DNA of 64,000 nucleotides from Betaproteobacteria bacterium (lineage in GTDB: Bacteria; Pseudomonadota; Gammaproteobacteria; Burkholderiales; Rhodocyclaceae): NCBI GenBank assembly GCA_020621405.1, contig JAHRYN010000001.1, positions 310,001 to 374,000 on the forward strand, written 5' to 3'. Made by a program: the position numbers and the translations under genes. Under the pieces are notes generated by a model. The model had not been told where the DNA came from, searched no databases, and was given only the letters and a program-made list of their open reading frames with translations. Shown here piece by piece: positions 1 to 64,000 of the stretch; the stretch's first letter is position 1, and every line of letters starts with the position of its first letter.

Positions 1-765
1 ATCGTCGAGAAACAGCGTTGCGGTGCCGCGCGACCCCAGCGGTAAGGCGTCGTCGTTGTAGACAAGATCGTTGATGGTGTCGACGAAATCGAGGTTGCGA
101 TTGAGCAACTGGCCGGCTTCAAGCACACCGGTCTGCCGGCCCCGGGCGTCGAGTACCGGATGCGCGGCGTGGATCATCATGCCGCGCACTTCCTCGTCAC
201 GCGGGTCCGGACGCGCATTCGCAGTCGGCACGATGACCAGCCGCGCGCGCTCGCGCAGCGGCGGACCGACTTCGTCGAGCTGCCCGGCACTGAAGACGGA
301 CAATGCGATGCGTGCCTCACCGGCCAGCGCCGACAACACGACCGGCCACTCGGTACGGAGAGAGGCTGCGCCGCCCGCCGCGGGCAAACCGTCTTCGCCG
401 GCGGAACTGGCCACCAGCTTGCCATTCATGTCGAGCAGATGCAGGTAATCGAAGTGTCGCGAATGCGCCTGCTCGGCCAGCAGGGCATCGAGCGGCGCAC
501 CGCCCTCCATCGCCGCGCGCAGGCGTGCGGACGCGGCGAAGCCCGCCACCGCGAGCTGCTGCGCCTCAAGTACCCGGTCGAGATACTGGCGCGCAGTGAT
601 CAGCTCGGCGTTGACCTTGTAGACGAGCAGCCGGTCGTAGGCGGCGTTGCCCCAGTACACCACCAGGCCGATCAGCAGCGGCAGCATCAGAAGCGGCGGC
701 GCCAGCACCAGCACCAGCAGGCGCGCGCGCACCGAACCACCGCGCATTTTGGGAAACGGACGCAT
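1..765 (-). CDS. membrane sensor protein, N-terminal part (probable histidine kinase), cut by window edge
   Basis: The minus-strand frame is open from an ATG at 765 to the window edge, giving 255 residues with no stop. It begins with a short basic segment and one strong membrane helix (about residues 14-38, rich in L, V and P). A helical stretch and a soluble domain follow that resemble the extracytoplasmic sensing half of double-Cache-type kinases (FDYLHLLDMNGKLVASS, later HPVLDARGRQTGVLEAG). This arrangement is typical of large membrane-bound sensor kinases, but the catalytic part lies outside the window, so a chemoreceptor or diguanylate cyclase is also possible. The frame has the codon use of its neighbours. 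It is divergent from the flavoprotein gene starting at 852, leaving an 86-bp shared promoter region. Confidence 0.6.
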   Translation of the reverse strand, partial: MRPFPKMRGGSVRARLLVLVLAPPLLMLPLLIGLVVYWGNAAYDRLLVYKVNAELITARQYLDRVLEAQQLAVAGFAASARLRAAMEGGAPLDALLAEQAHSRHFDYLHLLDMNGKLVASSAGEDGLPAAGGAASLRTEWPVVLSALAGEARIALSVFSAGQLDEVGPPLRERARLVIVPTANARPDPRDEEVRGMMIHAAHPVLDARGRQTGVLEAGQLLNRNLDFVDTINDLVYNDDALPLGSRGTATLFLDD

Positions 766-851
766 CGCACGATGCTACTTCACGCACGGATCCGCGGGTG
801 GCTCGCCAACCCGTCTACACTCGTGCGTTCCGTTTTCCGCAGCAGGTCCGC

Positions 852-2042
852 ATGTACTTTGATGTCATAGTGATCGGCGCAGGCGCCGCCGGCATGATGA
901 GCGCCGCTGTCGCAGGTGCGCGCGGCCGCAGCGTGCTGCTGATCGACCACGCGGCCAAACTGGCCGAGAAGATCCGCATTTCGGGCGGCGGTCGCTGCAA
1001 CTTCACCAACCGCGACCTGAAGCCGGAGTGCTTCCTGTCGCAGAACCCCCATTTCTGCCGCTCCGCGCTGTCGCGATACACGCCGCGCGACTTCATCGAT
1101 CTGGTCGAACGTCACGGCATCGCCTGGCACGAGAAGACGCTGGGCCAGCTGTTCTGCGACGACTCGGCGACCCAGATCATCGGCATGCTGAAGGCGGAAT
1201 GCGATGCCGCCGGCGTGCGCTGGCAGATGCCGTCGGCCGTCCACAGCGTTGGCCGGGAAGGTGACGGCTTCCGGATCGACACCGACGACGGCACGCATGC
1301 GTGCGCCTCGCTGGTGGTCGCCACCGGCGGACTCACCGTACCGAAGATCGGCGCCACCCCGTTCGGCTACCGACTGGCAGAACAGTTCGGCCTCAAGGTC
1401 GTACCGCCCAAACCGGCGCTGGTTCCACTGGCACTGGACCCAGCCTGGCTGGCCGGTTTTGGCGAGTTGTCGGGTGCGTCCTTCGATTCGGTCGCGTCCT
1501 GCGCCGGCCCCGGCTTCCGTGAACAGACGCTGATCACGCATAGAGGCCTGTCGGGCCCGGCCATCCTTCAGGCATCAAGCTACTGGCAGCAGGCCGATGG
1601 CCGCGAGCCGCTCACCCTGGATCTGCTGCCGGACATCGACGACGCGGAAGCCTGGCTGCAGTCCGCCCGCAACGGCCGTCACACCCTGCCGGCATTGCTG
1701 GCCGAACACCTGCCGAAGCGTTTCGCCCAGCAGTGGCTGGACATCGAAGGAGGCGGCAAATGGGGCTGTGCAGTGGTCGAACTTTCACGCACGGCACTGG
1801 CCGACATCGCGCGACGGCTCAAGGGCTGGCAGATACAGCCTTCGGGCACGCTGGGCTACAACAAGGCTGAAGTGACACTCGGCGGCGTCGACACGCGCGA
1901 ACTCGACCAGCGCACGATGGCATCGCGCCGGATACCCGGCCTGTATTTCGTCGGAGAACTGGTGGATGTGACTGGCTGGCTCGGCGGCTACAACTTTCAA
2001 TGGGCCTGGTCATCCGGCTGGAGCGCCGGGCAGGCTGCCTGA
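852..2042 (+). CDS. HI0933/BaiN-family FAD-dependent oxidoreductase
   Basis: This 396-residue flavoprotein belongs to the HI0933-like (YhiN/BaiN) family of NAD(P)/FAD-dependent oxidoreductases. Its physiological substrate is generally unknown; one member, BaiN, acts on bile-acid intermediates. The N-terminus carries the dinucleotide-binding motif VIGAGAAGMM, followed by the family signature RISGGGRCNFTN near residue 50. The C-terminus has the conserved GELVDVTGWLGGYNFQWAW stretch that closes the FAD site. I place the start at the ATG at 852 because the FAD-binding strand begins directly after it. The frame extends upstream to 798, but those residues do not look like protein of this family. 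It is a single gene, followed by a 356-bp intergenic region. Confidence 0.85.
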   Translation: MYFDVIVIGAGAAGMMSAAVAGARGRSVLLIDHAAKLAEKIRISGGGRCNFTNRDLKPECFLSQNPHFCRSALSRYTPRDFIDLVERHGIAWHEKTLGQLFCDDSATQIIGMLKAECDAAGVRWQMPSAVHSVGREGDGFRIDTDDGTHACASLVVATGGLTVPKIGATPFGYRLAEQFGLKVVPPKPALVPLALDPAWLAGFGELSGASFDSVASCAGPGFREQTLITHRGLSGPAILQASSYWQQADGREPLTLDLLPDIDDAEAWLQSARNGRHTLPALLAEHLPKRFAQQWLDIEGGGKWGCAVVELSRTALADIARRLKGWQIQPSGTLGYNKAEVTLGGVDTRELDQRTMASRRIPGLYFVGELVDVTGWLGGYNFQWAWSSGWSAGQAA

Positions 2043-2398
2043 ATGTCGCAACAGAAGACATGCAAAAAGGATATTCATCGCTTCCATCATGCCTCGCCCG
2101 CCCGGCATCGCGCCTCATCCGGCTCACCGGGCGGGATGCTGCGGATCACGCCATGATCGTCATGGAATCAAGGCATTCCGCCAATGCGCGGCGCTGGATT
2201 GAAAATAGTGTTTGCTTCCCACGGACTATTCCCGTATAAGCACGCCTGTAGGTGATTTCAAGCATGAACGTGTTGTGCGTCGGTTCTCGATTTTCAAGTC
2301 AGTACTCCGCTTGCCATATTCCCCTTGAGGTTTCCCTGCGTTATGGTCATTGCACGTTGTGATGACCTGTTTAACTCTGTATTAAAAGGAATTCAAAA
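2043..2398. other. 356-bp intergenic region ahead of the cold-shock gene
   Basis: No gene is visible here. The region holds a long GC-rich inverted repeat (arms CCCGCCCGG at 2097-2105 and CCGGGCGGG at 2127-2135, 21-nt loop). It has no following T-run, so it is a poor intrinsic terminator, though it could still end the flavoprotein transcript or stabilise it. The remainder contains the putative csp promoter and an AT-richer leader of about 150 nt. Confidence 0.5.
2212..2240 (+). promoter_or_regulatory. putative sigma-70 promoter for the cold-shock gene
   Basis: A TTGCTT element at 2212-2217 is separated by 17 bp from TATAAG at 2235-2240. Transcription from about 2247 would give a leader of roughly 150 nt before the csp start codon. 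That agrees with the long, structured 5' leaders known for cspA-type mRNAs. It was read by eye. Confidence 0.4.
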
Positions 2399-2602
2399 AT
2401 GGCAACTGGTACTGTCAAGTGGTTCAACGACGCCAAGGGTTTCGGCTTCATTTCCCCGGATGATGGCGGTGAAGACCTGTTCGCGCACTTCTCCGCGATT
2501 CAAGGCAACGGCTTCAAGTCGCTGCAGGAAAACCAGAAGGTGTCGTTCGAAGTGACTCGCGGCCCGAAGGGTCTGCAGGCTTCGGAAATCAAGCCGCTCT
2601 GA
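2399..2602 (+). CDS. CspA-type cold-shock protein
   Basis: This 67-residue single cold-shock (OB-fold) domain is the normal length for bacterial CspA-family RNA chaperones, which bind single-stranded RNA and DNA and melt secondary structure. Both nucleic-acid binding motifs are intact: RNP1 as KGFGFI (about residues 15-20) and RNP2 as DLFAHF (about 28-33). The start [11 protein letters not shown] is canonical, and an AAAAGGAA ribosome-binding sequence lies at 2384-2391. The gene stands alone between a long leader and a strong terminator. Which of the several Csp paralogues this is cannot be told from sequence. Confidence 0.95.
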
Positions 2603-2643
2603 TCATTCAGGCTGCGTGATGCCGCTGCAAGGCGGCCACCGAT

Positions 2644-2676
2644 AAAAAAAGCGCACTTCAGGTGCGCTTTTTTTTC
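2644..2676. terminator. bidirectional intrinsic terminator between csp and ppsA
   Basis: The hairpin GCGCAC-TTCAG-GTGCGC (2651-2667) is flanked by an A-run on the left (2644-2650) and a T-run on the right (2668-2675). Read rightwards it ends the csp transcript. Read leftwards the A-run becomes a U-run and can end ppsA, whose stop is about 55 bp away. The two genes converge on this site. Confidence 0.85.
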
Positions 2677-2730
2677 GTCCCGGATTCGGTCCGGGGCCGG
2701 GACGCCGCATGCGCAGCGCCCCGATCTGCA

Positions 2731-5097
2731 TCATTCCTTGCTGTGCGCCGCGAACTTGAGCCAGGTTTCGACGACCGTATCCGGGTTCAGCGACACGCTC
2801 TGAATGCCCTCGTCCATCAGCCACAGTGCGAAGTCGGCATGGTCGGACGGCCCCTGCCCGCAGATGCCGACGTACTTGCCGAGCCGGTTCGCGGTACGTA
2901 TAGCCATCGACAGCAGCATCTTGACCGCCGGATCGCGCTCGTCGAACGCCGCGGCGACCAGACCGGAATCCCGATCCAGGCCCAGCGTCAGCTGGGTCAG
3001 GTCATTGGAGCCGATCGAGAAACCGTCGAAGTGTTCGAGGAACTGTTCGGCCAGCAGCGCGTTGGACGGGATTTCACACATCATGATCAGACGCAGCCCG
3101 TTCTCGCCACGCTTGAGGCCATGCTCGGCCAGCAGCTTCACGACCTCGGCCGCCTCGCCGACGTTGCGCACGAACGGCACCATCAGCTCAACGTTGGTCA
3201 GCCCGAGTTCGTCGCGCACGCGACGCATCGCGCGGCATTCCAGTTCGAAGCAGTCGCGGAAGCTGTGCGAGATGTAGCGCGAGGCGCCACGGAAACCCAG
3301 CATCGGGTTTTCTTCGTCCGGCTCGTAGATGTCGCCGCCGAGCAGTTTCTTGTATTCGTTGGACTTGAAGTCCGACAGGCGGACGATCACCGGCTTCGGC
3401 CAGAATGCCGCACCGATGGTGGCCACGCCTTCGACCAGCTTGTCGACGAAGAATGCTTCCGGACTGGCATAGCCGCGCGCGCGGCGACGGATTTCCTCGC
3501 GCAGCCGGGCCGGCGCCTGATCGATCTCCAGAATCGCCTTCGGGTGGATGCCGATCGTGTTGTTGATGACGAATTCCAGACGGGCCAGACCGACACCTGC
3601 ATTCGGCAGCTGTGCGAAATCGAACGCCAGTTCCGGATTGCCGACGTTCATCATGACCTTCAGCGGCAGATCCGGCAGATTGGACAGGTCGGACGTGATG
3701 ACTTCGTAATCCAGGCGACCGCGATAGATATTGCCGGTGTCGCCCTCGGCGCAGCTGGCCGTGACTTCCTCGCCTTCGGCCAGGGTTTCGGTCGCGTCGC
3801 CGCAACCGACGATGGCCGGAATGCCCAGTTCGCGCGCAATGATTGCCGCGTGACAGGTACGGCCGCCGCGGTTGGTGACGATGGCGGCCGCCTTCTTCAT
3901 CACCGGTTCCCAGTTCGGGTCGGTCATGTCGGTCACCAGCACGTCTCCGGCCTGCACCTTGTCCATCTCCGACGCATCGACGACGATGCGCACCGGACCG
4001 GCGCCGATCTTCTGGCCGATGGCGCGGCCGCTGGCCAGCACCTTGCCGAACTGCTTGAGGCGGAATTTCTGCTGGGTCAATCCGGATTCGTGCGACTTCA
4101 CGGTTTCCGGACGTGCCTGCAGGATGTACAGCGCGCCGTCGATGCCGTCCAGACCCCATTCGATGTCCATCGGACGACCGTAGTGCGCCTCGATCGTCAT
4201 CGCGTAGCGCGCGAGTTCGAGCACCTGTGCGTCGGTCAGCGAGAAGCGCTGGCGATCCGCATCGGCGACATCGACCGTCTGCACGCTGCGCCCGGCCGAA
4301 GCAGCCTGCGCGAACTCCATCTTGATCATTTTGCTGCCGAGCGCGCGGCGGATCACCGCCGGCTTGCCCGCGGCCAGCATCGGCTTGTGCACGTAGAACT
4401 CGTCCGGATTCACCGCACCCTGCACCACGGTTTCACCCAGGCCGTAGCTCGACGTGATGAACACCACGTCACGGAAACCGGATTCGGTATCCAGCGTGAA
4501 CATCACGCCGGCGGCGCCCTTGTCCGAACGCACCATGCGCTGCACGCCGGCCGACAGCGCGACGCCCGCATGCATGAAGCCCTTGTGCGCGCGGTAGCTG
4601 ATCGCGCGGTCGTTGTAGAGCGATGCGAACACTTCGCGGATCGCGTGCAGCACGTTGTCGATGCCGGAAATGTTCAGGAAGGTTTCCTGCTGGCCGGCGA
4701 ACGAGGCGTCCGGCAGATCCTCGGCGGTCGCGGAACTGCGTACCGCGAACGAACCGTTGCCGGCCGCATCGAGTTCGGCGTAGAAGGCGCGGATATCCGC
4801 TTCCAGCTGCGCCGGGAACGGCGTCTCCATCATCCACTGACGGATCTGCGCACCGGTGCGTGCCAGCGCATTCACGTCGTCGACATCCAGCGCTTCGAGC
4901 GCGGCATGGATGCGGTCGGCCAGGGCGTCCTGCGCCAGAAACTCGCGGAAAGCGTCTGCCGTCGTGGCAAAGCCTCCGGGCACGCGCACGGAACGGGGCA
5001 ACTGGCTGATCATTTCGCCCAGCGATGCATTCTTGCCACCGACGCTGTCGACGTCGGTCATGCGCAGCTGTTCGAACGGGATGACGTAGCGAGACAT
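2731..5097 (-). CDS. ppsA: phosphoenolpyruvate synthase
   Basis: This 788-residue enzyme converts pyruvate, ATP and water to PEP, AMP and phosphate in the cytoplasm, the entry step of gluconeogenesis from C3 compounds. The three expected parts are present: an N-terminal ATP/pyruvate-binding domain (start [20 protein letters not shown]), a swivelling phosphohistidine domain with [15 protein letters not shown] (catalytic His near residue 416), and a C-terminal TIM barrel that binds PEP and ends in FCGQ-like motifs ([17 protein letters not shown]). Length matches the family. The ATG at 5097 is chosen because it is preceded by AGAGAGGAT at a proper distance. Its regulator PpsR is normally the divergent neighbour but here lies 38 kb away at 43.3 kb. 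Confidence 0.97.
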
Positions 5098-5534
5098 GGG
5101 AATCCTCTCTTTGACTGAAGACGGCCGGATGCTGCCTTGACCGTTTGTGTTCCCGACGCGCCGCACGGGCGTACGGGAGCCCGGTATTCTAGTTAAAGTA
5201 GGTGCTGCACTGCGGAATTTTTTATGGCAAGCGTGACGTTTGAGGTTTGGAATCGCTTGTTTTTCGGCCAGCCCCCCGCGCGGAACCCAATGTTAATAAA
5301 GGGAAACCGAAAAACGCTCCTGTAACGGCGGGACCCCTGATGCTCCAGCCACGGCCGCCTCTGCCCCACCCGGTCTGTCACGCAGGACGGTGCCCGGCAG
5401 ATCCGGTTCCGTTTCCCCGATCATCGTCAGCAATCCACAGCCGCAGACAGTGTGCTGCAGCCCCTGGCTCAACCTCCTGGCCTGACGGAACCGGTCGAGC
5501 GACCGCCCGCCGAAGTCTCAGATCGCCGACGGAA

Positions 5535-5591
5535 TTCCCGGATCCGGGGCGCGCACTCTCACGAACGGGACGCCGCTCCCGGATACGGTAA
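5535..5591. promoter_or_regulatory. two imperfect TTCCCG-N4-CGGGAA palindromes upstream of the HiPIP gene
   Basis: TTCCCG-GATC-CGGGGC (5535-5550) and CTCCCG-GATA-CGGTAA (5576-5591) each match the island palindrome with two changes, and their centres are 41 bp (about four helical turns) apart. They sit about 85 and 125 bp upstream of the start predicted from the sigma-54 promoter at 5642, the usual distance of activator sites for NtrC-type regulators. The match is weaker than at 18.7, 35.1 or 40.8 kb. Confidence 0.4.
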
Positions 5592-5641
5592 TGAAACACG
5601 GCCTTTCCCGGTGCCGGAGCGGTTTTTCCGCGGAACGCCAC

Positions 5642-5659
5642 CGGGCATGCGATTTGCGT
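5642..5659 (+). promoter_or_regulatory. sigma-54 promoter candidate for the HiPIP gene
   Basis: The sequence CGGGCATGCGATTTGCGTT has GG (5644-5645) and GC (5656-5657) exactly 10 bp apart, with GGCATG and TTTGC matching the -24/-12 consensus TGGCAC-N5-TTGC. It would start transcription near 5669, about 37 nt before the GTG at 5706. Confidence 0.55.
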
Positions 5660-5705
5660 TATCGGCAGTGCCCCGACTGGAGGGCCAACTATCGGAGAAC
5701 CGAAG

Positions 5706-5978
5706 GTGAATACCCCCATCAATCAAGACCGCCGCCGGATGTTGAAGCTCGGAGGCACCGCCCTCGCGATGATCCCCGTGATCGCTCTGGCCGCGAAGAA
5801 TGACGGCATGCGCAGTTCGATGAAGTACAAGGATTCGCCCGAAGGAGACAAGGCCTGTGCCGATTGCGTGCAGTTCGTCGCCGGAAAAGGACCGAACGAC
5901 GCAGGTGGCTGCAAGATTTTCCCCGGCGACACCGAAATTTCGCCCAAGGGCTACTGCGTCGCGTGGGTCAAAGGCTGA
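5706..5978 (+). CDS. Tat-exported high-potential iron-sulfur protein (HiPIP)
   Basis: The gene encodes a 90-residue periplasmic one-electron carrier. The N-terminus is a twin-arginine signal (DRRRMLKLGG, then a hydrophobic stretch ending in ALAA). The mature part carries the four [4Fe-4S] cysteines at 51, 54, 69 and 84 (Cx2C-x14-C-x14-C) and the GYCVAW ending typical of HiPIPs. The start is GTG with GGAG about 10 bp upstream. HiPIPs shuttle electrons between cytochrome complexes and oxidases or photosystems; PioC in phototrophic iron oxidation and Iro-type proteins are examples. It lies alone on the plus strand at the left border of the island and has its own sigma-54 promoter candidate. Its redox partner is therefore probably one of the island cytochromes, which is inference. 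Confidence 0.93.
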   Translation: MNTPINQDRRRMLKLGGTALAMIPVIALAAKNDGMRSSMKYKDSPEGDKACADCVQFVAGKGPNDAGGCKIFPGDTEISPKGYCVAWVKG

Positions 5979-6188
5979 ACAGCCAGGGTACGACTCCGGG
6001 AACGCGCCCCAGGATCAGGGCGCAGTCCCGGCAGGCCGGCAACACACGGCACTGAAATCCGGGCCGCCCGGCCCGGCACCCTGCATGAGTACTGCGACGA
6101 CTGGCGCCCGCGCTGTCGTCACCTCGGGGGCCGGACCATCCGGTCACGACGAACGCAGTTCGGCCATCGCGCCGGCGCTACCGGCTGA

Positions 6189-7415
6189 TCACTTGCCCGG
6201 GCGCAGATGCGCCACGCCGCCGTAACTGCCTATCCAGAGGTCGCCGTCAGCCGTCGTCGCCATGGCGAAGATGTTGTTGGCGAACAGTCCGTCGGCCGTG
6301 GTCATCGTCCGGGCAAACTTGCCGTCCTGCCACTGCGTCAGGCCGTTGTTGGTGCCTATCCACATCCGGCCCTGCCGGTCCTGGTGCAGCATGAACACAT
6401 GATTGCCGGGCAGACCTTCGGCTGTCGTGTAACTCACCCACTTCCTGCCGTCGAAACGCGACAGGCCGCCACCCCAGGTTCCGGCCCAAACGTTGCCCTG
6501 CCGGTCGACCTCGAGCGACACCACGTAATTGGGGTTGTAGGCGACGTTGACGTCACCCAGACCCATTTCCTGTTTCTGCTTGGCGTGGTGCAGCGACTGC
6601 GTGCCCGGATCGTTGCGGAACGCGATGTCCTTCTTCACCTTCTCGTAGTCGGCGCCCAGCCCCCGGGCGTGGTTCCAGTTTTCCCAGCGGTTGTTGGAAA
6701 AGCGGGCCATGCCGCCTTCGGTGGCCAGCCAGATGTCGCCATTGCGCCCTTCCGCAAGACCGTATACCCAGTCGTTGGGCACACCACCCCGGGTGTTCTC
6801 CACCGTGAACAGGTCCCACTTGCTGCGGTCATCGAGATCACCGCCACGGATGCGGTTGGCGCCCGACCAGGTGGCGATCCAGATGTCGCCGTTCCTGGCC
6901 GTGATGACGTCGTAAACGAAGGCGTCGCCCAGACCTTCGGGAATATTGTAGGTCTTCCACGTGCCGCTCTTCTCATCGAGCAGCGACAGGCCGCCACCGT
7001 AGGTACCGACGGCGATCTGTCCCTTCACCTTGCCGACGAAGAACATGCCGTTCGACAGCAGGCCGTTGCGCACGTCGTACAGCTTGAAGCTGTCATCTCC
7101 GGTGTCGTAGCGGACCACGCCACCCGAGGTACCGACCCAGACCACCTTGCCTTCGGCGTAGATGGACTTCACGTTCTTGTTGCCGACACGGAAATGGGTA
7201 AACCTGGCCGCCGGGTCGACCGCCACCTTGCCTTCCCTCTCCTGCACCGTCGGAGCCACCGGCGGATGCTGCGGCATGCCTGCCACCGGCGGATGCACCG
7301 GAGCCGCCTGCGCCAGCAGCACCGGCGTGCCGTCCGCCCGGACCGGACCGGCGCCACCGCCCAGTGCCAGCAGCGCGAACGATGCGGCAAGCGCTGCGTA
7401 CCTGTACTGAATCAT
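6189..7415 (-). CDS. secreted regulator-propeller-type beta-propeller protein (copy B)
   Basis: This protein of about 408 residues has a clear signal peptide (MIQYRYAALAASFALLALGG, cleavage near VRADG). It has a short proline-rich stretch and then six to seven repeats of the 'two-component regulator propeller' type, such as GDIWIATWSGANRI, GDIWLATEGGMARF, GNVWAGTWGGGLSRF and GRMWIGTNNGLTQW. In classical hybrid sensors such blades sit in front of a kinase, but here no transmembrane or signalling domain follows, so it is a free periplasmic or secreted propeller. Ligand and partner are unknown. An ATG at 7436 directly follows the upstream stop, but the ATG at 7415 has AAGGGAAAG ahead of it and starts the signal peptide, so I prefer it. 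It is the last gene of the kinase/regulator operon and a paralogue of its neighbour. Confidence 0.75.
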   Translation of the reverse strand: MIQYRYAALAASFALLALGGGAGPVRADGTPVLLAQAAPVHPPVAGMPQHPPVAPTVQEREGKVAVDPAARFTHFRVGNKNVKSIYAEGKVVWVGTSGGVVRYDTGDDSFKLYDVRNGLLSNGMFFVGKVKGQIAVGTYGGGLSLLDEKSGTWKTYNIPEGLGDAFVYDVITARNGDIWIATWSGANRIRGGDLDDRSKWDLFTVENTRGGVPNDWVYGLAEGRNGDIWLATEGGMARFSNNRWENWNHARGLGADYEKVKKDIAFRNDPGTQSLHHAKQKQEMGLGDVNVAYNPNYVVSLEVDRQGNVWAGTWGGGLSRFDGRKWVSYTTAEGLPGNHVFMLHQDRQGRMWIGTNNGLTQWQDGKFARTMTTADGLFANNIFAMATTADGDLWIGSYGGVAHLRPGK

Positions 7416-7436
7416 GACTTTCCCTTTCCCGGTCAT

Positions 7437-8507
7437 CTATCGGGGCGCGATGCGCACGACGCCGCGCTTGGTGCCGGCCCAGATGTCGCCGTTCGGTGCG
7501 ACGGCGAGCGCATAGACGTTCTGGTCGAACAGTCCTTCCTTCGGGCCAAGCGTCGTCCAGGTCTTGCCGTCGTAGCGCGACACCCCCCTGTCGGTGCCGA
7601 ACCAGAAGACTCCGGCTTCGTCCTGGACCATCGAATAGACGATGTTGCCGGCCAGTCCGTCGTGGCTGGTCAGGCTGGTCCACTGTTTGCCGTCGTAGCG
7701 GCTGACACCGCCGCCCCAGGTACCGGCCCAGATCGAACCATCCGGCGCCGCATGGATGGAGAAGACGTAATTCGGGTTGTAGGACGGCAGGCCGTCGACC
7801 TGCGTCGTGAGGTCGTGGCGCGAGCGCGTGCCGAGGCCCGTATTGGCGCTGGCCTGAAGCTTTTCCGGATTCTCGCCGCCGAGGCCGTCCTTGTGGTTCC
7901 ACGACTTCCAGCGCTTGCCGTCGTACATCGTGACACCGCCTTCGGTACCGAACCACATGCGGCCGGCGCCATCCATCGTCAGGCCGTACACCCACTCGTT
8001 GATCAGTTCCTTCACATAGGTCCTGAACTTTCCGGTCGTCACGTTGAAATGATTGACGCCGGCCCAGGTGCCTATCCACAGATTTCCGGCGCGGTCGTTC
8101 TGGAACGAATAGATCCAGTAGTCGGCCAGCCCGTGCATGGGGAAATAGGTTTTCCACTTGCCGTCCTTGTAGCGCGAGGCGCCGCCGGCATTGGTGCCGA
8201 ACCACTTGTAGCCCTGGGAATCGACACCGATGGCAAAGACATACTCGTTCGCCAGGCCATCCTGACGGGTGAAGGTGTTGCGCGGCCGGGACGTCGCCAG
8301 ATCGATCTCCAGGGCGCCGACCGACGTGCCCACCCAGAGCGAGTTGGCGCTCTTTTCGACCGCCATCGCGCGGACGTACACGTTGTCGCCCACCTCGAAC
8401 GAGTCGACGACCCTCACACCTGCCTTGTCCGCCGCCTGCAGCGGCAGCGACATCGATACGGCAACGGCTGCGACAAGCAGACGCAGGAAGCGGCAGTCAG
8501 TTTTCAT
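7437..8507 (-). CDS. secreted regulator-propeller-type beta-propeller protein (copy A)
   Basis: This 356-residue paralogue of the downstream gene has a signal peptide (MKTDCRFLRLLVAAVAVSMS, cleavage near LQAAD) and is otherwise all beta-propeller. Blade motifs include NSLWVGTSVGALEI, GYKWFGTNAGGASRY, GNLWIGTWAGVNHF, GRMWFGTEGGVTMY, GSIWAGTWGGGVSRY and GDIWAGTKRGVVRI. The repeated W-x-GT-x-x-G cores are characteristic of Reg_prop blades. No signalling domain is attached. Its start overlaps the end of the mono-haem cytochrome gene by 4 bp (ATGA), indicating translational coupling. The function is not known; a scaffold for periplasmic cytochromes or a sensor subunit for the nearby kinase are both inference. 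Confidence 0.75.
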   Translation of the reverse strand: MKTDCRFLRLLVAAVAVSMSLPLQAADKAGVRVVDSFEVGDNVYVRAMAVEKSANSLWVGTSVGALEIDLATSRPRNTFTRQDGLANEYVFAIGVDSQGYKWFGTNAGGASRYKDGKWKTYFPMHGLADYWIYSFQNDRAGNLWIGTWAGVNHFNVTTGKFRTYVKELINEWVYGLTMDGAGRMWFGTEGGVTMYDGKRWKSWNHKDGLGGENPEKLQASANTGLGTRSRHDLTTQVDGLPSYNPNYVFSIHAAPDGSIWAGTWGGGVSRYDGKQWTSLTSHDGLAGNIVYSMVQDEAGVFWFGTDRGVSRYDGKTWTTLGPKEGLFDQNVYALAVAPNGDIWAGTKRGVVRIAPR

Positions 8508-8815
8508 CGCAGCGTTCTCGCATAGCCCAGGACATCGAGAATTTCGGGATCTTTCAGCACGCCGAAGAACGGCGGCATGGTCTTGCTGCCGGTCTTCACC
8601 GACTGCATGAGCATGACGTCGGGCTGGTCCAGACGTTCACCCAGCTGGAATTTCGGCGCGTCCGGCGCCACGCCCTCGCCGCGCAGGCCGTGACAGGCGG
8701 CGCAGTGCATCTGGTAGATCTGCTGTCCGCGCATCAGATTGGCCGCCTGCGCCGACCCGCCAGCCGTTGCCAGGACCGCAAGCACCAGCACCGCGCGGAA
8801 ATGCCTGTTCGTCAT
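8504..8815 (-). CDS. class I mono-haem cytochrome c
   Basis: A 103-residue exported cytochrome with signal peptide (cleavage near SAQAAN), one haem motif CAACH around residue 38, and a later MPPFFG segment that can give the axial Met. The fold is that of small class I electron-transfer cytochromes. It lies in the operon kinase-regulator-Sel1-cytochrome-propellers and overlaps both neighbours by 4 bp, so synthesis is coupled. It could pass electrons in the periplasm or report redox state to the kinase; the latter is inference. Confidence 0.88.
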   Translation of the reverse strand: MTNRHFRAVLVLAVLATAGGSAQAANLMRGQQIYQMHCAACHGLRGEGVAPDAPKFQLGERLDQPDVMLMQSVKTGSKTMPPFFGVLKDPEILDVLGYARTLR

Positions 8816-9504
8816 GGCGTGTCTCCTGACTTGGCCGGCTGGACGACGGAAATCTTCCGTCCCTTCTTCTTTTTCCTGGTCGGATCGATGTCACGCAGGC
8901 GGTTGGCCTGGGTCACGTAATCAGCCGAACGCTGTGCATTGGCGACAACCGGCAGACCGTTGCCCGTCAGATAGGCATCGGCCAGCGCATCGACCGCCGG
9001 CAGATAGTCGTTGCGCGCGGCCAGTTCGATCCAGCGCAGCGCATCCGGCGAATTGCGGTCGGCCTCGGTCAGCCCCAGTTCGGCCTTCAGATAGGCCTGG
9101 GCGATGACGCTGGTTGCCTGCGCGTGCCCGAGTTCCGCCGCCTTCTGGAACCAGCATCTCGCCTCGACCGGATCCTTCTTCTTCAGGCCTTCACCCGCTG
9201 CCAGCATGCGGCCGTAACCGAACATGCCATCCGGATCCCCCTGCTCAGCTGCCTTGCGGTAGAAGGCGACCGCCTCCTCGTCGAACTCGGAACGGTCCAG
9301 CAACTCGGCCAGCAGCACCTGCGCCTTGGCATGCCCCGCATCGGCGGCCTTGCGCAGGCCCGGCATGGCACCGACGATATCGCCGTCCCGATAGCTTTTC
9401 AGGCCGGACTGATAGTCCTCGTCCGTACCGGCAAGGCATGGCTTTCCGACGCCCAGCGCACAGAGCAGCAGCGCCGACAGCATCCAACGAAAATTCCGCA
9501 GCAT
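8812..9504 (-). CDS. exported Sel1-repeat protein
   Basis: A 230-residue protein with signal peptide (LSALLLCALGVGKPCLAG) followed by at least four Sel1-like (TPR-related) repeats, recognisable as AxxGHAKAQVLLAELL, AEQGDPDGMFGYGRML, AELGHAQATSVIAQAYL and ARNDYLPAVDALADAYL. The tail is strongly basic (TRKKKKGRK). Sel1 repeats make alpha-solenoid surfaces for protein-protein contacts. It is the third gene of the kinase operon, 13 bp after the regulator gene. A second Sel1 protein is encoded at 12.7 kb. In this context a role in assembling or sensing cytochromes is plausible but unproven. Confidence 0.8.
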   Translation of the reverse strand: MLRNFRWMLSALLLCALGVGKPCLAGTDEDYQSGLKSYRDGDIVGAMPGLRKAADAGHAKAQVLLAELLDRSEFDEEAVAFYRKAAEQGDPDGMFGYGRMLAAGEGLKKKDPVEARCWFQKAAELGHAQATSVIAQAYLKAELGLTEADRNSPDALRWIELAARNDYLPAVDALADAYLTGNGLPVVANAQRSADYVTQANRLRDIDPTRKKKKGRKISVVQPAKSGDTP

Positions 9505-9517
9505 GTGGCCCCGACCT

Positions 9518-10891
9518 TCATGGTTCGCTTCTCATCGTGCCCAGCGTCTCGAATTCTTCGAGCTTGCGGTACAGGCTGGACACGCCGATTTCCAGTTTCT
9601 GCGCGGCCGCCCGGCGATCACCGCCGCATTCCTTCAGGGTGCGGACGATGATGTCGGCTTCGACGCGGCGCAGCTGCTCTCGCAGCCCACCCGACGATGC
9701 AATGTCCATGCCACCACGTTCCCGGGAAATGCTCTGACGCGCGATGTCGGGCGGCAGGTCGGCCAGCGAAATCCGCTCGCCATCGGCCAGGATGTAGATG
9801 CGGTTGATCACGTTCTCGAGCTCGCGGACATTGCCCGGCCAGGCGTAGTCGACGAGGATTTCCTCGGCCATCGGATCGAGCTCGAGCTGCTTCTTGCCCT
9901 TGCCGACCATGCCGTTCAGCACGAATCGGATCAGCCGTGAAATGTCTTCCCGGCGTTCGCGCAACGGCGGGATATGGATGTGGAACATCGACAGGCGGAA
10001 GTACAGATCCTCGCGGAACCGTGTCTCCTTGACCATTTCGGACAGATTGCGATTGGTCGCCGCAACGATGCGCACATCGACCCGGCGCGCCTGTTCTCCG
10101 CCCAGCGGACGCACTGCCTTGTCCTCGATCACATGCAGCAGCTTGGTCTGCATGTGCAGCGGCAATTCGCCGATCTCGTCCAGAAACAAGGTGCCCCGGT
10201 CCGCCTCGGAGAACAGGCCCTTGCGCGCCCTGTCGGCACCGGTGAACGCGCCCTTTGCGTGGCCGAACAATTCGCTTTCGAGCAGGTTTTCCGGGATCGC
10301 CCCGCAATTGACCGGAATGAACGGAAATTCGCTGCGCGGACTCATTTCATGGATCGACCGCGCCGTGACGCCCTTGCCGGTGCCACTCTCGCCGGTGATG
10401 AGCACGGTGCTGTCGGTCACCGCCACCCTGGACACCAGACGTTCCATCTCGACCATCGACGGCGAGCCGAAATGGAAGACGCCGCGATCGCCGGCCACCA
10501 GCTGACGCAGCGCCTGGTTTTCGGCCTTCAGGCCGCGCATGGAACCGATCTGCTCCATGCGGTGCAGCAGCTCCTCTTCCCGCACCGGCTTGACGATGTA
10601 GTCGGTCGCTCCGGCCCGCAGCGCCTCGACCGCGGTCTCCATCGAGGCAAAGGCGGTGACCATGATGAAGTGGGTGTCGATGCCGCTGCCCTTGAAGCTG
10701 CGCACCAGATCGACGCCATTTCCGTCCGGCATCTTGATGTCGCACAGCGCGATATCCACATCGCCGCGCACCAGCTTCGACGAAGCCTCGCGCGCGGTTC
10801 CCGCCGTATCGACCGAATGCCCGGCCTTGCGTACAGCGGCCGCCAGAATCTGGCGCAGCGCCGCCTCGTCGTCGATCACCAGCACATGCAT
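9518..10891 (-). CDS. NtrC-family sigma-54-dependent response regulator
   Basis: This 457-residue regulator has the standard three-domain layout. The receiver domain has phospho-acceptor Asp51 in LCDIKMPDG, the switch Thr in MVTAF and KPVREEEL. The AAA+ domain has Walker A GESGTGKG at 167-174, the sigma-54 contact loop GAFTGA at 214-219, Walker B LFLDEIGEL and an arginine-finger region (RFREDLYFRL). A Fis-type helix-turn-helix lies at the end (DRRAAAQKLEIGVSSLYRKL). The intact GAFTGA loop means it should activate sigma-54 RNA polymerase. It follows the sensor kinase by 2 bp and is its obvious partner. I propose that it activates the -24/-12 promoters scattered through the island and binds the TTCCCG-N4-CGGGAA palindromes; that link is inference from co-location. 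Confidence 0.95.
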   Translation of the reverse strand: MHVLVIDDEAALRQILAAAVRKAGHSVDTAGTAREASSKLVRGDVDIALCDIKMPDGNGVDLVRSFKGSGIDTHFIMVTAFASMETAVEALRAGATDYIVKPVREEELLHRMEQIGSMRGLKAENQALRQLVAGDRGVFHFGSPSMVEMERLVSRVAVTDSTVLITGESGTGKGVTARSIHEMSPRSEFPFIPVNCGAIPENLLESELFGHAKGAFTGADRARKGLFSEADRGTLFLDEIGELPLHMQTKLLHVIEDKAVRPLGGEQARRVDVRIVAATNRNLSEMVKETRFREDLYFRLSMFHIHIPPLRERREDISRLIRFVLNGMVGKGKKQLELDPMAEEILVDYAWPGNVRELENVINRIYILADGERISLADLPPDIARQSISRERGGMDIASSGGLREQLRRVEADIIVRTLKECGGDRRAAAQKLEIGVSSLYRKLEEFETLGTMRSEP

Positions 10892-10893
10892 TC

Positions 10894-12417
10894 CTATGTC
10901 CTTTCGGCGGCGGCGTCGGCCACCTCGCTCCCTGTGGTCGGCACCGGCAGCTTCACCGTCACCGTCGTTCCCTCGCCCAGCACCGATTCGATGGTGATGT
11001 CGCCGCCGGCATCCCGGATCAGCGAACGGCAGACCGCCAGCCCCAGGCCGCTGCCTCCGCCCGGCCCCTTGGTGGTGAAATATTCGTTGAACACCAGGTC
11101 GATGTAGCCCGGGTCGATGCCGGAGCCGTTGTCGCTGACTTCGATGACGACGAAGCCGTCTCTCTCCCGGGTACGGAGTTCGATTTTCTGCGCCGGCTCG
11201 GTCTGTTCCTGCAGGGCGTCCGCGGCATTGATAAGCAAATTCATTGCCACCTGAACCAGATGATCGGCAACGCCCCTGACCGCAGGAAGATCGCTGTCCA
11301 GATCAGTACAGAGTTCCAGCAGGCGGAAGCGGCGGTCGAACGCGACGAAATTGCAGGTACTGCGCAGCAGCCCGTTGACGTCCAGCAGCTCCGATTCCTG
11401 CGACCGCGGCACCGAAAACTCGCTGATGCGGCGCGTGATCTGGATGACCCGTTTCGCCTGATCGAGAATCATGCCCGGGTGACAGGCCTCGCCGTAGTGG
11501 CTGCACTGTTCGACCTTGCACTGCTGATCCATGGCCTGCGCGACGCCGACGATGGCGGACAGCGGATTGTTGATTTCATGGGCAACGGCCGCCGCCAGGG
11601 ACCCGACCGCCACCATCTTTTCCTTGTGGAACTGCTGCTGGCGAGCCACCTCGATCTCCGATTCGCGCTGCCGCAACTCCTGCTGCATCTCGTTGACGGC
11701 ATCCATCAGTGCGCCGAGTTCATCGCCACGCCTGTGCTCGAGCGGATGCGAGCGATAGCCGCGGACGATGTCCACCGCACGTTCGCGCACACGGTCGATG
11801 TCGTACGCCAGCCGGCGGAAGAACACCAGGATCAGCCCGCCCAGTATCGCCAGGCCGACGACGCCGAACAGCAGCCACTCCACGGTGACGCGGTTGAAGG
11901 TCGACTGATAGCGCTCGACGATGCGCTGCTTCTGCGAATGCACGTCGGCCGTGATCACGTCCAGTTCGATCACCAGCCTATGCACGGTGCTGCGCAGCTC
12001 GGCAATGGTCCCGCGCGCCGGTGCAGTGGCCAGTTCGTCGATCGACTGGCGCAGCGCATCCATTTCTCCGGCCAGCATCGGGTAGTGCTCCTGCAGGCGT
12101 TTGAGGCCGGGCAGTATGGCCTCGACCTCGAGGATGAGCACCTTGCCGGCCTCCTGGATGTCGGGCGAAAAATAGTTCTCGTTGACCGCCAGAATCGTGC
12201 GGGCGACCGCGATGTTGAGCGCGACCAGACGTTCCTCCCGTTCATGCACCTCCTGCAGCCGCGTGACCGAGCTCAGCATGACATCGCGTTCGACCGCGAT
12301 GACCAGCGAGATCAGCACGAAATAGACGACCAGGAGCACGACTGTCCACAGGCCGAGGCGCCTCACGGTCCGTTCCGGACGGACCTTGTTCAGCTTTGCA
12401 GCACCCTTCATCGACAT
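10894..12417 (-). CDS. membrane sensor histidine kinase with a cysteine cluster beside the H-box
   Basis: This 507-residue kinase has two membrane helices (about 21-42 and 181-200) enclosing a mostly helical periplasmic domain of about 135 residues. A HAMP-like linker follows, then the H-box AVAHEINNPLSAIVG (His280) and an ATPase domain with N-box NLLINAADAL, DNGSGIDP and GGGSGLGLAV. Unusually, the loop just after the H-box helix holds Cys300, Cys305 and Cys312 plus His307 and His313 (QQCKVEQCSHYGEACH). This could bind metal, haem or an Fe-S cluster, or form disulfides, and so sense redox state in the cytoplasm. No PAS domain is present. It heads the operon kinase, NtrC-type regulator, Sel1, cytochrome, two propellers. 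Start 12417 is the first ATG after a CGAAAG sequence. Confidence 0.9.
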   Translation of the reverse strand: MSMKGAAKLNKVRPERTVRRLGLWTVVLLVVYFVLISLVIAVERDVMLSSVTRLQEVHEREERLVALNIAVARTILAVNENYFSPDIQEAGKVLILEVEAILPGLKRLQEHYPMLAGEMDALRQSIDELATAPARGTIAELRSTVHRLVIELDVITADVHSQKQRIVERYQSTFNRVTVEWLLFGVVGLAILGGLILVFFRRLAYDIDRVRERAVDIVRGYRSHPLEHRRGDELGALMDAVNEMQQELRQRESEIEVARQQQFHKEKMVAVGSLAAAVAHEINNPLSAIVGVAQAMDQQCKVEQCSHYGEACHPGMILDQAKRVIQITRRISEFSVPRSQESELLDVNGLLRSTCNFVAFDRRFRLLELCTDLDSDLPAVRGVADHLVQVAMNLLINAADALQEQTEPAQKIELRTRERDGFVVIEVSDNGSGIDPGYIDLVFNEYFTTKGPGGGSGLGLAVCRSLIRDAGGDITIESVLGEGTTVTVKLPVPTTGSEVADAAAERT

Positions 12418-12451
12418 CTTTCGGCGGCCTCAAATCTGACGTGCAGGCATG

Positions 12452-12471
12452 AATGCACAAGGTGTGCCCAT
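12452..12471 (-). promoter_or_regulatory. sigma-54 promoter candidate for the kinase/regulator operon
   Basis: On the minus strand TGGGCACACCTTGTGCATT has GG (12468-12467) and GC (12456-12455) 10 bp apart, and GGCAC matches the -24 consensus exactly. The start would be near 12443, 26 nt before the kinase ATG. If real, the operon would be autoregulated. Confidence 0.45.
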
Positions 12472-12554
12472 GAAGGAACAGTCGTCGCATCGGCCAGCGC
12501 GACGGCAAGGCGGAACGACTCGCTTGACCGGCGCCGGGGCTTCCGTATCCGGGC

Positions 12555-12572
12555 AAGGCCTGAAAATTGCTC
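12555..12572 (+). promoter_or_regulatory. sigma-54 promoter candidate for the second Sel1 gene
   Basis: The sequence AAGGCCTGAAAATTGCTCT has GG (12557-12558) and GC (12569-12570) 10 bp apart, with a perfect ATTGCT -12 part and a weaker -24 part. A start near 12582 leaves a leader of about 98 nt before 12680. It forms a divergent pair with the candidate at 12452-12471. Confidence 0.4.
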
Positions 12573-12679
12573 TCGGGTAATGCCGCAATCGAACAAACGG
12601 CGCCGACATTATCAGCGATCCCCGGTCACGGAAGCGGACCGGGTGCCGCCGTCGATGTCCGCCAGGATCGGGTAAAGAC

Positions 12680-13213
12680 ATGCCGCGCAAGAGATTTCTG
12701 ATCACGCTGTTCCTGCTTGCCACCTTTGGCGCCCACGCCGCCGACCCTCTGGGCGACGCACTCCAGGCCATGGATTCCGGGCGCCATGCCCATGCCGCAC
12801 AACTGCTGCAGCCGCTGGCCAGCAACGGCAATCCGCTCGCCCAGTACCGTCTGGGCATGATGTACTACAACGGCCAGGGCGTTCCCGAAGATGAGAAGCA
12901 GGCCATCTACTGGTGGAAAAAGGCCGCCGCCCAGGGCTATGTCGAGGCGATGTTCGAGCTCGGGTCCGCCTATCTTTTCGGATCGCAGACGGCGAAATTC
13001 GTACCCGACCCCGACCGCGAGGCCGCAACCTGGTATTTCCAGGCGGCCAGCGGCGGCCACGCCGAGGCCCAGTACCACCTCGGACTGCTGTTTCTGGCGG
13101 GCAAGGGCGTGATCGACAATCGCCAGGAAGCGACGCGCTGGATGCGCAAGGCCGCTATGCAGGGCCACCCGGAGGCGAAGAAAGCGCTCGCCTCGATGGA
13201 GGCAGCACGCTAG
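12680..13213 (+). CDS. exported Sel1-repeat protein
   Basis: A 177-residue protein with signal peptide (MPRKRFLITLFLLATFGAHA, cut before ADPL). Three to four Sel1 repeats follow: NGNPLAQYRLGMMYYNG, AQGYVEAMFELGSAYLFG, SGGHAEAQYHLGLLFLAG and MQGHPEAKKALASM. It is the only plus-strand gene between 6 and 37 kb and converges on the TlpA-like gene, whose end is 13 bp from its own. It shares only fold with the Sel1 protein at 8.8 kb. It is probably a periplasmic scaffold or adaptor; no specific function can be assigned. Confidence 0.8.
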   Translation: MPRKRFLITLFLLATFGAHAADPLGDALQAMDSGRHAHAAQLLQPLASNGNPLAQYRLGMMYYNGQGVPEDEKQAIYWWKKAAAQGYVEAMFELGSAYLFGSQTAKFVPDPDREAATWYFQAASGGHAEAQYHLGLLFLAGKGVIDNRQEATRWMRKAAMQGHPEAKKALASMEAAR

Positions 13214-13226
13214 CGTCTGCCGGCCC

Positions 13227-13787
13227 TCATTTCGGCTGCGGATCCGGCTCCAGCAGTTCCTCCACCCAGCCGCGGGCCTCACCGGAGTCCCATAGCCATC
13301 CGCCGAATACCACGCGCCGCACCCGGCCATCGCGCGCAACCAGCAAAGTCGCGGGAATGGCGGACGAACCCAGCAGGCGGGTCATGATCCGGCCACGCGG
13401 ATCGCTCCAGACCGGAAAACCCGTACCCGACTGCAGCACATATTCCCGCGCAAGGTTGATGTCCTCGTCGACCGAGATGCCGGCAACCTTCAGTCCGTGC
13501 GGACTCAGTTCGCGATACAGCCGGTTCAGTCCCGGCATTTCGTTGCGGCAGGGCTGACACCAGGTGGCCCATACGTTCAGCAGCAGCGGCGCATCGGGAA
13601 AGTCCCGGCTGGTCCGCCTCTGTCCGGCAAGGTCGGGGAATTCCAGCAGCGGCAGCACCTGTCCCTCAAGCGCGGACGGGTTCCGCCGGCCGCAGCCGGA
13701 TGCCGCTCCGGCCAGCGACGCGCCGGCCAGCAGTTCCAGCAGCAGCCGCCGCCGGAGATCAGAGGGACTTCTTGACCGACACGGCAC
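13227..13787 (-). CDS. TlpA-like thioredoxin-fold protein, exported
   Basis: A 186-residue thioredoxin-fold protein of the TlpA/ResA/DsbE class, with the active-site motif WATWCQPCRNEM around residue 76 and the cis-Pro region SSAIPATLLV. The N-terminus (LRRRLLLELLAG...AASGCG) is an export signal that may be lipidated at the cysteine. Such proteins reduce apocytochrome haem-motif cysteines or other periplasmic disulfides. It is the last gene of the ccmFGHI segment and overlaps the DUF3365 gene by 29 bp. The start is GTG at 13787, preceded by AGG at a proper distance. With CcmG it is the second thiol reductant in this operon. Confidence 0.88.
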   Translation of the reverse strand: MPCRSRSPSDLRRRLLLELLAGASLAGAASGCGRRNPSALEGQVLPLLEFPDLAGQRRTSRDFPDAPLLLNVWATWCQPCRNEMPGLNRLYRELSPHGLKVAGISVDEDINLAREYVLQSGTGFPVWSDPRGRIMTRLLGSSAIPATLLVARDGRVRRVVFGGWLWDSGEARGWVEELLEPDPQPK

Positions 13788-14355
13788 CGCGTACCTGCCC
13801 CACCTGGAAGTCGACTGCGCGGTCGAACGGATACTCGTTGACGAGCTGCGCCTTGACCGCCTCGGAAAGCCCCGACACGGGGCCGTGACAGTTCATGCAG
13901 GGCTGTCCCATGGGAATCGCCTTGACATAGCGGAACACGCGGCCGGCCGGTTCATTGACGATCTCGGACGCTTCCAGCGTGTCGATCGTCTCACCTTTGG
14001 CAAGACGTTTCTCGAAATCGAGAAGGGCCTGCTGCTCCCACGGATCGGCTTCGCCGAGGGCACGATTGCGCACCCGCAGCGCCACGCGAGTCACCCGCAT
14101 GCCGGTCTGGCGGGAAATCGTCGAGGTGATTTCCGGTGCGCTGTACTTGCAGACCACCATGGCCCTGAGCGGACCACTGCGCTCCAGTTCCTTGGTCACC
14201 TCGCCGCGGATCTGCGTGAGTATCTGAACCGCAGCCTTGCGTGCGTCGTCGACCATATGACGCAGGTCGTCCTCGGCAGCGACCCTGCCGGACACGGCAA
14301 TCAAGGCAGCCAGCACTGTTACTGCCGCCGTGCGTCTGACTGACCGCATCTTCAT
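13759..14355 (-). CDS. DUF3365 (Tll0287-like) haem-c protein, periplasmic
   Basis: A 198-residue exported protein with signal peptide (SVRRTAAVTVLAALIAVSGRVAA) and a Tll0287-like/DUF3365 domain, a PAS-like haem-c fold also found as the sensory domain of some kinases. The single haem motif CMNCH is near residue 154 in the family context PMGQPCMNCHG. The N-terminal half has the conserved RVALRVRNRALGEADPWE pattern. ATG at 14355 is chosen because GGAGGAGGT precedes it. It sits between ccmI and the TlpA-like gene, so it could be a client or a redox or gas sensor of the system. Family members bind haem with an open coordination site; the ligand here is unknown. Confidence 0.85.
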   Translation of the reverse strand: MKMRSVRRTAAVTVLAALIAVSGRVAAEDDLRHMVDDARKAAVQILTQIRGEVTKELERSGPLRAMVVCKYSAPEITSTISRQTGMRVTRVALRVRNRALGEADPWEQQALLDFEKRLAKGETIDTLEASEIVNEPAGRVFRYVKAIPMGQPCMNCHGPVSGLSEAVKAQLVNEYPFDRAVDFQVGQVRGAVSVKKSL

Positions 14356-14420
14356 GGGACGCACCTCCTCCGGAACTTGCGAAAGGCCGCTGCGGCGCGG
14401 CCGGATCGCGCGACGGCCGG

Positions 14421-15653
14421 TCAATCGACCGTTGAATTGATCAGGATCCTAACATCCCGCCCCCCCGGCGCCATCGGCTCGCTCAGCCCCTGCAGGTCGC
14501 CGGCTCGCGGCATGGCGTCGCCACTTTTCGAAATCCGGGCGCCGACCACGACACGCGTCTGCTGCGACAGCCTGAAATTCGGTGACATCGCCATGCTGTC
14601 GTCCAGCGTGAAGCGCAGCGGCAGGTCGGCGACCGTCTTGCGCAGGATGGCCAGCGGCATTTTCGGCCCGCGCTCGGCGCGCGCGAAGACGAACACCGTG
14701 TCGGTCGGCGCGAACCGGCCGCCGTGCGCAGGATCGATCGACACGATGCCGGTGATCGACGAGTCCGCCACCGCCACGACCTTCGCCGGCGCGCCGCCGC
14801 TGCCCCCCATCCTGCTTTCGGCGTCGCGGATGCTGCCCTGGATGCCGCTGGCGATCGGCGACTCCGGCGGCACCAGAGCGACCACCTTCTGCCACTCGGC
14901 AATGGCGGACGCGTAGTCCTGGCGATCGAAATAGATGGTCCCCGACAGCGCCAGCGCCTTCAGGTTGCGCGGATCGATCTCGAGCGCACGACGGATCAGC
15001 CTTTCCGGCTCGCCCTGCACCTTGCGCCCTTGCGCCATGGCAACCGCATCGGCAAAGTCGGCGAACATCTGGGCATCCGGCGGCATCAGTCCGGCGGCGC
15101 GTCCGTAGGCGGCGGCGGACTCGGGAAAGCGACCGAGCACCGAATAGGATCGCGCCAGCATCAGCCAGCCGGCGCCGTCGTTCGGATTGGCCTGCAGCTT
15201 CTCGGACAGGCGCTCGACCATGCCGACGATCTGCTCCTGCGACAGGTTGTGCGCACCTTCGGCCGGCGCCTCCTTGCCCTTGCCGCCGTCGAATACCTGC
15301 GGCTGCCCCAGAGCGAGATACAGCGCCACTGCGGTCAGCGGCAGGACGAGGCCCAGCATCAGCGCCAGACGCGGCCGTCGCGCCGTACCCGCCGGCTGCA
15401 CCGCACTGCCGGCCAGGTCTTCCAGGGCGCGTCGCTCCAGTTCTTCGCGCGCACGCGCGTAGGCTGCCGCATTGATGGTGCCTTCGCTGCGCTCCCGTTC
15501 CAGATCGGCGCCCTGTTCCCGCAGGACCGCCAGATTCAGCGCCCTCGTGTCGCCGCTGTCCGCCCCCTGCCCGCGCGAACGCAGCAAGGGGCGCAGCAGC
15601 AGGATCACGACGCCGCCCAGCAACAGCCCGGCTGCAAGGAAAAACCCGTTCAT
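14421..15653 (-). CDS. ccmI: cytochrome c maturation protein CcmI (TPR apocytochrome chaperone)
   Basis: This 410-residue System I factor holds apocytochromes for the haem ligation complex. An N-terminal membrane helix (GFFLAAGLLLGGVVILLLRPLL) and a second one near residue 100 frame a cytoplasmic loop. The periplasmic part has TPR repeats (DGAGWLMLARSYSVLGRFPESAAAYGRA; NLKALALSGTIYFDRQDYASA) and a C-terminal CycH-like beta domain (ITGIVSIDP...DTVFVFARA...PLAILR). The length is normal. It overlaps ccmH by 4 bp. The operon order ccmF-ccmG-ccmH-ccmI is the usual one. Confidence 0.93.
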   Translation of the reverse strand: MNGFFLAAGLLLGGVVILLLRPLLRSRGQGADSGDTRALNLAVLREQGADLERERSEGTINAAAYARAREELERRALEDLAGSAVQPAGTARRPRLALMLGLVLPLTAVALYLALGQPQVFDGGKGKEAPAEGAHNLSQEQIVGMVERLSEKLQANPNDGAGWLMLARSYSVLGRFPESAAAYGRAAGLMPPDAQMFADFADAVAMAQGRKVQGEPERLIRRALEIDPRNLKALALSGTIYFDRQDYASAIAEWQKVVALVPPESPIASGIQGSIRDAESRMGGSGGAPAKVVAVADSSITGIVSIDPAHGGRFAPTDTVFVFARAERGPKMPLAILRKTVADLPLRFTLDDSMAMSPNFRLSQQTRVVVGARISKSGDAMPRAGDLQGLSEPMAPGGRDVRILINSTVD

Positions 15654-16120
15654 GCAACCTCCCGGTCGTGATCATCGAGCAGCCTGCGGGCTGCCGCACG
15701 CTGCTCCGGCGTCAGCTCGGCACCCACCTCGCCGCGCCGCCTGCGCAGCCGGACGGAAAGCAGTACCAGACCGGCGGCAAGCAGCACGAAGGGCCCTCCC
15801 CACAGCAGCCAGGTGGTGGCTTTTACCGGCGGCTTGTAGAGCACGAAGTCACCGTAGCGCTGCACCATGAAGTCGATCACATCCTGTTCCGACTGGCCCT
15901 TCTTCAACATTTCGCGCATCTGGTCCTTCAGGTCGACGGCCAGTTCGGCATGGGAATCGGCGAGGTTCTGGTTCTGGCAAACCAGGCAGCGCAGCTGTTC
16001 GGCCAGAACCTGCACCCGGGCTTCCAGTGCCGGGTCCCCGGCCACGGATGGCGCTTCGCGGCCATGCACGCCGGTCAGCCACAGCGCCAGGCCAAGCAGG
16101 ACTATCCATCTACGCACCAT
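15650..16120 (-). CDS. ccmH: cytochrome c maturation protein CcmH
   Basis: This 156-residue membrane-anchored thiol oxidoreductase has a signal peptide (IVLLGLALWLTGVHG). The diagnostic motif RCLVCQNQNLADSHA lies near residue 44 and a membrane anchor near residues 104-124. CcmH reduces or complexes the CXXCH thiols of apocytochromes together with CcmG before CcmF attaches haem. It overlaps ccmG by 11 bp and ccmI by 4 bp. Confidence 0.96.
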   Translation of the reverse strand: MVRRWIVLLGLALWLTGVHGREAPSVAGDPALEARVQVLAEQLRCLVCQNQNLADSHAELAVDLKDQMREMLKKGQSEQDVIDFMVQRYGDFVLYKPPVKATTWLLWGGPFVLLAAGLVLLSVRLRRRRGEVGAELTPEQRAAARRLLDDHDREVA

Positions 16121-16637
16121 TGAGCTCCTTCACCAGCGGGATGATCTTTTCATTGAGTACGGCGTCGGTGAGCGGGCCGATATGCTTGTGGCGGACGATG
16201 CCCGCCTTGTCGATGACGAAGGTTTCCGGCACGCCATACACGCCGTAGTCGATGCCGACCCGACCGTCCTGATCGAACACCGAAAGCAGATAGGGATCGC
16301 CGTTGCGGGCCAGCCATGACTGGCCGGCCTGGCGTTCGTCCTTGTAGTCGAGGCCGATCACCGGCACCAGCTTGCGTTGTGCGAGCTCAAGCAGCACCGG
16401 ATGTTCTTCCCGGCACGATCCGCACCACGAGGCCCAGACATTGAGCAGCCACACCTCGCCGCGCATCGATTCGGGCCCGGTGATTCGCTCCGGCGCATGC
16501 AGCTGGCTCAGGCGGAACGCAGGCGCCGGCTTGCCGATGAAGGGCGACGGCACCTCGCGCGGCTTGAGCCCGAGACCGGCGGCCAGGAAGCCGACCAGGA
16601 TGATGAACAGGCCCAGCGGCCACAGGAAGCGGCGCAT
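16110..16637 (-). CDS. ccmG: thiol:disulfide interchange protein CcmG/DsbE
   Basis: This 175-residue membrane-tethered thioredoxin has an N-terminal helix (FLWPLGLFIILVGFLAAGL), the entrance motif GKPAPAFRLSQL, active site VWASWCGSCREEHP near residue 70, and GVYGVPETFVID with the cis-Pro and conserved Glu of CcmG. It supplies reductant for apocytochrome haem-motif cysteines. The start is the ATG at 16637, 5 bp after the ccmF stop; an in-frame GTG at 16652 would overlap ccmF. Confidence 0.95.
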   Translation of the reverse strand: MRRFLWPLGLFIILVGFLAAGLGLKPREVPSPFIGKPAPAFRLSQLHAPERITGPESMRGEVWLLNVWASWCGSCREEHPVLLELAQRKLVPVIGLDYKDERQAGQSWLARNGDPYLLSVFDQDGRVGIDYGVYGVPETFVIDKAGIVRHKHIGPLTDAVLNEKIIPLVKELNGA

Positions 16638-16641
16638 GGCG

Positions 16642-18612
16642 TCAGATCGCACCCGGCATCGGGGCAGCAGCGTCCGCAGTGCGCCCGGCCAGCCGATAGC
16701 GCCGGTCGGTCGCGGCCAGCAGGCCGCCCAGGGCCATCAGCACGCAGCCCCACCAGATCCAGCCCACCAGCGGTTTGTGCTGGATGCGCAGTATCCAGGT
16801 CCTGATGTCCAGCGGCTCGCCGAGCGCGACGTACAGATCGCGGAACACGCCGGAGTCGATGGCCGCTTCCGTCATCGGCATGCGCTGGACGGTGTAGATG
16901 CGCTTTTCCGGATGCATCACGCCGACGCTGGAGCCGTCCCGGCTTACCTCCACGCGCGCCCGCGCGGCGATGTAGTTGGGGCCGTTCAGTTCCTCGATGC
17001 CCTGGAAGGTGAAGGTGTAGCCACCGACGCTGGCGGTATCGCCGGTGGTCATGCGCACCTCGACCGCCGTCTCGTAGTTCTTCACCATGGTCACGCCGAT
17101 GATGAACACACCGACGCCGGCGTGGGCCAGCATCATTCCCCACTGCGCGCGCGGTATCGACGCCAGGCGCGCCCACGGCCCTGCGGTACCGCCGGCGACG
17201 CGCACGACGATCTGGGCGAAGCTGGCCGCTATCGTCCACAGGCCCAGCGCAAGGCCACAGGCCACGAACAGCGACCAGCGGCCCGACAGCAGGGGCATGG
17301 CCAGCGCGAGCGGCAGCACCAGTCCGGCAGTCAGCCACAGCGGTCTCGCCATGTCTTTCCAGCGGGCCGCCTTCCAGCGGGCCAGCGGTCCGACGCCGAT
17401 CAGCAGCACCAGCGGCACCATCAGCGGCACGAAGACCGACTCGAAATACGGCGCTCCCACCGAAATCTTGCCGAGATCGAGCGCATCAAGGCACAGCGGA
17501 TACAGCGTGCCGATGAACACGGCTCCGGTGGCCGCCATCAGCAGCACGTTGTTCAGCAGCAGCAGCGATTCGCGCGAAAACAGTTCGAACAGGCCGCCGC
17601 GCCCCACCTTCGGTGCCCGCCATGCGAACAGCGTCAGCGACGATCCGACCACCACCACCAGAAATCCGAGCACGAAGATGCCGCGCTTCGGATCGGTCGC
17701 AAACGCGTGTACCGAGGTCAGCACGCCGGAGCGGACGAGGAAGGTGCCGAGCAGCGACAGCGCGAAGGCCAGGATGGCCAGCATCACCGTCCAGTTCTTG
17801 AAGCAGCCCCGCTTTTCGGTCACCGCCAGCGAATGGATCAGCGCCGTGCCGAGCAGCCAGGGCATGAACGACGCATTCTCGACCGGATCCCAGAACCACC
17901 AGCCACCCCAGCCCAGTTCGTAGTACGCCCACCAGGAACCGAGCGCGATGCCCAGCGTCAGGAACATCCAGGCCACCGTGGTCCACGGCCTCGACCAGCG
18001 CGCCCACGCGGCGTCGAGCCGCCCGGAGATGAGGGCGGCGATGGCGAAGGCAAAGGCGACCGAGAAACCGACATAGCCCATGTAGAGCATGGGCGGGTGA
18101 AAGGCCATGCCGGGGTCCTGCAGCATCGGATTCAGGTCCCGGCCTTCGGCCGCGGCCGGCAGCAGGCGTTCGAAGGGATTGGACGCGAACAGGACGAAGG
18201 CGAGGAAGCCGACGCTGATCAGGCCCATCACCGCCAGCACCGCAGTCACCGTCTCGCGCGGCAGGCGCCGGCTGAACAGCGCAACGGCCATGGTCCACAC
18301 CGTCAGCAGCATGACCCACAGCAGCATCGACCCCTCGTGTCCGCCCCAGACGGCGGTCACCTTGTAGAGCATGGGCAGCAGGGTGTTCGAATGCTCGGCG
18401 ACGTAACGCACCGAAAAATCGTTGCTGACGAAGCACTGCACCAGACAGCCGAAGCCTGTCGCCACGCAGAGGAACTGGGCCTGGGCGGCCGGCCGTGCCA
18501 GCGCCATCAGGCGCATGTCGCCGCGCACGACGCCGATCAGCGTCGGGATGCCCTGGACCAGGGCGACAGCAAGGGCGACGATCAGGGCGAAGTGCCCCAG
18601 TTCAGGAATCAT
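16642..18612 (-). CDS. ccmF: cytochrome c haem lyase CcmF
   Basis: This 656-residue polytopic protein is the System I haem ligase. The tryptophan-rich WWD motif GWGGWWFWDPVENASFMPW is present, as are conserved haem-b and WWD-flanking histidines (LYKVTAVWGGHEGSMLLW; DPGMAFHPPMLYMGYVG; VRSGVLTSVHAFATDP). A large periplasmic C-terminal domain (YTFTFQGIEELNGPNY, RDLYVALGE) precedes the last helix. It heads ccmFGHI-DUF3365-tlpA and has its own sigma-54 promoter candidate. CcmABCDE are not in this window, so haem delivery would depend on genes elsewhere or on this CcmF acting with a subset. Confidence 0.97.
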   Translation of the reverse strand: MIPELGHFALIVALAVALVQGIPTLIGVVRGDMRLMALARPAAQAQFLCVATGFGCLVQCFVSNDFSVRYVAEHSNTLLPMLYKVTAVWGGHEGSMLLWVMLLTVWTMAVALFSRRLPRETVTAVLAVMGLISVGFLAFVLFASNPFERLLPAAAEGRDLNPMLQDPGMAFHPPMLYMGYVGFSVAFAFAIAALISGRLDAAWARWSRPWTTVAWMFLTLGIALGSWWAYYELGWGGWWFWDPVENASFMPWLLGTALIHSLAVTEKRGCFKNWTVMLAILAFALSLLGTFLVRSGVLTSVHAFATDPKRGIFVLGFLVVVVGSSLTLFAWRAPKVGRGGLFELFSRESLLLLNNVLLMAATGAVFIGTLYPLCLDALDLGKISVGAPYFESVFVPLMVPLVLLIGVGPLARWKAARWKDMARPLWLTAGLVLPLALAMPLLSGRWSLFVACGLALGLWTIAASFAQIVVRVAGGTAGPWARLASIPRAQWGMMLAHAGVGVFIIGVTMVKNYETAVEVRMTTGDTASVGGYTFTFQGIEELNGPNYIAARARVEVSRDGSSVGVMHPEKRIYTVQRMPMTEAAIDSGVFRDLYVALGEPLDIRTWILRIQHKPLVGWIWWGCVLMALGGLLAATDRRYRLAGRTADAAAPMPGAI

Positions 18613-18643
18613 GACAGCGTCTCCGCATTGACTGAGGGACGAC

Positions 18644-18661
18644 TAGCAAAATCGATTCCAG
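18644..18661 (-). promoter_or_regulatory. sigma-54 promoter candidate for the ccmF operon
   Basis: On the minus strand CTGGAATCGATTTTGCTAG has GG (18659-18658) and GC (18647-18646) 10 bp apart and a perfect TTTTGCT -12 part. The start would be near 18634, 22 nt before the ccmF ATG. Two palindromes of the island type lie 95-120 bp upstream of it. Confidence 0.55.
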
Positions 18662-18722
18662 ACGGCATCCGCGGCGCCGGACATCAAAAGCGGCTTCCGG
18701 CACCGTCGAATGCGCACAAAAA

Positions 18723-18757
18723 TCCCGGCCACGGGAATGCGTTCCCGATAACGGGAA
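18723..18757. promoter_or_regulatory. tandem palindromes upstream of ccmF (putative activator sites)
   Basis: ATCCCG-GCCA-CGGGAA (18723-18738) and TTCCCG-ATAA-CGGGAA (18742-18757) lie 19 bp centre to centre in a 208-bp intergenic gap. The second is a perfect 6+6 palindrome; the first has one mismatch in the left arm. Their position relative to the sigma-54 candidate at 18644-18661 fits enhancer sites for an NtrC-type activator. Confidence 0.55.
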
Positions 18758-18820
18758 AACACATCGCCGCTCACCGGCACGCTGCGCGCGGCCGCCGGAA
18801 GCCGTCGCTGTCCTGCCCGG

Positions 18821-20710
18821 TCATCGCGCGGCGGCCGGTTTCTCCTCTGCCGTGGCGCTCGCGCTTGCTTTCTGTTCGTCCAGCCGGGCCCGCCACTCCC
18901 ACACCGCGGCCTCCGCCTTGCGGCGATAAGGGTCGTCCGCCGGCGCCCGGTGCAGGAACACCTCCATCGCCTGCATGGCGCCGAACGCGTCTCCGGTGCC
19001 TTCGAGCGCCAGCGCCAGACCGTAGTAGCCGTTGATCTGATCCTTGCGCAGCGTGGTCGCCTCGTCGAAGAAGTCGCGGGCGGCCTCATGGCGGCCCAGA
19101 CCGAGCAGCGCGAAGCCGGCATTCACGTAGGCCTCGGGCATCTGCGGTGCCAGTTCGATGACGCGATGAAAGGCGGTCAGCGCGTGGTCGTATTCCCTGA
19201 AGTGCAGCATTGCGACGCCCTGGCTGAAGCGCAGGTCGATTTCGGCTCGCTTCTTTTCCGCTACGTGACCGTCGGCCTTCATGGCGCCGATGGCCGGCAC
19301 CGCCGGCATGAATTCGACCGCCAGTCCGCCGGCGAACACCGCGCTGGCGGTGATGGCCAGCGCCCGCATGCGCACGTCACCCGGGCGGGCCCCGGCCGCT
19401 GCGGCACGCGCCGGTCGGCGCAGACCGCGGAACAGCATGCAGACCAGTGCGAGCACCGCTGCAAGCGCCAGAAATCCGCCCAGCCCCGCCAGGCTCATCG
19501 CGACCAGATAGGCCGGATCGGCCTGCATCAGTTCGGCATGGGGCGCCTTGCGCGGCACACCCAGGGCACCGGACCAGGCGAGGCCGGTCACCAGGATGGC
19601 GATGCCCAGGCCGTAGGCCAGGGTCAGGCGACCGGCCGTCGCCTGCTTCAGCGCGACGACGCCGAACGACCCGGCGTGGCGCACCGCCAGCGTCAGGTAG
19701 GCCAGGGTCACGGCACCGACGGTGCCGTGATAGTGGGCCGGCACCGATGTCGTGCCCTGCCGCTGTATCGCCGCGCCGATCAGGCAGCCGAACGCGTACA
19801 GGGCCATGGACGCGAGCAGGCCCGCTTCGCCTGCCGCCAGCCCGCCCGGCGTGCGCCGCAGCCGCCAGGCTCCTGCCGCGAGTCCGGCGCCGAGCACCAG
19901 CGGCCCGGGCCAGGTGGCCCAGCGCATCAGGCTGGTGTAGCCCTGCCGGTGGTCGAAGCTGCCGATGTCTTCATGCAGCGAAACAAAAAGTCCGCCCAGC
20001 GTCGCCAGTGCGGTCAGCGCCAGCAGCCACGGCACCCGCCGTGCAAGGCCCGGTACCGCCTCGAGGAGACGCCGGCCCAGCAGCATCCAGGCCGACATCA
20101 TCAGCAGGTCGTGCACGAACTGCAGCAGGTGTCCGGTCCCCCAGAGCTGGTCATCCAGCGTGACCGGGAGAATGAGACGCGAGCTGCCTGCCCGTCCCTG
20201 ATCGATGGCGAACACCGCGGTCGCCACGGCCATCGTCAGTACCGCCCAGCGGGCTGCCTGACGGTGGCCTGAAGCCGGCATCGACCAGCCGCCGGTCACC
20301 GACAGCATGCCAGCCCCCACCACCGACAGCAGGAAACCGGCCAGACCACCGAGGAAGACCGGGCTGTCGAGTACCGGCACATAGTTGGCCAGCACCGGCG
20401 GCGGGCCACCCAGCACGGGCGCCGCAATCATCGCCGACAGGCCGAGGACGGCCAGCGCCAGCGCGCCCCAGCCGACACGATCGGCGCGCGCTCGCAGCAA
20501 TGTCCACGCCCCGGCGGCCGCGGCCAGAAACCAGACCACGACGCCGAGGTTGACGTGCAGTACCAGCGCCGTCCGGAAGAAGCTTCCGCCCAGCCCGAGA
20601 AAGGGCGAGCGTGCCGCCACCAGCACGATGGCCAGCAGTGCCGACATGCCGAGTGCGGACAGGGCAAGCGCGAACCACGCACCGGCCAGGCGCCGCACAT
20701 CGCGCGGCAA
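18821..20710 (-). CDS. haem-copper oxidase subunit I-like membrane protein fused to TPR repeats
   Basis: About 629 residues. The first 450 or so form roughly 12 membrane helices with His-containing helices that recall haem-copper oxidase subunit I: FFRTALVLHVNLGVVVWFL, WGTGHLLQFVHDLLM and TSVPAHYHGTVGAVTLAYL. The last resembles the helix X ligand motif AHFHY. A clear copper-site His-His pair and crosslinked Tyr are not evident, so catalysis is doubtful. After a further pair of helices, the C-terminal 150 residues are TPR repeats (EYDHALTAFHRVIELAPQMPEAYVNAGFAL; KDQINGYYGLALALEGTGD). It follows ccsA by 23 bp and ends ahead of the ccmF gap. The start is uncertain: TTG at 20710 or GTG at 20698. 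It is possibly a quinol- or cytochrome-linked membrane electron-entry subunit, or a haem-handling protein. Confidence 0.65.
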   Translation of the reverse strand: MPRDVRRLAGAWFALALSALGMSALLAIVLVAARSPFLGLGGSFFRTALVLHVNLGVVVWFLAAAAGAWTLLRARADRVGWGALALAVLGLSAMIAAPVLGGPPPVLANYVPVLDSPVFLGGLAGFLLSVVGAGMLSVTGGWSMPASGHRQAARWAVLTMAVATAVFAIDQGRAGSSRLILPVTLDDQLWGTGHLLQFVHDLLMMSAWMLLGRRLLEAVPGLARRVPWLLALTALATLGGLFVSLHEDIGSFDHRQGYTSLMRWATWPGPLVLGAGLAAGAWRLRRTPGGLAAGEAGLLASMALYAFGCLIGAAIQRQGTTSVPAHYHGTVGAVTLAYLTLAVRHAGSFGVVALKQATAGRLTLAYGLGIAILVTGLAWSGALGVPRKAPHAELMQADPAYLVAMSLAGLGGFLALAAVLALVCMLFRGLRRPARAAAAGARPGDVRMRALAITASAVFAGGLAVEFMPAVPAIGAMKADGHVAEKKRAEIDLRFSQGVAMLHFREYDHALTAFHRVIELAPQMPEAYVNAGFALLGLGRHEAARDFFDEATTLRKDQINGYYGLALALEGTGDAFGAMQAMEVFLHRAPADDPYRRKAEAAVWEWRARLDEQKASASATAEEKPAAAR

Positions 20711-20733
20711 TTCGCCGCCGGCAATGGCGGTGC

Positions 20734-21543
20734 TCAGACCGCCCCCTTGTGCGGCGAGGTGGACACGAAGGGCACGCCGAAGAAGGTCAGGAAGGCGATG
20801 ACGAAGACCGCGACCACCAGCCAGGATGCCGCCTGCGGCGACAGCCGGGACGTCGCCCGTGCGTGCAGCGCGAACGCCAGCGTCAGCCAGGTGACGAAGG
20901 CCCAGGTTTCCAGCGGATCCCACGCCCAGTAGCGCCCCCAGGCGTCCTGCGCCCAGATCGCCCCGGCGATCAGCATCAGTGTTTCGAAGATGAAGCCGAG
21001 CGCCATGCAGCGGTAGGCGAGCTCGTCCAGCCGTCCGTCGGCCGGCAGGCGCTGGAAGCGGTCGCGCCCCCAGACCGTGGCACGCATCAGGACGACGCCG
21101 GACAACCCGACCGCCACCAGCACCGCACCGAGGAAAACCTTGCCGAAGCCGATGTGGATGAACAGCCAGGTGGTGTGATACGTGGGCGGAAAGTGACCGG
21201 CCTTCGGGCTGGTCATCAGCAGCCAGCCCATCATCAGGAACAGGATGGGCATCACCACCGCGGCACTGGGCCGGATGGCGGGCAGGCGCCAGTAGGCGAT
21301 GGTGAAGGCGAGCATCAGGCTCCAGACATTGCTGGACAGGATTTCGAACATCGTGATGAACGGACCATGGCCGAGGCGATCCCATCGCACGACGATGGAA
21401 GCGGTGTGGCAGGCCAGCCCGAGCACCATCAGTCCGAGTATCAGGCGCTGCCAGTTCCGGCGCAGCACGACGCCGAAGATGGCGCCCGATCCGGCCAGCA
21501 CGTAGGCCAGCACAGCCGCCCACAGTTGTTGCGCTTCAAGCAT
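20734..21543 (-). CDS. cytochrome c biogenesis protein CcsA/ResC family
   Basis: A 269-residue membrane protein of the CcsA/ResC/CcmC superfamily with about eight helices. It has the WWD-like motif GRYWAWDPLETWAFVTWL near residue 212 and conserved histidines (CHTASIVVRWDRLGHGP; YHTTWLFIHIGFGK) that bind haem. CcsA with ResB/Ccs1 forms the System II haem synthase. ATG at 21543 is chosen over 21549 because GGAG lies at better spacing. It overlaps resB by 8 bp. The ResB-CcsA pair placed directly after a giant multihaem cytochrome is a known pattern in metal-reducing bacteria and suggests a dedicated maturation route. Confidence 0.88.
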   Translation of the reverse strand: MLEAQQLWAAVLAYVLAGSGAIFGVVLRRNWQRLILGLMVLGLACHTASIVVRWDRLGHGPFITMFEILSSNVWSLMLAFTIAYWRLPAIRPSAAVVMPILFLMMGWLLMTSPKAGHFPPTYHTTWLFIHIGFGKVFLGAVLVAVGLSGVVLMRATVWGRDRFQRLPADGRLDELAYRCMALGFIFETLMLIAGAIWAQDAWGRYWAWDPLETWAFVTWLTLAFALHARATSRLSPQAASWLVVAVFVIAFLTFFGVPFVSTSPHKGAV

Positions 21544-22588
21544 TGCCATCTCCGTCAGGCACCTCGACGCCGTCCCATGGCTGGCTGGCGAACTTGCGCC
21601 AGAAATGCCAGCCCAGCGCGACGGTCGCCGACACCGCCGCCGCCAGCAGCCAGGGAATGGTCCAGTCGTAGAACACCGTGTATCCCATCCACGCCCGCAA
21701 GCCCTGATAAGTCAGTCGACCGCCGGGCAACACCACGTACTGACCCGGCTGCAGCGTCCATCGCCGGTCGCCGACGCGCAGCACCAGAACATGCTCCGCC
21801 GGCAGCTTGAATTCGTCGGCACGCTCCGGATCGATCAGCGCTCCGTCGAACTGCAGCATGGTCCATGCTTCGATGCCCGATTCCGGCAGACGCCAGTTCC
21901 GTGCCTGCCTGTACTCATGCAAGGGATATGCCGGCAGGTGGACCGAACCGGTCACGCTGCCGGCTCCACCTGCGGGCGTCCATGCGAAGGTGGGCGCGAA
22001 GCCCTTGTTGTGGCTGGTGTAGAAGCGGTAGCCGCACAGCGTCAGCGGTGTCTGGTCGCCGATCACCGCCTGCCCGACCGCGCCCGACGCATCGAGGAAG
22101 CGCACGGCGTTGCGGGTCGGCCCGCGCCGCATGCCCGGGTCGTAGTCGATGCGGAAGCCATCGCTGGCAAAGCGCACCTGATCGAGCCGGCCGAAGTGCC
22201 AGGGTCCCGCCTCGACCGCCGACAGCTGCCCCTCGAACCAGGTCCCGTCGGTCAGTTCCAGCTGTCCCTTCAGATAGGTCATGCGCCCCAGGGCCACGAG
22301 CACGATCAGCGCCAGCAGACACAGATGGAACACCAGCAGCGGCAGCTGCCGGCGGAAGATGCCGTTGCTGGCGATGGCGGCCATCAGGTTGATCGCGCAC
22401 AGGGTCAGCGGCAGCACCAGCGCCCAGACGGTGCGCGTATCGCTGAGGTAGGCGGCGACCACGCCGACCGCCAGCAGCACGAGGATGGCGAGCGTCAGTT
22501 TCAGCGAGGCGAGCCGCGACAGCAGCCGCCACAGCCGGCCACGCAGCGCGCGTGATGGAGTCGATGCGGCGGACATGGACGAGGTCAC
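21536..22588 (-). CDS. ResB/Ccs1-like cytochrome c biogenesis protein
   Basis: A 350-residue ResB-family protein with three N-terminal helices (LKLTLAILVLLAVGVVAAYLS; VWALVLPLTLCAINLMAAIA; LLVFHLCLLALIVLVALG), a periplasmic domain of about 200 residues and a C-terminal helix (WTIPWLLAAAVSATVALGWHFW). It is shorter than classical Ccs1 but has the same topology, including the SLKLTLAILVLLA start and IYDW-like (VFYDWTIPW) ending. It overlaps the 11-haem cytochrome gene by 4 bp and ccsA by 8 bp, so the three are translationally coupled. Predicted role: apocytochrome and haem handling in System II. Confidence 0.85.
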   Translation of the reverse strand: MTSSMSAASTPSRALRGRLWRLLSRLASLKLTLAILVLLAVGVVAAYLSDTRTVWALVLPLTLCAINLMAAIASNGIFRRQLPLLVFHLCLLALIVLVALGRMTYLKGQLELTDGTWFEGQLSAVEAGPWHFGRLDQVRFASDGFRIDYDPGMRRGPTRNAVRFLDASGAVGQAVIGDQTPLTLCGYRFYTSHNKGFAPTFAWTPAGGAGSVTGSVHLPAYPLHEYRQARNWRLPESGIEAWTMLQFDGALIDPERADEFKLPAEHVLVLRVGDRRWTLQPGQYVVLPGGRLTYQGLRAWMGYTVFYDWTIPWLLAAAVSATVALGWHFWRKFASQPWDGVEVPDGDGNA

Positions 22589-25251
22589 GGCGGATTGGTG
22601 CAGTTCTCGTTGGAGTCACGCATCCAGCTGCGGCCGCTCTGGCCGTTGCCCGGCGCGCCCCGGGAGCCGCAGTTCGTGTCCGACCAGTTGCCGCTGGTGG
22701 CGAAGGTGCGGATCTTGTTGATCGCATTCAGGTAATACGGCTCCTGGTTGTACGCCGCCGTGGTGTTGTTGCGCACCTGGGTCCCCGCCACCTGACCGGC
22801 CTCCGGTCCGACGTCGTTCAGGTTCACCAGCAACGCCTTGTTCTTCCAGCCATGCGGCACCGCCACGTGGCACCAGTTGCAGCGCATGCGCCCGATCTTG
22901 TCGGCGTGATAGGAATGCAGGTTGCTGTCCTTGCTGCCGCCGAAACCGCTGGAGCCGCCGCCCCGCGTCGCATAGAGGCTGTAGCTGTGGCACTTGAAGC
23001 ACAGGCCGTCGGCCTGCTGCCCGGTTCCGGTAGACGTGTTCCAGGCACCCTTGAGCAGGAAGTTATTGTTGGAACCGTGCGGCCCCCAGGGGCTGCCGTT
23101 CTCGCCGCCATCCGGAATCACCGACGCCGTGCCCGACGCAACCCCGGAGCCGTGGCAGTCGGTGCAGTACATGGTCTGGGTCCCCACGGCGTTGCGCCAC
23201 GGGAAGTTCCAGTTTCCGGCACCGGCATTGCGGACGGCCGGCGTGCGGCCGGTGCTGTCCATCACCGGATGCCAGGACCGGTGGTTGTTGGTGGTGAAGT
23301 TGGCACCGGCACCGCTGTCGGTCGTCGTCGTTTCGCCCTTGTGCGCCACCGGCGCCTGGAATTCACGCGCCTGGTTGGTGTACTGGGTCAGGTTGTTGGT
23401 GCCGGTGGGCGTGCCGCCGGTGAAACTGCCCAGCGTCGGCCGGCTGCCGTTGGGGTGGTTGTTGTTGTCGGTATAGCCGTAATCCGAATGGCACTTGAGG
23501 CAGATCTGGTACTCGCGGGTCACGTGGTTGGCGCTGGCGCTGGTGTCGGTACTGTTGCCGGGGTCGCCCCGCTTGACCAGATAGCTGGTAGGCAGGCTGT
23601 TGAACGACGCCGAGCCGTAGATCGGTTCCACCCCCCAGGCGCCGCGCAGCACACCCGAGGCGATGTTGGAGTGACTGGTCGCCGCATCGTCGGTATGACG
23701 GTGCGTGCCGGCCGCATCGGGTGCGCCGACCAGGCTGCCACTGCCGGCGACACCGCGGAAATCACGGAACTTCACGACCCGGTGAGGGTTGTGGCAGTCG
23801 GTGCATTCGGCATGGCGGTTGCTCAGGTTGGCGACACCCAGCCTGGCCCGGCTTTCCATGAAGTCCTTGCCGCAATTGCTGGTGGCCAGACTGCAGTTGA
23901 TGAAGATGCCGTCATTGAAATTCGAGCTGATGTCGTGCTTTTCGGTGCCGGCCGGCTGATCGACCGAGCGGATCGGCATGTGTCGGGCAAGGTTGGTGAA
24001 GTCGTCCTTGATGTTGGGCACCGAGGTGGTTGGCGTGATGACGCTCTGGGCGGCATTGGCGTGGCACTGGTAGCAGGTTTCCTCGATCGCCGGATTGCCG
24101 CCCGACTTCGGCGTGGCTGCACTGTCCGTGCCGTCCCGCAGCAGGCGCCGCGAACCCGCCACGGAATGCGTGTCATGGCAGTTCAGGCAGGCTGCCTTCC
24201 ACACCGGCATGCCGACCGGAAATTGCCGCTGTGCCGCCGCGGCAGTGGTGTAGGTCTGGGTGGCGACCAGCGGATTGGCGTGGGCGGAACCGGCCCAGCT
24301 GCCGCTGAAGCCGTTCTTGTCGTGACAGGCCAGACAGATGATGTCGCCCGAATTCACGGTGACGTCGAAGCCGCTGGCGCTGGGTGGATTCTTTTCCTGG
24401 AAGCGGTTCAGGCGCAGGAACTTCTGGTTGCCGACGACCGCCTCGTTCTGCTCGCGGATATGGGGATCGTGGCAGCTGGCACACTGGATCTGCGGCTGAT
24501 TCCCGACTTCGGGAATCGGTTCCAGCGGCAGCCGTGGTCGGACGCCCGGCGAGCGTGCGCCGACCACGACGCCGTCCGGCGGACGCAGCTCGCCGTCGCG
24601 ACTGGCCAGTGCGGCGTCGAAGGTGACCGATATCGGATGATCGTTGGACAGGTCGGTGCCCAGATTGCGGGTGAAGCCGGTGTCGGTCCCCGCCCCGGCG
24701 GGCATCTTGTGCGGGGCGGCAGCGCTGTCGGTGACGCCACCGGCGTTCATCGTGATGCTGCGCGTGCCCGGTGTGGAGGCGCTGCCCTGGCCATTGAGCA
24801 CATTGACACTGCCGATGGCCATGGTGCCGTCGTGGCAGGACAGGCAGAGCTTGGAACTGCCGCCGGGCTGGTTGAGCGCGCCCTGTATCTGCTTGGCGTC
24901 CAGCGTCGACGAGTCGTACATCACGTAACTCTGCGTATAGCCCTGCCCCGCCACCTTGCGGTTCCACAGCGGCGTCGCACCACTGGTGGCGGCGTGCGGC
25001 GTATGGCAGAAGACGCAGATCTGCGTTTCGCTCGACGCCCTGATGTTGCGGTTCGGCACGACGCCGGCGCCGTTAGGGCCGGCATAGGCGGCGCCGTCGG
25101 CGGCCGCCGACAGATTGTGCCGGGTACCGCGCACGTCCGAAATGCGCGCTGCCGCGGCCGGATCGACGCCGAAGCGGAGGATCACGCCGACGATGGAAAC
25201 GAGCGCCAGCAGCGCCCATAAGGACTGACGCGCGACCGGATCAGTGGCCAC
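22585..25251 (-). CDS. 11-haem c-type cytochrome
   Basis: An 888-residue protein with one N-terminal hydrophobic segment (LWALLALVSIVGVILRFGV) that may serve as signal or anchor, and 11 CXXCH motifs: CVFCH, CLSCH, CASCH, CLACH, CLNCH, CYQCH, CTDCH, CLKCH, CTDCH, CFKCH, CNWCH. The first four, with surrounding RGTRHNL, CVFCHTPH, PLWN, CLSCHDG, NDHPIS, CASCHDPH and CLACHDK, repeat the tetrahaem module of the proteins at 34.0 and 36.3 kb. The rest is a seven-haem extension rich in Asn, Gly, Ser and Thr, typical of surface-exposed multihaem cytochromes. GTG at 25251 has GGAGG upstream and overlaps the NHL gene by 11 bp. It is the best candidate for the outermost electron-transfer component, near the porin-like gene. 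Confidence 0.9.
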   Translation of the reverse strand: MATDPVARQSLWALLALVSIVGVILRFGVDPAAAARISDVRGTRHNLSAAADGAAYAGPNGAGVVPNRNIRASSETQICVFCHTPHAATSGATPLWNRKVAGQGYTQSYVMYDSSTLDAKQIQGALNQPGGSSKLCLSCHDGTMAIGSVNVLNGQGSASTPGTRSITMNAGGVTDSAAAPHKMPAGAGTDTGFTRNLGTDLSNDHPISVTFDAALASRDGELRPPDGVVVGARSPGVRPRLPLEPIPEVGNQPQIQCASCHDPHIREQNEAVVGNQKFLRLNRFQEKNPPSASGFDVTVNSGDIICLACHDKNGFSGSWAGSAHANPLVATQTYTTAAAAQRQFPVGMPVWKAACLNCHDTHSVAGSRRLLRDGTDSAATPKSGGNPAIEETCYQCHANAAQSVITPTTSVPNIKDDFTNLARHMPIRSVDQPAGTEKHDISSNFNDGIFINCSLATSNCGKDFMESRARLGVANLSNRHAECTDCHNPHRVVKFRDFRGVAGSGSLVGAPDAAGTHRHTDDAATSHSNIASGVLRGAWGVEPIYGSASFNSLPTSYLVKRGDPGNSTDTSASANHVTREYQICLKCHSDYGYTDNNNHPNGSRPTLGSFTGGTPTGTNNLTQYTNQAREFQAPVAHKGETTTTDSGAGANFTTNNHRSWHPVMDSTGRTPAVRNAGAGNWNFPWRNAVGTQTMYCTDCHGSGVASGTASVIPDGGENGSPWGPHGSNNNFLLKGAWNTSTGTGQQADGLCFKCHSYSLYATRGGGSSGFGGSKDSNLHSYHADKIGRMRCNWCHVAVPHGWKNKALLVNLNDVGPEAGQVAGTQVRNNTTAAYNQEPYYLNAINKIRTFATSGNWSDTNCGSRGAPGNGQSGRSWMRDSNENCTNPP
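24500..24515. repeat. perfect TTCCCG-N4-CGGGAA palindrome inside the 11-haem gene
   Basis: TTCCCG-ACTT-CGGGAA lies within the coding sequence, with matching A/T on either side. It is a single site with no tandem partner and no obvious -24/-12 promoter downstream. Confidence 0.5.
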
Positions 25252-26323
25252 TCTCGCTGCCTCCGCCCAGAAACTGGAACACCACGATGCGGCCGTTGAA
25301 AGTGTCGGCCACGAACACCCTGTTGCGGGCGTCGACCCACACGCCGCCCGGCAGATAGAAACTCCCGATCTCCTTGCCGGTGCCGCCTATCGGAAGCAGG
25401 AACCGGCCCCGTGCGTCGAACACCAGCAGGTGATCGTGGTAGGACTCGACGACGTAGATGTTGTCTTCGGAATCGACCGCGACGCCCTTGGGCCGCACGA
25501 AGTCGCCGAGCCGTGTGCCGCGGTGGCCGAAAGCCGCCGCACTGCCGCTGTCGTCCAGCGGAATGATCTGGATGCGCGCATTCATGGTGTCCGCCACCAC
25601 CAGCCCGTTGCGGCTCAGTGCGAGGTGGGTCGGAAAGTTGAACTCGCCCAGTCCCTCGCCACGCCGGCCGATGCTGCGCACCAGGCGGCCGGTCATGTCG
25701 AACACCTTGATCTGGTGGGCCTGCGTATCGGCCACGTAGAGCAGCGAACTGGCGGCATCCCAGGCCACGCCGGTCGGACGCTGCAGCTGGTCGCGACCGA
25801 TCACGCCGACGCCCTTGCCGCTGCGGTCCAGCATGACGACGCGCTGCAGTTCGGCATCGGCCACGAACACCCGCCCCTCCGGACCGAGCGCAATGCCCGA
25901 AGGCGCCATGAAGTGACGGAAGCCCTCGGCGTACTCCCAGACATCCATCTGCCCGGACTTCTCGTCGAACACGAAAACCGCGCCGCGGCTGACGTCGGTC
26001 ACCAGAATCCGCCCATCTTCGTCGACCACCCCGGACTGCGGCCGCTGCAGCACCACCGGATCCTGATTTTCCAGCCAGCCGGCAAGCACCTTCAGGACGC
26101 CGATGAAAACGTTCTGTTCCTTTTCCTCCGGCGCGACGAAATTCTGCTCCCCCACCAGTTCGCCCAGATAGACGTAACGCGGCACTTCGCCGTCGGTCTC
26201 GGGCGGAAAGAGCACGCGCCGCGTCTCCGCCGCGGGTGACAGGTTCATTCGCAACACATCGCGGCCGGAGCTGGCACAGCCGGCTGCGAGAATGGCAAAG
26301 AGGGCGGCGATCACGAGTTTCAC
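25241..26323 (-). CDS. NHL-repeat beta-propeller lipoprotein
   Basis: A 360-residue lipoprotein: signal MKLVIAALFAILAAGCASSG with lipobox AAGC (Cys16). Five to six NHL-type blades follow, for example PSGIALGPEGRVFVADAEL, PTGVAWDAASSLLYVADTQ, PTHLALSRNGLVVADTMN, PKGVAVDSEDNIYVVESYH and PGGVWVDARNRVFVADTF. NHL propellers of this sort recur beside multihaem cytochrome genes in Geobacter-like bacteria, where they are thought to be structural. It overlaps the upstream propeller gene by 4 bp (ATGA). A paralogue with the same layout is encoded at 35.2-36.3 kb. It is probably tethered to a membrane facing the periplasm or the surface. Confidence 0.88.
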   Translation of the reverse strand: MKLVIAALFAILAAGCASSGRDVLRMNLSPAAETRRVLFPPETDGEVPRYVYLGELVGEQNFVAPEEKEQNVFIGVLKVLAGWLENQDPVVLQRPQSGVVDEDGRILVTDVSRGAVFVFDEKSGQMDVWEYAEGFRHFMAPSGIALGPEGRVFVADAELQRVVMLDRSGKGVGVIGRDQLQRPTGVAWDAASSLLYVADTQAHQIKVFDMTGRLVRSIGRRGEGLGEFNFPTHLALSRNGLVVADTMNARIQIIPLDDSGSAAAFGHRGTRLGDFVRPKGVAVDSEDNIYVVESYHDHLLVFDARGRFLLPIGGTGKEIGSFYLPGGVWVDARNRVFVADTFNGRIVVFQFLGGGSESGH

Positions 26324-27264
26324 GGGTTCAGCCGGAAGGTGGCGATGCGCCGGCCACCGGGATCCGCGACGTAAAGCAGCCTGTTCATGACCGCCATGCC
26401 CTGCGGATTGACCAGACGCAGGTCGGCGAATCCGGGGTCGGCGCGCAGCGTACCGTCACGGTAGATGCGGAGCTGCCGCTCCATGCCGTCGGCGACCACC
26501 AGCCAGCCATCGCCGGCAGCCAGCGCGGTGACGTTGCCCAGATCCTCGGCCACCACTTCCTTGCCGCGAGTGCCGAACGGATCGATCGCCACGACGCAGC
26601 CGCAGGCCCGCCCCGCAACGTAGAGCCAGCGGCTGTCCATCGCCATCGCCTGCGGCAGGTCGGGCAGCAGGCCCGGCGGCAGCACGGTCCCTCCGCGTCC
26701 GTGCGGCATGATTTCCTCGAGCCGCCCCTGCACCCGGTCGAGACCGTAGAAGCGCCCGCTGTTCGGGTCGGCCACGACGTCGTCGTAGCTGGCCAGCCCG
26801 TTCTGCGGCTCTATGGTCTGCCGGGGCAGGCCGCCTCGGTCATAGCGCCGGGCCGGCACATTGCCGCCGTTGGACAGGACCACCGATCCGTCGGGCAGGC
26901 TGGCGATGCGCGACTGCTGCGTGACGCGCGCGCCGGGAATCGCCGTCATGGCATCCAGGACCGGGTCGTAGCGGAACAGCGCGCCAAGACCGGGGTCGGC
27001 GACGTACAGGTCCATCGGCGTCACCGCCACCGCCAGCGGGAACACGAACATGGTCATCGGTCCGAACGTATCGGGCCGCATCCCGGGCATGCCGGCAGGA
27101 CCGGTCCGCTGCAGCAGCCGTGCGCCGACATAGCTGCGGTCAGGCACGACGACCGCGCCCGGCGCCGCCCGCACCCCCGGCGCCAGCGCCGCGGACGCCG
27201 CCAGCAGCAGGCGCCGGCGCGTCGGACTGACGGGCTTACCAGCGCCCGGGGCCAGAAGTTTCAT
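26320..27264 (-). CDS. exported NHL-like beta-propeller protein
   Basis: About 314 residues, with a twin-arginine-like export signal (SPTRRRLLLAASAALAPGVRA) and then a propeller with degenerate NHL blades: VAVTPMDLYVADPGLGALFRY, YDDVVADPNSGRFYGLDR, PQAMAMDSRWLYVAGRACGC and PQGMAVMNRLLYVADPGGRRI. The ARRYD and QNGLASYDD stretches are not familiar. It overlaps the trihaem cytochrome gene upstream by 29 bp and the NHL lipoprotein gene downstream by 4 bp. ATG at 27264 is preferred over the GTG six bases upstream. The Tat-like signal could mean it is exported folded, perhaps with a cofactor. Function unknown. Confidence 0.72.
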   Translation of the reverse strand: MKLLAPGAGKPVSPTRRRLLLAASAALAPGVRAAPGAVVVPDRSYVGARLLQRTGPAGMPGMRPDTFGPMTMFVFPLAVAVTPMDLYVADPGLGALFRYDPVLDAMTAIPGARVTQQSRIASLPDGSVVLSNGGNVPARRYDRGGLPRQTIEPQNGLASYDDVVADPNSGRFYGLDRVQGRLEEIMPHGRGGTVLPPGLLPDLPQAMAMDSRWLYVAGRACGCVVAIDPFGTRGKEVVAEDLGNVTALAAGDGWLVVADGMERQLRIYRDGTLRADPGFADLRLVNPQGMAVMNRLLYVADPGGRRIATFRLNP

Positions 27265-27628
27265 GTCCACCGTATACCCCCGAAGGCAGGCCCGGTTTGC
27301 CCGAATGGCATAGATCGCAGCGCTCCGGCGACCAGGCTATGTCGTTGTTGTGGCAGGCCCCGCAATAGCGGCCCTCGATGATTTCGGTCATGTTGATGCT
27401 GTTGCCGCCGGCCTTCATCCTGAAACCCAGTTCGGCGTGGCAGACCTTGCAGCGGAAGCGGATGCGGTGAAACCAGTGCGGGAACACGACCGGGCGCACA
27501 CCGTTGCGGTCCGACTGGCGATTGATGACCACGTCGGCGTATTCGGCCGCGGCCGGCAGGCTGGACAGCAGCAGAAGGGCCGCGGCGGCCCCGGGCAGCA
27601 GGCACCGGGCGGATGCACGGCCGGTCAC
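27236..27628 (-). CDS. c(7)-type trihaem cytochrome, periplasmic
   Basis: A 130-residue exported cytochrome with signal peptide (LLPGAAAALLLLSSLPAAA) and one c(7)-type trihaem domain: CKVCH, CGACH and CDLCH, with the axial histidines in FPHWFHRIRF and the family pattern AGGNSINMTEIIEGRYCGACHNNDIAW. This is the domain first catalogued as 'nanowire 3-haem'. It is close in sequence to the protein at 30.2 kb (both start AEYxDVVIN). The start is GTG at 27628, whose GTGA overlaps the stop of the preceding trihaem gene, with GGGGAAGG upstream. Expected role: periplasmic electron shuttle between membrane and outer-membrane components. Confidence 0.92.
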   Translation of the reverse strand: MTGRASARCLLPGAAAALLLLSSLPAAAEYADVVINRQSDRNGVRPVVFPHWFHRIRFRCKVCHAELGFRMKAGGNSINMTEIIEGRYCGACHNNDIAWSPERCDLCHSGKPGLPSGVYGGHETSGPGRW

Positions 27629-28191
27629 GGCGCCTTCCCCGCCGGCTGGTGCATCAGCGGATTGACGCCGCCCGGCACTTCCGGCGCCTGTCCGGGCTGT
27701 CTGGAGATGCTGTGGCAGCGCACGCACTCGGTCAGCGGGAAAGCCACGGCGCCATGGCAGACACCGCACTGCTCGCCCTGCAGGATCAGGAACATCGATA
27801 TCCGGGTTTCGCCGGTCCTGCTCCTGAACAGGCCTTCGTGGCAGTTGCTGCAGTCCAGCCATTCGGTGTGCTGGCGGTGCGGAAAGCGCACGGCCGGCAT
27901 GCCGCCATTGACGTCCAGGATGATGTCCTGATCGAGCTTCCTGATCCGTGTGGCCGGGTTGAGCTTCTCCCGCGGCTGGATTTCACCCTTTTCCAGCGCC
28001 TGCACCCAGCGCACCTGATTGCCTGCGGTATCGGGAATCAGGCGCGACAGGGCGTCGCGCGGCTGCTGCAGCTGCTTGATGCCCGGTCCGCGCGGGTCAT
28101 GCACGCCGTCGCGTGCCAGCGGCAGCCACTCGCCGGCCAGCACGACTGAATACGCCGACAGACAAACGACAAAAGCGATCAGGCCCCGCAT
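27625..28191 (-). CDS. c(7)-type trihaem cytochrome with N-terminal extension
   Basis: A 188-residue exported protein with signal peptide (MRGLIAFVVCLSAYSVVLAG), then an extension of about 75 residues (HDPRGPGIKQLQQP...NQVRWVQALEKGEIQPREKL). The trihaem domain with CSNCH, CGVCH and CVRCH lies at the C-terminal end. The extension and the FPHRQHTEWLDCSNCH entry are shared with the proteins at 29.2 and 40.9 kb, so these three form a subfamily distinct from the AEYxDVVIN type. The stop overlaps the next trihaem gene by 4 bp. The pair is probably made together and interacts. Confidence 0.9.
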   Translation of the reverse strand: MRGLIAFVVCLSAYSVVLAGEWLPLARDGVHDPRGPGIKQLQQPRDALSRLIPDTAGNQVRWVQALEKGEIQPREKLNPATRIRKLDQDIILDVNGGMPAVRFPHRQHTEWLDCSNCHEGLFRSRTGETRISMFLILQGEQCGVCHGAVAFPLTECVRCHSISRQPGQAPEVPGGVNPLMHQPAGKAP

Positions 28192-28228
28192 GCGGGAGCT
28201 GATCGCCGTGCTCGGGCAGGATGCCGGC

Positions 28229-29158
28229 TCAGCCGGGGATGTAGATGCCCGCATTGCGGATGGCCCGCACCAGTTCGGCGGTGGATTCCTCCAGCAACTT
28301 GACCGCCTGCGCATGGTCCTTCTGTCCGGCCGCCCCTTCGGCCGAGGTACGCAGGGTGCGCGCTTTCGCGACGAAGGCCGAAACCTGCTGGTCGAGCGCC
28401 GGATTGTCGGCCCGCTTCTCCTGCACCAGCATGTTGATCAGCATCAGATGCGTGTCGTTGCGGTCGATCTCGTAGTGGTACTCCTCTTCCTTGCTGGCGA
28501 AATTGAGCGAGCGCACCAGCGTATCGCCGCTGCGCATCGAGCTGATGCCGGCCTTGGCCACCAGGTAGGCGCGATCCAGCTCACTGCGCCCTTCCCGGTA
28601 TTTGCCGCCCAGTGCCAGCCGGGCCGCCTCGGCCACCGACTTCTCGATCTGTGCGACCGTCTCGCCGACCGCCTTCGCGGTGCCGCCCTTCTCGTTAGCC
28701 ACCCGCTTGTAGGCACCGAGCAGCGCGTTGACGCTGTCCAGGCGCGCTTTGTAGTCGTTCTCCAGCTTCTTGGCCGTGACCTCCTCCGGCGCAGCCAGCC
28801 GGACCGCCTCGAAAAAGGTCGAGCGCGCCTCGGTCAGCAAGGCGGACGCCTTGTCCAGATCGCCACCCTGCAGCGCGGCCCTGGCCGCCTGATAGACCTC
28901 CTTCGCCCGGTCACGACGGGCCATCGCCTCGGGTGCCCTGCTCGCCTCGATCTGGCGTGCGGCGGACGAGCTTTCGAGCAGCTTGCCGACCGATTCGACA
29001 TTGAAGGCCAGCTGATCCTTGTCCACACCGGCGGCGGACAGCCGGGTCGCGGCGCTTTGCGCCGGCGGCTCGCTGTCCGCGGCACCGGCGGTTGCGCCGT
29101 ACGCCAGCGCGGCCAGCAATGTGGCCAGACCGGCCTGTTTCAGTACTTTCAGCTTCAT
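28229..29158 (-). CDS. unrecognised helical periplasmic protein (family shared with 39.8 kb gene)
   Basis: I do not recognise this 309-residue protein. It has a signal peptide (VLKQAGLATLLAALAYGATAGAA) and then is almost wholly alpha-helical, rich in A, E, K, R and L, with TPR-like segments (AKEVYQAARAALQGGDLDKASALL). It contains no cysteine haem motif. Its last 100 residues align with those of the gene at 39.8 kb around S-G-[DE]-x-[LV]-V-[RH]-SLNF-[AS]-S-x-x-EEY-x-YEI and a later ExxxxLxRAxxxxG ending. Both copies are embedded between trihaem cytochrome genes, so a role in handling, docking or assembling those cytochromes is likely. ATG at 29158 starts the signal peptide and has CGGAG ahead. 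Confidence 0.7.
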   Translation of the reverse strand: MKLKVLKQAGLATLLAALAYGATAGAADSEPPAQSAATRLSAAGVDKDQLAFNVESVGKLLESSSAARQIEASRAPEAMARRDRAKEVYQAARAALQGGDLDKASALLTEARSTFFEAVRLAAPEEVTAKKLENDYKARLDSVNALLGAYKRVANEKGGTAKAVGETVAQIEKSVAEAARLALGGKYREGRSELDRAYLVAKAGISSMRSGDTLVRSLNFASKEEEYHYEIDRNDTHLMLINMLVQEKRADNPALDQQVSAFVAKARTLRTSAEGAAGQKDHAQAVKLLEESTAELVRAIRNAGIYIPG

Positions 29159-29183
29159 GTGCACACTCCGTTGCCCGGCACGC

Positions 29184-30179
29184 TCATTTGGCCGGTTCGG
29201 CCGCAGCCGGCCGGACTGCCAGTTCCTTCTTCTTGGAATGGCAGTTCCGGCACTCGGATACCGGGAAGGCCACCTTGCCGTGGCACACGCCGCATTTTTC
29301 ACCCATCAGGATGGCGGCCATGCTGATCGAGTTGGCGCCCTTCTGCGGAATGAAGATGGCCGGATGACAGTTGGAACAGTCCAGCCATTCGGTGTGCTGC
29401 TTGTGCGGATAGACCACGTCAGGCATCGACCCCTTCACCTCGCGCACGATGTTCAGATCCATCACCACCGGCTCCGCCTTCGGATCCAGCCGGTCGTAGC
29501 GCGGATTGAGCTTCTTCTGGTTGAGCGCCTCCACCCAGTTGATGCGGTTGCCGGCATTGCTCTTGGGCAGTGGCCCGAAGGCGGTCAGCGGCGGCTGCAG
29601 CGCGTGGGTACCGTCGCTCGACGGATCGTGTATGCCGTCTTCCGGCGGCGGCAGATTGCGCTTGCTCACCGGCTTGAGCAGACGGTTGAAGGAATTAACG
29701 TCGGCCGGTGCCGCCGCGGCCACCTCGGTCGTGGCCGCCGACGTCGTCGCGACGGCAGCGGGCACCGGAGCGGCTTTCGGCTCGTCCTTCGCGGTGTCGG
29801 CCTTCCTGGCTTCGTCCTTGCGCGCCTCTGCCTTCTTCGGTTCGGCCTGGGCAGCGGCCGGCCTGGCCGCATCCTTGACCGCAGCCAGCATGAAATCCAC
29901 GGCCCCCTTCGCTTCGGCGTCGGACAGCGCAAGATTGCCCCCCTTCGCCGGCATGCCTTTCGGCGTTCCGTTCAGGGCGCTCTGATAGAGCCTGGCCACG
30001 CCGCCCGCGACGCGGGGTGCCCAGTCGCCGGCGTTGCCGTAACGGGGCGCACCGGCCAGACCGCTGGCATGACAGGTCGCGCAGACCTTGCCATAGACAT
30101 CCTTGCCGGACTGTTCGGCCGCTGCCGGCACGGCAGCCAGGGCCAGAACCAGAAACGCCATCCTGCTGATCATCGTCAT
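29184..30179 (-). CDS. tetrahaem cytochrome: cytochrome c5-like domain fused to c(7)-type trihaem domain
   Basis: A 331-residue exported protein with a signal peptide (MAFLVLALAAVPAAA) and a class I cytochrome c5-like domain. That domain has CATCH near residue 33, then GAPRYGNAGDWAPR and the Met region KGMPAKGG. A charged Ala/Lys/Glu/Pro-rich linker (about 105-160) follows, and then the N-extended trihaem module with CSNCH, CGVCH and CRNCH. The c5-like half closely resembles the free mono-haem protein at 37.2 kb. The fusion joins a single-haem carrier to the trihaem wire by a flexible tether, probably allowing reach across the periplasm. It lies between another trihaem gene (10 bp upstream) and the unknown helical protein. 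Confidence 0.9.
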   Translation of the reverse strand: MTMISRMAFLVLALAAVPAAAEQSGKDVYGKVCATCHASGLAGAPRYGNAGDWAPRVAGGVARLYQSALNGTPKGMPAKGGNLALSDAEAKGAVDFMLAAVKDAARPAAAQAEPKKAEARKDEARKADTAKDEPKAAPVPAAVATTSAATTEVAAAAPADVNSFNRLLKPVSKRNLPPPEDGIHDPSSDGTHALQPPLTAFGPLPKSNAGNRINWVEALNQKKLNPRYDRLDPKAEPVVMDLNIVREVKGSMPDVVYPHKQHTEWLDCSNCHPAIFIPQKGANSISMAAILMGEKCGVCHGKVAFPVSECRNCHSKKKELAVRPAAAEPAK

Positions 30180-30188
30180 GGCGCCTCC

Positions 30189-30608
30189 TTACTTCTTCGG
30201 TGTGCCGGCAGGCTGCGCCAGCTTGTGGATGGTGCTTTCGTGCACCTGCGTCTGCGTTCCGGGCTTGCCGGAATGGCACAGATTGCAGTTCTCGACCGAC
30301 CAGGCGATGTCGCCGTTGTGGCAGGCACCGCAGAACTGGCCATCGATGATCTTCACCATGTTGATCTCGTTGCCGCCGGCCTTCATCTTGAAGCCGAGGT
30401 CGGCATGACAGACCTTGCAGCGAAAGCGCATGCGGTGGAACCAGTGCGGAAATACCGCCGGCCGCATGCCGGCCGCATCCGAGTAGTTGTTGATCACCAC
30501 ATCCCCGTATTCCGCCTGTGCGTCCGGAATATCCACGAACAGCACCGTGCACAGAGCCAGCACCACGCCGGTGGCCAGCCCGCGCATCAGGCTCAAGAGT
30601 CTTTTCAT
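30189..30608 (-). CDS. c(7)-type trihaem cytochrome, periplasmic
   Basis: A 139-residue exported cytochrome with signal peptide (LMRGLATGVVLALCTVLFVDI...AQA) and trihaem domain CKVCH, CGACH, CNLCH. The axial histidines lie in FPHWFHRMRF and the signature is AGGNEINMVKIIDGQFCGACHNGDIAW. It is the closest relative of the protein at 27.2 kb (AEYGDVVINNYSD versus AEYADVVINRQSD), so the pair arose by duplication. The start is the ATG at 30608, preceded by AGAGGAAG. It follows the porin-like gene by 52 bp, as expected for a periplasmic partner of a trans-outer-membrane conduit. Confidence 0.92.
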   Translation of the reverse strand: MKRLLSLMRGLATGVVLALCTVLFVDIPDAQAEYGDVVINNYSDAAGMRPAVFPHWFHRMRFRCKVCHADLGFKMKAGGNEINMVKIIDGQFCGACHNGDIAWSVENCNLCHSGKPGTQTQVHESTIHKLAQPAGTPKK

Positions 30609-30660
30609 CTTTCTTCCTCTGGTTCCAGTCGAATGCAGGCGTCCCGGACGGACTCGCGTA

Positions 30661-32850
30661 TCAGAACGCACCGATCTGCCGGGTCACCTGGAAGAAGAGC
30701 AGAGCATTTTTCTTGCCACCCACATCGTTGACCGCCAGATTGAGGCGGAAGTCGAGCAGACCGATGCGGTAGTCGAAGCGATTGGCGAGCGTCCAGCGGG
30801 CCCGATCTATCTCGCCGTTGATGTTGCCCAGCAGGCGCTCGTCGCGCAGACGCGTGTCGGCGGTGAACAGCAGGCTGTAGCGCAGGCCGCGATAGCCGAG
30901 AAATTTGGTGTGCGTATACGACGCCGATCCGAGCAGCGTCATGTGCTCGCTCCGGTCGCTGATGGTCGGAAAACCGAAGGCCTGCTGGTTGTCGGTGCTC
31001 TGCTGGTTCCAGTTGAACTGCAGGTTCACATTGGCCGAACTGAGCGGAGACAGCTGCGCCATGCCGTTGAAGCCGAGATTCAGCATGCGGTAATGCAGGG
31101 CGCTGGCGCCGCTGGTCAGGATGTCCGACAGCGTCAGCGTCGAGGCGCCGGTGATCTGTTCCCCCCAGCGCAGGCCATAGCTGGCGGCGGCGCTGTGGGT
31201 CAGCGAGGTGGAATTTCCGACCGACTGGTTCTGGTTCGCGCTGACGCTCTGCGACAGCGAGACCGACAGGGTTTCCCGTTCGGACAGCGCCAGAAAGCGT
31301 CCCACCGAGTGCCCGACCTGGAGCCCGACGAAATAGCTGGAAGGGATCTCTCCGCTGGCGCTCTGCCAGTTGCCGTTGCCACCGGCGTTCCAGTTATAAG
31401 AAAAATTCCCAAACATGAGAGGATTACCGACGTAGTTGACGTTGGCGCCCAGCATCGTCAGGAAGATGGTCGGACTGCCCGCCGTGCTGACCTGATTCAC
31501 CGCGGCATTGACGCCGGTGGTCAGATTGTTGGAAAAGCGGTAGAGCGCATTCACGTTGGCACCGACGCTTTGCGTGTCGATGCCGAAGCCGCCGAAGCTG
31601 TTGCGCATGGTCGAGTAGCGCAGGCTGCCGCTGAGCGTCAGCGGCAGCTGGTCGGTGTCCTCGAATTCCGGCATCCAGGTTCCGAATCCACTGAGCAGGA
31701 TGAAGCGGGTCCGGCTGTCGGCGCTGCTTCCCAGACCATTGCCGCTGCGGATGGCGTTGTCCAGATAGTTGAAGCTGCCGGACAGGTTGAGGTTGTCGTC
31801 CAGATTCGCGTTGTGCGCGGTATTCAGGCCGATGAGCCGCGCCCGCTCGCCGCTGCCGCTGCGTTCGCCGAGCGAATAGCGGCCGTTGAAGCTGTTCTTC
31901 ACGATGCCGATGTCGGTGGCGAAGTTTCCGGACAGCGCGGTCAGCGTGTCGTCGTTGCCGTTGTTCGACTTCACGACACTGTGGTCGATCTGACCGCCGG
32001 CGCTGGTCACCCCGTCCTCGCCGCGATAGGTCTGGCGCAGTCCCACGCGGGTGTTCACATAGTCGTTGCTGACCAGGTTTCCGCTGGCCCGGCTGTCGGA
32101 ACGGTCGAAGTAGGCCTGGAACGGAAAGCGACTGGTCGGAAATACATTCAGATCGCCGCCGCCCACCAGATTCGAACTGCGGTTCTGGTTGTCCTGCCCT
32201 CCGCCGACACCGGAATTGCCGCCGGCGCTGCTGCGGGAGGTGCTGGTCGTCATGCCGAAGCGTCCGGACACCGTGGCAGCCCATGGCGCATAGATGTAGC
32301 TGGCCGCGTTGAAGCTGGAAAAGAGGCTCTGCGATACCGTACTCGCGCCACCGCTGGCCGAGCTTCGCTGCAGCGAGTAACCCTGCGTGCCGCCCCAGCG
32401 GATGGGCGGGATGACCCACGAAACACGGGGGCTGGCCTGTTCCCGGTTTCGGGAATCCGCTTCGGGCCGTGGTGCGACGGGTGACGGTCCGGGACTGTCC
32501 GTTTCTGCCTCCGTCGGCACCTCCGGTTGCGAAGGCCGGGGCAGCCCTTCATCCGGCACGTCGATGCGGCGCGATGGCCGCAGACCGTATTCATCGCCAG
32601 GCGGAGCGCTGCCGGTCTGCGGCTGCGGCCGGGTCCATGTCCCGGGGGCAGATATGGCCTGACTCAGGCGCAACGGCGGTTCAAGCCCGGCTTCGGCAAC
32701 CGGCTGCGCTGTTATGACTTCGGGTTCCGAATAGACGAATTGCACCGCCTGGGCCAGCGGAGACAGGGCAAACATCGCAGCGCCAGCCGCGATGACCGCC
32801 GGCTGGCTGGACGTGAACCTGCATCGACGGGGAATCTTGATACCGACCAT
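30661..32850 (-). CDS. large outer-membrane beta-barrel protein (porin of an electron conduit)
   Basis: A 729-residue protein with a signal peptide (PAVIAAGAAMFALSPLAQA) and a Pro/Glu-rich periplasmic segment up to about residue 150. About 570 residues of alternating hydrophobic/polar strands follow, rich in Asn, Ser, Gly and aromatics, and it ends in Phe (QIGAF) as outer-membrane barrels do. The length is enough for 20 or more strands, comparable to MtrB/PioB or Geobacter OmbB-type conduit porins; I see no convincing sequence identity to any of them. It sits between a parvulin isomerase and trihaem cytochromes, as conduit porins do. No haem or cysteine motif is present. Predicted role: sheath that lets a multihaem cytochrome cross the outer membrane (inference). 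Confidence 0.75.
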   Translation of the reverse strand: MVGIKIPRRCRFTSSQPAVIAAGAAMFALSPLAQAVQFVYSEPEVITAQPVAEAGLEPPLRLSQAISAPGTWTRPQPQTGSAPPGDEYGLRPSRRIDVPDEGLPRPSQPEVPTEAETDSPGPSPVAPRPEADSRNREQASPRVSWVIPPIRWGGTQGYSLQRSSASGGASTVSQSLFSSFNAASYIYAPWAATVSGRFGMTTSTSRSSAGGNSGVGGGQDNQNRSSNLVGGGDLNVFPTSRFPFQAYFDRSDSRASGNLVSNDYVNTRVGLRQTYRGEDGVTSAGGQIDHSVVKSNNGNDDTLTALSGNFATDIGIVKNSFNGRYSLGERSGSGERARLIGLNTAHNANLDDNLNLSGSFNYLDNAIRSGNGLGSSADSRTRFILLSGFGTWMPEFEDTDQLPLTLSGSLRYSTMRNSFGGFGIDTQSVGANVNALYRFSNNLTTGVNAAVNQVSTAGSPTIFLTMLGANVNYVGNPLMFGNFSYNWNAGGNGNWQSASGEIPSSYFVGLQVGHSVGRFLALSERETLSVSLSQSVSANQNQSVGNSTSLTHSAAASYGLRWGEQITGASTLTLSDILTSGASALHYRMLNLGFNGMAQLSPLSSANVNLQFNWNQQSTDNQQAFGFPTISDRSEHMTLLGSASYTHTKFLGYRGLRYSLLFTADTRLRDERLLGNINGEIDRARWTLANRFDYRIGLLDFRLNLAVNDVGGKKNALLFFQVTRQIGAF
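32440..32455. repeat. perfect TTCCCG-N4-CGGGAA palindrome inside the barrel gene
   Basis: TTCCCG-GTTT-CGGGAA lies in the coding sequence for the linker after the signal peptide. It is a single copy. Whether it is regulatory or a chance match cannot be told. Confidence 0.45.
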
Positions 32851-32872
32851 TCACGCCCAGCGAAGGCGCGCG

Positions 32873-33931
32873 CTACTTCCGGCCGGCCTCCTGCTGCTCC
32901 GCAGATACTCCATGAAGGAACTTCACGTCAGCCGCTGCAACCAGCTTTGCGATCAGCCCCTTCCAGGCCTGATCCTGACGTTCACGGATTAGCAAGTCCC
33001 GTGCGCGCTGAGCGACTTCCGGAAATTCCTTCTTCTTCGGTGCCAGGCGATCGTCGAGACGGACGATCGCGATGCCCTGCAATGTTTCCAGCGGCGGATT
33101 GATGCGACCGAGTTCGTACTTGTCTATCTGCTCCTGCAGTATCTCGGGCAGCATGCCGCGATGCAGATAGCCCATGTCGCCGCCGGTCTCGGCGTAGGCC
33201 GCCGAGTGCATGCGCGCCGCGTCGGCGAAGTCGGCACCGCCGGAAACACGCTTGTAGATGGCCTGGGCCTCTTCCCGCGTCGCCTCCCACGCGGTCGCCG
33301 GTGAGGACGGATCGACAGTCAGCAGGATTACCGACAGACGGATCTTTTCCGGTTCGGTGAACAGCTCGGGTCTGGCATCGAAAAAGCTGCGAACCTCATC
33401 GCCCCCCGGATCAGGCACCTGACGCGCCTGCTCCTCGAGCCGCGCAACCAGACTCTGCTCCTCGAGTTGCTGCCTGAGGCCGGGCAGCAGGCGCTCGCGG
33501 TTCTCCTTCCACGCCACGCTGGTGGCATAGCGGCTCTCGTAGCCGGCGATCGTTCTGTCGATCTGCACCGCATCGGGCACGATGCCGCGACGTCCCGCCT
33601 CGTCGAGCAGGACGATGCGCTGGACCAGCCGGTTCCTGACCTCTTCGCGCGCCGAAACCAGATCCTTTTCCGGCACCTGTCCGTGATAGAAGCGCTGGCG
33701 CACCAGGCTGGCAAAAGCGGTTTCGTATTCGGAGGTCGGAATGTCGCGACCGTTGACCACTGCAAAGGTCTGCGAATGCGACGGGCGGGCGTCGCCGCGG
33801 CTTTCCGCAACGGCTGTCTGCGCCGGTTCGCCATCGCCACCGGCGAAGGCAGGCGACGCACTCGCGCAAAGACTCAGCAGGACGGCCAGCAGGCCGGACC
33901 GGTCGATCATCGAAAGGGTGGGCACGGGCAA
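32873..33931 (-). CDS. periplasmic parvulin-type peptidyl-prolyl isomerase (SurA/PpiC-like)
   Basis: A 352-residue exported protein with signal peptide (SGLLAVLLSLCASASPAFAG), an N-terminal SurA-like helical chaperone region, and one parvulin domain near residues 205-320 (EKIRLSVILLTV; GADFADAARMHSAAYAETGGDMGYLHRGMLPEIL; RLDDR). Such isomerases fold outer-membrane barrels and are often encoded beside conduit porins and multihaem cytochromes. It lies 22 bp upstream of the barrel gene. GTG at 33931 follows GAGGAT at good spacing. A hairpin between this gene and the tetrahaem gene upstream probably lowers its expression relative to the cytochrome. Confidence 0.9.
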   Translation of the reverse strand: MPVPTLSMIDRSGLLAVLLSLCASASPAFAGGDGEPAQTAVAESRGDARPSHSQTFAVVNGRDIPTSEYETAFASLVRQRFYHGQVPEKDLVSAREEVRNRLVQRIVLLDEAGRRGIVPDAVQIDRTIAGYESRYATSVAWKENRERLLPGLRQQLEEQSLVARLEEQARQVPDPGGDEVRSFFDARPELFTEPEKIRLSVILLTVDPSSPATAWEATREEAQAIYKRVSGGADFADAARMHSAAYAETGGDMGYLHRGMLPEILQEQIDKYELGRINPPLETLQGIAIVRLDDRLAPKKKEFPEVAQRARDLLIRERQDQAWKGLIAKLVAAADVKFLHGVSAEQQEAGRK

Positions 33932-33944
33932 ATCCTCGAATGAA

Positions 33945-33981
33945 AAAGCGGGCCAGGCACTGGATTGGCCTGGCCCGCTTC
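33945..33981 (-). terminator. strong hairpin between tetrahaem cytochrome and isomerase genes (terminator or attenuator)
   Basis: A perfect 13-bp stem (arms 33946-33958 and 33968-33980, 9-nt loop) is followed on the minus strand by a short T-run. It would end most transcripts of the tetrahaem gene and let a fraction read through into the rest of the operon, giving excess of the first cytochrome. Confidence 0.7.
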
Positions 33982-34010
33982 AGTCCGTCTGGAACTTCTG
34001 GTCGGGCGCC

Positions 34011-34880
34011 TTACTTGTTGTGGCAGGTCAGGCAGACCGCGCTCTGCGCGTTGGACACGCGAAGGAAGGTCGCATTGGTGCTCGAATGTGGGTCATGGCA
34101 ACTGGCGCATTCGACGAAGGGCTGGAAGAAGCCGGAAGTCGCATCACCGGTCAGCGTCGGGGCACGGGCGTACAGGATCATGTCGGACTTCTCCCGCGTA
34201 CCCGTGGTACCGGCAGCGGAATCCACCCACCACACCCGGGTACCGGCGACGGTTCCGCTGGTAGGCGCGACAAAGTCGGGATCACGACAGTTGCCCGAAC
34301 TGGCTGCCGACGTCGAGGCGCTGCCGGTGCTGACGCCACCGCCGCAGTACTGGATGCCGACCGGATGGTCATTGGTCAGATCGCTCGTCAGATTGGCCAG
34401 ACCGATCATCTTGCCGGCCGTCTGATTGGCACCGGCCCACTGTCCGCCTGCGATCTGCGCGCCCGCAGCGTTGTAGTTGCCCGAGCCCGGCTGATTGATC
34501 ATGGTGTCCATGGCCTGGGTACCGTCATGACAGGACAGGCAGGCCAGCGAAACTCCGGACATGTCGACCGAACCGTCTATGGTGGACGAGGTCGCCGTGC
34601 TGTAGGTCTGGTAGGAACCGCCGTTGGTCGGCTTGTTCCACAACGGCGCCTTCACGTTCGTGTTCGATGCGTGCGGCGTATGACAGAAGACGCAGATTTC
34701 CGTCGTGCCGGTACTCATGAAATTCGTGTTGTTGCCGTTGGAAGCACCAAGGTTGTGTTTGGTGTCAGCAATGCCCGCCAAGGCCTGCTGACCACCCAGA
34801 ACCCCCAGCGCGAGCGCGGCTGCGGCAAGGAGTTTCAGCAAGCGTCCGGCATTGCTCCTTGTGGTGGCATGAGTTTGCAT
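34011..34880 (-). CDS. tetrahaem c-type cytochrome
   Basis: A 289-residue exported cytochrome with signal peptide (LLKLLAAAALALGVLGGQQALAG) and four haem motifs, CVFCH, CLSCH, CASCH and CLTCH. They are set in the paired-CXXCH framework TKHNLG...EICVFCHTPH...PLWN...CLSCHDGTQ...NDHPVGI...VECASCHDPH...FLRVSN...VCLTCHNK. The same framework occurs in the protein at 36.3 kb and at the N-terminus of the 11-haem protein. The mature part is rich in Ser, Thr, Asn and Gly. It is the first gene of a series running to 18.8 kb and has the best-supported sigma-54 promoter upstream. The start at 34880 puts the signal peptide first; GGGGGT lies ahead. It may be an abundant periplasmic or surface electron carrier. 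Confidence 0.92.
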   Translation of the reverse strand: MQTHATTRSNAGRLLKLLAAAALALGVLGGQQALAGIADTKHNLGASNGNNTNFMSTGTTEICVFCHTPHASNTNVKAPLWNKPTNGGSYQTYSTATSSTIDGSVDMSGVSLACLSCHDGTQAMDTMINQPGSGNYNAAGAQIAGGQWAGANQTAGKMIGLANLTSDLTNDHPVGIQYCGGGVSTGSASTSAASSGNCRDPDFVAPTSGTVAGTRVWWVDSAAGTTGTREKSDMILYARAPTLTGDATSGFFQPFVECASCHDPHSSTNATFLRVSNAQSAVCLTCHNK

Positions 34881-34941
34881 GGATGACCCCCGATCCCTGA
34901 AAAATTGATCACATTCGAGCTGTTCGCCCTGCCACCTGATC

Positions 34942-34958
34942 AGCAGCTTCCATGCCAA
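34942..34958 (-). promoter_or_regulatory. sigma-54 promoter candidate for the long cytochrome operon
   Basis: On the minus strand TTGGCATGGAAGCTGCT has GG (34956-34955) and GC (34944-34943) 10 bp apart, with TTGGCAT matching the -24 consensus. The start would be near 34931, about 50 nt before the ATG at 34880. Two palindromes lie 130-200 bp upstream. Confidence 0.6.
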
Positions 34959-35087
34959 TGACGGCGCCGGTCGGGACCGGATCGTCCCCGGCGGCCGGAA
35001 ACGCCGTCGCTGCGCGGGTTCCGGCCATCCGGAGGTCGTCGAGTGGAAATCTGTAGGGAATTTTCCGACAGCACCGACAGATATTTT

Positions 35088-35126
35088 TTCCCGGCCTCAG
35101 GAAACCGTCCTTCCCAGCCTTGGGAA
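35088..35126. promoter_or_regulatory. tandem palindromes upstream of the long cytochrome operon
   Basis: TTCCCG-GCCT-CAGGAA (35088-35103, one mismatch) and TTCCCA-GCCT-TGGGAA (35111-35126, a perfect palindrome that varies the core base symmetrically) lie 23 bp centre to centre. Their distance of about 165-190 bp from the predicted transcription start suits looping by an NtrC-type activator. The site is also just downstream of the NHL lipoprotein gene; lack of a T-run argues against it being a terminator. Confidence 0.5.
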
Positions 35127-35151
35127 GCCGCTCATGAAATGACCAGGGAAA

Positions 35152-36276
35152 TCAGCGGGATGCGACCGGCTTGCGCCTGACGCCGAGAAAACCGGCCTCT
35201 GCCGGCAGCGCGTAGGGGCGGAATACATCGACCTTCCGGAACCACTGGTCCACCACGTAGATGCGCCCGTCCTCGTCGACATAGATGCCTGACGGCAACA
35301 TGTAGCGGGCCGGGCCATCGCGTTCCGAGCGCTCGCCGACATACATCAGCAGATCGCCGTCGGCGGTGAATATCTGAAAGTTTCCGAAGGCCGAATCAAC
35401 CACGTAGACATTGCCTTCCGGATCCGACGCGATTTCCTTGGGTCTGGCGAAATTGCCCAGCTGCTTGCCCACCGAGCCGAAGCTCTGCAGGTACTTGCCG
35501 ACCCGGTCGAAGACCTGGACCCGGAAATTGCCGCCATCGACGACGTAGATCTGGCCATTGCGGCCGATCGCGGCATCGCGTGGCAGGTTGAATTCGCCCG
35601 CTCCGACACCGCGCTTGCCGATATCGAACAGGTGATCGCCGGTCACGCCGTCGAACACGCGAACCTTGTGCTGATCCGATGACACGCCACCGATGTCCAC
35701 CACCATGACCCGCTGACCGCCCGGTTCAACCGTGACGCTGGACAGCCGCTCGAACATCTTCGGACCGCCGATCTTGCGCAGGAACTTGCCGTCCCGGTTG
35801 TAGACCATCACCGCACGGTGGGTCGCATCGGCGACGTACAGATTGCCGGCCGCATCCACGTCGATGCCGAGCGGCTTGATCAGTGTGCCCTGCTCGTCGT
35901 CGCCAATCTTGAAGTAGCGGCTTTCCGGAATGTCGAACACCTTGACGAAGCGGTCGGCCGAATCGCTGACGAAGACGCGCCCGCGATGCACCGCCACCGC
36001 ATAGGGCTTGGCCAGCCCTTCGGAACGTTCCGTATCGCCGACCAGCATGCGCTTGAGGGCACTTTCATCCCGTTCCGGCGCGACGTCGGCGCTGCCGTAG
36101 AGGGTGCGCTCATAGACGAAGCGCGGCGCGTCGGGCGGCGACGGATAGACCAGCTGCTCCCGGCGGACTTCGCTCTTCGGCGCCTCGGGCATCGGCGCAC
36201 AGGCGCCCAGTACCAACGCGCCGGCGACGGCAAGCCAGCATCGGCAACGCTTGCACAACGGATCATTCCAGCTCAT
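35152..36276 (-). CDS. NHL-repeat beta-propeller lipoprotein
   Basis: A 374-residue lipoprotein: signal CWLAVAGALVLGACAPMPE with lipobox LGAC. Six NHL blades include PYAVAVHRGRVFVSDSADRF, PLGIDVDAAGNLYVADATH, PRDAAIGRNGQIYVVDGGNF, PKEIASDPEGNVYVVDSAF and PSGIYVDEDGRIYVVDQWF. The segment RREQLVYPSPPDAPRFVYERTL resembles the pre-propeller part of the lipoprotein at 25.2 kb, so these are paralogues. ATG at 36276 has GGGAG upstream and directly follows the tetrahaem gene. It ends the three-gene operon mono-haem, tetrahaem, NHL. Function unknown; NHL propellers are common companions of multihaem cytochromes. Confidence 0.88.
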   Translation of the reverse strand: MSWNDPLCKRCRCWLAVAGALVLGACAPMPEAPKSEVRREQLVYPSPPDAPRFVYERTLYGSADVAPERDESALKRMLVGDTERSEGLAKPYAVAVHRGRVFVSDSADRFVKVFDIPESRYFKIGDDEQGTLIKPLGIDVDAAGNLYVADATHRAVMVYNRDGKFLRKIGGPKMFERLSSVTVEPGGQRVMVVDIGGVSSDQHKVRVFDGVTGDHLFDIGKRGVGAGEFNLPRDAAIGRNGQIYVVDGGNFRVQVFDRVGKYLQSFGSVGKQLGNFARPKEIASDPEGNVYVVDSAFGNFQIFTADGDLLMYVGERSERDGPARYMLPSGIYVDEDGRIYVVDQWFRKVDVFRPYALPAEAGFLGVRRKPVASR

Positions 36277-36306
36277 TGCGAACTCCCTATCGCCGCGGAT
36301 CACGGC

Positions 36307-37140
36307 TCATTTGTCATGGCAGGTGAGGCAGAGGCGGCTGCCGTCATTGCTCACCCGAAGAAAGAGCTTGTTGGGAACATGCGGGTCATGACAGCTGCTG
36401 CATTCCACATACGGAATTTCCCCACCGGCGCCCGGGCGGGCGTACAGCGGCAGGTCGAGGCGGGTACGCAGCGTATTCATGCCGCCGGCCGACACCCACC
36501 AGACGCTGCGGTTGTCGACCATGCCGCGGCTGGGCGCACGGAATTCGTCCAGCGACTTGAGGTACTTGGCCGGATGCGACGGCGCGTCCTCGCTCGCCGC
36601 CTCGTCCAGCGGCGAACGTTCCCGTCCGCGGGTGAAGCCGCGATACGGGATGCCGAACGGGTGATCCGATTCGGCCGACATGACCAGGAAGGCCTGATTC
36701 GCATCGTGGCAGGACAGACAGGCGATCGACTGCGACCCGACCGCCGGCTTGTCGCCGAACTGCAGGCGGCCGATATCGTCGAACATCACGAACGCGTGGG
36801 TCAGCGGGAGCGATGGCTGCCATGCCGGCTGCGAGGAAACATCGCTGCGGCCTTGCAAGGCCGGCGGCATCTGCGGCGTATGACAGAACACGCACACCTC
36901 CTCGACATCCACCAGCAGCCCCTTGCGGGTCAGGTTGTGCGGCGTGCCCCGGATGTCCGCACCCCAGCATGCGGTGATCCCGCCCAGCGCCAGAAACGCG
37001 CAGCACCAGCCGGTCCGGCGCCGCAGCCACACAGCTCGCGCCCCTGCAGTGCCGCGGCATGGGGCAATTTCCGTCAAGCCGGGTGACGGCATGCCGGAGT
37101 GAATGACCATGGCTGCCATCCGCAGGAATATCCGTTGCAA
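36307..37140 (-). CDS. tetrahaem c-type cytochrome
   Basis: About 277 residues from a TTG start at 37140, which has GAGGA at proper spacing; internal ATGs would shorten only the leader. The leader (LRRRTGWCCAFLALGGITACWGA) is an export signal and the Cys in ITAC could even be lipidated. Four haem motifs follow, CVFCH, CLSCH, CSSCH and CLTCH, in the framework GTPHNL, CVFCHTPQ, CLSCHDANQ, SDHPFGI, VECSSCHDPH, FLRVSNDGSRLCLTCHDK. This is the same module as in the proteins at 34.0 and 22.6 kb. It lies 9 bp after the mono-haem gene and 30 bp before the NHL lipoprotein gene. Confidence 0.88.
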   Translation of the reverse strand: MQRIFLRMAAMVIHSGMPSPGLTEIAPCRGTAGARAVWLRRRTGWCCAFLALGGITACWGADIRGTPHNLTRKGLLVDVEEVCVFCHTPQMPPALQGRSDVSSQPAWQPSLPLTHAFVMFDDIGRLQFGDKPAVGSQSIACLSCHDANQAFLVMSAESDHPFGIPYRGFTRGRERSPLDEAASEDAPSHPAKYLKSLDEFRAPSRGMVDNRSVWWVSAGGMNTLRTRLDLPLYARPGAGGEIPYVECSSCHDPHVPNKLFLRVSNDGSRLCLTCHDK

Positions 37141-37149
37141 ACCGATTCC

Positions 37150-37488
37150 TCATCTCCTCGCACTGTGTGGAAGCATGTAGTCCAGCGCTGCGTTCGCCTC
37201 GATCGCCGACAGCGAGGCATTTCCCCCCTTCGGCGGCATCCCGCCCTTGCCGCGCAGTACCGAGCGCAGCAGATCGGCCCGGCCCGGCATCATCCTCACG
37301 CGCCAGTCATCCGGCTCGCGTGGTCGCGGCGCACCCGCCACGCCCTTCGAGTGGCACATGGCGCAGCTCTGCGCGTACACCTCCGCACCGCTGAAGCTGC
37401 TCCCCTCGGCCGCTGCCGGCGGAACCAACAGGAAAAGAGACAGCAGCGGAAGCAACAGCGCGAATGGCCCTGGAAAATGCTTTGGCAT
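37150..37488 (-). CDS. cytochrome c5-like mono-haem cytochrome
   Basis: A 112-residue exported class I cytochrome: signal peptide (FALLLPLLSLFLLVPPAAA), haem motif CAMCH near residue 40, then GVAGAPRPREPDDWRVR and the axial Met region KGGMPPKGGNASLS. The layout is that of cytochrome c5 and of the first domain of the fusion protein at 29.2 kb. ATG at 37488 is preferred because the signal peptide starts there; the frame runs open to 37548. It is the first gene of a minus-strand operon with its own sigma-54 promoter candidate. Confidence 0.88.
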   Translation of the reverse strand: MPKHFPGPFALLLPLLSLFLLVPPAAAEGSSFSGAEVYAQSCAMCHSKGVAGAPRPREPDDWRVRMMPGRADLLRSVLRGKGGMPPKGGNASLSAIEANAALDYMLPHSARR

Positions 37489-37577
37489 GGCCCGTGAACT
37501 CCTGCCGCCGCGCATCTCCTGCAGGAAATCCCATCGGCCGTGGATCAACCCATCCCGGTGCGGGCAGCAGAGGGTTC

Positions 37578-37595
37578 AAGCAACCTGCATGCCAC
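37578..37595 (-). promoter_or_regulatory. sigma-54 promoter candidate, minus arm of a divergent pair
   Basis: On the minus strand GTGGCATGCAGGTTGCTT has GG (37593-37592) and GC (37581-37580) 10 bp apart, with TGGCAT and GTTGCTT close to consensus at both elements. Start near 37568, about 80 nt before the mono-haem cytochrome ATG. Confidence 0.6.
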
Positions 37596-37607
37596 AGCCA
37601 TGCAGCA
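37585..37607. repeat. inverted repeat between the divergent promoters
   Basis: CTGCATG (37585-37591) and CATGCAG (about 37599-37605) form a 7-bp inverted repeat with a 7-nt spacer exactly between the two -24/-12 elements. It overlaps the minus promoter and might be an operator. Confidence 0.35.
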
Positions 37608-37614
37608 ACAGACC

Positions 37615-37632
37615 TTGGCCCGCTTCTTGCTG
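37615..37632 (+). promoter_or_regulatory. sigma-54 promoter candidate, plus arm of a divergent pair
   Basis: TTGGCCCGCTTCTTGCTG has GG (37617-37618) and GC (37629-37630) 10 bp apart and matches the consensus TTGGC-N7-TTGCT almost fully. Start near 37642, 29 nt before the ATG at 37671. It is the best-scoring site by eye in the window. Confidence 0.65.
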
Positions 37633-37670
37633 AAATCCGGCGACAGTTTTCCCGACGAGGATCCGGCTTC

Positions 37671-38765
37671 ATGCTTTTCATCACTGCCTGGCAATCGATG
37701 CAGCGGATCGCAGGACAGCGGATGCTGCCCTTGCTCGTCTGCCTGCTTGCGGCGACAGGCGGCACACCGGTGGCCCATGCCGGCGAACGGCCGCTGAAGG
37801 GCGGCTCGATCAAGCCCGCCGTGCTCTATCACAACTACTGTTCCGTCTGTCATGGCGACCGCGGCGACGGCAACAGCCGTGCCCGCAACAGCCTCGTGCC
37901 CCCGCCGCGCGACTTCACGCGGGCTTCGGAGCTGACCCGGGAAACCATGGTGGCGATCGTGACCGGCGGCAAGCCGGGTACCGCGATGACGGCGTGGAAG
38001 ACGCAGCTCGAGGCACCGGAGATCGAGGCGGTGGTCGACTACGTCCGTACCACCTTCATGCAGGTCGCGCTCGATCCCCGATTGCAGCGCGGACGCAGCC
38101 TGTACGCCCAGAACTGCATGGTGTGCCACGGCGACCACGGTCAGGGCGCATCGGGATCGGCGGGCGGCCTGGTGCCGCCGCGCGACTTCACGACACCGCA
38201 GGCACGCGTCGAACTGACGCGCGAACGCATGATCAGCTCGGTCACGCACGGCCGCGCCAACACGGCCATGGCGGCGTTCGCCGCCCGGCTGCCGGCGCCG
38301 GACATCGAAGCCGTGGTCGATTACGTCCGCGCCTCCCTCATGCTGCCGGCCTCGGATGCGATATCCGGCACCAGCGCCCACGCCGGGCGCAGCGGACCGC
38401 CAGACAGCGGGAACCCGATGGAGCAGCCGTTCCAGAACGGCCTGCAGGGCAACGCCACACGCGGCGAAAGAACCTATATGAGCGGCTGCGCCACCTGTCA
38501 CGGCCCGAAGGGCGACGGCAAGGGACCGCGTGCCTACTTCATCAATCCGAAACCGCGCAACTTCATCGATCCGGCCTTCCGCGCCTCGTTCAACCGCCCG
38601 GCCATCTATACCGCCGTGTCGGACGGCCGGCTGGGTGCCGAGATGCCGGCCTGGAGCAAGGTACTGGACCATCAGGAGATCGCCGACGTCAGCGAGTTCG
38701 TGTTCCAGCGCTTCGTACGTCAGCCGCCGGTCGCGAAGGGCCCGGCGCGCGGAGCCGGGCATTGA
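37671..38765 (+). CDS. trihaem cytochrome of three class I domains
   Basis: A 364-residue exported protein with signal peptide (MLPLLVCLLAATGGTPVAHA) and three tandem class I cytochrome domains with CSVCH, CMVCH and CATCH. Domains one and two are obvious duplicates (VPPPRDFT / VPPRDFTTP; LTRETMVAIVTGGKPGTAMTAW / LTRERMISSVTHGRANTAMAAF; IEAVVDYVR in both). Each has a TAM or EMPAW Met that can be the axial ligand. Such strings resemble diheme/trihaem cytochromes that feed terminal reductases or oxidases. It heads the plus-strand operon to 43.1 kb. ATG at 37671 is chosen (GAGGA upstream). Confidence 0.9.
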   Translation: MLFITAWQSMQRIAGQRMLPLLVCLLAATGGTPVAHAGERPLKGGSIKPAVLYHNYCSVCHGDRGDGNSRARNSLVPPPRDFTRASELTRETMVAIVTGGKPGTAMTAWKTQLEAPEIEAVVDYVRTTFMQVALDPRLQRGRSLYAQNCMVCHGDHGQGASGSAGGLVPPRDFTTPQARVELTRERMISSVTHGRANTAMAAFAARLPAPDIEAVVDYVRASLMLPASDAISGTSAHAGRSGPPDSGNPMEQPFQNGLQGNATRGERTYMSGCATCHGPKGDGKGPRAYFINPKPRNFIDPAFRASFNRPAIYTAVSDGRLGAEMPAWSKVLDHQEIADVSEFVFQRFVRQPPVAKGPARGAGH

Positions 38766-39769
38766 TCCTGCGCTGCCTCGCCATCCTCCTGCTGTTCGCG
38801 GCCTTGCCGGCAGCGGTGGCCGCCGATACCCTGGTCGAGCAGGGGCGACGCATCTACAACTACCGCTGCTATTTCTGTCACGGCTATTCGGGTGATGCCA
38901 GAACACTGGCCGCCACCTACCTGTCGCCACCGCCGGCCAGCTTCGTTGCAGCCACGCCGGAAAGACTGGACCGGAAGGCCGTCATCGACACCCTCATCCA
39001 TGGCCGGCCGGGTACCGCGATGAAAGCGTTCGGCGGCGTACTCGACGCCGCCGGGATGGATGCCGTGGCTGCCTTCGTGGTCGACGAATTCGTCAGCCGC
39101 AAGGCGGCCAACACGCGCTACCACACGGCCGAAAACGGCTGGCCCGATCATGACCGTTACCGGGACGCCTTCCCGTTCGCCCGTGGCGATATCCCGCTTT
39201 CCCGTTCCTGGGAAACACTGAGCGCTGCGGAAGCAAGCGGCAAACGCCTGTTCCTGTCGAGCTGTGTCAGCTGCCATGACCGCGGCGCCCCGGCACCGGA
39301 CGACGTCGCATGGGATTCACGCCCGCTGTCCTTTCCCCGCAACAATTTCTCGCTGGCCGCACCACCGCCGCGCGTGGACGCCATGACCAGCGCCACGCCC
39401 TACTCGCTGCACGACATTCCGCCCAGACTCGAGCGCCCCGGCCGTGCCGAACGCCGCGGCGAGCGCATCTTCCAGGCCAACTGCGCCTTCTGCCATGGCG
39501 CCGACGGCACCGGCAAGAACTGGATCGGACAGTTCCTCGAACCGCACCCGCGCAACCTGCGCGACCCGGCCTTCATGTCCGGCGCCACGCGCGACAGTCT
39601 GGCGCACGCCATCCGCGAGGGTCTGCCCGGAACCTCGATGCCGGCATGGAAGAACGTGCTTAGCGCGGCTGACATCGCCGGACTGCTGGCCTACATTTCA
39701 CGGGCCTTTCATCCGCTGGCCGAGGCATCCGCTCCGGCGGCACCGCCCGCCAGCACCGGCGCCCGCTGA
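38762..39769 (+). CDS. trihaem cytochrome of three class I domains (paralogue of preceding gene)
   Basis: About 335 residues from a TTG start whose TTGA overlaps the stop of the previous gene, with CGGAG upstream. A signal peptide (ILRCLAILLLFAALPAAVAAD) precedes three class I domains with CYFCH, CVSCH and CAFCH. The first domain keeps the RPGTAMKAF Met region and the last TSMPAW; the middle one is shorter and divergent. With its neighbour it forms a likely six-haem periplasmic relay made in equal amounts. No catalytic cofactor site is visible, so it is probably a carrier. Confidence 0.88.
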   Translation: MILRCLAILLLFAALPAAVAADTLVEQGRRIYNYRCYFCHGYSGDARTLAATYLSPPPASFVAATPERLDRKAVIDTLIHGRPGTAMKAFGGVLDAAGMDAVAAFVVDEFVSRKAANTRYHTAENGWPDHDRYRDAFPFARGDIPLSRSWETLSAAEASGKRLFLSSCVSCHDRGAPAPDDVAWDSRPLSFPRNNFSLAAPPPRVDAMTSATPYSLHDIPPRLERPGRAERRGERIFQANCAFCHGADGTGKNWIGQFLEPHPRNLRDPAFMSGATRDSLAHAIREGLPGTSMPAWKNVLSAADIAGLLAYISRAFHPLAEASAPAAPPASTGAR

Positions 39770-39787
39770 CCGCCGCGCGACGCTGCC

Positions 39788-40645
39788 GTGAAACACCTCT
39801 TCCCCGCCACCGCCGTTCTGCTGGCAGCCACGCTGGCTGCCGCGCAGGAAGGTTCGCCGGACGACCGGCGCCGTCTGGTCGAACAGAAGATCCGGCTGGT
39901 GGAAATGCTGGTCAACACGCAGGCAGCCAAAAGCTCTGCCGCAAGCGCACCGCATGCGCCGGAACGGCTGGAAAAGGGAAGGAATGCGCTTGCGCTCGCC
40001 CGGCAGGCGCTGGACGACAACCGCTTCGACGACGCTGCCCGTATCCTCGACGACGCGCTGCGCTCATCGGCCTCGGCACAACGCGCACAGCCTCCGGCCA
40101 GTCTGTCCGAAGACGCATTGCGCCACGCCCACCAGAATCTGATCGAACAGGTCGCGACCTACCGCGCATCGGTCGAGGAGGTCGCCACTCACCCCAGGAT
40201 AGGAAGCGCGGCACGGGTGCTGCTCACACGCATCGATGCAAAGAGCGCGGAAGCGCGGAAGCGTGCCGGAGCCGGCGAACTGGCGCTGGCCAACCGGCTG
40301 CTGGGCGAGGCCTATCAGCTGGCGGTGTCCGAGTTGTCCAGACTCCGCTCCGGCGAGGAAGTCGTGCATTCCCTGAACTTCTCGTCGGCCGCCGAGGAAT
40401 ACGCCTACGAAATCAGACGCTTCGAAAGCAACCAGCTTCTGGTGAACATGATGGTCGGCGACGGCAAGGCTGACGGCGACCGGCGCAGCGCGATCGACAA
40501 CTTCCAGTCGGAAGGCCGTCGCCTGCTTGGCGAGGCCGACGGCCAGGCCAGGGCCGGACAGTACAAGGAGGCGGTGCACCTGATGGAAGCGGCAACCGGT
40601 CAGCTCAACCGGGCGCTGCAGCTGATGGGAGTACCGGTGTTTTGA
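39788..40645 (+). CDS. unrecognised helical periplasmic protein (paralogue of 28.2 kb gene)
   Basis: This 285-residue protein is not recognised. It starts with GTG and a signal peptide (LFPATAVLLAATLAAAQ). It is nearly all alpha-helical, with Ala/Arg/Glu-rich amphipathic helices, TPR-like repeats (GRNALALARQALDDNRFDDAARIL) and no haem motif. Its C-terminal third shares SGEEVVHSLNFSSAAEEYAYEI and the QYKEAVHLMEAATGQLNRAL ending with the protein at 28.2-29.2 kb. Both paralogues sit directly beside trihaem cytochrome genes of the N-extended subfamily, which suggests a conserved partnership. Confidence 0.7.
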   Translation: MKHLFPATAVLLAATLAAAQEGSPDDRRRLVEQKIRLVEMLVNTQAAKSSAASAPHAPERLEKGRNALALARQALDDNRFDDAARILDDALRSSASAQRAQPPASLSEDALRHAHQNLIEQVATYRASVEEVATHPRIGSAARVLLTRIDAKSAEARKRAGAGELALANRLLGEAYQLAVSELSRLRSGEEVVHSLNFSSAAEEYAYEIRRFESNQLLVNMMVGDGKADGDRRSAIDNFQSEGRRLLGEADGQARAGQYKEAVHLMEAATGQLNRALQLMGVPVF

Positions 40646-40760
40646 GGACGTGCGCGCCAATGCGGAAAACGTCGGGACCAACGGTCACCGGTGCAGCGGA
40701 CGCGCCGTCCGGGCAACGCCGGACAATCGCATCTCCGGCAGCCCTGTTCCGCCCGGCCGA

Positions 40761-40796
40761 TTCCCGATTCCGGCAACGGATTCCCGCTTCCGGGAA
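40761..40796. promoter_or_regulatory. tandem palindromes upstream of the 40.9-kb trihaem gene
   Basis: TTCCCG-ATTC-CGGCAA (40761-40776, one mismatch) and TTCCCG-CTTC-CGGGAA (40781-40796, perfect) are 20 bp centre to centre in the 211-bp gap before the trihaem gene. The only -24/-12 match between them and the gene (near 40813) is poor. Confidence 0.5.
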
Positions 40797-40856
40797 TGCC
40801 CGCCACGCCGCTCCGGACACGCTGCAGCCCGGCTGCCAGACAACGCATCCCTGCCG

Positions 40857-41486
40857 ATGAACGGGCGGCAATGGCGAATCCAGCGATGCCTGGCGCTGCT
40901 TTCGATCCCGGTGGGCGCCCTGCTGGGCGTGGTCCATTCACTGGACGCCTCGGCATTCCTGCGCGCCACGCCGAAAAGTGCGGTCGCCGCGCCGGATGCT
41001 GCGCCGGATGCCCCCCGTCCCGACGCCGGACACGATGCGCGACGGATCCTGGACGAATCCGATGTCCACGACCCGGACAACCCGGAGGCGGCACGCCTGC
41101 AGCGGATAGGCGAAGCAACCCGCGACCTGCCCTACGACGCCACCGGATTCCCCGACTGGATGCGCGCACTCAGCGAGGGCCTGATACAGCCCCGCAGCGA
41201 CCTTCGGGGTACGCAGGGCATGGAAGTGCTGGATCTCGACATCATCATGAAGAACACGAAGGAAATGCCCCATGTGCGCTTTCCCCATCGTTCCCATACG
41301 CTCTGGCTGGCCTGCGCGAACTGCCACCCCGCACCGTTCGCCTCGATCGCCGGCAGCACGCACATCCGCATGTCGGACATCTTCCGCGGCCAGTACTGCG
41401 GCATGTGCCATGATCGGGTTGCATTCATCACCTTCTTTTCCTGCAACCGCTGTCACAGTGAAAGCCCGCCGGCACAAGGCAAATGA
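40857..41486 (+). CDS. c(7)-type trihaem cytochrome with N-terminal extension
   Basis: A 209-residue exported protein with a signal or anchor segment (CLALLSIPVGALLGVVHSL), an Ala/Pro/Asp-rich stretch, then the extension seen in the 27.6 and 29.2 kb proteins (DVHDPDNPEAARLQRI; FPDWMRALSEGLIQPRSDL). The trihaem domain has CANCH, CGMCH and CNRCH, entered by FPHRSHTLWLACANCH. ATG at 40857 is the start of the signal-like segment; the frame is open upstream but reads as non-coding. Predicted periplasmic electron shuttle. Confidence 0.88.
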   Translation: MNGRQWRIQRCLALLSIPVGALLGVVHSLDASAFLRATPKSAVAAPDAAPDAPRPDAGHDARRILDESDVHDPDNPEAARLQRIGEATRDLPYDATGFPDWMRALSEGLIQPRSDLRGTQGMEVLDLDIIMKNTKEMPHVRFPHRSHTLWLACANCHPAPFASIAGSTHIRMSDIFRGQYCGMCHDRVAFITFFSCNRCHSESPPAQGK

Positions 41487-41646
41487 ACGAACGACCATGC
41501 ATCCGTCCGATGCCGCACCGCACCCGCCCTGTCCAATGAGCCACCTGAACCGACATGCAGGCCATCCGCCCGGTCGGGTCGCGGATCGCCACGCGCCCGT
41601 TACGGCTTCCGGTTTCCCTGACCGACGCGAACGGACCGGTCCCGCC

Positions 41647-41662
41647 GTTGGCGGCGGCCAAC
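41647..41662. repeat. inverted repeat just upstream of the orphan kinase gene
   Basis: GTTGGC-GGCG-GCCAAC is a perfect 6+6 palindrome 29 bp before the kinase start codon. It could be an operator or an mRNA hairpin close to the ribosome-binding site. Confidence 0.3.
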
Positions 41663-41690
41663 CGGCCTGCCCCAACTGAAGAGGGATTCC

Positions 41691-43058
41691 ATGCGCGTTT
41701 CAAGCTCAAACTTCGAGACCCGACCGTTCAACCTCATCCGCTGGTTCTCGCTGACGGCGCTGATATCCGTGGCGCTGGTCAGCACATTGGCCGCGTGGGC
41801 CTTCTCCGCCTTTCTCACCGACCGGATGATCCGGCAGGAGGCGGAAATCACGGCCGGATTCGTCAGAAGCATCGTGGCCACCGAGAATGCGTACGCCTAT
41901 TTCGAAGGCACGCGGACCACGACACCGCAGCAGTTCCAGAACTTTCTCGATCACATGAACCGCATGCCGGGGGTTCTCCGGACCAATGTCTATTCGGCCG
42001 ACCGACACATGGTCTGGTCCAGCGACAGCACCCTCATCGGCCAGCACTTCGAACGCAACGACGAACTGGAAGAGGCTCTGCAGGCTGACCTGGTCATTCA
42101 CAGCGGCGTCATAGACCCGGCCCGCCTGCCGAAGTCGGAACACAAGCATCTCGAACGGACCAGCAATCACTTCATCGAGAGCTACATCCCGATCTTCGAT
42201 GTCCATGGACGTCAGGTGGTCGGCGTCATCGAGCTCTACAAGGTGCCGACCGAACTGTTCGAAGCCATGGAGGAAGGCGTGCTGCTGATCTGGGTCGCAT
42301 GCGGCGCAGCCGGCCTGTTTCTCTATGGCGCGCTGTTCTGGACCGTGCGCCGTGCCCATGGAATCATCGCCACGCAGGGCGACAAGCTGGTCGAGAACGA
42401 GTCGCTCGCCGCCGTCGGCGAAATGTGCTCGGCGGTTGCCCACGGCCTCCGCCACCCGCTGGCGTCGATCCGCGCGTCCGCCGAACTCGCGTCCGCCGAC
42501 ATCATGCCTGCAGGCGCGCAGGGACGCATCCGGGACATCATCGTCCAGGTGGATAGACTCGAGGGCTGGGTGCGCCAGTTGCTGGCCTACGCCAGACCCG
42601 CGTACATCAACCTTGCTGCGGTGGACATCAACGCTGTCGCACTGGAGAGCCTGGCCGGTTTCACCCGTGATCTGGATCAGCGCGGCATCCGGGTCTCCCG
42701 CGGACTGGCCGACGGTCTGCCTCCGGTTCGCGGCGATACGATGATGCTGTCCCAGTTGATCGGCAGCCTCATCGCCAGCGCAATGGAGGTCATGGAGTCC
42801 GGCGGAGAACTTGCGGTATGCAGCCGCCTGGATCCGGATGGCCGGGTCATCGCCGAAATCCGCGACAACGGGCCGGGCATCGCGCCTGTCGACATGGGGT
42901 TGATCTTCAAACCGTTTCTTGCCGGCAAGGCGATCGGCTCCGGATTGGGTCTGCCGCTGGTCCGTCGCGTCGTCGAAAGACTGGGCGGCACGGTCGAAGT
43001 CGATAGCGATCTGGGCAAGGGAACCGCAGTCCGGCTGTATCTGCCCGCGTGGACATGA
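41691..43058 (+). CDS. membrane sensor histidine kinase without a cognate regulator gene
   Basis: A 455-residue kinase with membrane helices at about 20-44 and 196-216 enclosing a periplasmic domain of about 150 residues. That domain contains NVYSADRHMVWSSDSTLIGQHF and YIPIFDVHGRQVVGVIELYK, a Cache-like ligand fold. No clear HAMP is seen. The transmitter has an H-box AVAHGLRHPLASIRASAEL (His251), then EIRDNGPGIAP and GSGLGLPLVRRVVERLGG. GAAGAGGG precedes the ATG. It is the last plus-strand gene before ppsR and no response regulator adjoins it, so it may feed the NtrC-type regulator at 9.5 kb. That cross-talk is inference. Confidence 0.88.
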   Translation: MRVSSSNFETRPFNLIRWFSLTALISVALVSTLAAWAFSAFLTDRMIRQEAEITAGFVRSIVATENAYAYFEGTRTTTPQQFQNFLDHMNRMPGVLRTNVYSADRHMVWSSDSTLIGQHFERNDELEEALQADLVIHSGVIDPARLPKSEHKHLERTSNHFIESYIPIFDVHGRQVVGVIELYKVPTELFEAMEEGVLLIWVACGAAGLFLYGALFWTVRRAHGIIATQGDKLVENESLAAVGEMCSAVAHGLRHPLASIRASAELASADIMPAGAQGRIRDIIVQVDRLEGWVRQLLAYARPAYINLAAVDINAVALESLAGFTRDLDQRGIRVSRGLADGLPPVRGDTMMLSQLIGSLIASAMEVMESGGELAVCSRLDPDGRVIAEIRDNGPGIAPVDMGLIFKPFLAGKAIGSGLGLPLVRRVVERLGGTVEVDSDLGKGTAVRLYLPAWT

Positions 43059-43152
43059 ACAGCGCCGTTCCGCTTCCGTCGTGTTCCCGGTCCCCGTCGT
43101 ACTGAACGCAGGCACGCCTCCTCGCCGCCCTGCGCCCTGCCGCACGTCAGCC

Positions 43153-43196
43153 CCGACAATCCCGTTCCGATAACATCCCGCATGCGGGATTGTCGG
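43153..43196. promoter_or_regulatory. nested inverted repeats upstream of ppsR
   Basis: The outer arms CCGACAATCCCG (43153-43164) and CGGGATTGTCGG (43185-43196) pair over 12 bp. Nested against the right arm is ATCCCG-CATG-CGGGAT (43175-43190). There is no T-run. It may be an operator, an mRNA structure, or the right-hand end of the cytochrome island. Confidence 0.45.
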
Positions 43197-43258
43197 TTCA
43201 TCGACGTTTCTGCCCGGGTTTTCGCGCCAGAATGGGCGACCGAAACACGATTCAATGA

Positions 43259-44086
43259 ATGGACAAACCGATGCGAACCGTCTTCTTCATCTCCGACAGC
43301 ACCGGCATCACCGCCGAAACCTTGGGCCGCAGCCTGCTCTCGCAGTTTGAAAGCGTGCGCTTCCGACAGACCCGCGTTCCGTTCGTCGATTCGGTGGATA
43401 ACGCACTCGACTGTGTCGAGCGCATGACGGAGGCAAAGATGCGCGACGGCGTGCGACCCATCGTGGTGACGTCGATCGTGAATACCGAGGTCGCGCATAC
43501 CGTGCGTCAGGCCGACGCGTTGTTCCTCGACATGTTCGAGCACTTCGTCGGTCCGCTCGAGGAAGAACTGGGACTGCCCGCCAATCACAATGTCGGTCGC
43601 CCGAAGAGCATGGAAGAAAGCGCCGACTATCAGAGGCGGATCGAAGCGATCAACTTCTCGCTGGCGCACGACGACGGCATGTCGCACAAGGAACTGCAGC
43701 AGGCCGACGTGATCCTGGTCGGCGTATCGCGCTCGGGCAAGACGCCGACCAGCCTTTACATGGCCATGCAGTTCGGCGTGAAGGTGGCGAACTACCCGCT
43801 GATTCCGGAAGATTTCGAACGCGCGAAACTGCCGACCGAACTCGTGAAGTATCGCGACAAGCTGTTCGGACTGACCATTTCGCCCGACCGTCTGGCGCAG
43901 ATCCGCGAGGAACGCCGCCGCGGCAGCCATTACGCGTCTCAGGCCAACTGCCGCTACGAGGTCGAGGCGGCGCAGAAGCTGATGCGCATGGAAGGCATAC
44001 GCTGGCTCGACTCGACCCACAAGTCGATCGAGGAAATCGCCGCCATCGTGCTGCAGGCGGTCGATCTTGAGGACCGGCTGATCTGA
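43259..44086 (+). CDS. ppsR: PEP synthase regulatory kinase/pyrophosphorylase
   Basis: This 275-residue DUF299 enzyme inactivates PEP synthase by ADP-dependent phosphorylation of a threonine and reactivates it by phosphate-dependent dephosphorylation. Family motifs are MRTVFFISDSTGITAETLG at the start, the P-loop GVSRSGKTPTSLYMA near 155-169, and KVANYPLIPEDF. The length is typical. Start is ATG 43259, with an alternative at 43271. In E. coli and many proteobacteria it is the divergent neighbour of ppsA; here the whole cytochrome island separates them. Confidence 0.96.
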   Translation: MDKPMRTVFFISDSTGITAETLGRSLLSQFESVRFRQTRVPFVDSVDNALDCVERMTEAKMRDGVRPIVVTSIVNTEVAHTVRQADALFLDMFEHFVGPLEEELGLPANHNVGRPKSMEESADYQRRIEAINFSLAHDDGMSHKELQQADVILVGVSRSGKTPTSLYMAMQFGVKVANYPLIPEDFERAKLPTELVKYRDKLFGLTISPDRLAQIREERRRGSHYASQANCRYEVEAAQKLMRMEGIRWLDSTHKSIEEIAAIVLQAVDLEDRLI

Positions 44087-44099
44087 CGACGCGACGCGC

Positions 44100-45368
44100 T
44101 CACGGTGCGCCCAGGGCGCAGAACACATAGTCGTGCAGCGCCACGCCGTCGCCTGCCAGCGCTACCGGCAGGAAATGGGGCGGCAAGTGATCATCGGGCT
44201 GCCCGTCGAGCACGCGGGCATAGCGGATGGCCGCGGCACCGGCATCGAAGCTGCGCACGATTTCCGCTCTGGCCTCGCGCCGCAGCGACGCCTGCAGCAG
44301 CGGGCTGTCGAGCAGGCGCAGCACCGCCTCGACGATGCCTTCGCTGTCGAGCGGATCGACCAGAAGCGCATTGATGCCGTGGCGCACCACCTCGCGTACT
44401 GGCGACTCGTCGGCCACCACCATCGCACAACCGCAGGCCATCGCTTCGAGCAGCGAGCGATCTACACCATCCGGCCGGCCGATATGGACGTGCACCGCGG
44501 ACACGCGCAGCATGTCCGCGATCCCGCCCTGACGCGGATTGCCCACGAAGTGCGTGCGTTGCGGGTCGACGCAGGCAGCCGCCATCCGCCGTTCCAGCCA
44601 GTCGGTCGCATCGTCGCTGAAACCAACGATCAGCGCACGGCAAGGATGGCGACGCTGCAGCAGTCCGAGCACGCGCAGGAAACCGGACAGACCGGCTCCA
44701 CCACCCGGTGCCGACGCCACATGGGTGATGACCGCATCGCCTGCGTGCAGCGTCATGCCGTCGTCGGTCACCACGACTGCTGATGGATCCGGACCGAAGG
44801 CGGCATGGCAGATGCCGTCGCGTATCACGTCGATCCGCGGCTGGAAAGTCGGGGGATAGGTGCTTTTCTGCCACCAGCCGGGGCTGATGCCGGCATCGCA
44901 ACGCGCGATGATGGACAGATCGGGTGCCGCACCCCGAGCTGACCGACCGGTATGGCCGGCGCAGTAGTGCACCAGCCGCGCATCCGGAAAGATGTCCTTC
45001 ACACGCAAGGTTTCGCCTGCACCGGGATCGGCGAGGATCACATCGGGCACATGGTTCCGCGCTCGCAGATCGAGCAGCACGCGCGCGACCGCCTCGCCGC
45101 GTCGCACGGCACTCAAAATCGTGTTAATGCGAGGCGATGTGGCGGCGATCGGCTGATGAGGGTAGCGATATCGGATCCACGGCACGTCGTCGCAGCCGGA
45201 CGAGGCATCGGAACCGATGCCGAGCACCTGCCAGCCAAGCCTGTCCGACCAGATCGGCAGAAGGTCGCGGAACGGCCCCGGAAAGTTGTGATGGATCACC
45301 AGCAGCCGCTTGCAGCCGCCACGACCGGCAGAAGCCAGCCAGTCGTGCTCCGAACAAGGCATTCCCAT
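44100..45368 (-). CDS. GT4-type glycosyltransferase
   Basis: A 422-residue glycosyltransferase of the GT-B fold, CAZy GT4 type. The N-terminal half starts LLVIHHNFPGPFRDLLPIWSDRLGWQVLG, as in family members from exopolysaccharide loci. The C-terminal half has the nucleotide-sugar motif SLLEAMACGCAMVVADESPVREVVRHGINALLVDP, with the E-x7-E element. It is cytoplasmic or membrane-associated with no export signal. It converges on ppsR, with 13 bp between them, and stands alone. Donor and acceptor sugars cannot be told. Confidence 0.8.
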   Translation of the reverse strand: MGMPCSEHDWLASAGRGGCKRLLVIHHNFPGPFRDLLPIWSDRLGWQVLGIGSDASSGCDDVPWIRYRYPHQPIAATSPRINTILSAVRRGEAVARVLLDLRARNHVPDVILADPGAGETLRVKDIFPDARLVHYCAGHTGRSARGAAPDLSIIARCDAGISPGWWQKSTYPPTFQPRIDVIRDGICHAAFGPDPSAVVVTDDGMTLHAGDAVITHVASAPGGGAGLSGFLRVLGLLQRRHPCRALIVGFSDDATDWLERRMAAACVDPQRTHFVGNPRQGGIADMLRVSAVHVHIGRPDGVDRSLLEAMACGCAMVVADESPVREVVRHGINALLVDPLDSEGIVEAVLRLLDSPLLQASLRREARAEIVRSFDAGAAAIRYARVLDGQPDDHLPPHFLPVALAGDGVALHDYVFCALGAP

Positions 45369-45664
45369 GCAGGCCGCCCTCCGTTCCGTCGCCCGACGGC
45401 ACCATGCCGCCGGCCCGAAGCGCAGCCACCTTACACATTATTCCGAATAAATAAAATAACTCTTTGACATGAGGCGGCATCGACTCCGGATACCTTGGCC
45501 GGACGCGGTCACCACCACGCCGGCAAGACACGCAGAGCAGCCGGACCGGGGTCGTCAGCCACTGAACGAAGCGCTGGATATGCGCCGGCACACAGATCGG
45601 GATACGCCGCCGGCCACTTCTATGGTGGAATACCCGCCCTGTCACGCTCGCTTTCCTAGGTTCC
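45369..45664. other. 296-bp intergenic region with an AT-rich patch
   Basis: A notably AT-rich stretch (about 45431-45468, including TTATTCCGAATAAATAAAAT and a TTGACA) lies between the divergent glycosyltransferase and DUF1841 genes. It probably holds promoters for one or both. No gene is seen. Confidence 0.4.
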
Positions 45665-46096
45665 ATGTTCAATCCCACGCGCGACCAGGCCCGGCAGTTC
45701 TTCATCGACACTTGGGCCAAACGCAACAGCCCGCAGCCACTGACCCAGATGGAAATGCTGGCGCTGACGCTGATGGGACGCCATCCCGAGTACCACGGAC
45801 TGCTCGATCAGGGGGAGCGTGCGCTGACCCGCGAGTACCCGCCGGAACTGGGCGAAACGAACCCCTTCCTGCACCTTTCGCTGCATCTGGCGATCGAGGA
45901 GCAGCTGGCCATCGACCAGCCGCCCGGACTGCGCGCCGCGTTCGAAGCCCAGCGCACCCGACTGGGTGACGAACACGAGGCGCTGCATCGCGTGGTCGAC
46001 TGCCTGGGCGAAACCATATGGCGGGCGCAGCGCGACCGGCAGCCGCCGGATGGCGCTGCCTACGTAGCCTGCGTACGCGCCGGCCTTGATGACTGA
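45665..46096 (+). CDS. DUF1841 protein
   Basis: A 143-residue cytoplasmic protein of the DUF1841 family, of unknown function and common in beta- and gammaproteobacteria. Recognisable are the opening MFNPTRDQARQFFIDTWAK and the family core NPFLHLSLHLAIEEQLAIDQP with several histidines that might bind metal. It is followed 35 bp later by the mutarotase gene on the same strand. Confidence 0.85.
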   Translation: MFNPTRDQARQFFIDTWAKRNSPQPLTQMEMLALTLMGRHPEYHGLLDQGERALTREYPPELGETNPFLHLSLHLAIEEQLAIDQPPGLRAAFEAQRTRLGDEHEALHRVVDCLGETIWRAQRDRQPPDGAAYVACVRAGLDD

Positions 46097-46131
46097 ACGC
46101 CCCTGCCACCCCTGCCCGTACCCGACACCCG

Positions 46132-46989
46132 ATGAATGAAGCCAGCGGAACCATCCAGCAGATCGACCACGCCGGCCAGCCCGCACTTTCCCTGCAGGCG
46201 GCTGACGGCGCAAACTGCCTGATCAGCCTGTTCGGCGCGCAAGTGCTGTCCTGGATTCCCGCCGGCGGCACCGACCGGCTCTACCTGTCGCCCGACGCCC
46301 GCTTCGACGGTCACAGCGCGATACGCGGCGGCATTCCGGTCATCTTTCCGCAGTTCGCCGAACGCGGCGATGGTCCGCGCCACGGCTTTGCTCGCACGCG
46401 CACATGGCAGCTGTCGGAACAGCGGATCGCCAAGGATTTCGTCACCGCCACGCTGCGCCTGAGCGACGACGAATCGAGCCGTGCCGTCTGGCCGCACGCC
46501 TTCGCGCTGGAGCTGACGGTCGTGCTCGGCGGCAACCGGCTGGACCTCGAACTGGCGGCGGAAAACACCGGCGACGCACCATTCCTTTTCGCCGCGGCAC
46601 TGCACAGCTATCTGCGCGTACGCGAGGTGGAGAACTGCCGGATCGAAGGGCTGCGCGGCAAGCGCTACATCGACGCCGCGCATGGCAACACCGTCACCAG
46701 CGACCGCTTCGACGCCGTTGTGGTCGAGGACGAAATCGACCGCCTGTACTGCGGCGCACCGGACACTATCGTGCTGAACGAATCTCCGCGCGCACTGGGT
46801 CTGCAGAGCGAAGGCTTCCCCGATCTGGTGGTCTGGAATCCGTGGGAACACAAGTGCCGCGCACTGACCGACCTGCCCGACCTCGATTTCCGCCGCATGA
46901 TCTGCATCGAACCGGCACTGGCCGAACGTCCGCTGGAACTTGCGCCGGGCGCGTACTGGACCGGACGGCACACGCTGGTTGCCGCGTAG
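46132..46989 (+). CDS. D-hexose-6-phosphate mutarotase (YeaD-like)
   Basis: A 285-residue aldose-1-epimerase-superfamily protein of the YeaD/D-hexose-6-phosphate mutarotase type, which interconverts alpha and beta anomers of glucose-6-phosphate and related sugars. Family features are ISLFGAQVLSWIP, SAIRGGIPVIFPQFAERGDGPRHGFART with the catalytic His, and DLVVWNPWEHKCRALTDLPD with the catalytic Glu nearby. Length is normal. Just after its stop comes the left copy of the 23-bp repeat bounding the nuclease island. Confidence 0.9.
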   Translation: MNEASGTIQQIDHAGQPALSLQAADGANCLISLFGAQVLSWIPAGGTDRLYLSPDARFDGHSAIRGGIPVIFPQFAERGDGPRHGFARTRTWQLSEQRIAKDFVTATLRLSDDESSRAVWPHAFALELTVVLGGNRLDLELAAENTGDAPFLFAAALHSYLRVREVENCRIEGLRGKRYIDAAHGNTVTSDRFDAVVVEDEIDRLYCGAPDTIVLNESPRALGLQSEGFPDLVVWNPWEHKCRALTDLPDLDFRRMICIEPALAERPLELAPGAYWTGRHTLVAA

Positions 46990-46992
46990 CGG

Positions 46993-47015
46993 CAGCGCAA
47001 AGGAAAACGGGCACC
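46993..47015. repeat. left copy of a 23-bp direct repeat bounding the nuclease island
   Basis: This 23-bp sequence (starting CAGCGCAAAGG, ending CGGGCACC) matches 50597-50619 except for where two G residues fall within an A-run. Unlike the right copy, it is not part of a hairpin. It begins 4 bp after the mutarotase stop codon. Confidence 0.65.
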
Positions 47016-47177
47016 CCAAGGTCAAGCCGTTAACCAATTCTGTTGAAGCGATCCGTTTTGCATGAATGATCAAATGGCCTGCTGGGCTGGCGTTAGGCAA
47101 TGAGCTTCGATTTTCGGGGCTCGTTTTTTCGGCAACCATAGAATGTCCTGGTTCGCCTACGCCCAAAAAGGCAATGG

Positions 47178-48536
47178 CTATTCATCCGTCTGACTACTAC
47201 CACCCTTGCTGTGGCCCAAGAGCGCTTCCCAGACCTCGGGAAAAAGGAAAGCGATCAGGGAGTCATATTGCGCCTCCCGGTCATAGTCCTTGTCGCCCTC
47301 GGCTAGCCGCTCCTTGTATTCCTTGACCCTCTTGGCCCAATTGCCCTTCTTGTCTTCCCGCTTCAACTGCTCGCCTCGGCCATAAACCAGCAGGGCCGCG
47401 CGGAATGCACGGATGACATTTTTGTAGCTGTTGGCGACCGTATTCGCCGCCGAAATGAAGTTCGGATGGTTCCAGCCGATACTTTCTCCCTCACGGGCGG
47501 AATAGAGTGCGTTAAGCAGACCGAGGGCATCGAACGGGTATTCGGGCAGGAAGACGCCGCGCTTCCTAAATTCCCGCTTCGCCTCCGTCCATTCGGCATC
47601 CTGCAAGGAGCGCTTCGAGTTCCGCCACCAGAGATAGAAGCGCTGCTTCAAGGCCTCCTCGCCGGCATCGCGGGCGAGTCCGGCTTTCAGGGCATCGCAG
47701 TCGCGGTAGAAGACCCGCTGCCCGGCCTGGTCGAGGGTCAGCCCGGAGAACGGCACCCGGGCATGCCGCCAGGCTTCAACGATCTCGCCGCCGACGGCGG
47801 CCGGCTCCAGCCAATGGCAATCCAGCATCAGGGCGCTCTCGGCGACGGACGCTTTCAACGTCTCCTCGCTAGCGAGGAAGAGGTTGCGGTTGTTGTTGTG
47901 GAAGATGTCGTCCTGTGTCATTCGCGCCTCCGACCCGTCGAAGGTGCGGAATACCCAGCAGAGCAGACCGCCTTCCTGCCGGTAGAAGTTCCGCCGCTCC
48001 GCGATGACATGCAGGAAGGTCGTCGAAAGCTGGATCTCGAAGGCGATCCGCGTCTCGCCCTTCCAGAGCGCCTGAACGTCGGGCTTGCGCCACTTCGAGC
48101 GGTCCATGCCGCGCCAAACTTTCTCGGACTCCACTTCGGAGAAGTTCGGATCGCGCCGCAGACTGTCGGCGATGATCTCCTTGAGCCGGATGTGAGCATG
48201 ACTCTCCTTGGCGGCGTTGTATTTGCGCGCCAGCATCTCCTCCTTGGAAAGCTCACCCCGCGTGATGGCCGGGCAGTTGCCGTTTTCGGTCCGATGCTTG
48301 AAGAAGAACCGCTTCTCGTCCTTGCGACGGCAAGAGATATAGACCCCGACCATGCAGATCGGGCAGGCATAGAGGGAGTCGCCCGCCGCGTTCGCCTCGG
48401 CCAACTCCATCCGCAGCTTTTCGAGCCGGTTGTAGTCGTTGCCGATCACCGCCCGCGCAGGCGAGATGATGCCGCTTTCGAGGTTAATGACCTCGTCGAT
48501 TTCGGGATCGGCGACGCATAGGCAGGGAACCGTCAT
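47178..48536 (-). CDS. CoiA/DUF6035-like nuclease with N-terminal zinc-finger-like region
   Basis: A 452-residue cytoplasmic protein. The N-terminal part has YACPICMVGVYISC and FFFKHRTENGNCP, the cysteine/HxxH-type region found in CoiA-like competence proteins and DUF6035. The central part has a PD-(D/E)XK-like core: helix ESHAHIRLKEIIADSL, then KPDVQALWKGETRIAFEIQLS and HVIAERRNFYRQEGGLLCWVF, with D...ExQ as likely active-site residues. The C-terminal 200 residues are helical and charged (KREDKKGNWAKRVKEYKER). The CPIC motif lacks the haem His, so it is not a cytochrome. Codon use looks less GC-biased than the chromosome. It is the last gene of a three-gene unit. Confidence 0.75.
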   Translation of the reverse strand: MTVPCLCVADPEIDEVINLESGIISPARAVIGNDYNRLEKLRMELAEANAAGDSLYACPICMVGVYISCRRKDEKRFFFKHRTENGNCPAITRGELSKEEMLARKYNAAKESHAHIRLKEIIADSLRRDPNFSEVESEKVWRGMDRSKWRKPDVQALWKGETRIAFEIQLSTTFLHVIAERRNFYRQEGGLLCWVFRTFDGSEARMTQDDIFHNNNRNLFLASEETLKASVAESALMLDCHWLEPAAVGGEIVEAWRHARVPFSGLTLDQAGQRVFYRDCDALKAGLARDAGEEALKQRFYLWWRNSKRSLQDAEWTEAKREFRKRGVFLPEYPFDALGLLNALYSAREGESIGWNHPNFISAANTVANSYKNVIRAFRAALLVYGRGEQLKREDKKGNWAKRVKEYKERLAEGDKDYDREAQYDSLIAFLFPEVWEALLGHSKGGSSQTDE

Positions 48537-48554
48537 CGCCTATCCCACCGGCGG

Positions 48555-49496
48555 TTAGGCGCTCTCGATGGAGAGCTTATGCACATGCGGCTTGAAGGCT
48601 TTCTCCAGCCGGATCATGGCGTCGACCAGGGCAGCGTGCACAGCCTCGAATTTCGCTTCGTCGTCGCGATATCCGCCGCCTTCCAGCAGCACGCGGACGC
48701 GGCAAGCCCGCTTGTTGTCCAGCCGCTGCCAATCCAGCTTGCCTTCGAAAGCCGCCTCGATCTGTTCCTTCTTGGCGTGGAGCGCGTCGAAGATCGCCTT
48801 GTTCTCCTCGTCGCATTCCTTGCCGCGGTCGATGTAGAGCTCGGCCGCCGCCTCGTGCTCCCAAACGACATAGTTGTAGGCCAGCCCGCTCTTGCCGGCG
48901 CCCGTGCCGACCCAATTCTGTTTGCCGGGGGAAATGCCGGAATGAAGCTTGGTCTTCGTCTTTGCGTAGGCCAGGAGCTTCGTCCAGAAGTTGTGCCGCA
49001 AATCATAGCGTTCCGCGAATTCTTGCTTCGCCTTGCCGACCGCCTTGGTTGATTCGCTCGGACCGACGATCAGCGTCAGGAGCGGTGCCGGAGCGGAGTC
49101 GCCAATCTGGATGGCTTCAAGCTTCAGGAGATAGAAGCTCGCCGTCGACGCCTCGTTGAGCCAGGTGATGGCGGAGACATGCTCGGGGCGCGGATCGGAG
49201 ACGATCCAAATAGCTGTTTTGGCTTCGAGGGCGACGAGGTATGTGATGACCTTACCGAGATGGTCGTGGTTCGACTTCTCCAACTGGTTCTCGATGATGA
49301 CCTTCGAACCCGATTCGTCCTCGCAAACGATATCGACTGAGAAATCGCCTGCCGCCTGCTCGCGCTCGGCGTTCGAGAGCGTGATGTCAAGGCAATCGTT
49401 CAGGACGTCGATGTTCTCTTCCAGCCAGCGCGTGAAGTCTAGCGCCTCATGTTTGAACGCGTCCCGAAGCGGGATGCGGGTGATCTTCTGAATCAT
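48555..49496 (-). CDS. DUF4268 protein with nuclease-like N-terminal domain
   Basis: A 313-residue protein. The N-terminal domain (DFSVDIVCEDESGSKVIIENQ, then LEKSNHDHLGKVITYLV) has the pattern of restriction-endonuclease-like folds, with D and ExQ as possible metal ligands. The C-terminal domain is DUF4268 (SGISPGKQNWVGTGAGKSGLAYNYVV; GKLDWQRLDNKRACRVRV). DUF4268 proteins are often found near restriction-modification and other defence genes. It lies 18 bp upstream of the CoiA-like gene and 17 bp downstream of the NERD gene, so the three are one operon. Confidence 0.8.
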   Translation of the reverse strand: MIQKITRIPLRDAFKHEALDFTRWLEENIDVLNDCLDITLSNAEREQAAGDFSVDIVCEDESGSKVIIENQLEKSNHDHLGKVITYLVALEAKTAIWIVSDPRPEHVSAITWLNEASTASFYLLKLEAIQIGDSAPAPLLTLIVGPSESTKAVGKAKQEFAERYDLRHNFWTKLLAYAKTKTKLHSGISPGKQNWVGTGAGKSGLAYNYVVWEHEAAAELYIDRGKECDEENKAIFDALHAKKEQIEAAFEGKLDWQRLDNKRACRVRVLLEGGGYRDDEAKFEAVHAALVDAMIRLEKAFKPHVHKLSIESA

Positions 49497-49513
49497 TCCA
49501 TCCTCCTTGCCGC

Positions 49514-50494
49514 CTACGCCGCGGATGCGGTCTTCTGGCAGTCCATGCAGTAGATGTTGCCGCCGAATTTTGGCTTGTTGAACCAGCAGAATTTCGCGAC
49601 GTTGTAGCCGACCGCAGCACCGCAGGAATGGCAGATAAGCTTCTGCTTGGGCTTCTGCTCCGGTTCAGCGGCGGGCTGTGCGGCCTCTGGCGTCGGCGCG
49701 GCGGCTTCGGTCTTGGTCGCCTCGGGAGGTGGCTCGGGCTTCGCCGAAGGCATCGTGGGCGGCTCCTTGGGCAGACCGAACTTCGCCGTCCAGTCGAAAG
49801 CGATTGGCTTGTGCAGCCTCGCAATGTCACGCGCCAGGACTTCGAGCGTGTCCTGCCCGATGATCTTCGCCATCATCAGCGGGTTGTTGCTCTGGTCAAT
49901 CGCCTTGTCGATGTATTTGAAGATTTGGTCATTTTTGATGATCACATCCATGCAGTCGACTTTCGCCTTCGGGCGACTGATACGGGCGCCCTTGGAGACG
50001 AGAACAAGACTTTTCAGATCGGGCTTGATCGCGAAGCCGAGGCGCTTCGGGAGCTTGACTGCGCCAGATTCGAAGAGCTTCTTCAAAATCAGGATGTGCT
50101 TGGCGTTCTGCTCGATAGGGGAAGGCACACCGTAGGGTTTGCCACCGAAGAAGGCGGCGAATTCTCCGTGCTCGTTGATGCCAATCCCTTCGGAGAAATG
50201 CTTGCTCTCGCAGACCCAAATTTCCAGGAAGCGGTTGATTAGCAGATGGTCGATTTGGGCGACCAGCTCTCCATGTTCGATACGCAGATCGTGGACGATC
50301 ATCCAGTTTTTGGAGTCACCCCAATGGACCTTCATCTCATAGGCGGCTTCCTCCTCGCCGCGGGCGCCCGCCTGGATGTTGCGGATTTCCTGTTCGATCC
50401 GCTTCTTCGTTTCGGTCTTGCAGTCGGGGCGGAACCGCAGGGCTTGCAGCCACTGGATTGCGGGCTTCTTGTCGTCGGCTTCCTTGATGATCAT
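49514..50494 (-). CDS. NERD-domain nuclease-related protein with C-terminal zinc ribbon
   Basis: A 326-residue protein. Residues about 35-150 form a NERD domain: ARGEEEAAYEMKVHWG, LVAQIDHLLINRFLEIWVCESKHFSEG (conserved D and ExK) and GKPYGVPSPIEQNAKHILIL. A Pro/Ala/Glu-rich linker (about 250-285) leads to a zinc ribbon CHSCGAAVGYNVAKFCWFN...YCMDCQ. The NERD fold is related to restriction endonucleases. It is the first gene of the nuclease operon. Confidence 0.85.
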   Translation of the reverse strand: MIIKEADDKKPAIQWLQALRFRPDCKTETKKRIEQEIRNIQAGARGEEEAAYEMKVHWGDSKNWMIVHDLRIEHGELVAQIDHLLINRFLEIWVCESKHFSEGIGINEHGEFAAFFGGKPYGVPSPIEQNAKHILILKKLFESGAVKLPKRLGFAIKPDLKSLVLVSKGARISRPKAKVDCMDVIIKNDQIFKYIDKAIDQSNNPLMMAKIIGQDTLEVLARDIARLHKPIAFDWTAKFGLPKEPPTMPSAKPEPPPEATKTEAAAPTPEAAQPAAEPEQKPKQKLICHSCGAAVGYNVAKFCWFNKPKFGGNIYCMDCQKTASAA

Positions 50495-50596
50495 CGAGTG
50501 CTATCAATATCGTGCAAGACCCAAAAAGGGTAACACGTCGCCCATGGCAACCTGATGCCGATGGATTACCCGAGCCCCGTTCTTACCAAGTAAGGA

Positions 50597-50619
50597 CAGC
50601 GCAAAAGGAAACGGGCACC
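50597..50619. repeat. right copy of the 23-bp direct repeat
   Basis: It matches 46993-47015 apart from the position of GG within an A-run. It overlaps the left arm of the prpE terminator, so the original, uninterrupted locus probably had the mutarotase and prpE converging on this terminator. Confidence 0.65.
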
Positions 50620-50635
50620 GCTAGGCGCCCGTTTC
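50602..50635 (-). terminator. intrinsic terminator of prpE
   Basis: The arms GAAACGGGC (50608-50616) and GCCCGTTTC (50627-50635) form a 9-bp stem. On the minus strand it is followed by CCTTTTG, a short U-run. It lies 18 bp downstream of the prpE stop. Confidence 0.8.
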
Positions 50636-50653
50636 GATTTACTTCAAGGCGTG

Positions 50654-52543
50654 CTACTTCAACGCCTGTTTCACCTGATCCAGCGTCGTGGGATCGTCCA
50701 GCGTGGTCAGGTCACCCGGATCACGGCCTTCGGCAATCGCCTGGATGGACCGGCGCAGCATCTTGCCCGAACGCGTCTTGGGCAGGCCGTTGACGAACAG
50801 GATGCGTCCGGGCCTGGCGATCGCACCCAGCAGACCATCGACCGTCTGCATTACTTCCTTTTCCAGCGCAGCGCGGTCCTCCGCCGTGGCGACGCGTGTC
50901 GGGTCCTTGACCACCGCGAACGCCATCGGCAGCTGCCCCTTGAGCTGATCCGCGACGCCGACCACCGCCACTTCGGCCACGGCTGGATGCGCCTGGATGG
51001 CTTCCTCGATCTCGCGCGTGCCGAGCCGGTGTCCGGCGACGTTGATCACGTCGTCGGTGCGGCCCAGTATCTTGTGATAGCCCGCTTCGTCGCGGATGCC
51101 CCAGTCAAACGACGAGTACACCTGCGGCGACTTGAACAGCGAGAAGTAGGTACGCACGAAGCGGTCGTCGTCACCCCAGATGGTCGACAGGCAGCCCGGC
51201 GGCAGCGGCGGCACGATGCCGACGATGCCCTTCTCGTTCGGCCCGCACTCGGAGCCGTCCTCGCGGAAGATGCGCAGGTCGTAGCCATAGACCGGCGCGC
51301 CGGGCGAACCCAGCTGTATCGGGGTCTGCTCGACGCCCGGCAGTTCGCACAGGATGGGCCAGCCGGTTTCGGTCTGCCAGTAGTTGTCGATCACCGGCTT
51401 GTTCAACGCCGACATCAGCCACTCATGCGTCGGTTCGTCCAGCGGCTCACCGGCCAGAAAGATGTGACGCAGCGACGAAATGTCGTGTTTCGTCAGCCAG
51501 GCGGGATCCTGCTTCTTGAGCACACGCGCTGCGGTCGGCGCCGAGAACATGACGCTGACCCGGTACTTCTCGACCAGACTCCACCAGATGCCGGGATCGG
51601 GACGCAGCGGCGTGCCTTCGTACATCAGCGTTGCCATGCCGGCGATCAGCGGCCCGTAGATGATGTAGGAGTGCCCGACCACCCAGCCGATGTCCGAGGT
51701 GGTGAACATCGTCTCGCCGGGATGGCCGCAGTAGATGTGCTTGATCGAGGCGGCCAGCGCGACCGCATAACCGCCGGTGTCCCGCTGCACACCTTTGGGC
51801 TTGCCGGTGGTGCCCGAGGTATACAGGATGTAGGACGGCTCGCTCGACTCGAGCCAGACGCACGGCACGCGGGCATTCATGTGTTGCGCGCGCAGCGTCG
51901 CATAATCGACGTCGCGCCCGGCCACCACCGGGAAACCCTTTTCCAGACCGCGATCCACCATCAGGACCTTTTCCGGCGGATGTTCGGCCAGCGCGCAGGC
52001 TTCGTCGAGCAGATGCTTGTACGGCACCACCTTGCCGCCACGCATGCCGGCTTCCGCCGACACGATGACGCGCGGTTTCGCGTCATCGATGCGCGTCGCC
52101 AGCGAGCCGGAGGCGAAGCCGCCGAAAACCACCGAATGGATGGCGCCGATCCGCGCACAGGCCAGCATCGCGAAAGCTGCTTCCGCGATCATCGGCATGT
52201 AGATCAGCACACGGTCGCCGCGCACCACGCCCAGCGACTGCAGGATGGCCGCCATGCGCTCGACTTCGCGCTGCAGTTCGGCAAACGTGTAGGTCTGCTC
52301 GGCGCCGGTCTCGGTCGATACGTAGATCAGCGCCGGTGCATCGGGCCGTTGCGCGGCATGCCGGTCAACCGCGTTGTGACACAGATTGGTGGTTCCGCCG
52401 ACGAACCAGCGCACGAAAGGCGGGCGCGAAAAGTCGCAGATCTGCTGCGGTTGCTCATGCCAGTCGATCAGACTGGCCTGCTCACCCCAGAACGCGTCTC
52501 TCTGCCGGATGGAACGGGTACGGAACTCCTTGCTTGCTGACAT
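50654..52543 (-). CDS. prpE: propionate-CoA ligase (propionyl-CoA synthetase)
   Basis: A 629-residue ANL-superfamily adenylating enzyme that makes propionyl-CoA (or acetyl-CoA) from the acid, ATP and CoA. It has the phosphate-binding loop YILYTSGTTGKPKG, the core NYWQTETGWPI, the hinge GRTDDVINVAGHRLGTREIE and the C-terminal catalytic lysine in LPKTRSGKMLRR. The DIGWVVGHSYIIYGPLIAG pattern and total length fit PrpE better than Acs. The start is MSASKEFRTRSIRQRDAFW. It ends at a strong terminator and is followed upstream (41 bp) by a REC/GGDEF gene on the same strand. Confidence 0.9.
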   Translation of the reverse strand: MSASKEFRTRSIRQRDAFWGEQASLIDWHEQPQQICDFSRPPFVRWFVGGTTNLCHNAVDRHAAQRPDAPALIYVSTETGAEQTYTFAELQREVERMAAILQSLGVVRGDRVLIYMPMIAEAAFAMLACARIGAIHSVVFGGFASGSLATRIDDAKPRVIVSAEAGMRGGKVVPYKHLLDEACALAEHPPEKVLMVDRGLEKGFPVVAGRDVDYATLRAQHMNARVPCVWLESSEPSYILYTSGTTGKPKGVQRDTGGYAVALAASIKHIYCGHPGETMFTTSDIGWVVGHSYIIYGPLIAGMATLMYEGTPLRPDPGIWWSLVEKYRVSVMFSAPTAARVLKKQDPAWLTKHDISSLRHIFLAGEPLDEPTHEWLMSALNKPVIDNYWQTETGWPILCELPGVEQTPIQLGSPGAPVYGYDLRIFREDGSECGPNEKGIVGIVPPLPPGCLSTIWGDDDRFVRTYFSLFKSPQVYSSFDWGIRDEAGYHKILGRTDDVINVAGHRLGTREIEEAIQAHPAVAEVAVVGVADQLKGQLPMAFAVVKDPTRVATAEDRAALEKEVMQTVDGLLGAIARPGRILFVNGLPKTRSGKMLRRSIQAIAEGRDPGDLTTLDDPTTLDQVKQALK

Positions 52544-52584
52544 TCAACTCCTCCAACCCTGCACTACTTTGATGAATGATTTTT

Positions 52585-53760
52585 TTATTTTTCAACCAGT
52601 GAAGTATCGGCTTCGCGCGCCAACTGGCGCAAGCTCTCGAGCGGCATGTTGCAGTCGTACTTGACTCCAATCAATTCCAGAAGCGGCAGCAGCCGGTAGA
52701 TCAGCGCCGGCAACTGCGGCACGATATCAGCCTCCGCGCCGGACTTGATCAGCAGCAGCGCCCGCTCGATGCTGACGATGCCCGCCGTCCATGCGAATTT
52801 CTGCGGTTCTCCGCCGGTGCACCGTACCGCGTTTCCACCCTCGCGATGGGCAAGGTCGGCACGCGAAACCGCGAGGCCGAGCATCTGCGAGACCGAATCC
52901 GCCTGATCGGCAATGCTGTTCGCGACGCCGATGTTCAGGCTGATGCGCAGGGTCTGGCCACGATACTGCATGGCGGTCGCCGCGATCACGCTGCGCATGC
53001 GGTTGGCGAACTGCTCGGCACTGGCCAGACTGATGTCCGGCGTGATGATGGCGAACTGGCCTTCGCCGATCTGCGAGAACGTGTCTTCCTTGCGTACCTT
53101 GGTCGCCAGCACCTTGGCCAGCTTGCGCATAATCAGGTCGGTGACGTGCCGGCCGAAATTGCGGACGATTTCGCCGAAGTTGTCGATTCCGACGATCAGC
53201 ACGCTGACCTGGCCGTCGTAGCGCACTGCGGCGGACATCAGCTGCTCGCCATGGATTTCCATGTACTGCGGCGTGGCCATGCCCGAATCCGGATCGATGG
53301 GCGATGCCGCCGCCAGCGCCTGGCGGCTGTCGGCAAGCTGGCGCGTCGTCGCATTCAGCCGGCTCGCCGACTCGATGCGGGCAATCAGCTCGACCGTGCC
53401 TATACCCTTCGTTATGAAGTCAGTCGCGCCAAGTTCGCGCGCCCGTTCGCGCGCCGTGTCGTCCTCGTCGCCCGAAATCATGACGACCGGAATGTCGGCG
53501 ATGCGATGCAAGCGTGACGAGCGGATGCGCTCGAGCAGGCCGTATCCGTCCAGCCTGGGCATCGTCAGGTCCGACAGCACCACCTGGATCGAATCATCGA
53601 CCAGCAGCGTCTGCCAGCCCGCCTCGCCGTCGGCCTCCTCTCGGAACTCGAAGCGGTCGCGTATCCGCTTGATGATGGAAGCGCGCACCATGCGCGAATC
53701 GTCAACGATGAGTACCTTCACCTTCGGCAGTACGTCACCAGTCCCAAGATCGTCACTCAT
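52585..53760 (-). CDS. response regulator with degenerate GGDEF domain
   Basis: A 391-residue protein. The receiver domain (VKVLIVDDSRMVRASIIKRI; phospho-acceptor Asp in VVLSDLTMPRLDGYGLL) is followed by a GGDEF-fold domain whose active-site motif is changed to GEGQF (FSQIGEGQFAIITPD). It probably does not make cyclic-di-GMP and may instead bind it or act as a scaffold. A helical tail of about 80 residues ends the protein. The family resembles beta-proteobacterial CheY-GGDEF proteins of unassigned pathways. No kinase gene is adjacent. Confidence 0.85.
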   Translation of the reverse strand: MSDDLGTGDVLPKVKVLIVDDSRMVRASIIKRIRDRFEFREEADGEAGWQTLLVDDSIQVVLSDLTMPRLDGYGLLERIRSSRLHRIADIPVVMISGDEDDTARERARELGATDFITKGIGTVELIARIESASRLNATTRQLADSRQALAAASPIDPDSGMATPQYMEIHGEQLMSAAVRYDGQVSVLIVGIDNFGEIVRNFGRHVTDLIMRKLAKVLATKVRKEDTFSQIGEGQFAIITPDISLASAEQFANRMRSVIAATAMQYRGQTLRISLNIGVANSIADQADSVSQMLGLAVSRADLAHREGGNAVRCTGGEPQKFAWTAGIVSIERALLLIKSGAEADIVPQLPALIYRLLPLLELIGVKYDCNMPLESLRQLAREADTSLVEK

Positions 53761-53884
53761 TTATCCGCGCGCCGGCCGCGAGCTGTGGTCGAACACCGGA
53801 TTGTAGGGAAAGAGCCGGAACTACGAATGCCTTAAGTGTCGAAAAACTTGGCAGTCGCCCCGTGCATGGGTATATTCCGACCCC

Positions 53885-54457
53885 ATGCTCCGAATATCCC
53901 TTCGCCGCCTGTGCCTTTTCGCGACACTGATTGTCACGTTTGCCGGCACTCCGGCTGCTCGCGCCGAGCCTGCCGCGGCCGTTGAGCCTTCCGCCCGAAC
54001 GCTGTACGAACTGTCCACCGGACGTGTAGCCGAACACGCGGCTGCCGCCGTGGACGCGGTCGGAGAGCTGGTCGACAACGGACTTTCGCTGCTCGGCATC
54101 CGCTACCGGTTCGGCGGCAACAGCCCGCAGAGCGGCTTTGACTGCAGCGGATTCGTGCGCCATGTGTTCTCTGATGCACTGGGCGTCCTGCTGCCGCGTA
54201 CTGCGGTGGAAATGGCCCGGGTCGGCGACACGGTGCGGCGTGACGAACTGAAGCCCGGCGATCTGGTGTTCTTCAACACCCTCAGCCGGGCGTTCTCGCA
54301 CGTCGGCATCTATCTGGGCGACAACAAGTTCATGCACGCCAATTCCCGTGGCGGCGGCGTACGCGTCGACGACATGAACGGCGGCTACTGGGCCCGCCGC
54401 TTCAACGGTGCGCGCCGCATCGAAGTCGACGACACCAGCGTACTTCCCCTGCGCTGA
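53885..54457 (+). CDS. NlpC/P60-family cell-wall peptidase
   Basis: A 190-residue exported protein: signal peptide (LCLFATLIVTFAGTPAARA) and a C-terminal NlpC/P60 domain with the catalytic Cys in GFDCSGFVRHVF and the His in FSHVGIYLGDNKFMHA. The usual LPRTAVEMARVG and LKPGDLVFFNT segments are present. Such enzymes cut peptide stems of peptidoglycan (C40 peptidases). It is divergent from the REC/GGDEF gene with 124 bp between. Confidence 0.92.
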   Translation: MLRISLRRLCLFATLIVTFAGTPAARAEPAAAVEPSARTLYELSTGRVAEHAAAAVDAVGELVDNGLSLLGIRYRFGGNSPQSGFDCSGFVRHVFSDALGVLLPRTAVEMARVGDTVRRDELKPGDLVFFNTLSRAFSHVGIYLGDNKFMHANSRGGGVRVDDMNGGYWARRFNGARRIEVDDTSVLPLR

Positions 54458-54560
54458 TCCGCAGTCCGTATCCGGCCGTGCAATCGGCCGGACTGTGCGC
54501 CATCTCTCCGAGCCAGCATCATCATTCCCCGCATGCGGCCACCGGTCCATGCACGTAACT

Positions 54561-54586
54561 GCGAATGATTTGCAATTACAAATCGC
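54561..54586. promoter_or_regulatory. Fur-box-like palindrome upstream of the iron-binding protein gene
   Basis: GATTTG-CAATTA-CAAATC forms a perfect 6+6 inverted repeat in an AT-rich island, extended by AATGATTTG and flanked by GCGA/TCGC. It lies about 95 bp upstream of the ferric-binding protein gene, where a Fur operator would be expected. Confidence 0.5.
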
Positions 54587-54678
54587 TTCTGCTAATTTTC
54601 GCTGCCCAGCCCGGCCGGTCGAGATAAGGGACCGTTGGAATGCCCGGCTGAACCGATCAAATTCGCCCGGAGCCCCTG

Positions 54679-55698
54679 ATGAACCCCCGTCTTGCCGCAG
54701 TACTTTGCTTCGCTTTGATGCTGTCGCCTGCCCACGGCCAGGAAAAGGTGCTCAATCTGTATTCGGCACGCCACTACCAGACCGATGAGGCGCTGTACTC
54801 GAACTTCACGCACCAGACCGGCATCCGGATCAATCGCATTGAAGGCAAGGAAGAAGAGCTGGTCGAGCGCATCCGCAACGAGGGCGCCAACAGTCCGGCG
54901 GACGTATTCATCACGGTCGACGCCTCCCGTCTGGCGCAGGCTGACGCATTCGGATTGTTCGCTCCCGTCAGGTCGGCGCTGCTGGAAGAGCGCATTCCGG
55001 CCCACCTGCGTGATCCCGAGTCGAACTGGTTTGCGTTCTCGACCCGCGCCCGCGTCATCATCTACAACAAGCTCAAGCTGAAAGCGGCCGACGTCGGCAA
55101 CTACGAGGATCTTGCGAAGCCGGCCTTGAAGGGCAAGCTGTGCTCGCGCTCGGGTGCACACCCGTACAATATTTCGCTCGGTGCCGCACTGATCCAACAC
55201 TGGGGCGAGGTGAAGACCGAAGAGTGGGCGCGCGGCGTCGTGGCCAATTTCGCGCGGGCGCCCAAGGGCGGCGATACCGACCAGATCAAGGCGGTCGCGG
55301 CCGGCGAATGCGATGTGGCGCTGTCCAACACCTATTACCTGGTCCGCCTGCTGCGCTCGACCAAGCCGGAAGACCGGACGATGATGGAAAAGGTCGGCGT
55401 AGTGTGGCCCAACCAGTCCGGTTTCGGCACCCACATCAACATTTCCGGCGGCGGCATGCTGAAGACGGCACCCAACAAGGACGCCGCGGTGAAGTTTCTG
55501 GAGTACCTGGCCTCGGACGAAGCGCAGGCCTACTTCGCCAACGGCAACAACGAGTGGCCGGTCGTGAAATCCGCGGTCATCGCCAACCCTGAACTCAAAG
55601 CACTCGGCAATTTCAAGGCCGACACCCTGAACGTGGGCGAACTTGCGCGGACGACGGCACAGGCGCAGAAGGTGTTCGACCGGGCCGGCTACCGCTGA
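54679..55698 (+). CDS. ferric iron ABC transporter substrate-binding protein (FbpA/FutA type)
   Basis: A 339-residue periplasmic binding protein with signal peptide (AAVLCFALMLSPAHGQ). It has the type II binding fold of ferric-binding proteins: LNLYSARHYQTDEALYSNF at the start, FITVDASRLAQADAFGLFAPV and CDVALSNTYYLVRL, with Tyr residues that coordinate Fe3+ in the family. The permease and ATPase genes are not adjacent. A Fur-like palindrome lies upstream and a hairpin follows. Confidence 0.92.
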   Translation: MNPRLAAVLCFALMLSPAHGQEKVLNLYSARHYQTDEALYSNFTHQTGIRINRIEGKEEELVERIRNEGANSPADVFITVDASRLAQADAFGLFAPVRSALLEERIPAHLRDPESNWFAFSTRARVIIYNKLKLKAADVGNYEDLAKPALKGKLCSRSGAHPYNISLGAALIQHWGEVKTEEWARGVVANFARAPKGGDTDQIKAVAAGECDVALSNTYYLVRLLRSTKPEDRTMMEKVGVVWPNQSGFGTHINISGGGMLKTAPNKDAAVKFLEYLASDEAQAYFANGNNEWPVVKSAVIANPELKALGNFKADTLNVGELARTTAQAQKVFDRAGYR

Positions 55699-55718
55699 GG
55701 CGAACGCCCACGCGTGAC

Positions 55719-55756
55719 AGGCCCCGTTCCATCCGGATCGGGGCCTTCCTGTTTCC
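55719..55756 (+). terminator. intrinsic terminator after the iron-binding protein gene
   Basis: The arms AGGCCCCG and CGGGGCCT form an 8-bp stem with a 12-nt loop that itself contains ATCCGGAT. TCCTGTTTCC follows, a weak U-rich tail. The hairpin starts 21 bp after the stop codon. Confidence 0.6.
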
Positions 55757-55838
55757 GGAGCGCAGTGCCGGCAGGGGATGCGGCATGGCAGCCACCGCCG
55801 GATAGAATCCGGACCATCGCGTTCCACGACACCGCACG

Positions 55839-56177
55839 ATGCTTGCATCGATCACTCTGCTGCTCGTTTTCCAGCTGTTCGGCGAAATATTCGTGCAGGC
55901 GCTGGGCCTGCCGGTTCCCGGACCGGTGATGGGCATGCTGTTCCTGTTCATCGCACTGGTCATACGCGGCCATGCCCCGGTGCCGCTGCGCGAAACTGCC
56001 AGCAACCTGCTGCAGCACCTTTCGCTGCTGTTCGTGCCGGCCGGTGCCGGCGTGATGATCCACGCCGGCCTGCTGGCGCGCGAATGGTTGCCGACGCTGG
56101 TGGCGCTGGTCGCCAGCACCGCCATCACGCTGCTGGTGACCGCGCTGGTCATGCGCCTTGGAGCGCGCGAGCAATGA
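55839..56177 (+). CDS. CidA/LrgA-family membrane protein
   Basis: A 112-residue protein with four membrane helices and the LrgA/CidA pattern (FQLFGEIFVQALGLPVPGPVMGMLFLF; NLLQHLSLLFVPAGAGVM). LrgA/LrgB pairs are holin-like or metabolite-transport proteins that affect murein hydrolase activity or pyruvate/glycolate export, depending on the organism. Its stop overlaps the lrgB start by 4 bp (ATGA). Confidence 0.93.
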   Translation: MLASITLLLVFQLFGEIFVQALGLPVPGPVMGMLFLFIALVIRGHAPVPLRETASNLLQHLSLLFVPAGAGVMIHAGLLAREWLPTLVALVASTAITLLVTALVMRLGAREQ

Positions 56178-56893
56178 GGCCCGAACTGCGCGACCTGTGG
56201 GTCTATCTGTCGACCTCGCCACTGCTCGGCCTGACACTGACGCTGCTCGCCTACCAGATGGCGCACGCGCTGTCAGTCAAGCTGGGCGGACACCCGCTGG
56301 CCAATCCGGTGGCGCTGGCCGTCGCCCTGATCGTGGCGGTACTGACGCTGACCGGCACGCCCTACGCCGCCTACTTCGAAGGCGCGCAGTTCGTCCACTT
56401 CCTGCTCGGTCCGGCAACGGTCGCGCTGGCGGTGCCGCTGTACGGCCAGTGGCCACGGCTGAAAAGGCTGTTCGGCGCCTCCATGCTGGCGCTGGCGATC
56501 GGTTCGATCACCTCCGTCGTGTCGGTCTGGTTCATCGCGCAGGCACTCGGCGCCACTGGGCAGACGCTGCTGTCGCTGGCACCGAAGTCAGTCACCACGC
56601 CGATCGCGATGGGCATTTCGGAAAAGATCGGCGGCCTGCCGTCACTGACGGCCGTGCTCGTGATACTGACCGGCATCATTGGCGCCGTGATGGCACCCGC
56701 CTTGCTGAGAGCCATCGGTACCCGTGACCACGCGGCGCAGGGTTTCGCCATCGGCATGAGCGCGCATGGCATAGGCACCGCACGGGCATTCAGGATCAGC
56801 GAGACCGCGGGAGCATTCTCGGCACTTGCAATGGGATTGAACGGCGTCGTCACTTCGCTTGTCGTTCCGGTGATCACCGACTGGTTAAGCTGA
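56174..56893 (+). CDS. LrgB-family membrane protein
   Basis: A 239-residue polytopic protein of the LrgB/CidB family: about seven helices and the signature [29 protein letters not shown], plus [16 protein letters not shown]. It is translationally coupled to the LrgA gene. The two form a complex in the inner membrane. Confidence 0.93.
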
Positions 56894-56985
56894 TCGATCT
56901 GCCAGACCAACCCCGGGATCGGCGATACTTACGCACCCTGTCGAGGTTACGCACCCCGTCGGGACCATTTTCTGCAAAGCAGCAC

Positions 56986-57669
56986 ATGACAACGCAACCC
57001 ACTGAGAAGAAATACCGGGCGGTCGGACATCTGCCGCACGGCGAAGCCGTCGAACACGCCACCGCCAGTCCTGCGGGTCAGACCGCCGCTGCGTCAGCCG
57101 TCGTCTGCCGCCTGCCTACGCGTTTTGCCGACTTCGCGCTGCACGGATTCGCCGATCCGGCGACCGGACTGGAGCATGTCGCGCTGACGCTGGGTGACTT
57201 TTCCGACGGCGCGCCGGTACTGCTGCGCCTGCACTCCGAGTGCCTGACCGGCGACACGCTGTTCAGCCTGCGCTGCGACTGCGGACCGCAACTGGAAGCC
57301 TCGCTGCGCGGCATCGCCGCCGAGGGCCGGGGCGCGCTGATCTATCTGCGTCAGGAAGGACGCGGCATCGGCCTGATCAACAAGATCCGCGCCTACGCAC
57401 TGCAGGACACCGGCGCCGACACCGTGGACGCCAACCGCATGCTCGGCTTTGCGGACGACGCGCGCGACTACGCCTTCGCGGTGCACATCGTGCGCAGTCT
57501 GGGCATCGCACAGGCGCGCCTGCTGACGAACAACCCGCTGAAGGTGCGCGCGCTCGAGGCGCAGGGCATCGAAGTCACCGAACGCATCCCGCTGCACGCC
57601 GGTGCCAATCCGCTGAACTACCGCTACCTGAGCACCAAGGCCCATCGCATGGGCCACATGCAGGACTGA
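56986..57669 (+). CDS. ribA: GTP cyclohydrolase II
   Basis: A 227-residue enzyme of riboflavin synthesis that opens GTP to 2,5-diamino-6-ribosylamino-pyrimidinone phosphate. Zinc ligands are in [20 protein letters not shown], the catalytic region is [18 protein letters not shown], and [17 protein letters not shown] lies near the end. It carries an N-terminal extension of about 30 residues compared with E. coli RibA and no DHBP synthase domain. The gene is followed 13 bp later by a methyltransferase gene. Confidence 0.96.
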
Positions 57670-57682
57670 GCGCCATCATCCA

Positions 57683-58306
57683 ATGAGCCATCCCGATGCA
57701 ACCGACTTCTGGTCGGACCGATATCGCTCCGTCGGCGAGGATTTCCTGTTCGGCACGGCACCGAACAGCTTCCTCGCTTCGCAGGCTGCGCTGCTGACAC
57801 GCGGCCAGCGCGCGCTGAGCATCGCCGACGGCGAAGGACGCAACGCGGTCTGGCTGGCCAGGCAGGGACTGCAGGTCACGGCAACCGAACTGTCACCGGT
57901 GGCGCTGGACAAGGCGGCGAAACTGGCTGCAGCAGAAGGCGTGTCGGTCGATTTCATCCATGCCGACGCGCTGAACTGGGCTTATCCGGAAGCAGGCTTC
58001 GATCTGGTCGTCGGCGTCTTCATCCAGTTCGCCGCGCCGGCCGAGCGCGATTCGCTGTTCGCCAACATGAAGCGGGCGCTCAGGCCCGGCGGTCGCGTCG
58101 TGCTGCAGGGCTACACGCCGAAGCAGCTGGACTACCGCACCGGTGGTCCGTCGGCGGTCGAGAACCTGTACACCCCGGAACTGCTGCGCGAATCGTTCGC
58201 CGACTGTGACATCGAACTGCTGACCGAGTACGAGGACGTGCTCGACGAGGGGCTGGCGCATCGCGGCCGCTCGGCACTGATCGGACTGGTCGCGCGCAAG
58301 ATCTGA
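57683..58306 (+). CDS. class I SAM-dependent methyltransferase
   Basis: A 207-residue Rossmann-fold methyltransferase resembling TehB/UbiE-like small proteins. The SAM-binding motif is ALSIADGEGRNAVWLARQG, with acidic loop TATELSPVALDKA and a later LRPGGRVVLQGY. The opening FWSDRYRSVGEDFLFGTAPNSFL is shared with many short proteobacterial proteins of unknown substrate. It is probably co-transcribed with ribA. Confidence 0.85.
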   Translation: MSHPDATDFWSDRYRSVGEDFLFGTAPNSFLASQAALLTRGQRALSIADGEGRNAVWLARQGLQVTATELSPVALDKAAKLAAAEGVSVDFIHADALNWAYPEAGFDLVVGVFIQFAAPAERDSLFANMKRALRPGGRVVLQGYTPKQLDYRTGGPSAVENLYTPELLRESFADCDIELLTEYEDVLDEGLAHRGRSALIGLVARKI

Positions 58307-58438
58307 CATCGCCGCGGCTGCCGATCCTTGCACCACGCCAGTCGCTGTTCGTACAGGGGTGTGCAGATCGGGCCAGTCACCCGCGCAGGATCAGCGACTT
58401 CGGTACCAAATCCGGGGCGGATTTCGTGAGTATGTAGC

Positions 58439-58523
58439 TGGTGCCCAGGAGAGGACTCGAACCTCCACGCCTTGCGGCGCTGGAACCTAAATCCAGTGCG
58501 TCTACCAATTTCGCCACCTGGGC
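58439..58523 (-). tRNA. tRNA-Leu (anticodon UAG)
   Basis: Read on the minus strand, the acceptor stem GCCCAGG pairs with CCTGGGC and is followed by A and an encoded CCA. The anticodon stem CTGGA/TCCAG holds the loop TTTAGGT with anticodon TAG. There is a long class II variable arm and a GGTTCGAGTCC T-loop. Length is 85 nt including CCA. Confidence 0.95.
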
Positions 58524-58579
58524 ACGCGCCGCGGATTCTAGCAGGCGTCGGCGCGAGCGCCCGGTATACTCGGCGCCCC

Positions 58580-59413
58580 ATGTCGGTCGAACACTACGAA
58601 AACTTCCCGGTCGCCTCGCGTCTGATGCCGCCCGCGCTGCGCGAGCCGGTGGCCGCGATCTACTGGTTCGCACGCAACGCCGACGATCTGGCCGACGAGG
58701 GTGAAGCCGTCCCCGAAGCGCGACTGGCAGCACTCGAACACTGCCGCGAGCAGTTGCGCATCATCGAACGCGGCGGCCAGCCCGACGACGTGATCCACGC
58801 CCGGCTTGCCCGTGCGGTACGCGCATGGTCGCTGCCGCTGCCGCTGCTGCATGACCTGCTCGACGCGTTCGCACAGGACGTCGTGCAGACCCGGTATGCC
58901 GATGACGCCGAGCTGATGGACTACTGCCGACGCTCGGCCAACCCGATCGGCCGCCTGCTGCTGTGCCTGTACAAGGTGGACGACGCCGCCAGCCTGCAGC
59001 AGTCGGACGCAATCTGCAGTGCGCTGCAGTTGATCAACCACTGGCAGGACGTCGCCATCGACTGGCGCAAGAACGCCGACGGCGTGCCGCCCGGTCGCAT
59101 CTACATGCCGCAGGCCCACATGACCCGTTTCGGCGTGACCGAACGGCATCTGGCGCAGGCGGACTGCGATGCCGCCTTCCGCGCGCTGATGAAGCATCTG
59201 GTCGATTCGGCACGCGCGCTGATGCAGTCCGGCATGCCGCTGGCCCGCCGGCTGCCCGGACGGGTCGGCTGGGAGCTGCGTCTGGTCGTGCAGGGCGGCC
59301 TGCGCATTTTGCAGCGCATCGAGCAGGTCGATTACGATGTATTCCGCCATCGCCCGAAACTGGGGCGCGCAGACTGGCCGCTGATCGGCCTGCGATCACT
59401 TCTCTACCCATGA
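58580..59413 (+). CDS. hpnC: squalene synthase HpnC (hydroxysqualene synthesis step)
   Basis: A 277-residue trans-isoprenyl diphosphate synthase-like enzyme. With HpnD and HpnE it converts two farnesyl diphosphates to squalene through presqualene diphosphate and hydroxysqualene. HpnC features are the changed first acidic motif (ARNADDLADEGE) and the second (INHWQDVAIDWRKN). The ATG at 58580 begins MSVEHYENFPVAS, the usual HpnC start. It overlaps hpnD by 4 bp. Confidence 0.94.
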   Translation: MSVEHYENFPVASRLMPPALREPVAAIYWFARNADDLADEGEAVPEARLAALEHCREQLRIIERGGQPDDVIHARLARAVRAWSLPLPLLHDLLDAFAQDVVQTRYADDAELMDYCRRSANPIGRLLLCLYKVDDAASLQQSDAICSALQLINHWQDVAIDWRKNADGVPPGRIYMPQAHMTRFGVTERHLAQADCDAAFRALMKHLVDSARALMQSGMPLARRLPGRVGWELRLVVQGGLRILQRIEQVDYDVFRHRPKLGRADWPLIGLRSLLYP

Positions 59414-60243
59414 CGCCCGACGAATACTGTCAGGACCGCGCCGCAAAAAGCGGCTCGTCCTTCTATTACAGCTTCCTGTTCCTGCCGCCGCCGCGCCGCC
59501 GCGCGATCACGGCACTGTATGCCTTCTGCCGCGAAATCGACGATGTCGTGGACGAAAGCAGCGACGTCGGCATCGCGCGCACCCAGCTGGCCTGGTGGCG
59601 CACCCAGGTTGCCGCCTGCTTCGACGGCACGCCCGAGCATCCGGTCTGTCTGGCGCTGATCCCGGCCATCGCCGAATTCGGTCTGCCGCGCGAGCAGCTG
59701 CTCGAAATCATCGATGGCATGGAAATGGATCTCGACCAGTCGCGCTATCTCGATTTCAAGGGCCTGCAGCTCTATTGCTACCGCGTGGCGTCGGTGGTCG
59801 GCCTGCTGGCGGCGCGCATCTTCGGCTCGACTCAGCGTGAGACCGAAAAATACGCCCATGATCTGGGCATCGCCTTCCAGCTCACCAACATCATCCGCGA
59901 CGTCGGCGAGGACGCACGGCGCGGGCGCATCTACCTGCCGGTGGAGGAACTGCAGCGCTTCAACGTGCGCGCTGCCGACATCCTGAACGCGCGCTACAGC
60001 GACGATTTCCGCAAGCTGATGGAATTCCAGATCGCGCGCGCCCGCCAGTACTACGAACAGGCGATGGCCGCCCTGCCCCAGGCCGACCGCGCCGCCCAGC
60101 GTCCGGGTCTGGTGATGGCGGCGATCTACCGCACCCTGCTCGACGAAATCGAACGCGACGGCTGCCGCGTGCTCGACCGGCGCATCGCGCTGACGCCGCT
60201 GCGCAAGCTCTGGCTCGCGTGGAAAACCTGGCTGCGCAGCTAG
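59410..60243 (+). CDS. hpnD: presqualene diphosphate synthase HpnD
   Basis: A 277-residue enzyme that condenses two farnesyl diphosphates to presqualene diphosphate. Both aspartate motifs are intact (YAFCREIDDVVDE; QLTNIIRDVGEDARRGRIYLP), as are the flanking FYYSFLFLPPPRRRAITALYAF and CYRVASVVGLL. The stop overlaps the preferred start of hpnE. Confidence 0.95.
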   Translation: MTPDEYCQDRAAKSGSSFYYSFLFLPPPRRRAITALYAFCREIDDVVDESSDVGIARTQLAWWRTQVAACFDGTPEHPVCLALIPAIAEFGLPREQLLEIIDGMEMDLDQSRYLDFKGLQLYCYRVASVVGLLAARIFGSTQRETEKYAHDLGIAFQLTNIIRDVGEDARRGRIYLPVEELQRFNVRAADILNARYSDDFRKLMEFQIARARQYYEQAMAALPQADRAAQRPGLVMAAIYRTLLDEIERDGCRVLDRRIALTPLRKLWLAWKTWLRS

Positions 60244-61553
60244 GCCCGTTGAACAGCACGCACGCACCCGGCAGCACCTCCCGGACCGGACCGACCGTCG
60301 CCATCATCGGCGGCGGGTGGGCCGGCCTGAGCTGCGCGGTCGAATGCGTCCGGCACGGCCTGCGCCCGACCGTATTCGAGGCGGCGGCCGGCGTCGGCGG
60401 TCGGGCCCGCACCGTCGGACTGGACGGACTGCGTCTGGACAACGGCCAGCACATCCTGATCGGCGCCTATGACGCAACGCTGGCCATGATGCGTACCGTG
60501 GGCGCCGACCCCGACCGCCTGCTGCTGCGGCAGCCGCTGGCACTGACCTTCGCCGACGGCTTCGAACTGCGTGCGCGTTCCGGCAGCCGGCTGGGTCTGG
60601 CCATGGCCTTCCTCGGCTGCCGCGGTCTGGGCTGGCGCGACCGCGTCGCGGCACTGCGCCTGATGCGTGCCATCGGCCGGCCGTCCGGCAAGGACGAAAC
60701 GGTCGCCGGACTGCTTGCACGCACCGCACAGACCGCGAACAACACGCGGCATCTGTGGGCGCCGCTGTGCATCGCCGCATTGAACACCGGCATCGCCGAT
60801 GCCAGCGCACATGTTTTCGCCTGCGTGCTGCGCGACAGCCTGATGGGCGCGCGTGGCGCATCCGATCTGCTGCTGCCCGGGGTCGATCTCGGGCAGCTGT
60901 TTCCCGAACCGGCCGCTCATTGGCTGGCTGCACATGACTGCGCGGTCCGCACCGGGGTCCGCGTGCGTGCGGTACGCGAGGACGCGCGTGGCTTCCTGCT
61001 GTCCGATGGCACTGCGGAAGATGTTTTCGACCACGTCGTTTTCGCCGCGAGCCCGCACCAGGTGCCGGCGCTGCTCGGCGATCTACCCAGGCTTTCCGCG
61101 CTGGCCGCACAGATCGGGCTGCTGGAATACGAGCCCATCAGCACGGTCTATGCCGCCTTCGACACCAGCGTCCGCCTGCCGGCAGCGATGACCGGTTTTG
61201 CCGAGGGCGAGCCACACTGGCTGTTCGACCGCGGCGCGCTCGGCGGGCCGGCCGGCCTGACCGCCAGCATCGTTTCGGCCGCGACGATGCCGCGCGAACA
61301 GACCGAAGCCGCCGTGCTGGCGACCTTGCGGGCACAGCACCCGGATCTTCCGGCTCCGCTGTGGGTACGCACGATCACCGAGAAACGCGCAACCTTCCGC
61401 TGCACGCCAGCACGCGTGGCGATAGAGCAACCCGCCGACGCGCGCATCGCGCTCGCCGGCGACTATCTGCTGCCGGACTACCCGGCCACGCTGGAATCGG
61501 CGGTACGCAGCGGCATCGCCGCCGCGCGCCGGATCAGCGCACCGTCACCCTGA
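60219..61553 (+). CDS. hpnE: hydroxysqualene dehydroxylase HpnE
   Basis: A 444-residue FAD-dependent amine-oxidase-fold enzyme that reduces hydroxysqualene to squalene. The FAD motif TVAIIGGGWAGLSCAVECVRHG and the VGGRARTVGLDGLRLDNGQHILIG stretch are typical, and AGDYLLPDYPATLESAVRSGIAAA closes the FAD site. GTG at 60219 overlaps hpnD by 25 bp; a TTG at 60249 is an equally possible start. The tail overlaps the convergent S4-domain gene by 20 bp. No squalene-hopene cyclase is in the window. Confidence 0.92.
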   Translation: MENLAAQLGPLNSTHAPGSTSRTGPTVAIIGGGWAGLSCAVECVRHGLRPTVFEAAAGVGGRARTVGLDGLRLDNGQHILIGAYDATLAMMRTVGADPDRLLLRQPLALTFADGFELRARSGSRLGLAMAFLGCRGLGWRDRVAALRLMRAIGRPSGKDETVAGLLARTAQTANNTRHLWAPLCIAALNTGIADASAHVFACVLRDSLMGARGASDLLLPGVDLGQLFPEPAAHWLAAHDCAVRTGVRVRAVREDARGFLLSDGTAEDVFDHVVFAASPHQVPALLGDLPRLSALAAQIGLLEYEPISTVYAAFDTSVRLPAAMTGFAEGEPHWLFDRGALGGPAGLTASIVSAATMPREQTEAAVLATLRAQHPDLPAPLWVRTITEKRATFRCTPARVAIEQPADARIALAGDYLLPDYPATLESAVRSGIAAARRISAPSP

Positions 61554-61746
61554 CGCCGTCGCACTCGACCACCTGACCGGCGCGGATCTTCGCGGTCTTG
61601 CGCGACTCGGGCCGACCATCCACACGCACATCGCCCTGCGCGACACGCACCTTGCCCTCGCCGCCGCTGGTGACGATGCCGGCAAGTTTCAGCAGGTCAC
61701 ACAGCGCGACGTACTCGCCGGTCAGCACGAATTCCTGGTTTTGCAT
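61534..61746 (-). CDS. small S4-domain RNA-binding protein (YbcJ-like)
   Basis: A 70-residue protein consisting of one S4 domain (YVALCDLLKLAGIVTSGGEGKVRVAQGDVRVDGRPESRKTAKIRAGQVVEC). It resembles YbcJ/RNA-binding S4 proteins of unknown target. It overlaps the 3' end of hpnE on the other strand by 20 bp and is followed on its own strand by no gene. It lies 9 bp downstream of the aminotransferase gene, so it is probably co-transcribed with it. Confidence 0.85.
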   Translation of the reverse strand: MQNQEFVLTGEYVALCDLLKLAGIVTSGGEGKVRVAQGDVRVDGRPESRKTAKIRAGQVVECDGVRVTVR

Positions 61747-61755
61747 GATGTGCTT

Positions 61756-62913
61756 TCAGAATGCGCACAGGCGTTCGCAGGCCTGTGCGATGAGGGATTC
61801 GCTCTTGGCGAAGCAGAAACGGATCAGCCGCGGATCGAAACCGTCGTGATGGAAGGCCGACACCGGAATGCTCGCCACGCCGGCCTCGTGCATCAGCCGG
61901 CGCACGAAGACCTGATCCGGTTCGTCGCTGATCGCGTCGTAACGCGCCAGCTGGAAATAGGTACCGGCGCAGTCGAGCAGTTGGAAGCGCGAACCGCTCA
62001 GGCGCGCGCGGAAGTCGTCGCGCTTGGCCTGATAGAAGGCCGCCAGCCCGAGGTAGCGCGCCGGCTCCGCCATGTAGTCGGCCAGGCCCAGCTGGGCCGG
62101 CGTGTTCACGGCGAACACGTTGAACTGGTGGACGCGTCTGAATTCGGCGGTCAGTGACGGCGGCGCACAGACGAAGCCGACCTTCCAGCCGGTGACATGA
62201 AAGGTCTTGCCGAAGCTGGACACCATCAGCGTGCGCACCGCCAGCTCGGGCACCCGCGCGGCACCGGCATGCTCGCGTCCGTCAAACACGATGTGCTCGT
62301 ACACCTCGTCCGAAATCACCACGATGTCGCGCCCGTTGCACAACGTCGCCAGCCGGCGCTGTTCGTCCACCGACCAGGCCGAACCGGTCGGATTGTGCGG
62401 CGTGTTGGTGATGATGAGGCGGGTGCGCGGCGTGAGGCGGCGTGCCACCTCGTCCCAGTCGGGCAGGAAGTGCGGCGCCTGCAGCCGCACGAATACCGGC
62501 GTGGCGCCCGCCAGCCGGATGCCCGGCAGGTAGCTGTCGAATGCCGGTTCGAACACGATGACTTCGTCGCCCGGCCCGGCGAACGCCATGATCGCGGTAA
62601 ACACCGCTTGGGTGGCACCCGCCGTGATCGTTATTTCGGTTTCCGGGTCATACGCGGCGCCATATACGGCGGCCATCTTGCGCGACAGCGCCTCGCGCAG
62701 CGCCGGCTGTCCGGCCATCGGCGAATACTGGTTGTGGCCGGCGTGCATGTGCGCCGCGACCGCATCGAACAGCTCCGGGCCGGCCGTGAAATCGGGAAAG
62801 CCCTGGGAAAGGTTCAGCGCACCGCAGGCCTGTGCCTCGCGTGAAATGACGGTGAATATCGTGGTGCCGACGTCGGGCAGCTTGGACTGGATGTGTCCGG
62901 TGTAGTCCTGCAT
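61756..62913 (-). CDS. methionine aminotransferase (YbdL-like, class I PLP)
   Basis: A 385-residue fold-type I PLP aminotransferase. It starts with SKLPDVGTTIFTVISREAQACGALNLSQGFPDF, as in E. coli YbdL, the methionine aminotransferase. The PLP lysine is in SSFGKTFHVTGWKVGF, the Asn/Pro motif in NTPHNPTGSAW and the carboxylate-binding Arg near the end (PRLIRFCFAKS). It is divergent from mtnA with 63 bp between. Transamination of ketomethylthiobutyrate is the last step of methionine salvage, so this enzyme is a good MtnE candidate (inference from context). Confidence 0.9.
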   Translation of the reverse strand: MQDYTGHIQSKLPDVGTTIFTVISREAQACGALNLSQGFPDFTAGPELFDAVAAHMHAGHNQYSPMAGQPALREALSRKMAAVYGAAYDPETEITITAGATQAVFTAIMAFAGPGDEVIVFEPAFDSYLPGIRLAGATPVFVRLQAPHFLPDWDEVARRLTPRTRLIITNTPHNPTGSAWSVDEQRRLATLCNGRDIVVISDEVYEHIVFDGREHAGAARVPELAVRTLMVSSFGKTFHVTGWKVGFVCAPPSLTAEFRRVHQFNVFAVNTPAQLGLADYMAEPARYLGLAAFYQAKRDDFRARLSGSRFQLLDCAGTYFQLARYDAISDEPDQVFVRRLMHEAGVASIPVSAFHHDGFDPRLIRFCFAKSESLIAQACERLCAF

Positions 62914-62976
62914 GGCGGGCGTTCGGATCGGTCAAGGCCGGATTATGCTTCATGCCCCCGAACAAGGTGACCCGCA

Positions 62977-64000
62977 ATGACCGACACGCCCAGCCCGCTG
63001 CGCTTCGACGACGCGCAGCTCCACATCCTCGACCAGACCCGCCTGCCCTTCTCGGAACACGAGTTGCGCATCGACACGGCCGCACAGGCTGCCCACGCGA
63101 TCGCCACCATGCAGGTTCGCGGCGCCCCGCTGATCGGCGCTATCGGCGCTTTCGGGCTCGCGCTGGCACTGCGCGAGGCGGCCGAGGACGCGTGGCTGGA
63201 CTTCGCCTTGCGCATGCTGGCCGAAACCCGCCCGACCGCGGTGAATCTGGCATGGGCACTGCGTCGCGTCGAGGTCGCGGTACGCCCGCTGGCGCCGCAC
63301 GATCGCGCCGACGCCGCTTGGCGCGAGGCGATGGCGATCTGCGATGAGGACCGGGCTGCCAACCGGCACATCGGCGAACTCACACTGGACCTGATGCAGG
63401 CAATCACGCCGAAGTCGGGGCGGCTGAACCTGATGACCCACTGCAACGCCGGCTGGCTCGCCACCACCGGCTGGGGCACCGCGCTGTCGGGCATCTATCT
63501 GGCCCGTCAGGCCGGCATCGACCTGCATGTATGGGTGTCGGAAACGCGTCCGCGCAACCAGGGCCTGCTCACCGCCTGGGAACTGGCGCGCGCCGGCGTG
63601 CCGCATACGGTGATCGCCGACAACGCGGCCGGGCAGCTGATGCGCGAAGGCCGGGTGGACGCGGTGATCATCGGCGCCGACCGCATCGCGGCGAATGGCG
63701 ACACCGCAAACAAGATCGGCAGCTATCTGAAGGCACTGGCCGCACGCGACAACGGCATTCCGTTCTGGGTGGCCGCTCCCTGGTCTACCGTCGACCTCAG
63801 CTGCCGCGACGGCCGGGCGATTCCGATCGAGGAGCGCGAAGGACGCGAAGTGCGTGAACTGCGCGGCGCTGCCGGCGGTGCCCGGCTGCTCGAAGAGACG
63901 TCGGCAGTCGAGAACCCCGCCTTCGATGTCACGCCGGCAGCGCTTGTAACGGCCCTCGTCACCGAACTCGGCGTCATCGAGTGCTCGCGCGTGGTGTCGC
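62977..64000 (+). CDS. mtnA: methylthioribose-1-phosphate isomerase, cut by window edge
   Basis: The frame runs open from ATG 62977 to the window end (341 codons), close to the full family length of about 350-370. MtnA isomerises 5-methylthioribose-1-phosphate to the ribulose form in methionine salvage. Seen are MQVRGAPLIGAIGAFGLALAL, the catalytic Cys in LMTHCNAGWLAT, VSETRPRNQGLLTAWEL, and the catalytic Asp in IIGADRIAANGDTANKIGSY. Only the last residues lie outside the window. Confidence 0.95.
   Translation, partial: MTDTPSPLRFDDAQLHILDQTRLPFSEHELRIDTAAQAAHAIATMQVRGAPLIGAIGAFGLALALREAAEDAWLDFALRMLAETRPTAVNLAWALRRVEVAVRPLAPHDRADAAWREAMAICDEDRAANRHIGELTLDLMQAITPKSGRLNLMTHCNAGWLATTGWGTALSGIYLARQAGIDLHVWVSETRPRNQGLLTAWELARAGVPHTVIADNAAGQLMREGRVDAVIIGADRIAANGDTANKIGSYLKALAARDNGIPFWVAAPWSTVDLSCRDGRAIPIEEREGREVRELRGAAGGARLLEETSAVENPAFDVTPAALVTALVTELGVIECSRVVS

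Follow-up and report, generated by a model that had tools for sequence, protein, structure and literature searches.

Likeness of two proteins of a Uet-type gene cluster to the nanowire subunit OmcE suggests how wires may attach to the cell

Uet (undecaheme electron transfer) clusters encode the tetrahaem cytochrome UetA, the isomerase UetB, the barrel UetC, the trihaem proteins UetD, UetE and UetG, the NHL proteins UetH and UetI, and the undecahaem cytochrome UetJ; UetA is described as extracellular (PMC10734462). Reports of them cover Tenderiales and six genomes of Gallionella, of which four gave a UetC match (PMC10734462). The trihaem genes Tel_16515, Tel_16520 and Tel_16530 rank among the highest expressed when Ca. 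Tenderia electrophaga is on a cathode; its undecahaem gene is Tel_16545 (PMC5371394). The spacing of these tags appears to agree with an order from A to J. UetJ together with a porin has been reported from a Leptothrix-Sphaerotilus group (PMC13386937), and undecahaem clusters from MAGs as well as from Ca. Dechloromonas occultata, which reduces Mn (PMC13264449). The anchoring of nanowires, their export and their connection to the cell are termed unresolved in a 2025 review (PMC12307469).

The stretch of DNA analysed here (the window) is 64,000 nt long. It contains a minus-strand operon of approximately 18.8–37.5 kb, which runs from the start of a monohaem cytochrome c gene at 37548 down to the end of a membrane protein gene at 18821. 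The gene order is monohaem c, A2, NHL, UetA, UetB, UetC, UetD, UetE, UetF, UetG, G2, UetH, UetI, UetJ, ResB, CcsA and TPR membrane protein. Signal peptides and lipoboxes were called by a simple script, without a trained predictor.

37150-37548, minus strand: monohaem class I cytochrome c (PF13442, E 4.5e-13)
36307-37140, minus strand: A2, second OmcE-like tetrahaem cytochrome (PDB 9yuq, E 2.4e-11; 7tfs, E 4e-11)
35152-36303, minus strand: third NHL propeller, probable lipoprotein (PF01436, E 1.2e-21; lipobox LGAC)
34011-34880, minus strand: UetA, tetrahaem cytochrome (4 CXXCH; likely start 34880)
32873-33931, minus strand: UetB, SurA/PpiC-type prolyl isomerase (Rotamase, PF00639, E 2.9e-13)
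30661-32850, minus strand: UetC, outer-membrane barrel, 729 aa (AlphaFold2 model, pLDDT 82)
30189-30608, minus strand: UetD, trihaem c7-type protein (TIGR04257, 64.0 bits; signal peptide)
29184-30179, minus strand: UetE, class I monohaem plus trihaem domain (PF13442, E 1.6e-12; TIGR04257, 63.2 bits)
28229-29158, minus strand: UetF, secreted, weak YfdX resemblance (PF10938, E 0.03, under cut-off; in 53/60 long-flank UetJ loci)
27625-28191, minus strand: UetG, trihaem c7-type protein (TIGR04257, 63.0 bits; signal peptide)
27236-27628, minus strand: G2, additional trihaem c7-type protein (TIGR04257, 64.6 bits; signal peptide; likely start GTG at 27628)
26320-27270, minus strand: UetH, probable propeller, poorly conserved (weak NCBIfam matches; tblastn match in 18/80 UetJ loci, the best 80 of at least 503)
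25241-26323, minus strand: UetI, NHL propeller, probable lipoprotein (PF01436, E 1.4e-29; lipobox AAGC)
22585-25251, minus strand: UetJ-type undecahaem cytochrome, 888 aa (11 CXXCH)
21536-22588, minus strand: ResB (PF05140, E 6.1e-7; no NCBIfam match)
20734-21549, minus strand: CcsA, System II haem handling (TIGR03144, E 2.8e-44, 151.7 bits, under the curated 187.6)
18821-20737, minus strand: TPR-fused membrane protein resembling haem-copper oxidase subunit I (start codon uncertain; ba3 profile, E 1.9e-12)

An undecahaem UetJ is present, and A, B, C, D/E/G and H/I stand together in order, with G2 between G and H. Because gene content and order match the published cluster, the system is named Uet, and its membership is very probable. 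A first-pass annotation of this DNA had proposed a single operon at 22585..34880 encoding a probable trans-outer-membrane electron conduit unlike the named Mtr, Pio or Omb systems. The operon itself is present on the minus strand, with its barrel, SurA-like isomerase, cytochrome, maturation and membrane haem genes. Motif counts confirmed the tetrahaem and 11-haem cytochromes, and the four trihaem domains score 63.0–64.6 bits against a TIGR04257 cut-off of 40. Its extent was drawn too short, as ResB, CcsA and the membrane haem protein are real but lie beyond those coordinates. One of the two proposed NHL propellers (UetI) is firm; the other, UetH, has no Pfam match up to E 0.1, which leaves the NHL label weak. 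The claim that the set differs from those named systems stands for the barrel, which no MtrB/PioB model matches, but the set as a whole has a name. The first reading did not include the third NHL protein, the second tetrahaem cytochrome, the monohaem cytochrome upstream or a divergent cytochrome operon with a fifth TIGR04257 domain. A genome search found five such domains, every one in this region. The functional interpretation is partly supported.

The AlphaFold2 model of UetC has approximately 28 strands and no plug. The N-terminal 140–150 residues or so are of low confidence and the barrel takes up about 580, close to the 570 first estimated. As no NCBIfam model matched UetC up to E 0.1, TIGR03509 (MtrB/PioB) did not match, and the protein has no CXXC, so the earlier remark that it lacks an MtrB/PioB signature holds. 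TIGR03509 matched nothing in the whole genome, nor in any of the 14 control genomes. A UetC profile gave nothing meaningful among PDB sequences (best E 0.029). Structural comparison ranked BtuB first and MtrB third in Foldseek, while a second look with VIA placed MtrB first, one Z unit above a TonB receptor. Because BtuB tops the Foldseek ranking and the lead of MtrB is one Z unit, UetC is not termed MtrB-like by fold. Structure prediction had been put forward as a check on the conduit: the model is wide and plugless, and its structural neighbours include solute transporters. UetC had no match in plasmids, and a broad search of genome contigs with the barrel alone gave 0 matches. As the barrel is divergent, UetJ served as the query for the wide search for relatives.

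Within the same family the barrel occurs in 13/150 genomes, its own included. Among the 12 loci around the other matches, 9 are ordered alike, 2 (L021 and L024) are rearranged, and 1, which was reached through a weak match only (L025), is without the genes. The cluster is thus not a chance assembly, because gene order is kept in 9/12 family loci and 2 more are rearranged. UetJ is present in 7/9 family loci whose contig covers its place. In L021 and L024, as in L031 and L034, no undecahaem gene lies between uetI and resB, and uetD, uetE and uetF lie beyond ccsA. Searching with seven UetJ sequences confirmed at least 503 relatives; the best 80 of them were analysed further. Sixty of these 80 loci have long flanks (at least 9.9 kb upstream), and in them tblastn detected the barrel in 51, the isomerase in 51, UetD in 50, UetE in 56, UetF in 53, UetG in 49, UetI in 58, ResB in 53 and UetA in 42. 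Three of the best 80 (L076, L090 and L114) have no further cluster gene. UetJ has 11 haems in 78/80 and 9 in the other two. A MAG (L043) of Gallionellaceae, a family from which Uet has been reported, carries A–E and G–J, and genes B–J were detected in the isolate Sphaerotilus mobilis (L056). At E≤1e-80, UetJ was found in 40/369 genomes sampled from the class, the present genome included.

This synteny of barrel and multihaem genes across many groups argues against a periplasmic or outer-membrane redox system without any tie to extracellular acceptors or donors, as does the high expression of the cluster's trihaem genes in Ca. Tenderia electrophaga cells on a cathode (PMC5371394). Such a system would suit the solute transporters among the barrel's structural neighbours; the organism has no known electron acceptor or donor, and the oxidase-like protein of the operon may have another purpose. 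We consider it very unlikely.

A search of PDB sequences revealed that UetA is a homologue of OmcE along its full length (9yuq, E 5e-26; 7tfs, E 3e-25), and these two were its only matches at E≤0.01. Residues 44–311 of UetJ form an OmcE-like four-haem module, and the remaining chain bears seven further haems. OmcE of Geobacter sulfurreducens (7TFS), UetA and UetJ 44–311 have in common four CXXCH and four corresponding extra histidines. Both UetA and the N-terminus of UetJ belong to the OmcE family by homology and by this four-haem, four-extra-histidine pattern; what is added here is that, judged by sequence, they are homologous to the subunit of OmcE nanowires. A limited literature search did not find this link in print, and primary Uet or OmcE papers may hold it. 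Foldseek gave no structural match for UetJ at E≤10, and the structural comparison of UetJ in the VIA second look covered two chains only.

UetA keeps the OmcE C-terminal pattern FLR..N..S.VCL.CH.K plus the extra histidines. In 41 UetA-type ORFs the extra-histidine motifs are well kept (CHxxH in 41, DHP in 40, CHTPH in 37, TxH[ND] in 34), and 3/41 have fewer than four haem motifs. The OmcE-type C-terminal pattern lies upstream in 41/60 long-flank UetJ loci (from the best 80 of at least 503). In 9 of the 19 loci without it, detection begins only at uetB or uetC, so the flank probably stops short of uetA. The CHTPH histidine of A2 is replaced in 12/12 sequences, the window and 11/11 relatives. 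A lipobox is seen in A2 of the window; because the readable relatives (L019–L024) have ordinary signal peptides, a lipid anchor is not claimed. That UetA forms polymers is about as likely as not. That UetJ anchors such a polymer is possible, with the chances somewhat against it.

Two alternatives bear on these proteins. In a classical porin–cytochrome conduit, UetJ or UetA would sit in the barrel, UetA would be a small monomeric surface cytochrome, and its likeness to OmcE would be ancestral only. The published description of UetA as an extracellular tetrahaem cytochrome agrees with this (PMC10734462), but UetA conserves the OmcE C-terminal pattern and the extra histidines (CHxxH in 41/41 ORFs), and we hold this conduit to be rather unlikely. 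Alternatively, UetB, UetC and the propellers may mainly export and assemble UetA wires, with UetC as the secretion channel and UetJ as a second cargo. The model for this is the omcS companion operon, osc, in which OscH is a prolyl isomerase and OscD a beta-propeller. Its products have been proposed to act in OmcS folding (OscH), secretion (OscE, OscF and OscG) and morphology (OscD) (PMC13194489). The protein types encoded here resemble Osc, UetA is an OmcE homologue, and two loci retain the barrel, the isomerase and UetA although their site has no UetJ. On the other side, UetJ shares one operon with the barrel in 7/9 visible family loci, and a wide channel open all the time would require a plug. 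An export machine is a little less probable again than the classical conduit.

The operon is part of a larger block between ppsA and ppsR.

2731-5166: ppsA
5167-43258: block between ppsA and ppsR, 38,092 bp
9518-12417, minus strand: sigma-54 response regulator and histidine kinase
14421-18612, minus strand: CcmF (16642-18612), CcmG (16110-16652), CcmH (15650-16120) and CcmI (14421-15653)
37464-41486, plus strand: divergent cytochrome operon with two class I multi-cytochrome proteins, a UetF-like protein and a fifth trihaem protein
43259-44086: ppsR

Matches to ppsA and ppsR are 102–220 bp apart in 11/12 congeners, compared with 38,092 bp here. The twelfth congener (G154) has approximately 21 kb between a piece of ppsA and ppsR (contig C72, about 0.7–21.7 kb), in which none of 16 cluster queries matched at E≤1e-3. 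The gap between ppsA and ppsR looks like an insertion hotspot. UetJ occurs in 1/13 genomes of the genus, the present one. These results suggest that the block was probably acquired between ppsA and ppsR. Acquisition explains the pattern most simply; a loss from 12 congeners is less likely because the ppsA–ppsR spacing is close. G+C along the window has no clear step. In a quick UetJ tree the window falls next to a Rhodocyclales MAG (support 99); groups are intermingled, one example being a pair of a Desulfuromonas and a Rhodocyclaceae MAG (support 100), and MAG binning errors are possible.

Other genes of the region were noted. By eye, some genes of the G154 gap resemble surface polysaccharide genes. 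Two proteins of two-component-regulator propeller repeats are encoded at 6189-8507. ARAGORN called a tRNA-Arg at 7282-7372, perhaps falsely, and because it lies inside one of these propeller ORFs it was not taken as a clue to insertion. A second UetF-like protein (39788-40645, read by eye) adjoins the fifth trihaem gene, and a histidine kinase comes next, at 41691-43058. DUF7830/DUF6035/DUF7829, DUF4268 and NERD proteins adjoin at 47178-50494, possibly as a defence cluster.

The membrane protein at 18821-20737 was compared with known oxidases as a profile of 18 sequences, the window included. It matches ba3 oxidase subunit I over residues 17–450 (E 1.9e-12). Histidines 61, 203, 335 and 337 are invariant in the 18 sequences. 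Those of TM2, TM6 and TM10 align with the ba3 oxidase. The TM7 CuB histidine pair is absent: the ba3 HH lies opposite non-histidine residues, and that stretch has no conserved histidine. From this alignment the protein may hold two b haems and no CuB. Because a genome search found no NapC/CymA-type protein (PF03264; 1/14 control genomes matched), we infer that it is a candidate for the inner-membrane electron step. Cytochrome c552 (PF02335) was also without a match in the genome, as in all but 1/14 control genomes. The other CcmF of the genome (C12:774704-776683) is 64% identical to the window copy, and those of congeners are 63–64% identical to it. The interval separating the ccm genes from the two-component pair encodes a Tll0287-like haem protein and a thioredoxin-like one (13227-14424). 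The sigma-54 regulator and histidine kinase are candidates for control of the block.

We lean towards a Uet-type extracellular electron transfer system in which UetJ joins the barrel to a UetA wire. The inner-membrane haem protein would exchange electrons with the periplasmic trihaem carriers UetD, UetE, UetG and G2, from which they would reach UetJ. The seven-haem C-terminal part of UetJ would lie within or beneath the UetC barrel, and its OmcE-like N-terminal module would face outward, in the place where a UetA polymer has its first subunit. UetB and the propellers may assist cytochrome folding, export or stabilisation, on the analogy of Osc, while ResB/CcsA and the extra CcmFGHI would supply haem loading. 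A more specific form, which we regard as doubtful, makes UetJ a wire socket, an OmcE-type subunit with a seven-haem stalk in a wide barrel serving as a base, fixed and connected electrically, for the UetA polymer, and has A2 end the polymer. RuBisCO large subunit (PF00016) was not found in the genome, and 5/14 control genomes matched. Given this negative search, the CBB-based electroautotrophy of Tenderia is improbable here, and the more likely modes are electron export or lithoheterotrophic uptake.

The Uet cluster was already known, though it has been little studied. What we add is the OmcE link, the missing histidine of A2, the oxidase-like protein and the ppsA–ppsR block. The nanowire subunit likeness of two proteins suggests how wires could attach to the cell. 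Should UetJ prove to be a conduit fused to an OmcE-type subunit, one operon would be enough to test nanowire anchoring, and since UetJ occurs in 40/369 class genomes, the answer would concern many bacteria. In the wire-socket form, outer-membrane anchoring of a cytochrome nanowire could be read from a gene fusion, and Uet would unite conduit and nanowire in one complete system that spreads by transfer, its block being largely self-sufficient. For the inner-membrane step the oxidase-like protein, which lacks the TM7 histidine pair, would be a new candidate.

The locus shares with MtrCAB, MtoAB and PioAB the logic of a barrel with multihaem cytochromes, but UetC has neither a match to the MtrB/PioB family nor a CXXC. 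Against the DmsE/MtrA model TIGR03508 (cut-off 192.2 bits), UetJ, UetA and A2 score 43.1, 28.8 and 20.8 bits. Like PCC3 of iron-oxidising betaproteobacteria, the operon combines a porin with large multihaem proteins (PMC10734462); the periplasmic subunit of PCC3 has 21–27 haems in that account, whereas the maximum here is 11. Osc likewise sets an isomerase, a channel and a propeller beside a wire-type cytochrome, a likeness of protein type, and Osc serves OmcS, not an OmcE type. The membrane protein matches the profile of ba3-type oxidase subunit I but lacks the TM7 histidine pair and is fused to TPRs. The closest likeness of components and of order from A to J is to Uet, for Tenderia by published gene content rather than sequences. 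Tenderia Tel_16525, at the UetF position, is called a TPR protein (PMC5371394), whereas a Pfam search gave no TPR match in the window UetF. Compared with Uet as the cited papers describe it, the window has in addition G2, an upstream module (monohaem cytochrome, A2 and NHL lipoprotein), the ResB, CcsA and oxidase-like genes and an island with ccmFGHI, some of which the primary paper may list. Compared with OmcE, UetJ has seven additional haems on one chain, A2 is without one histidine, and the operon includes a barrel.
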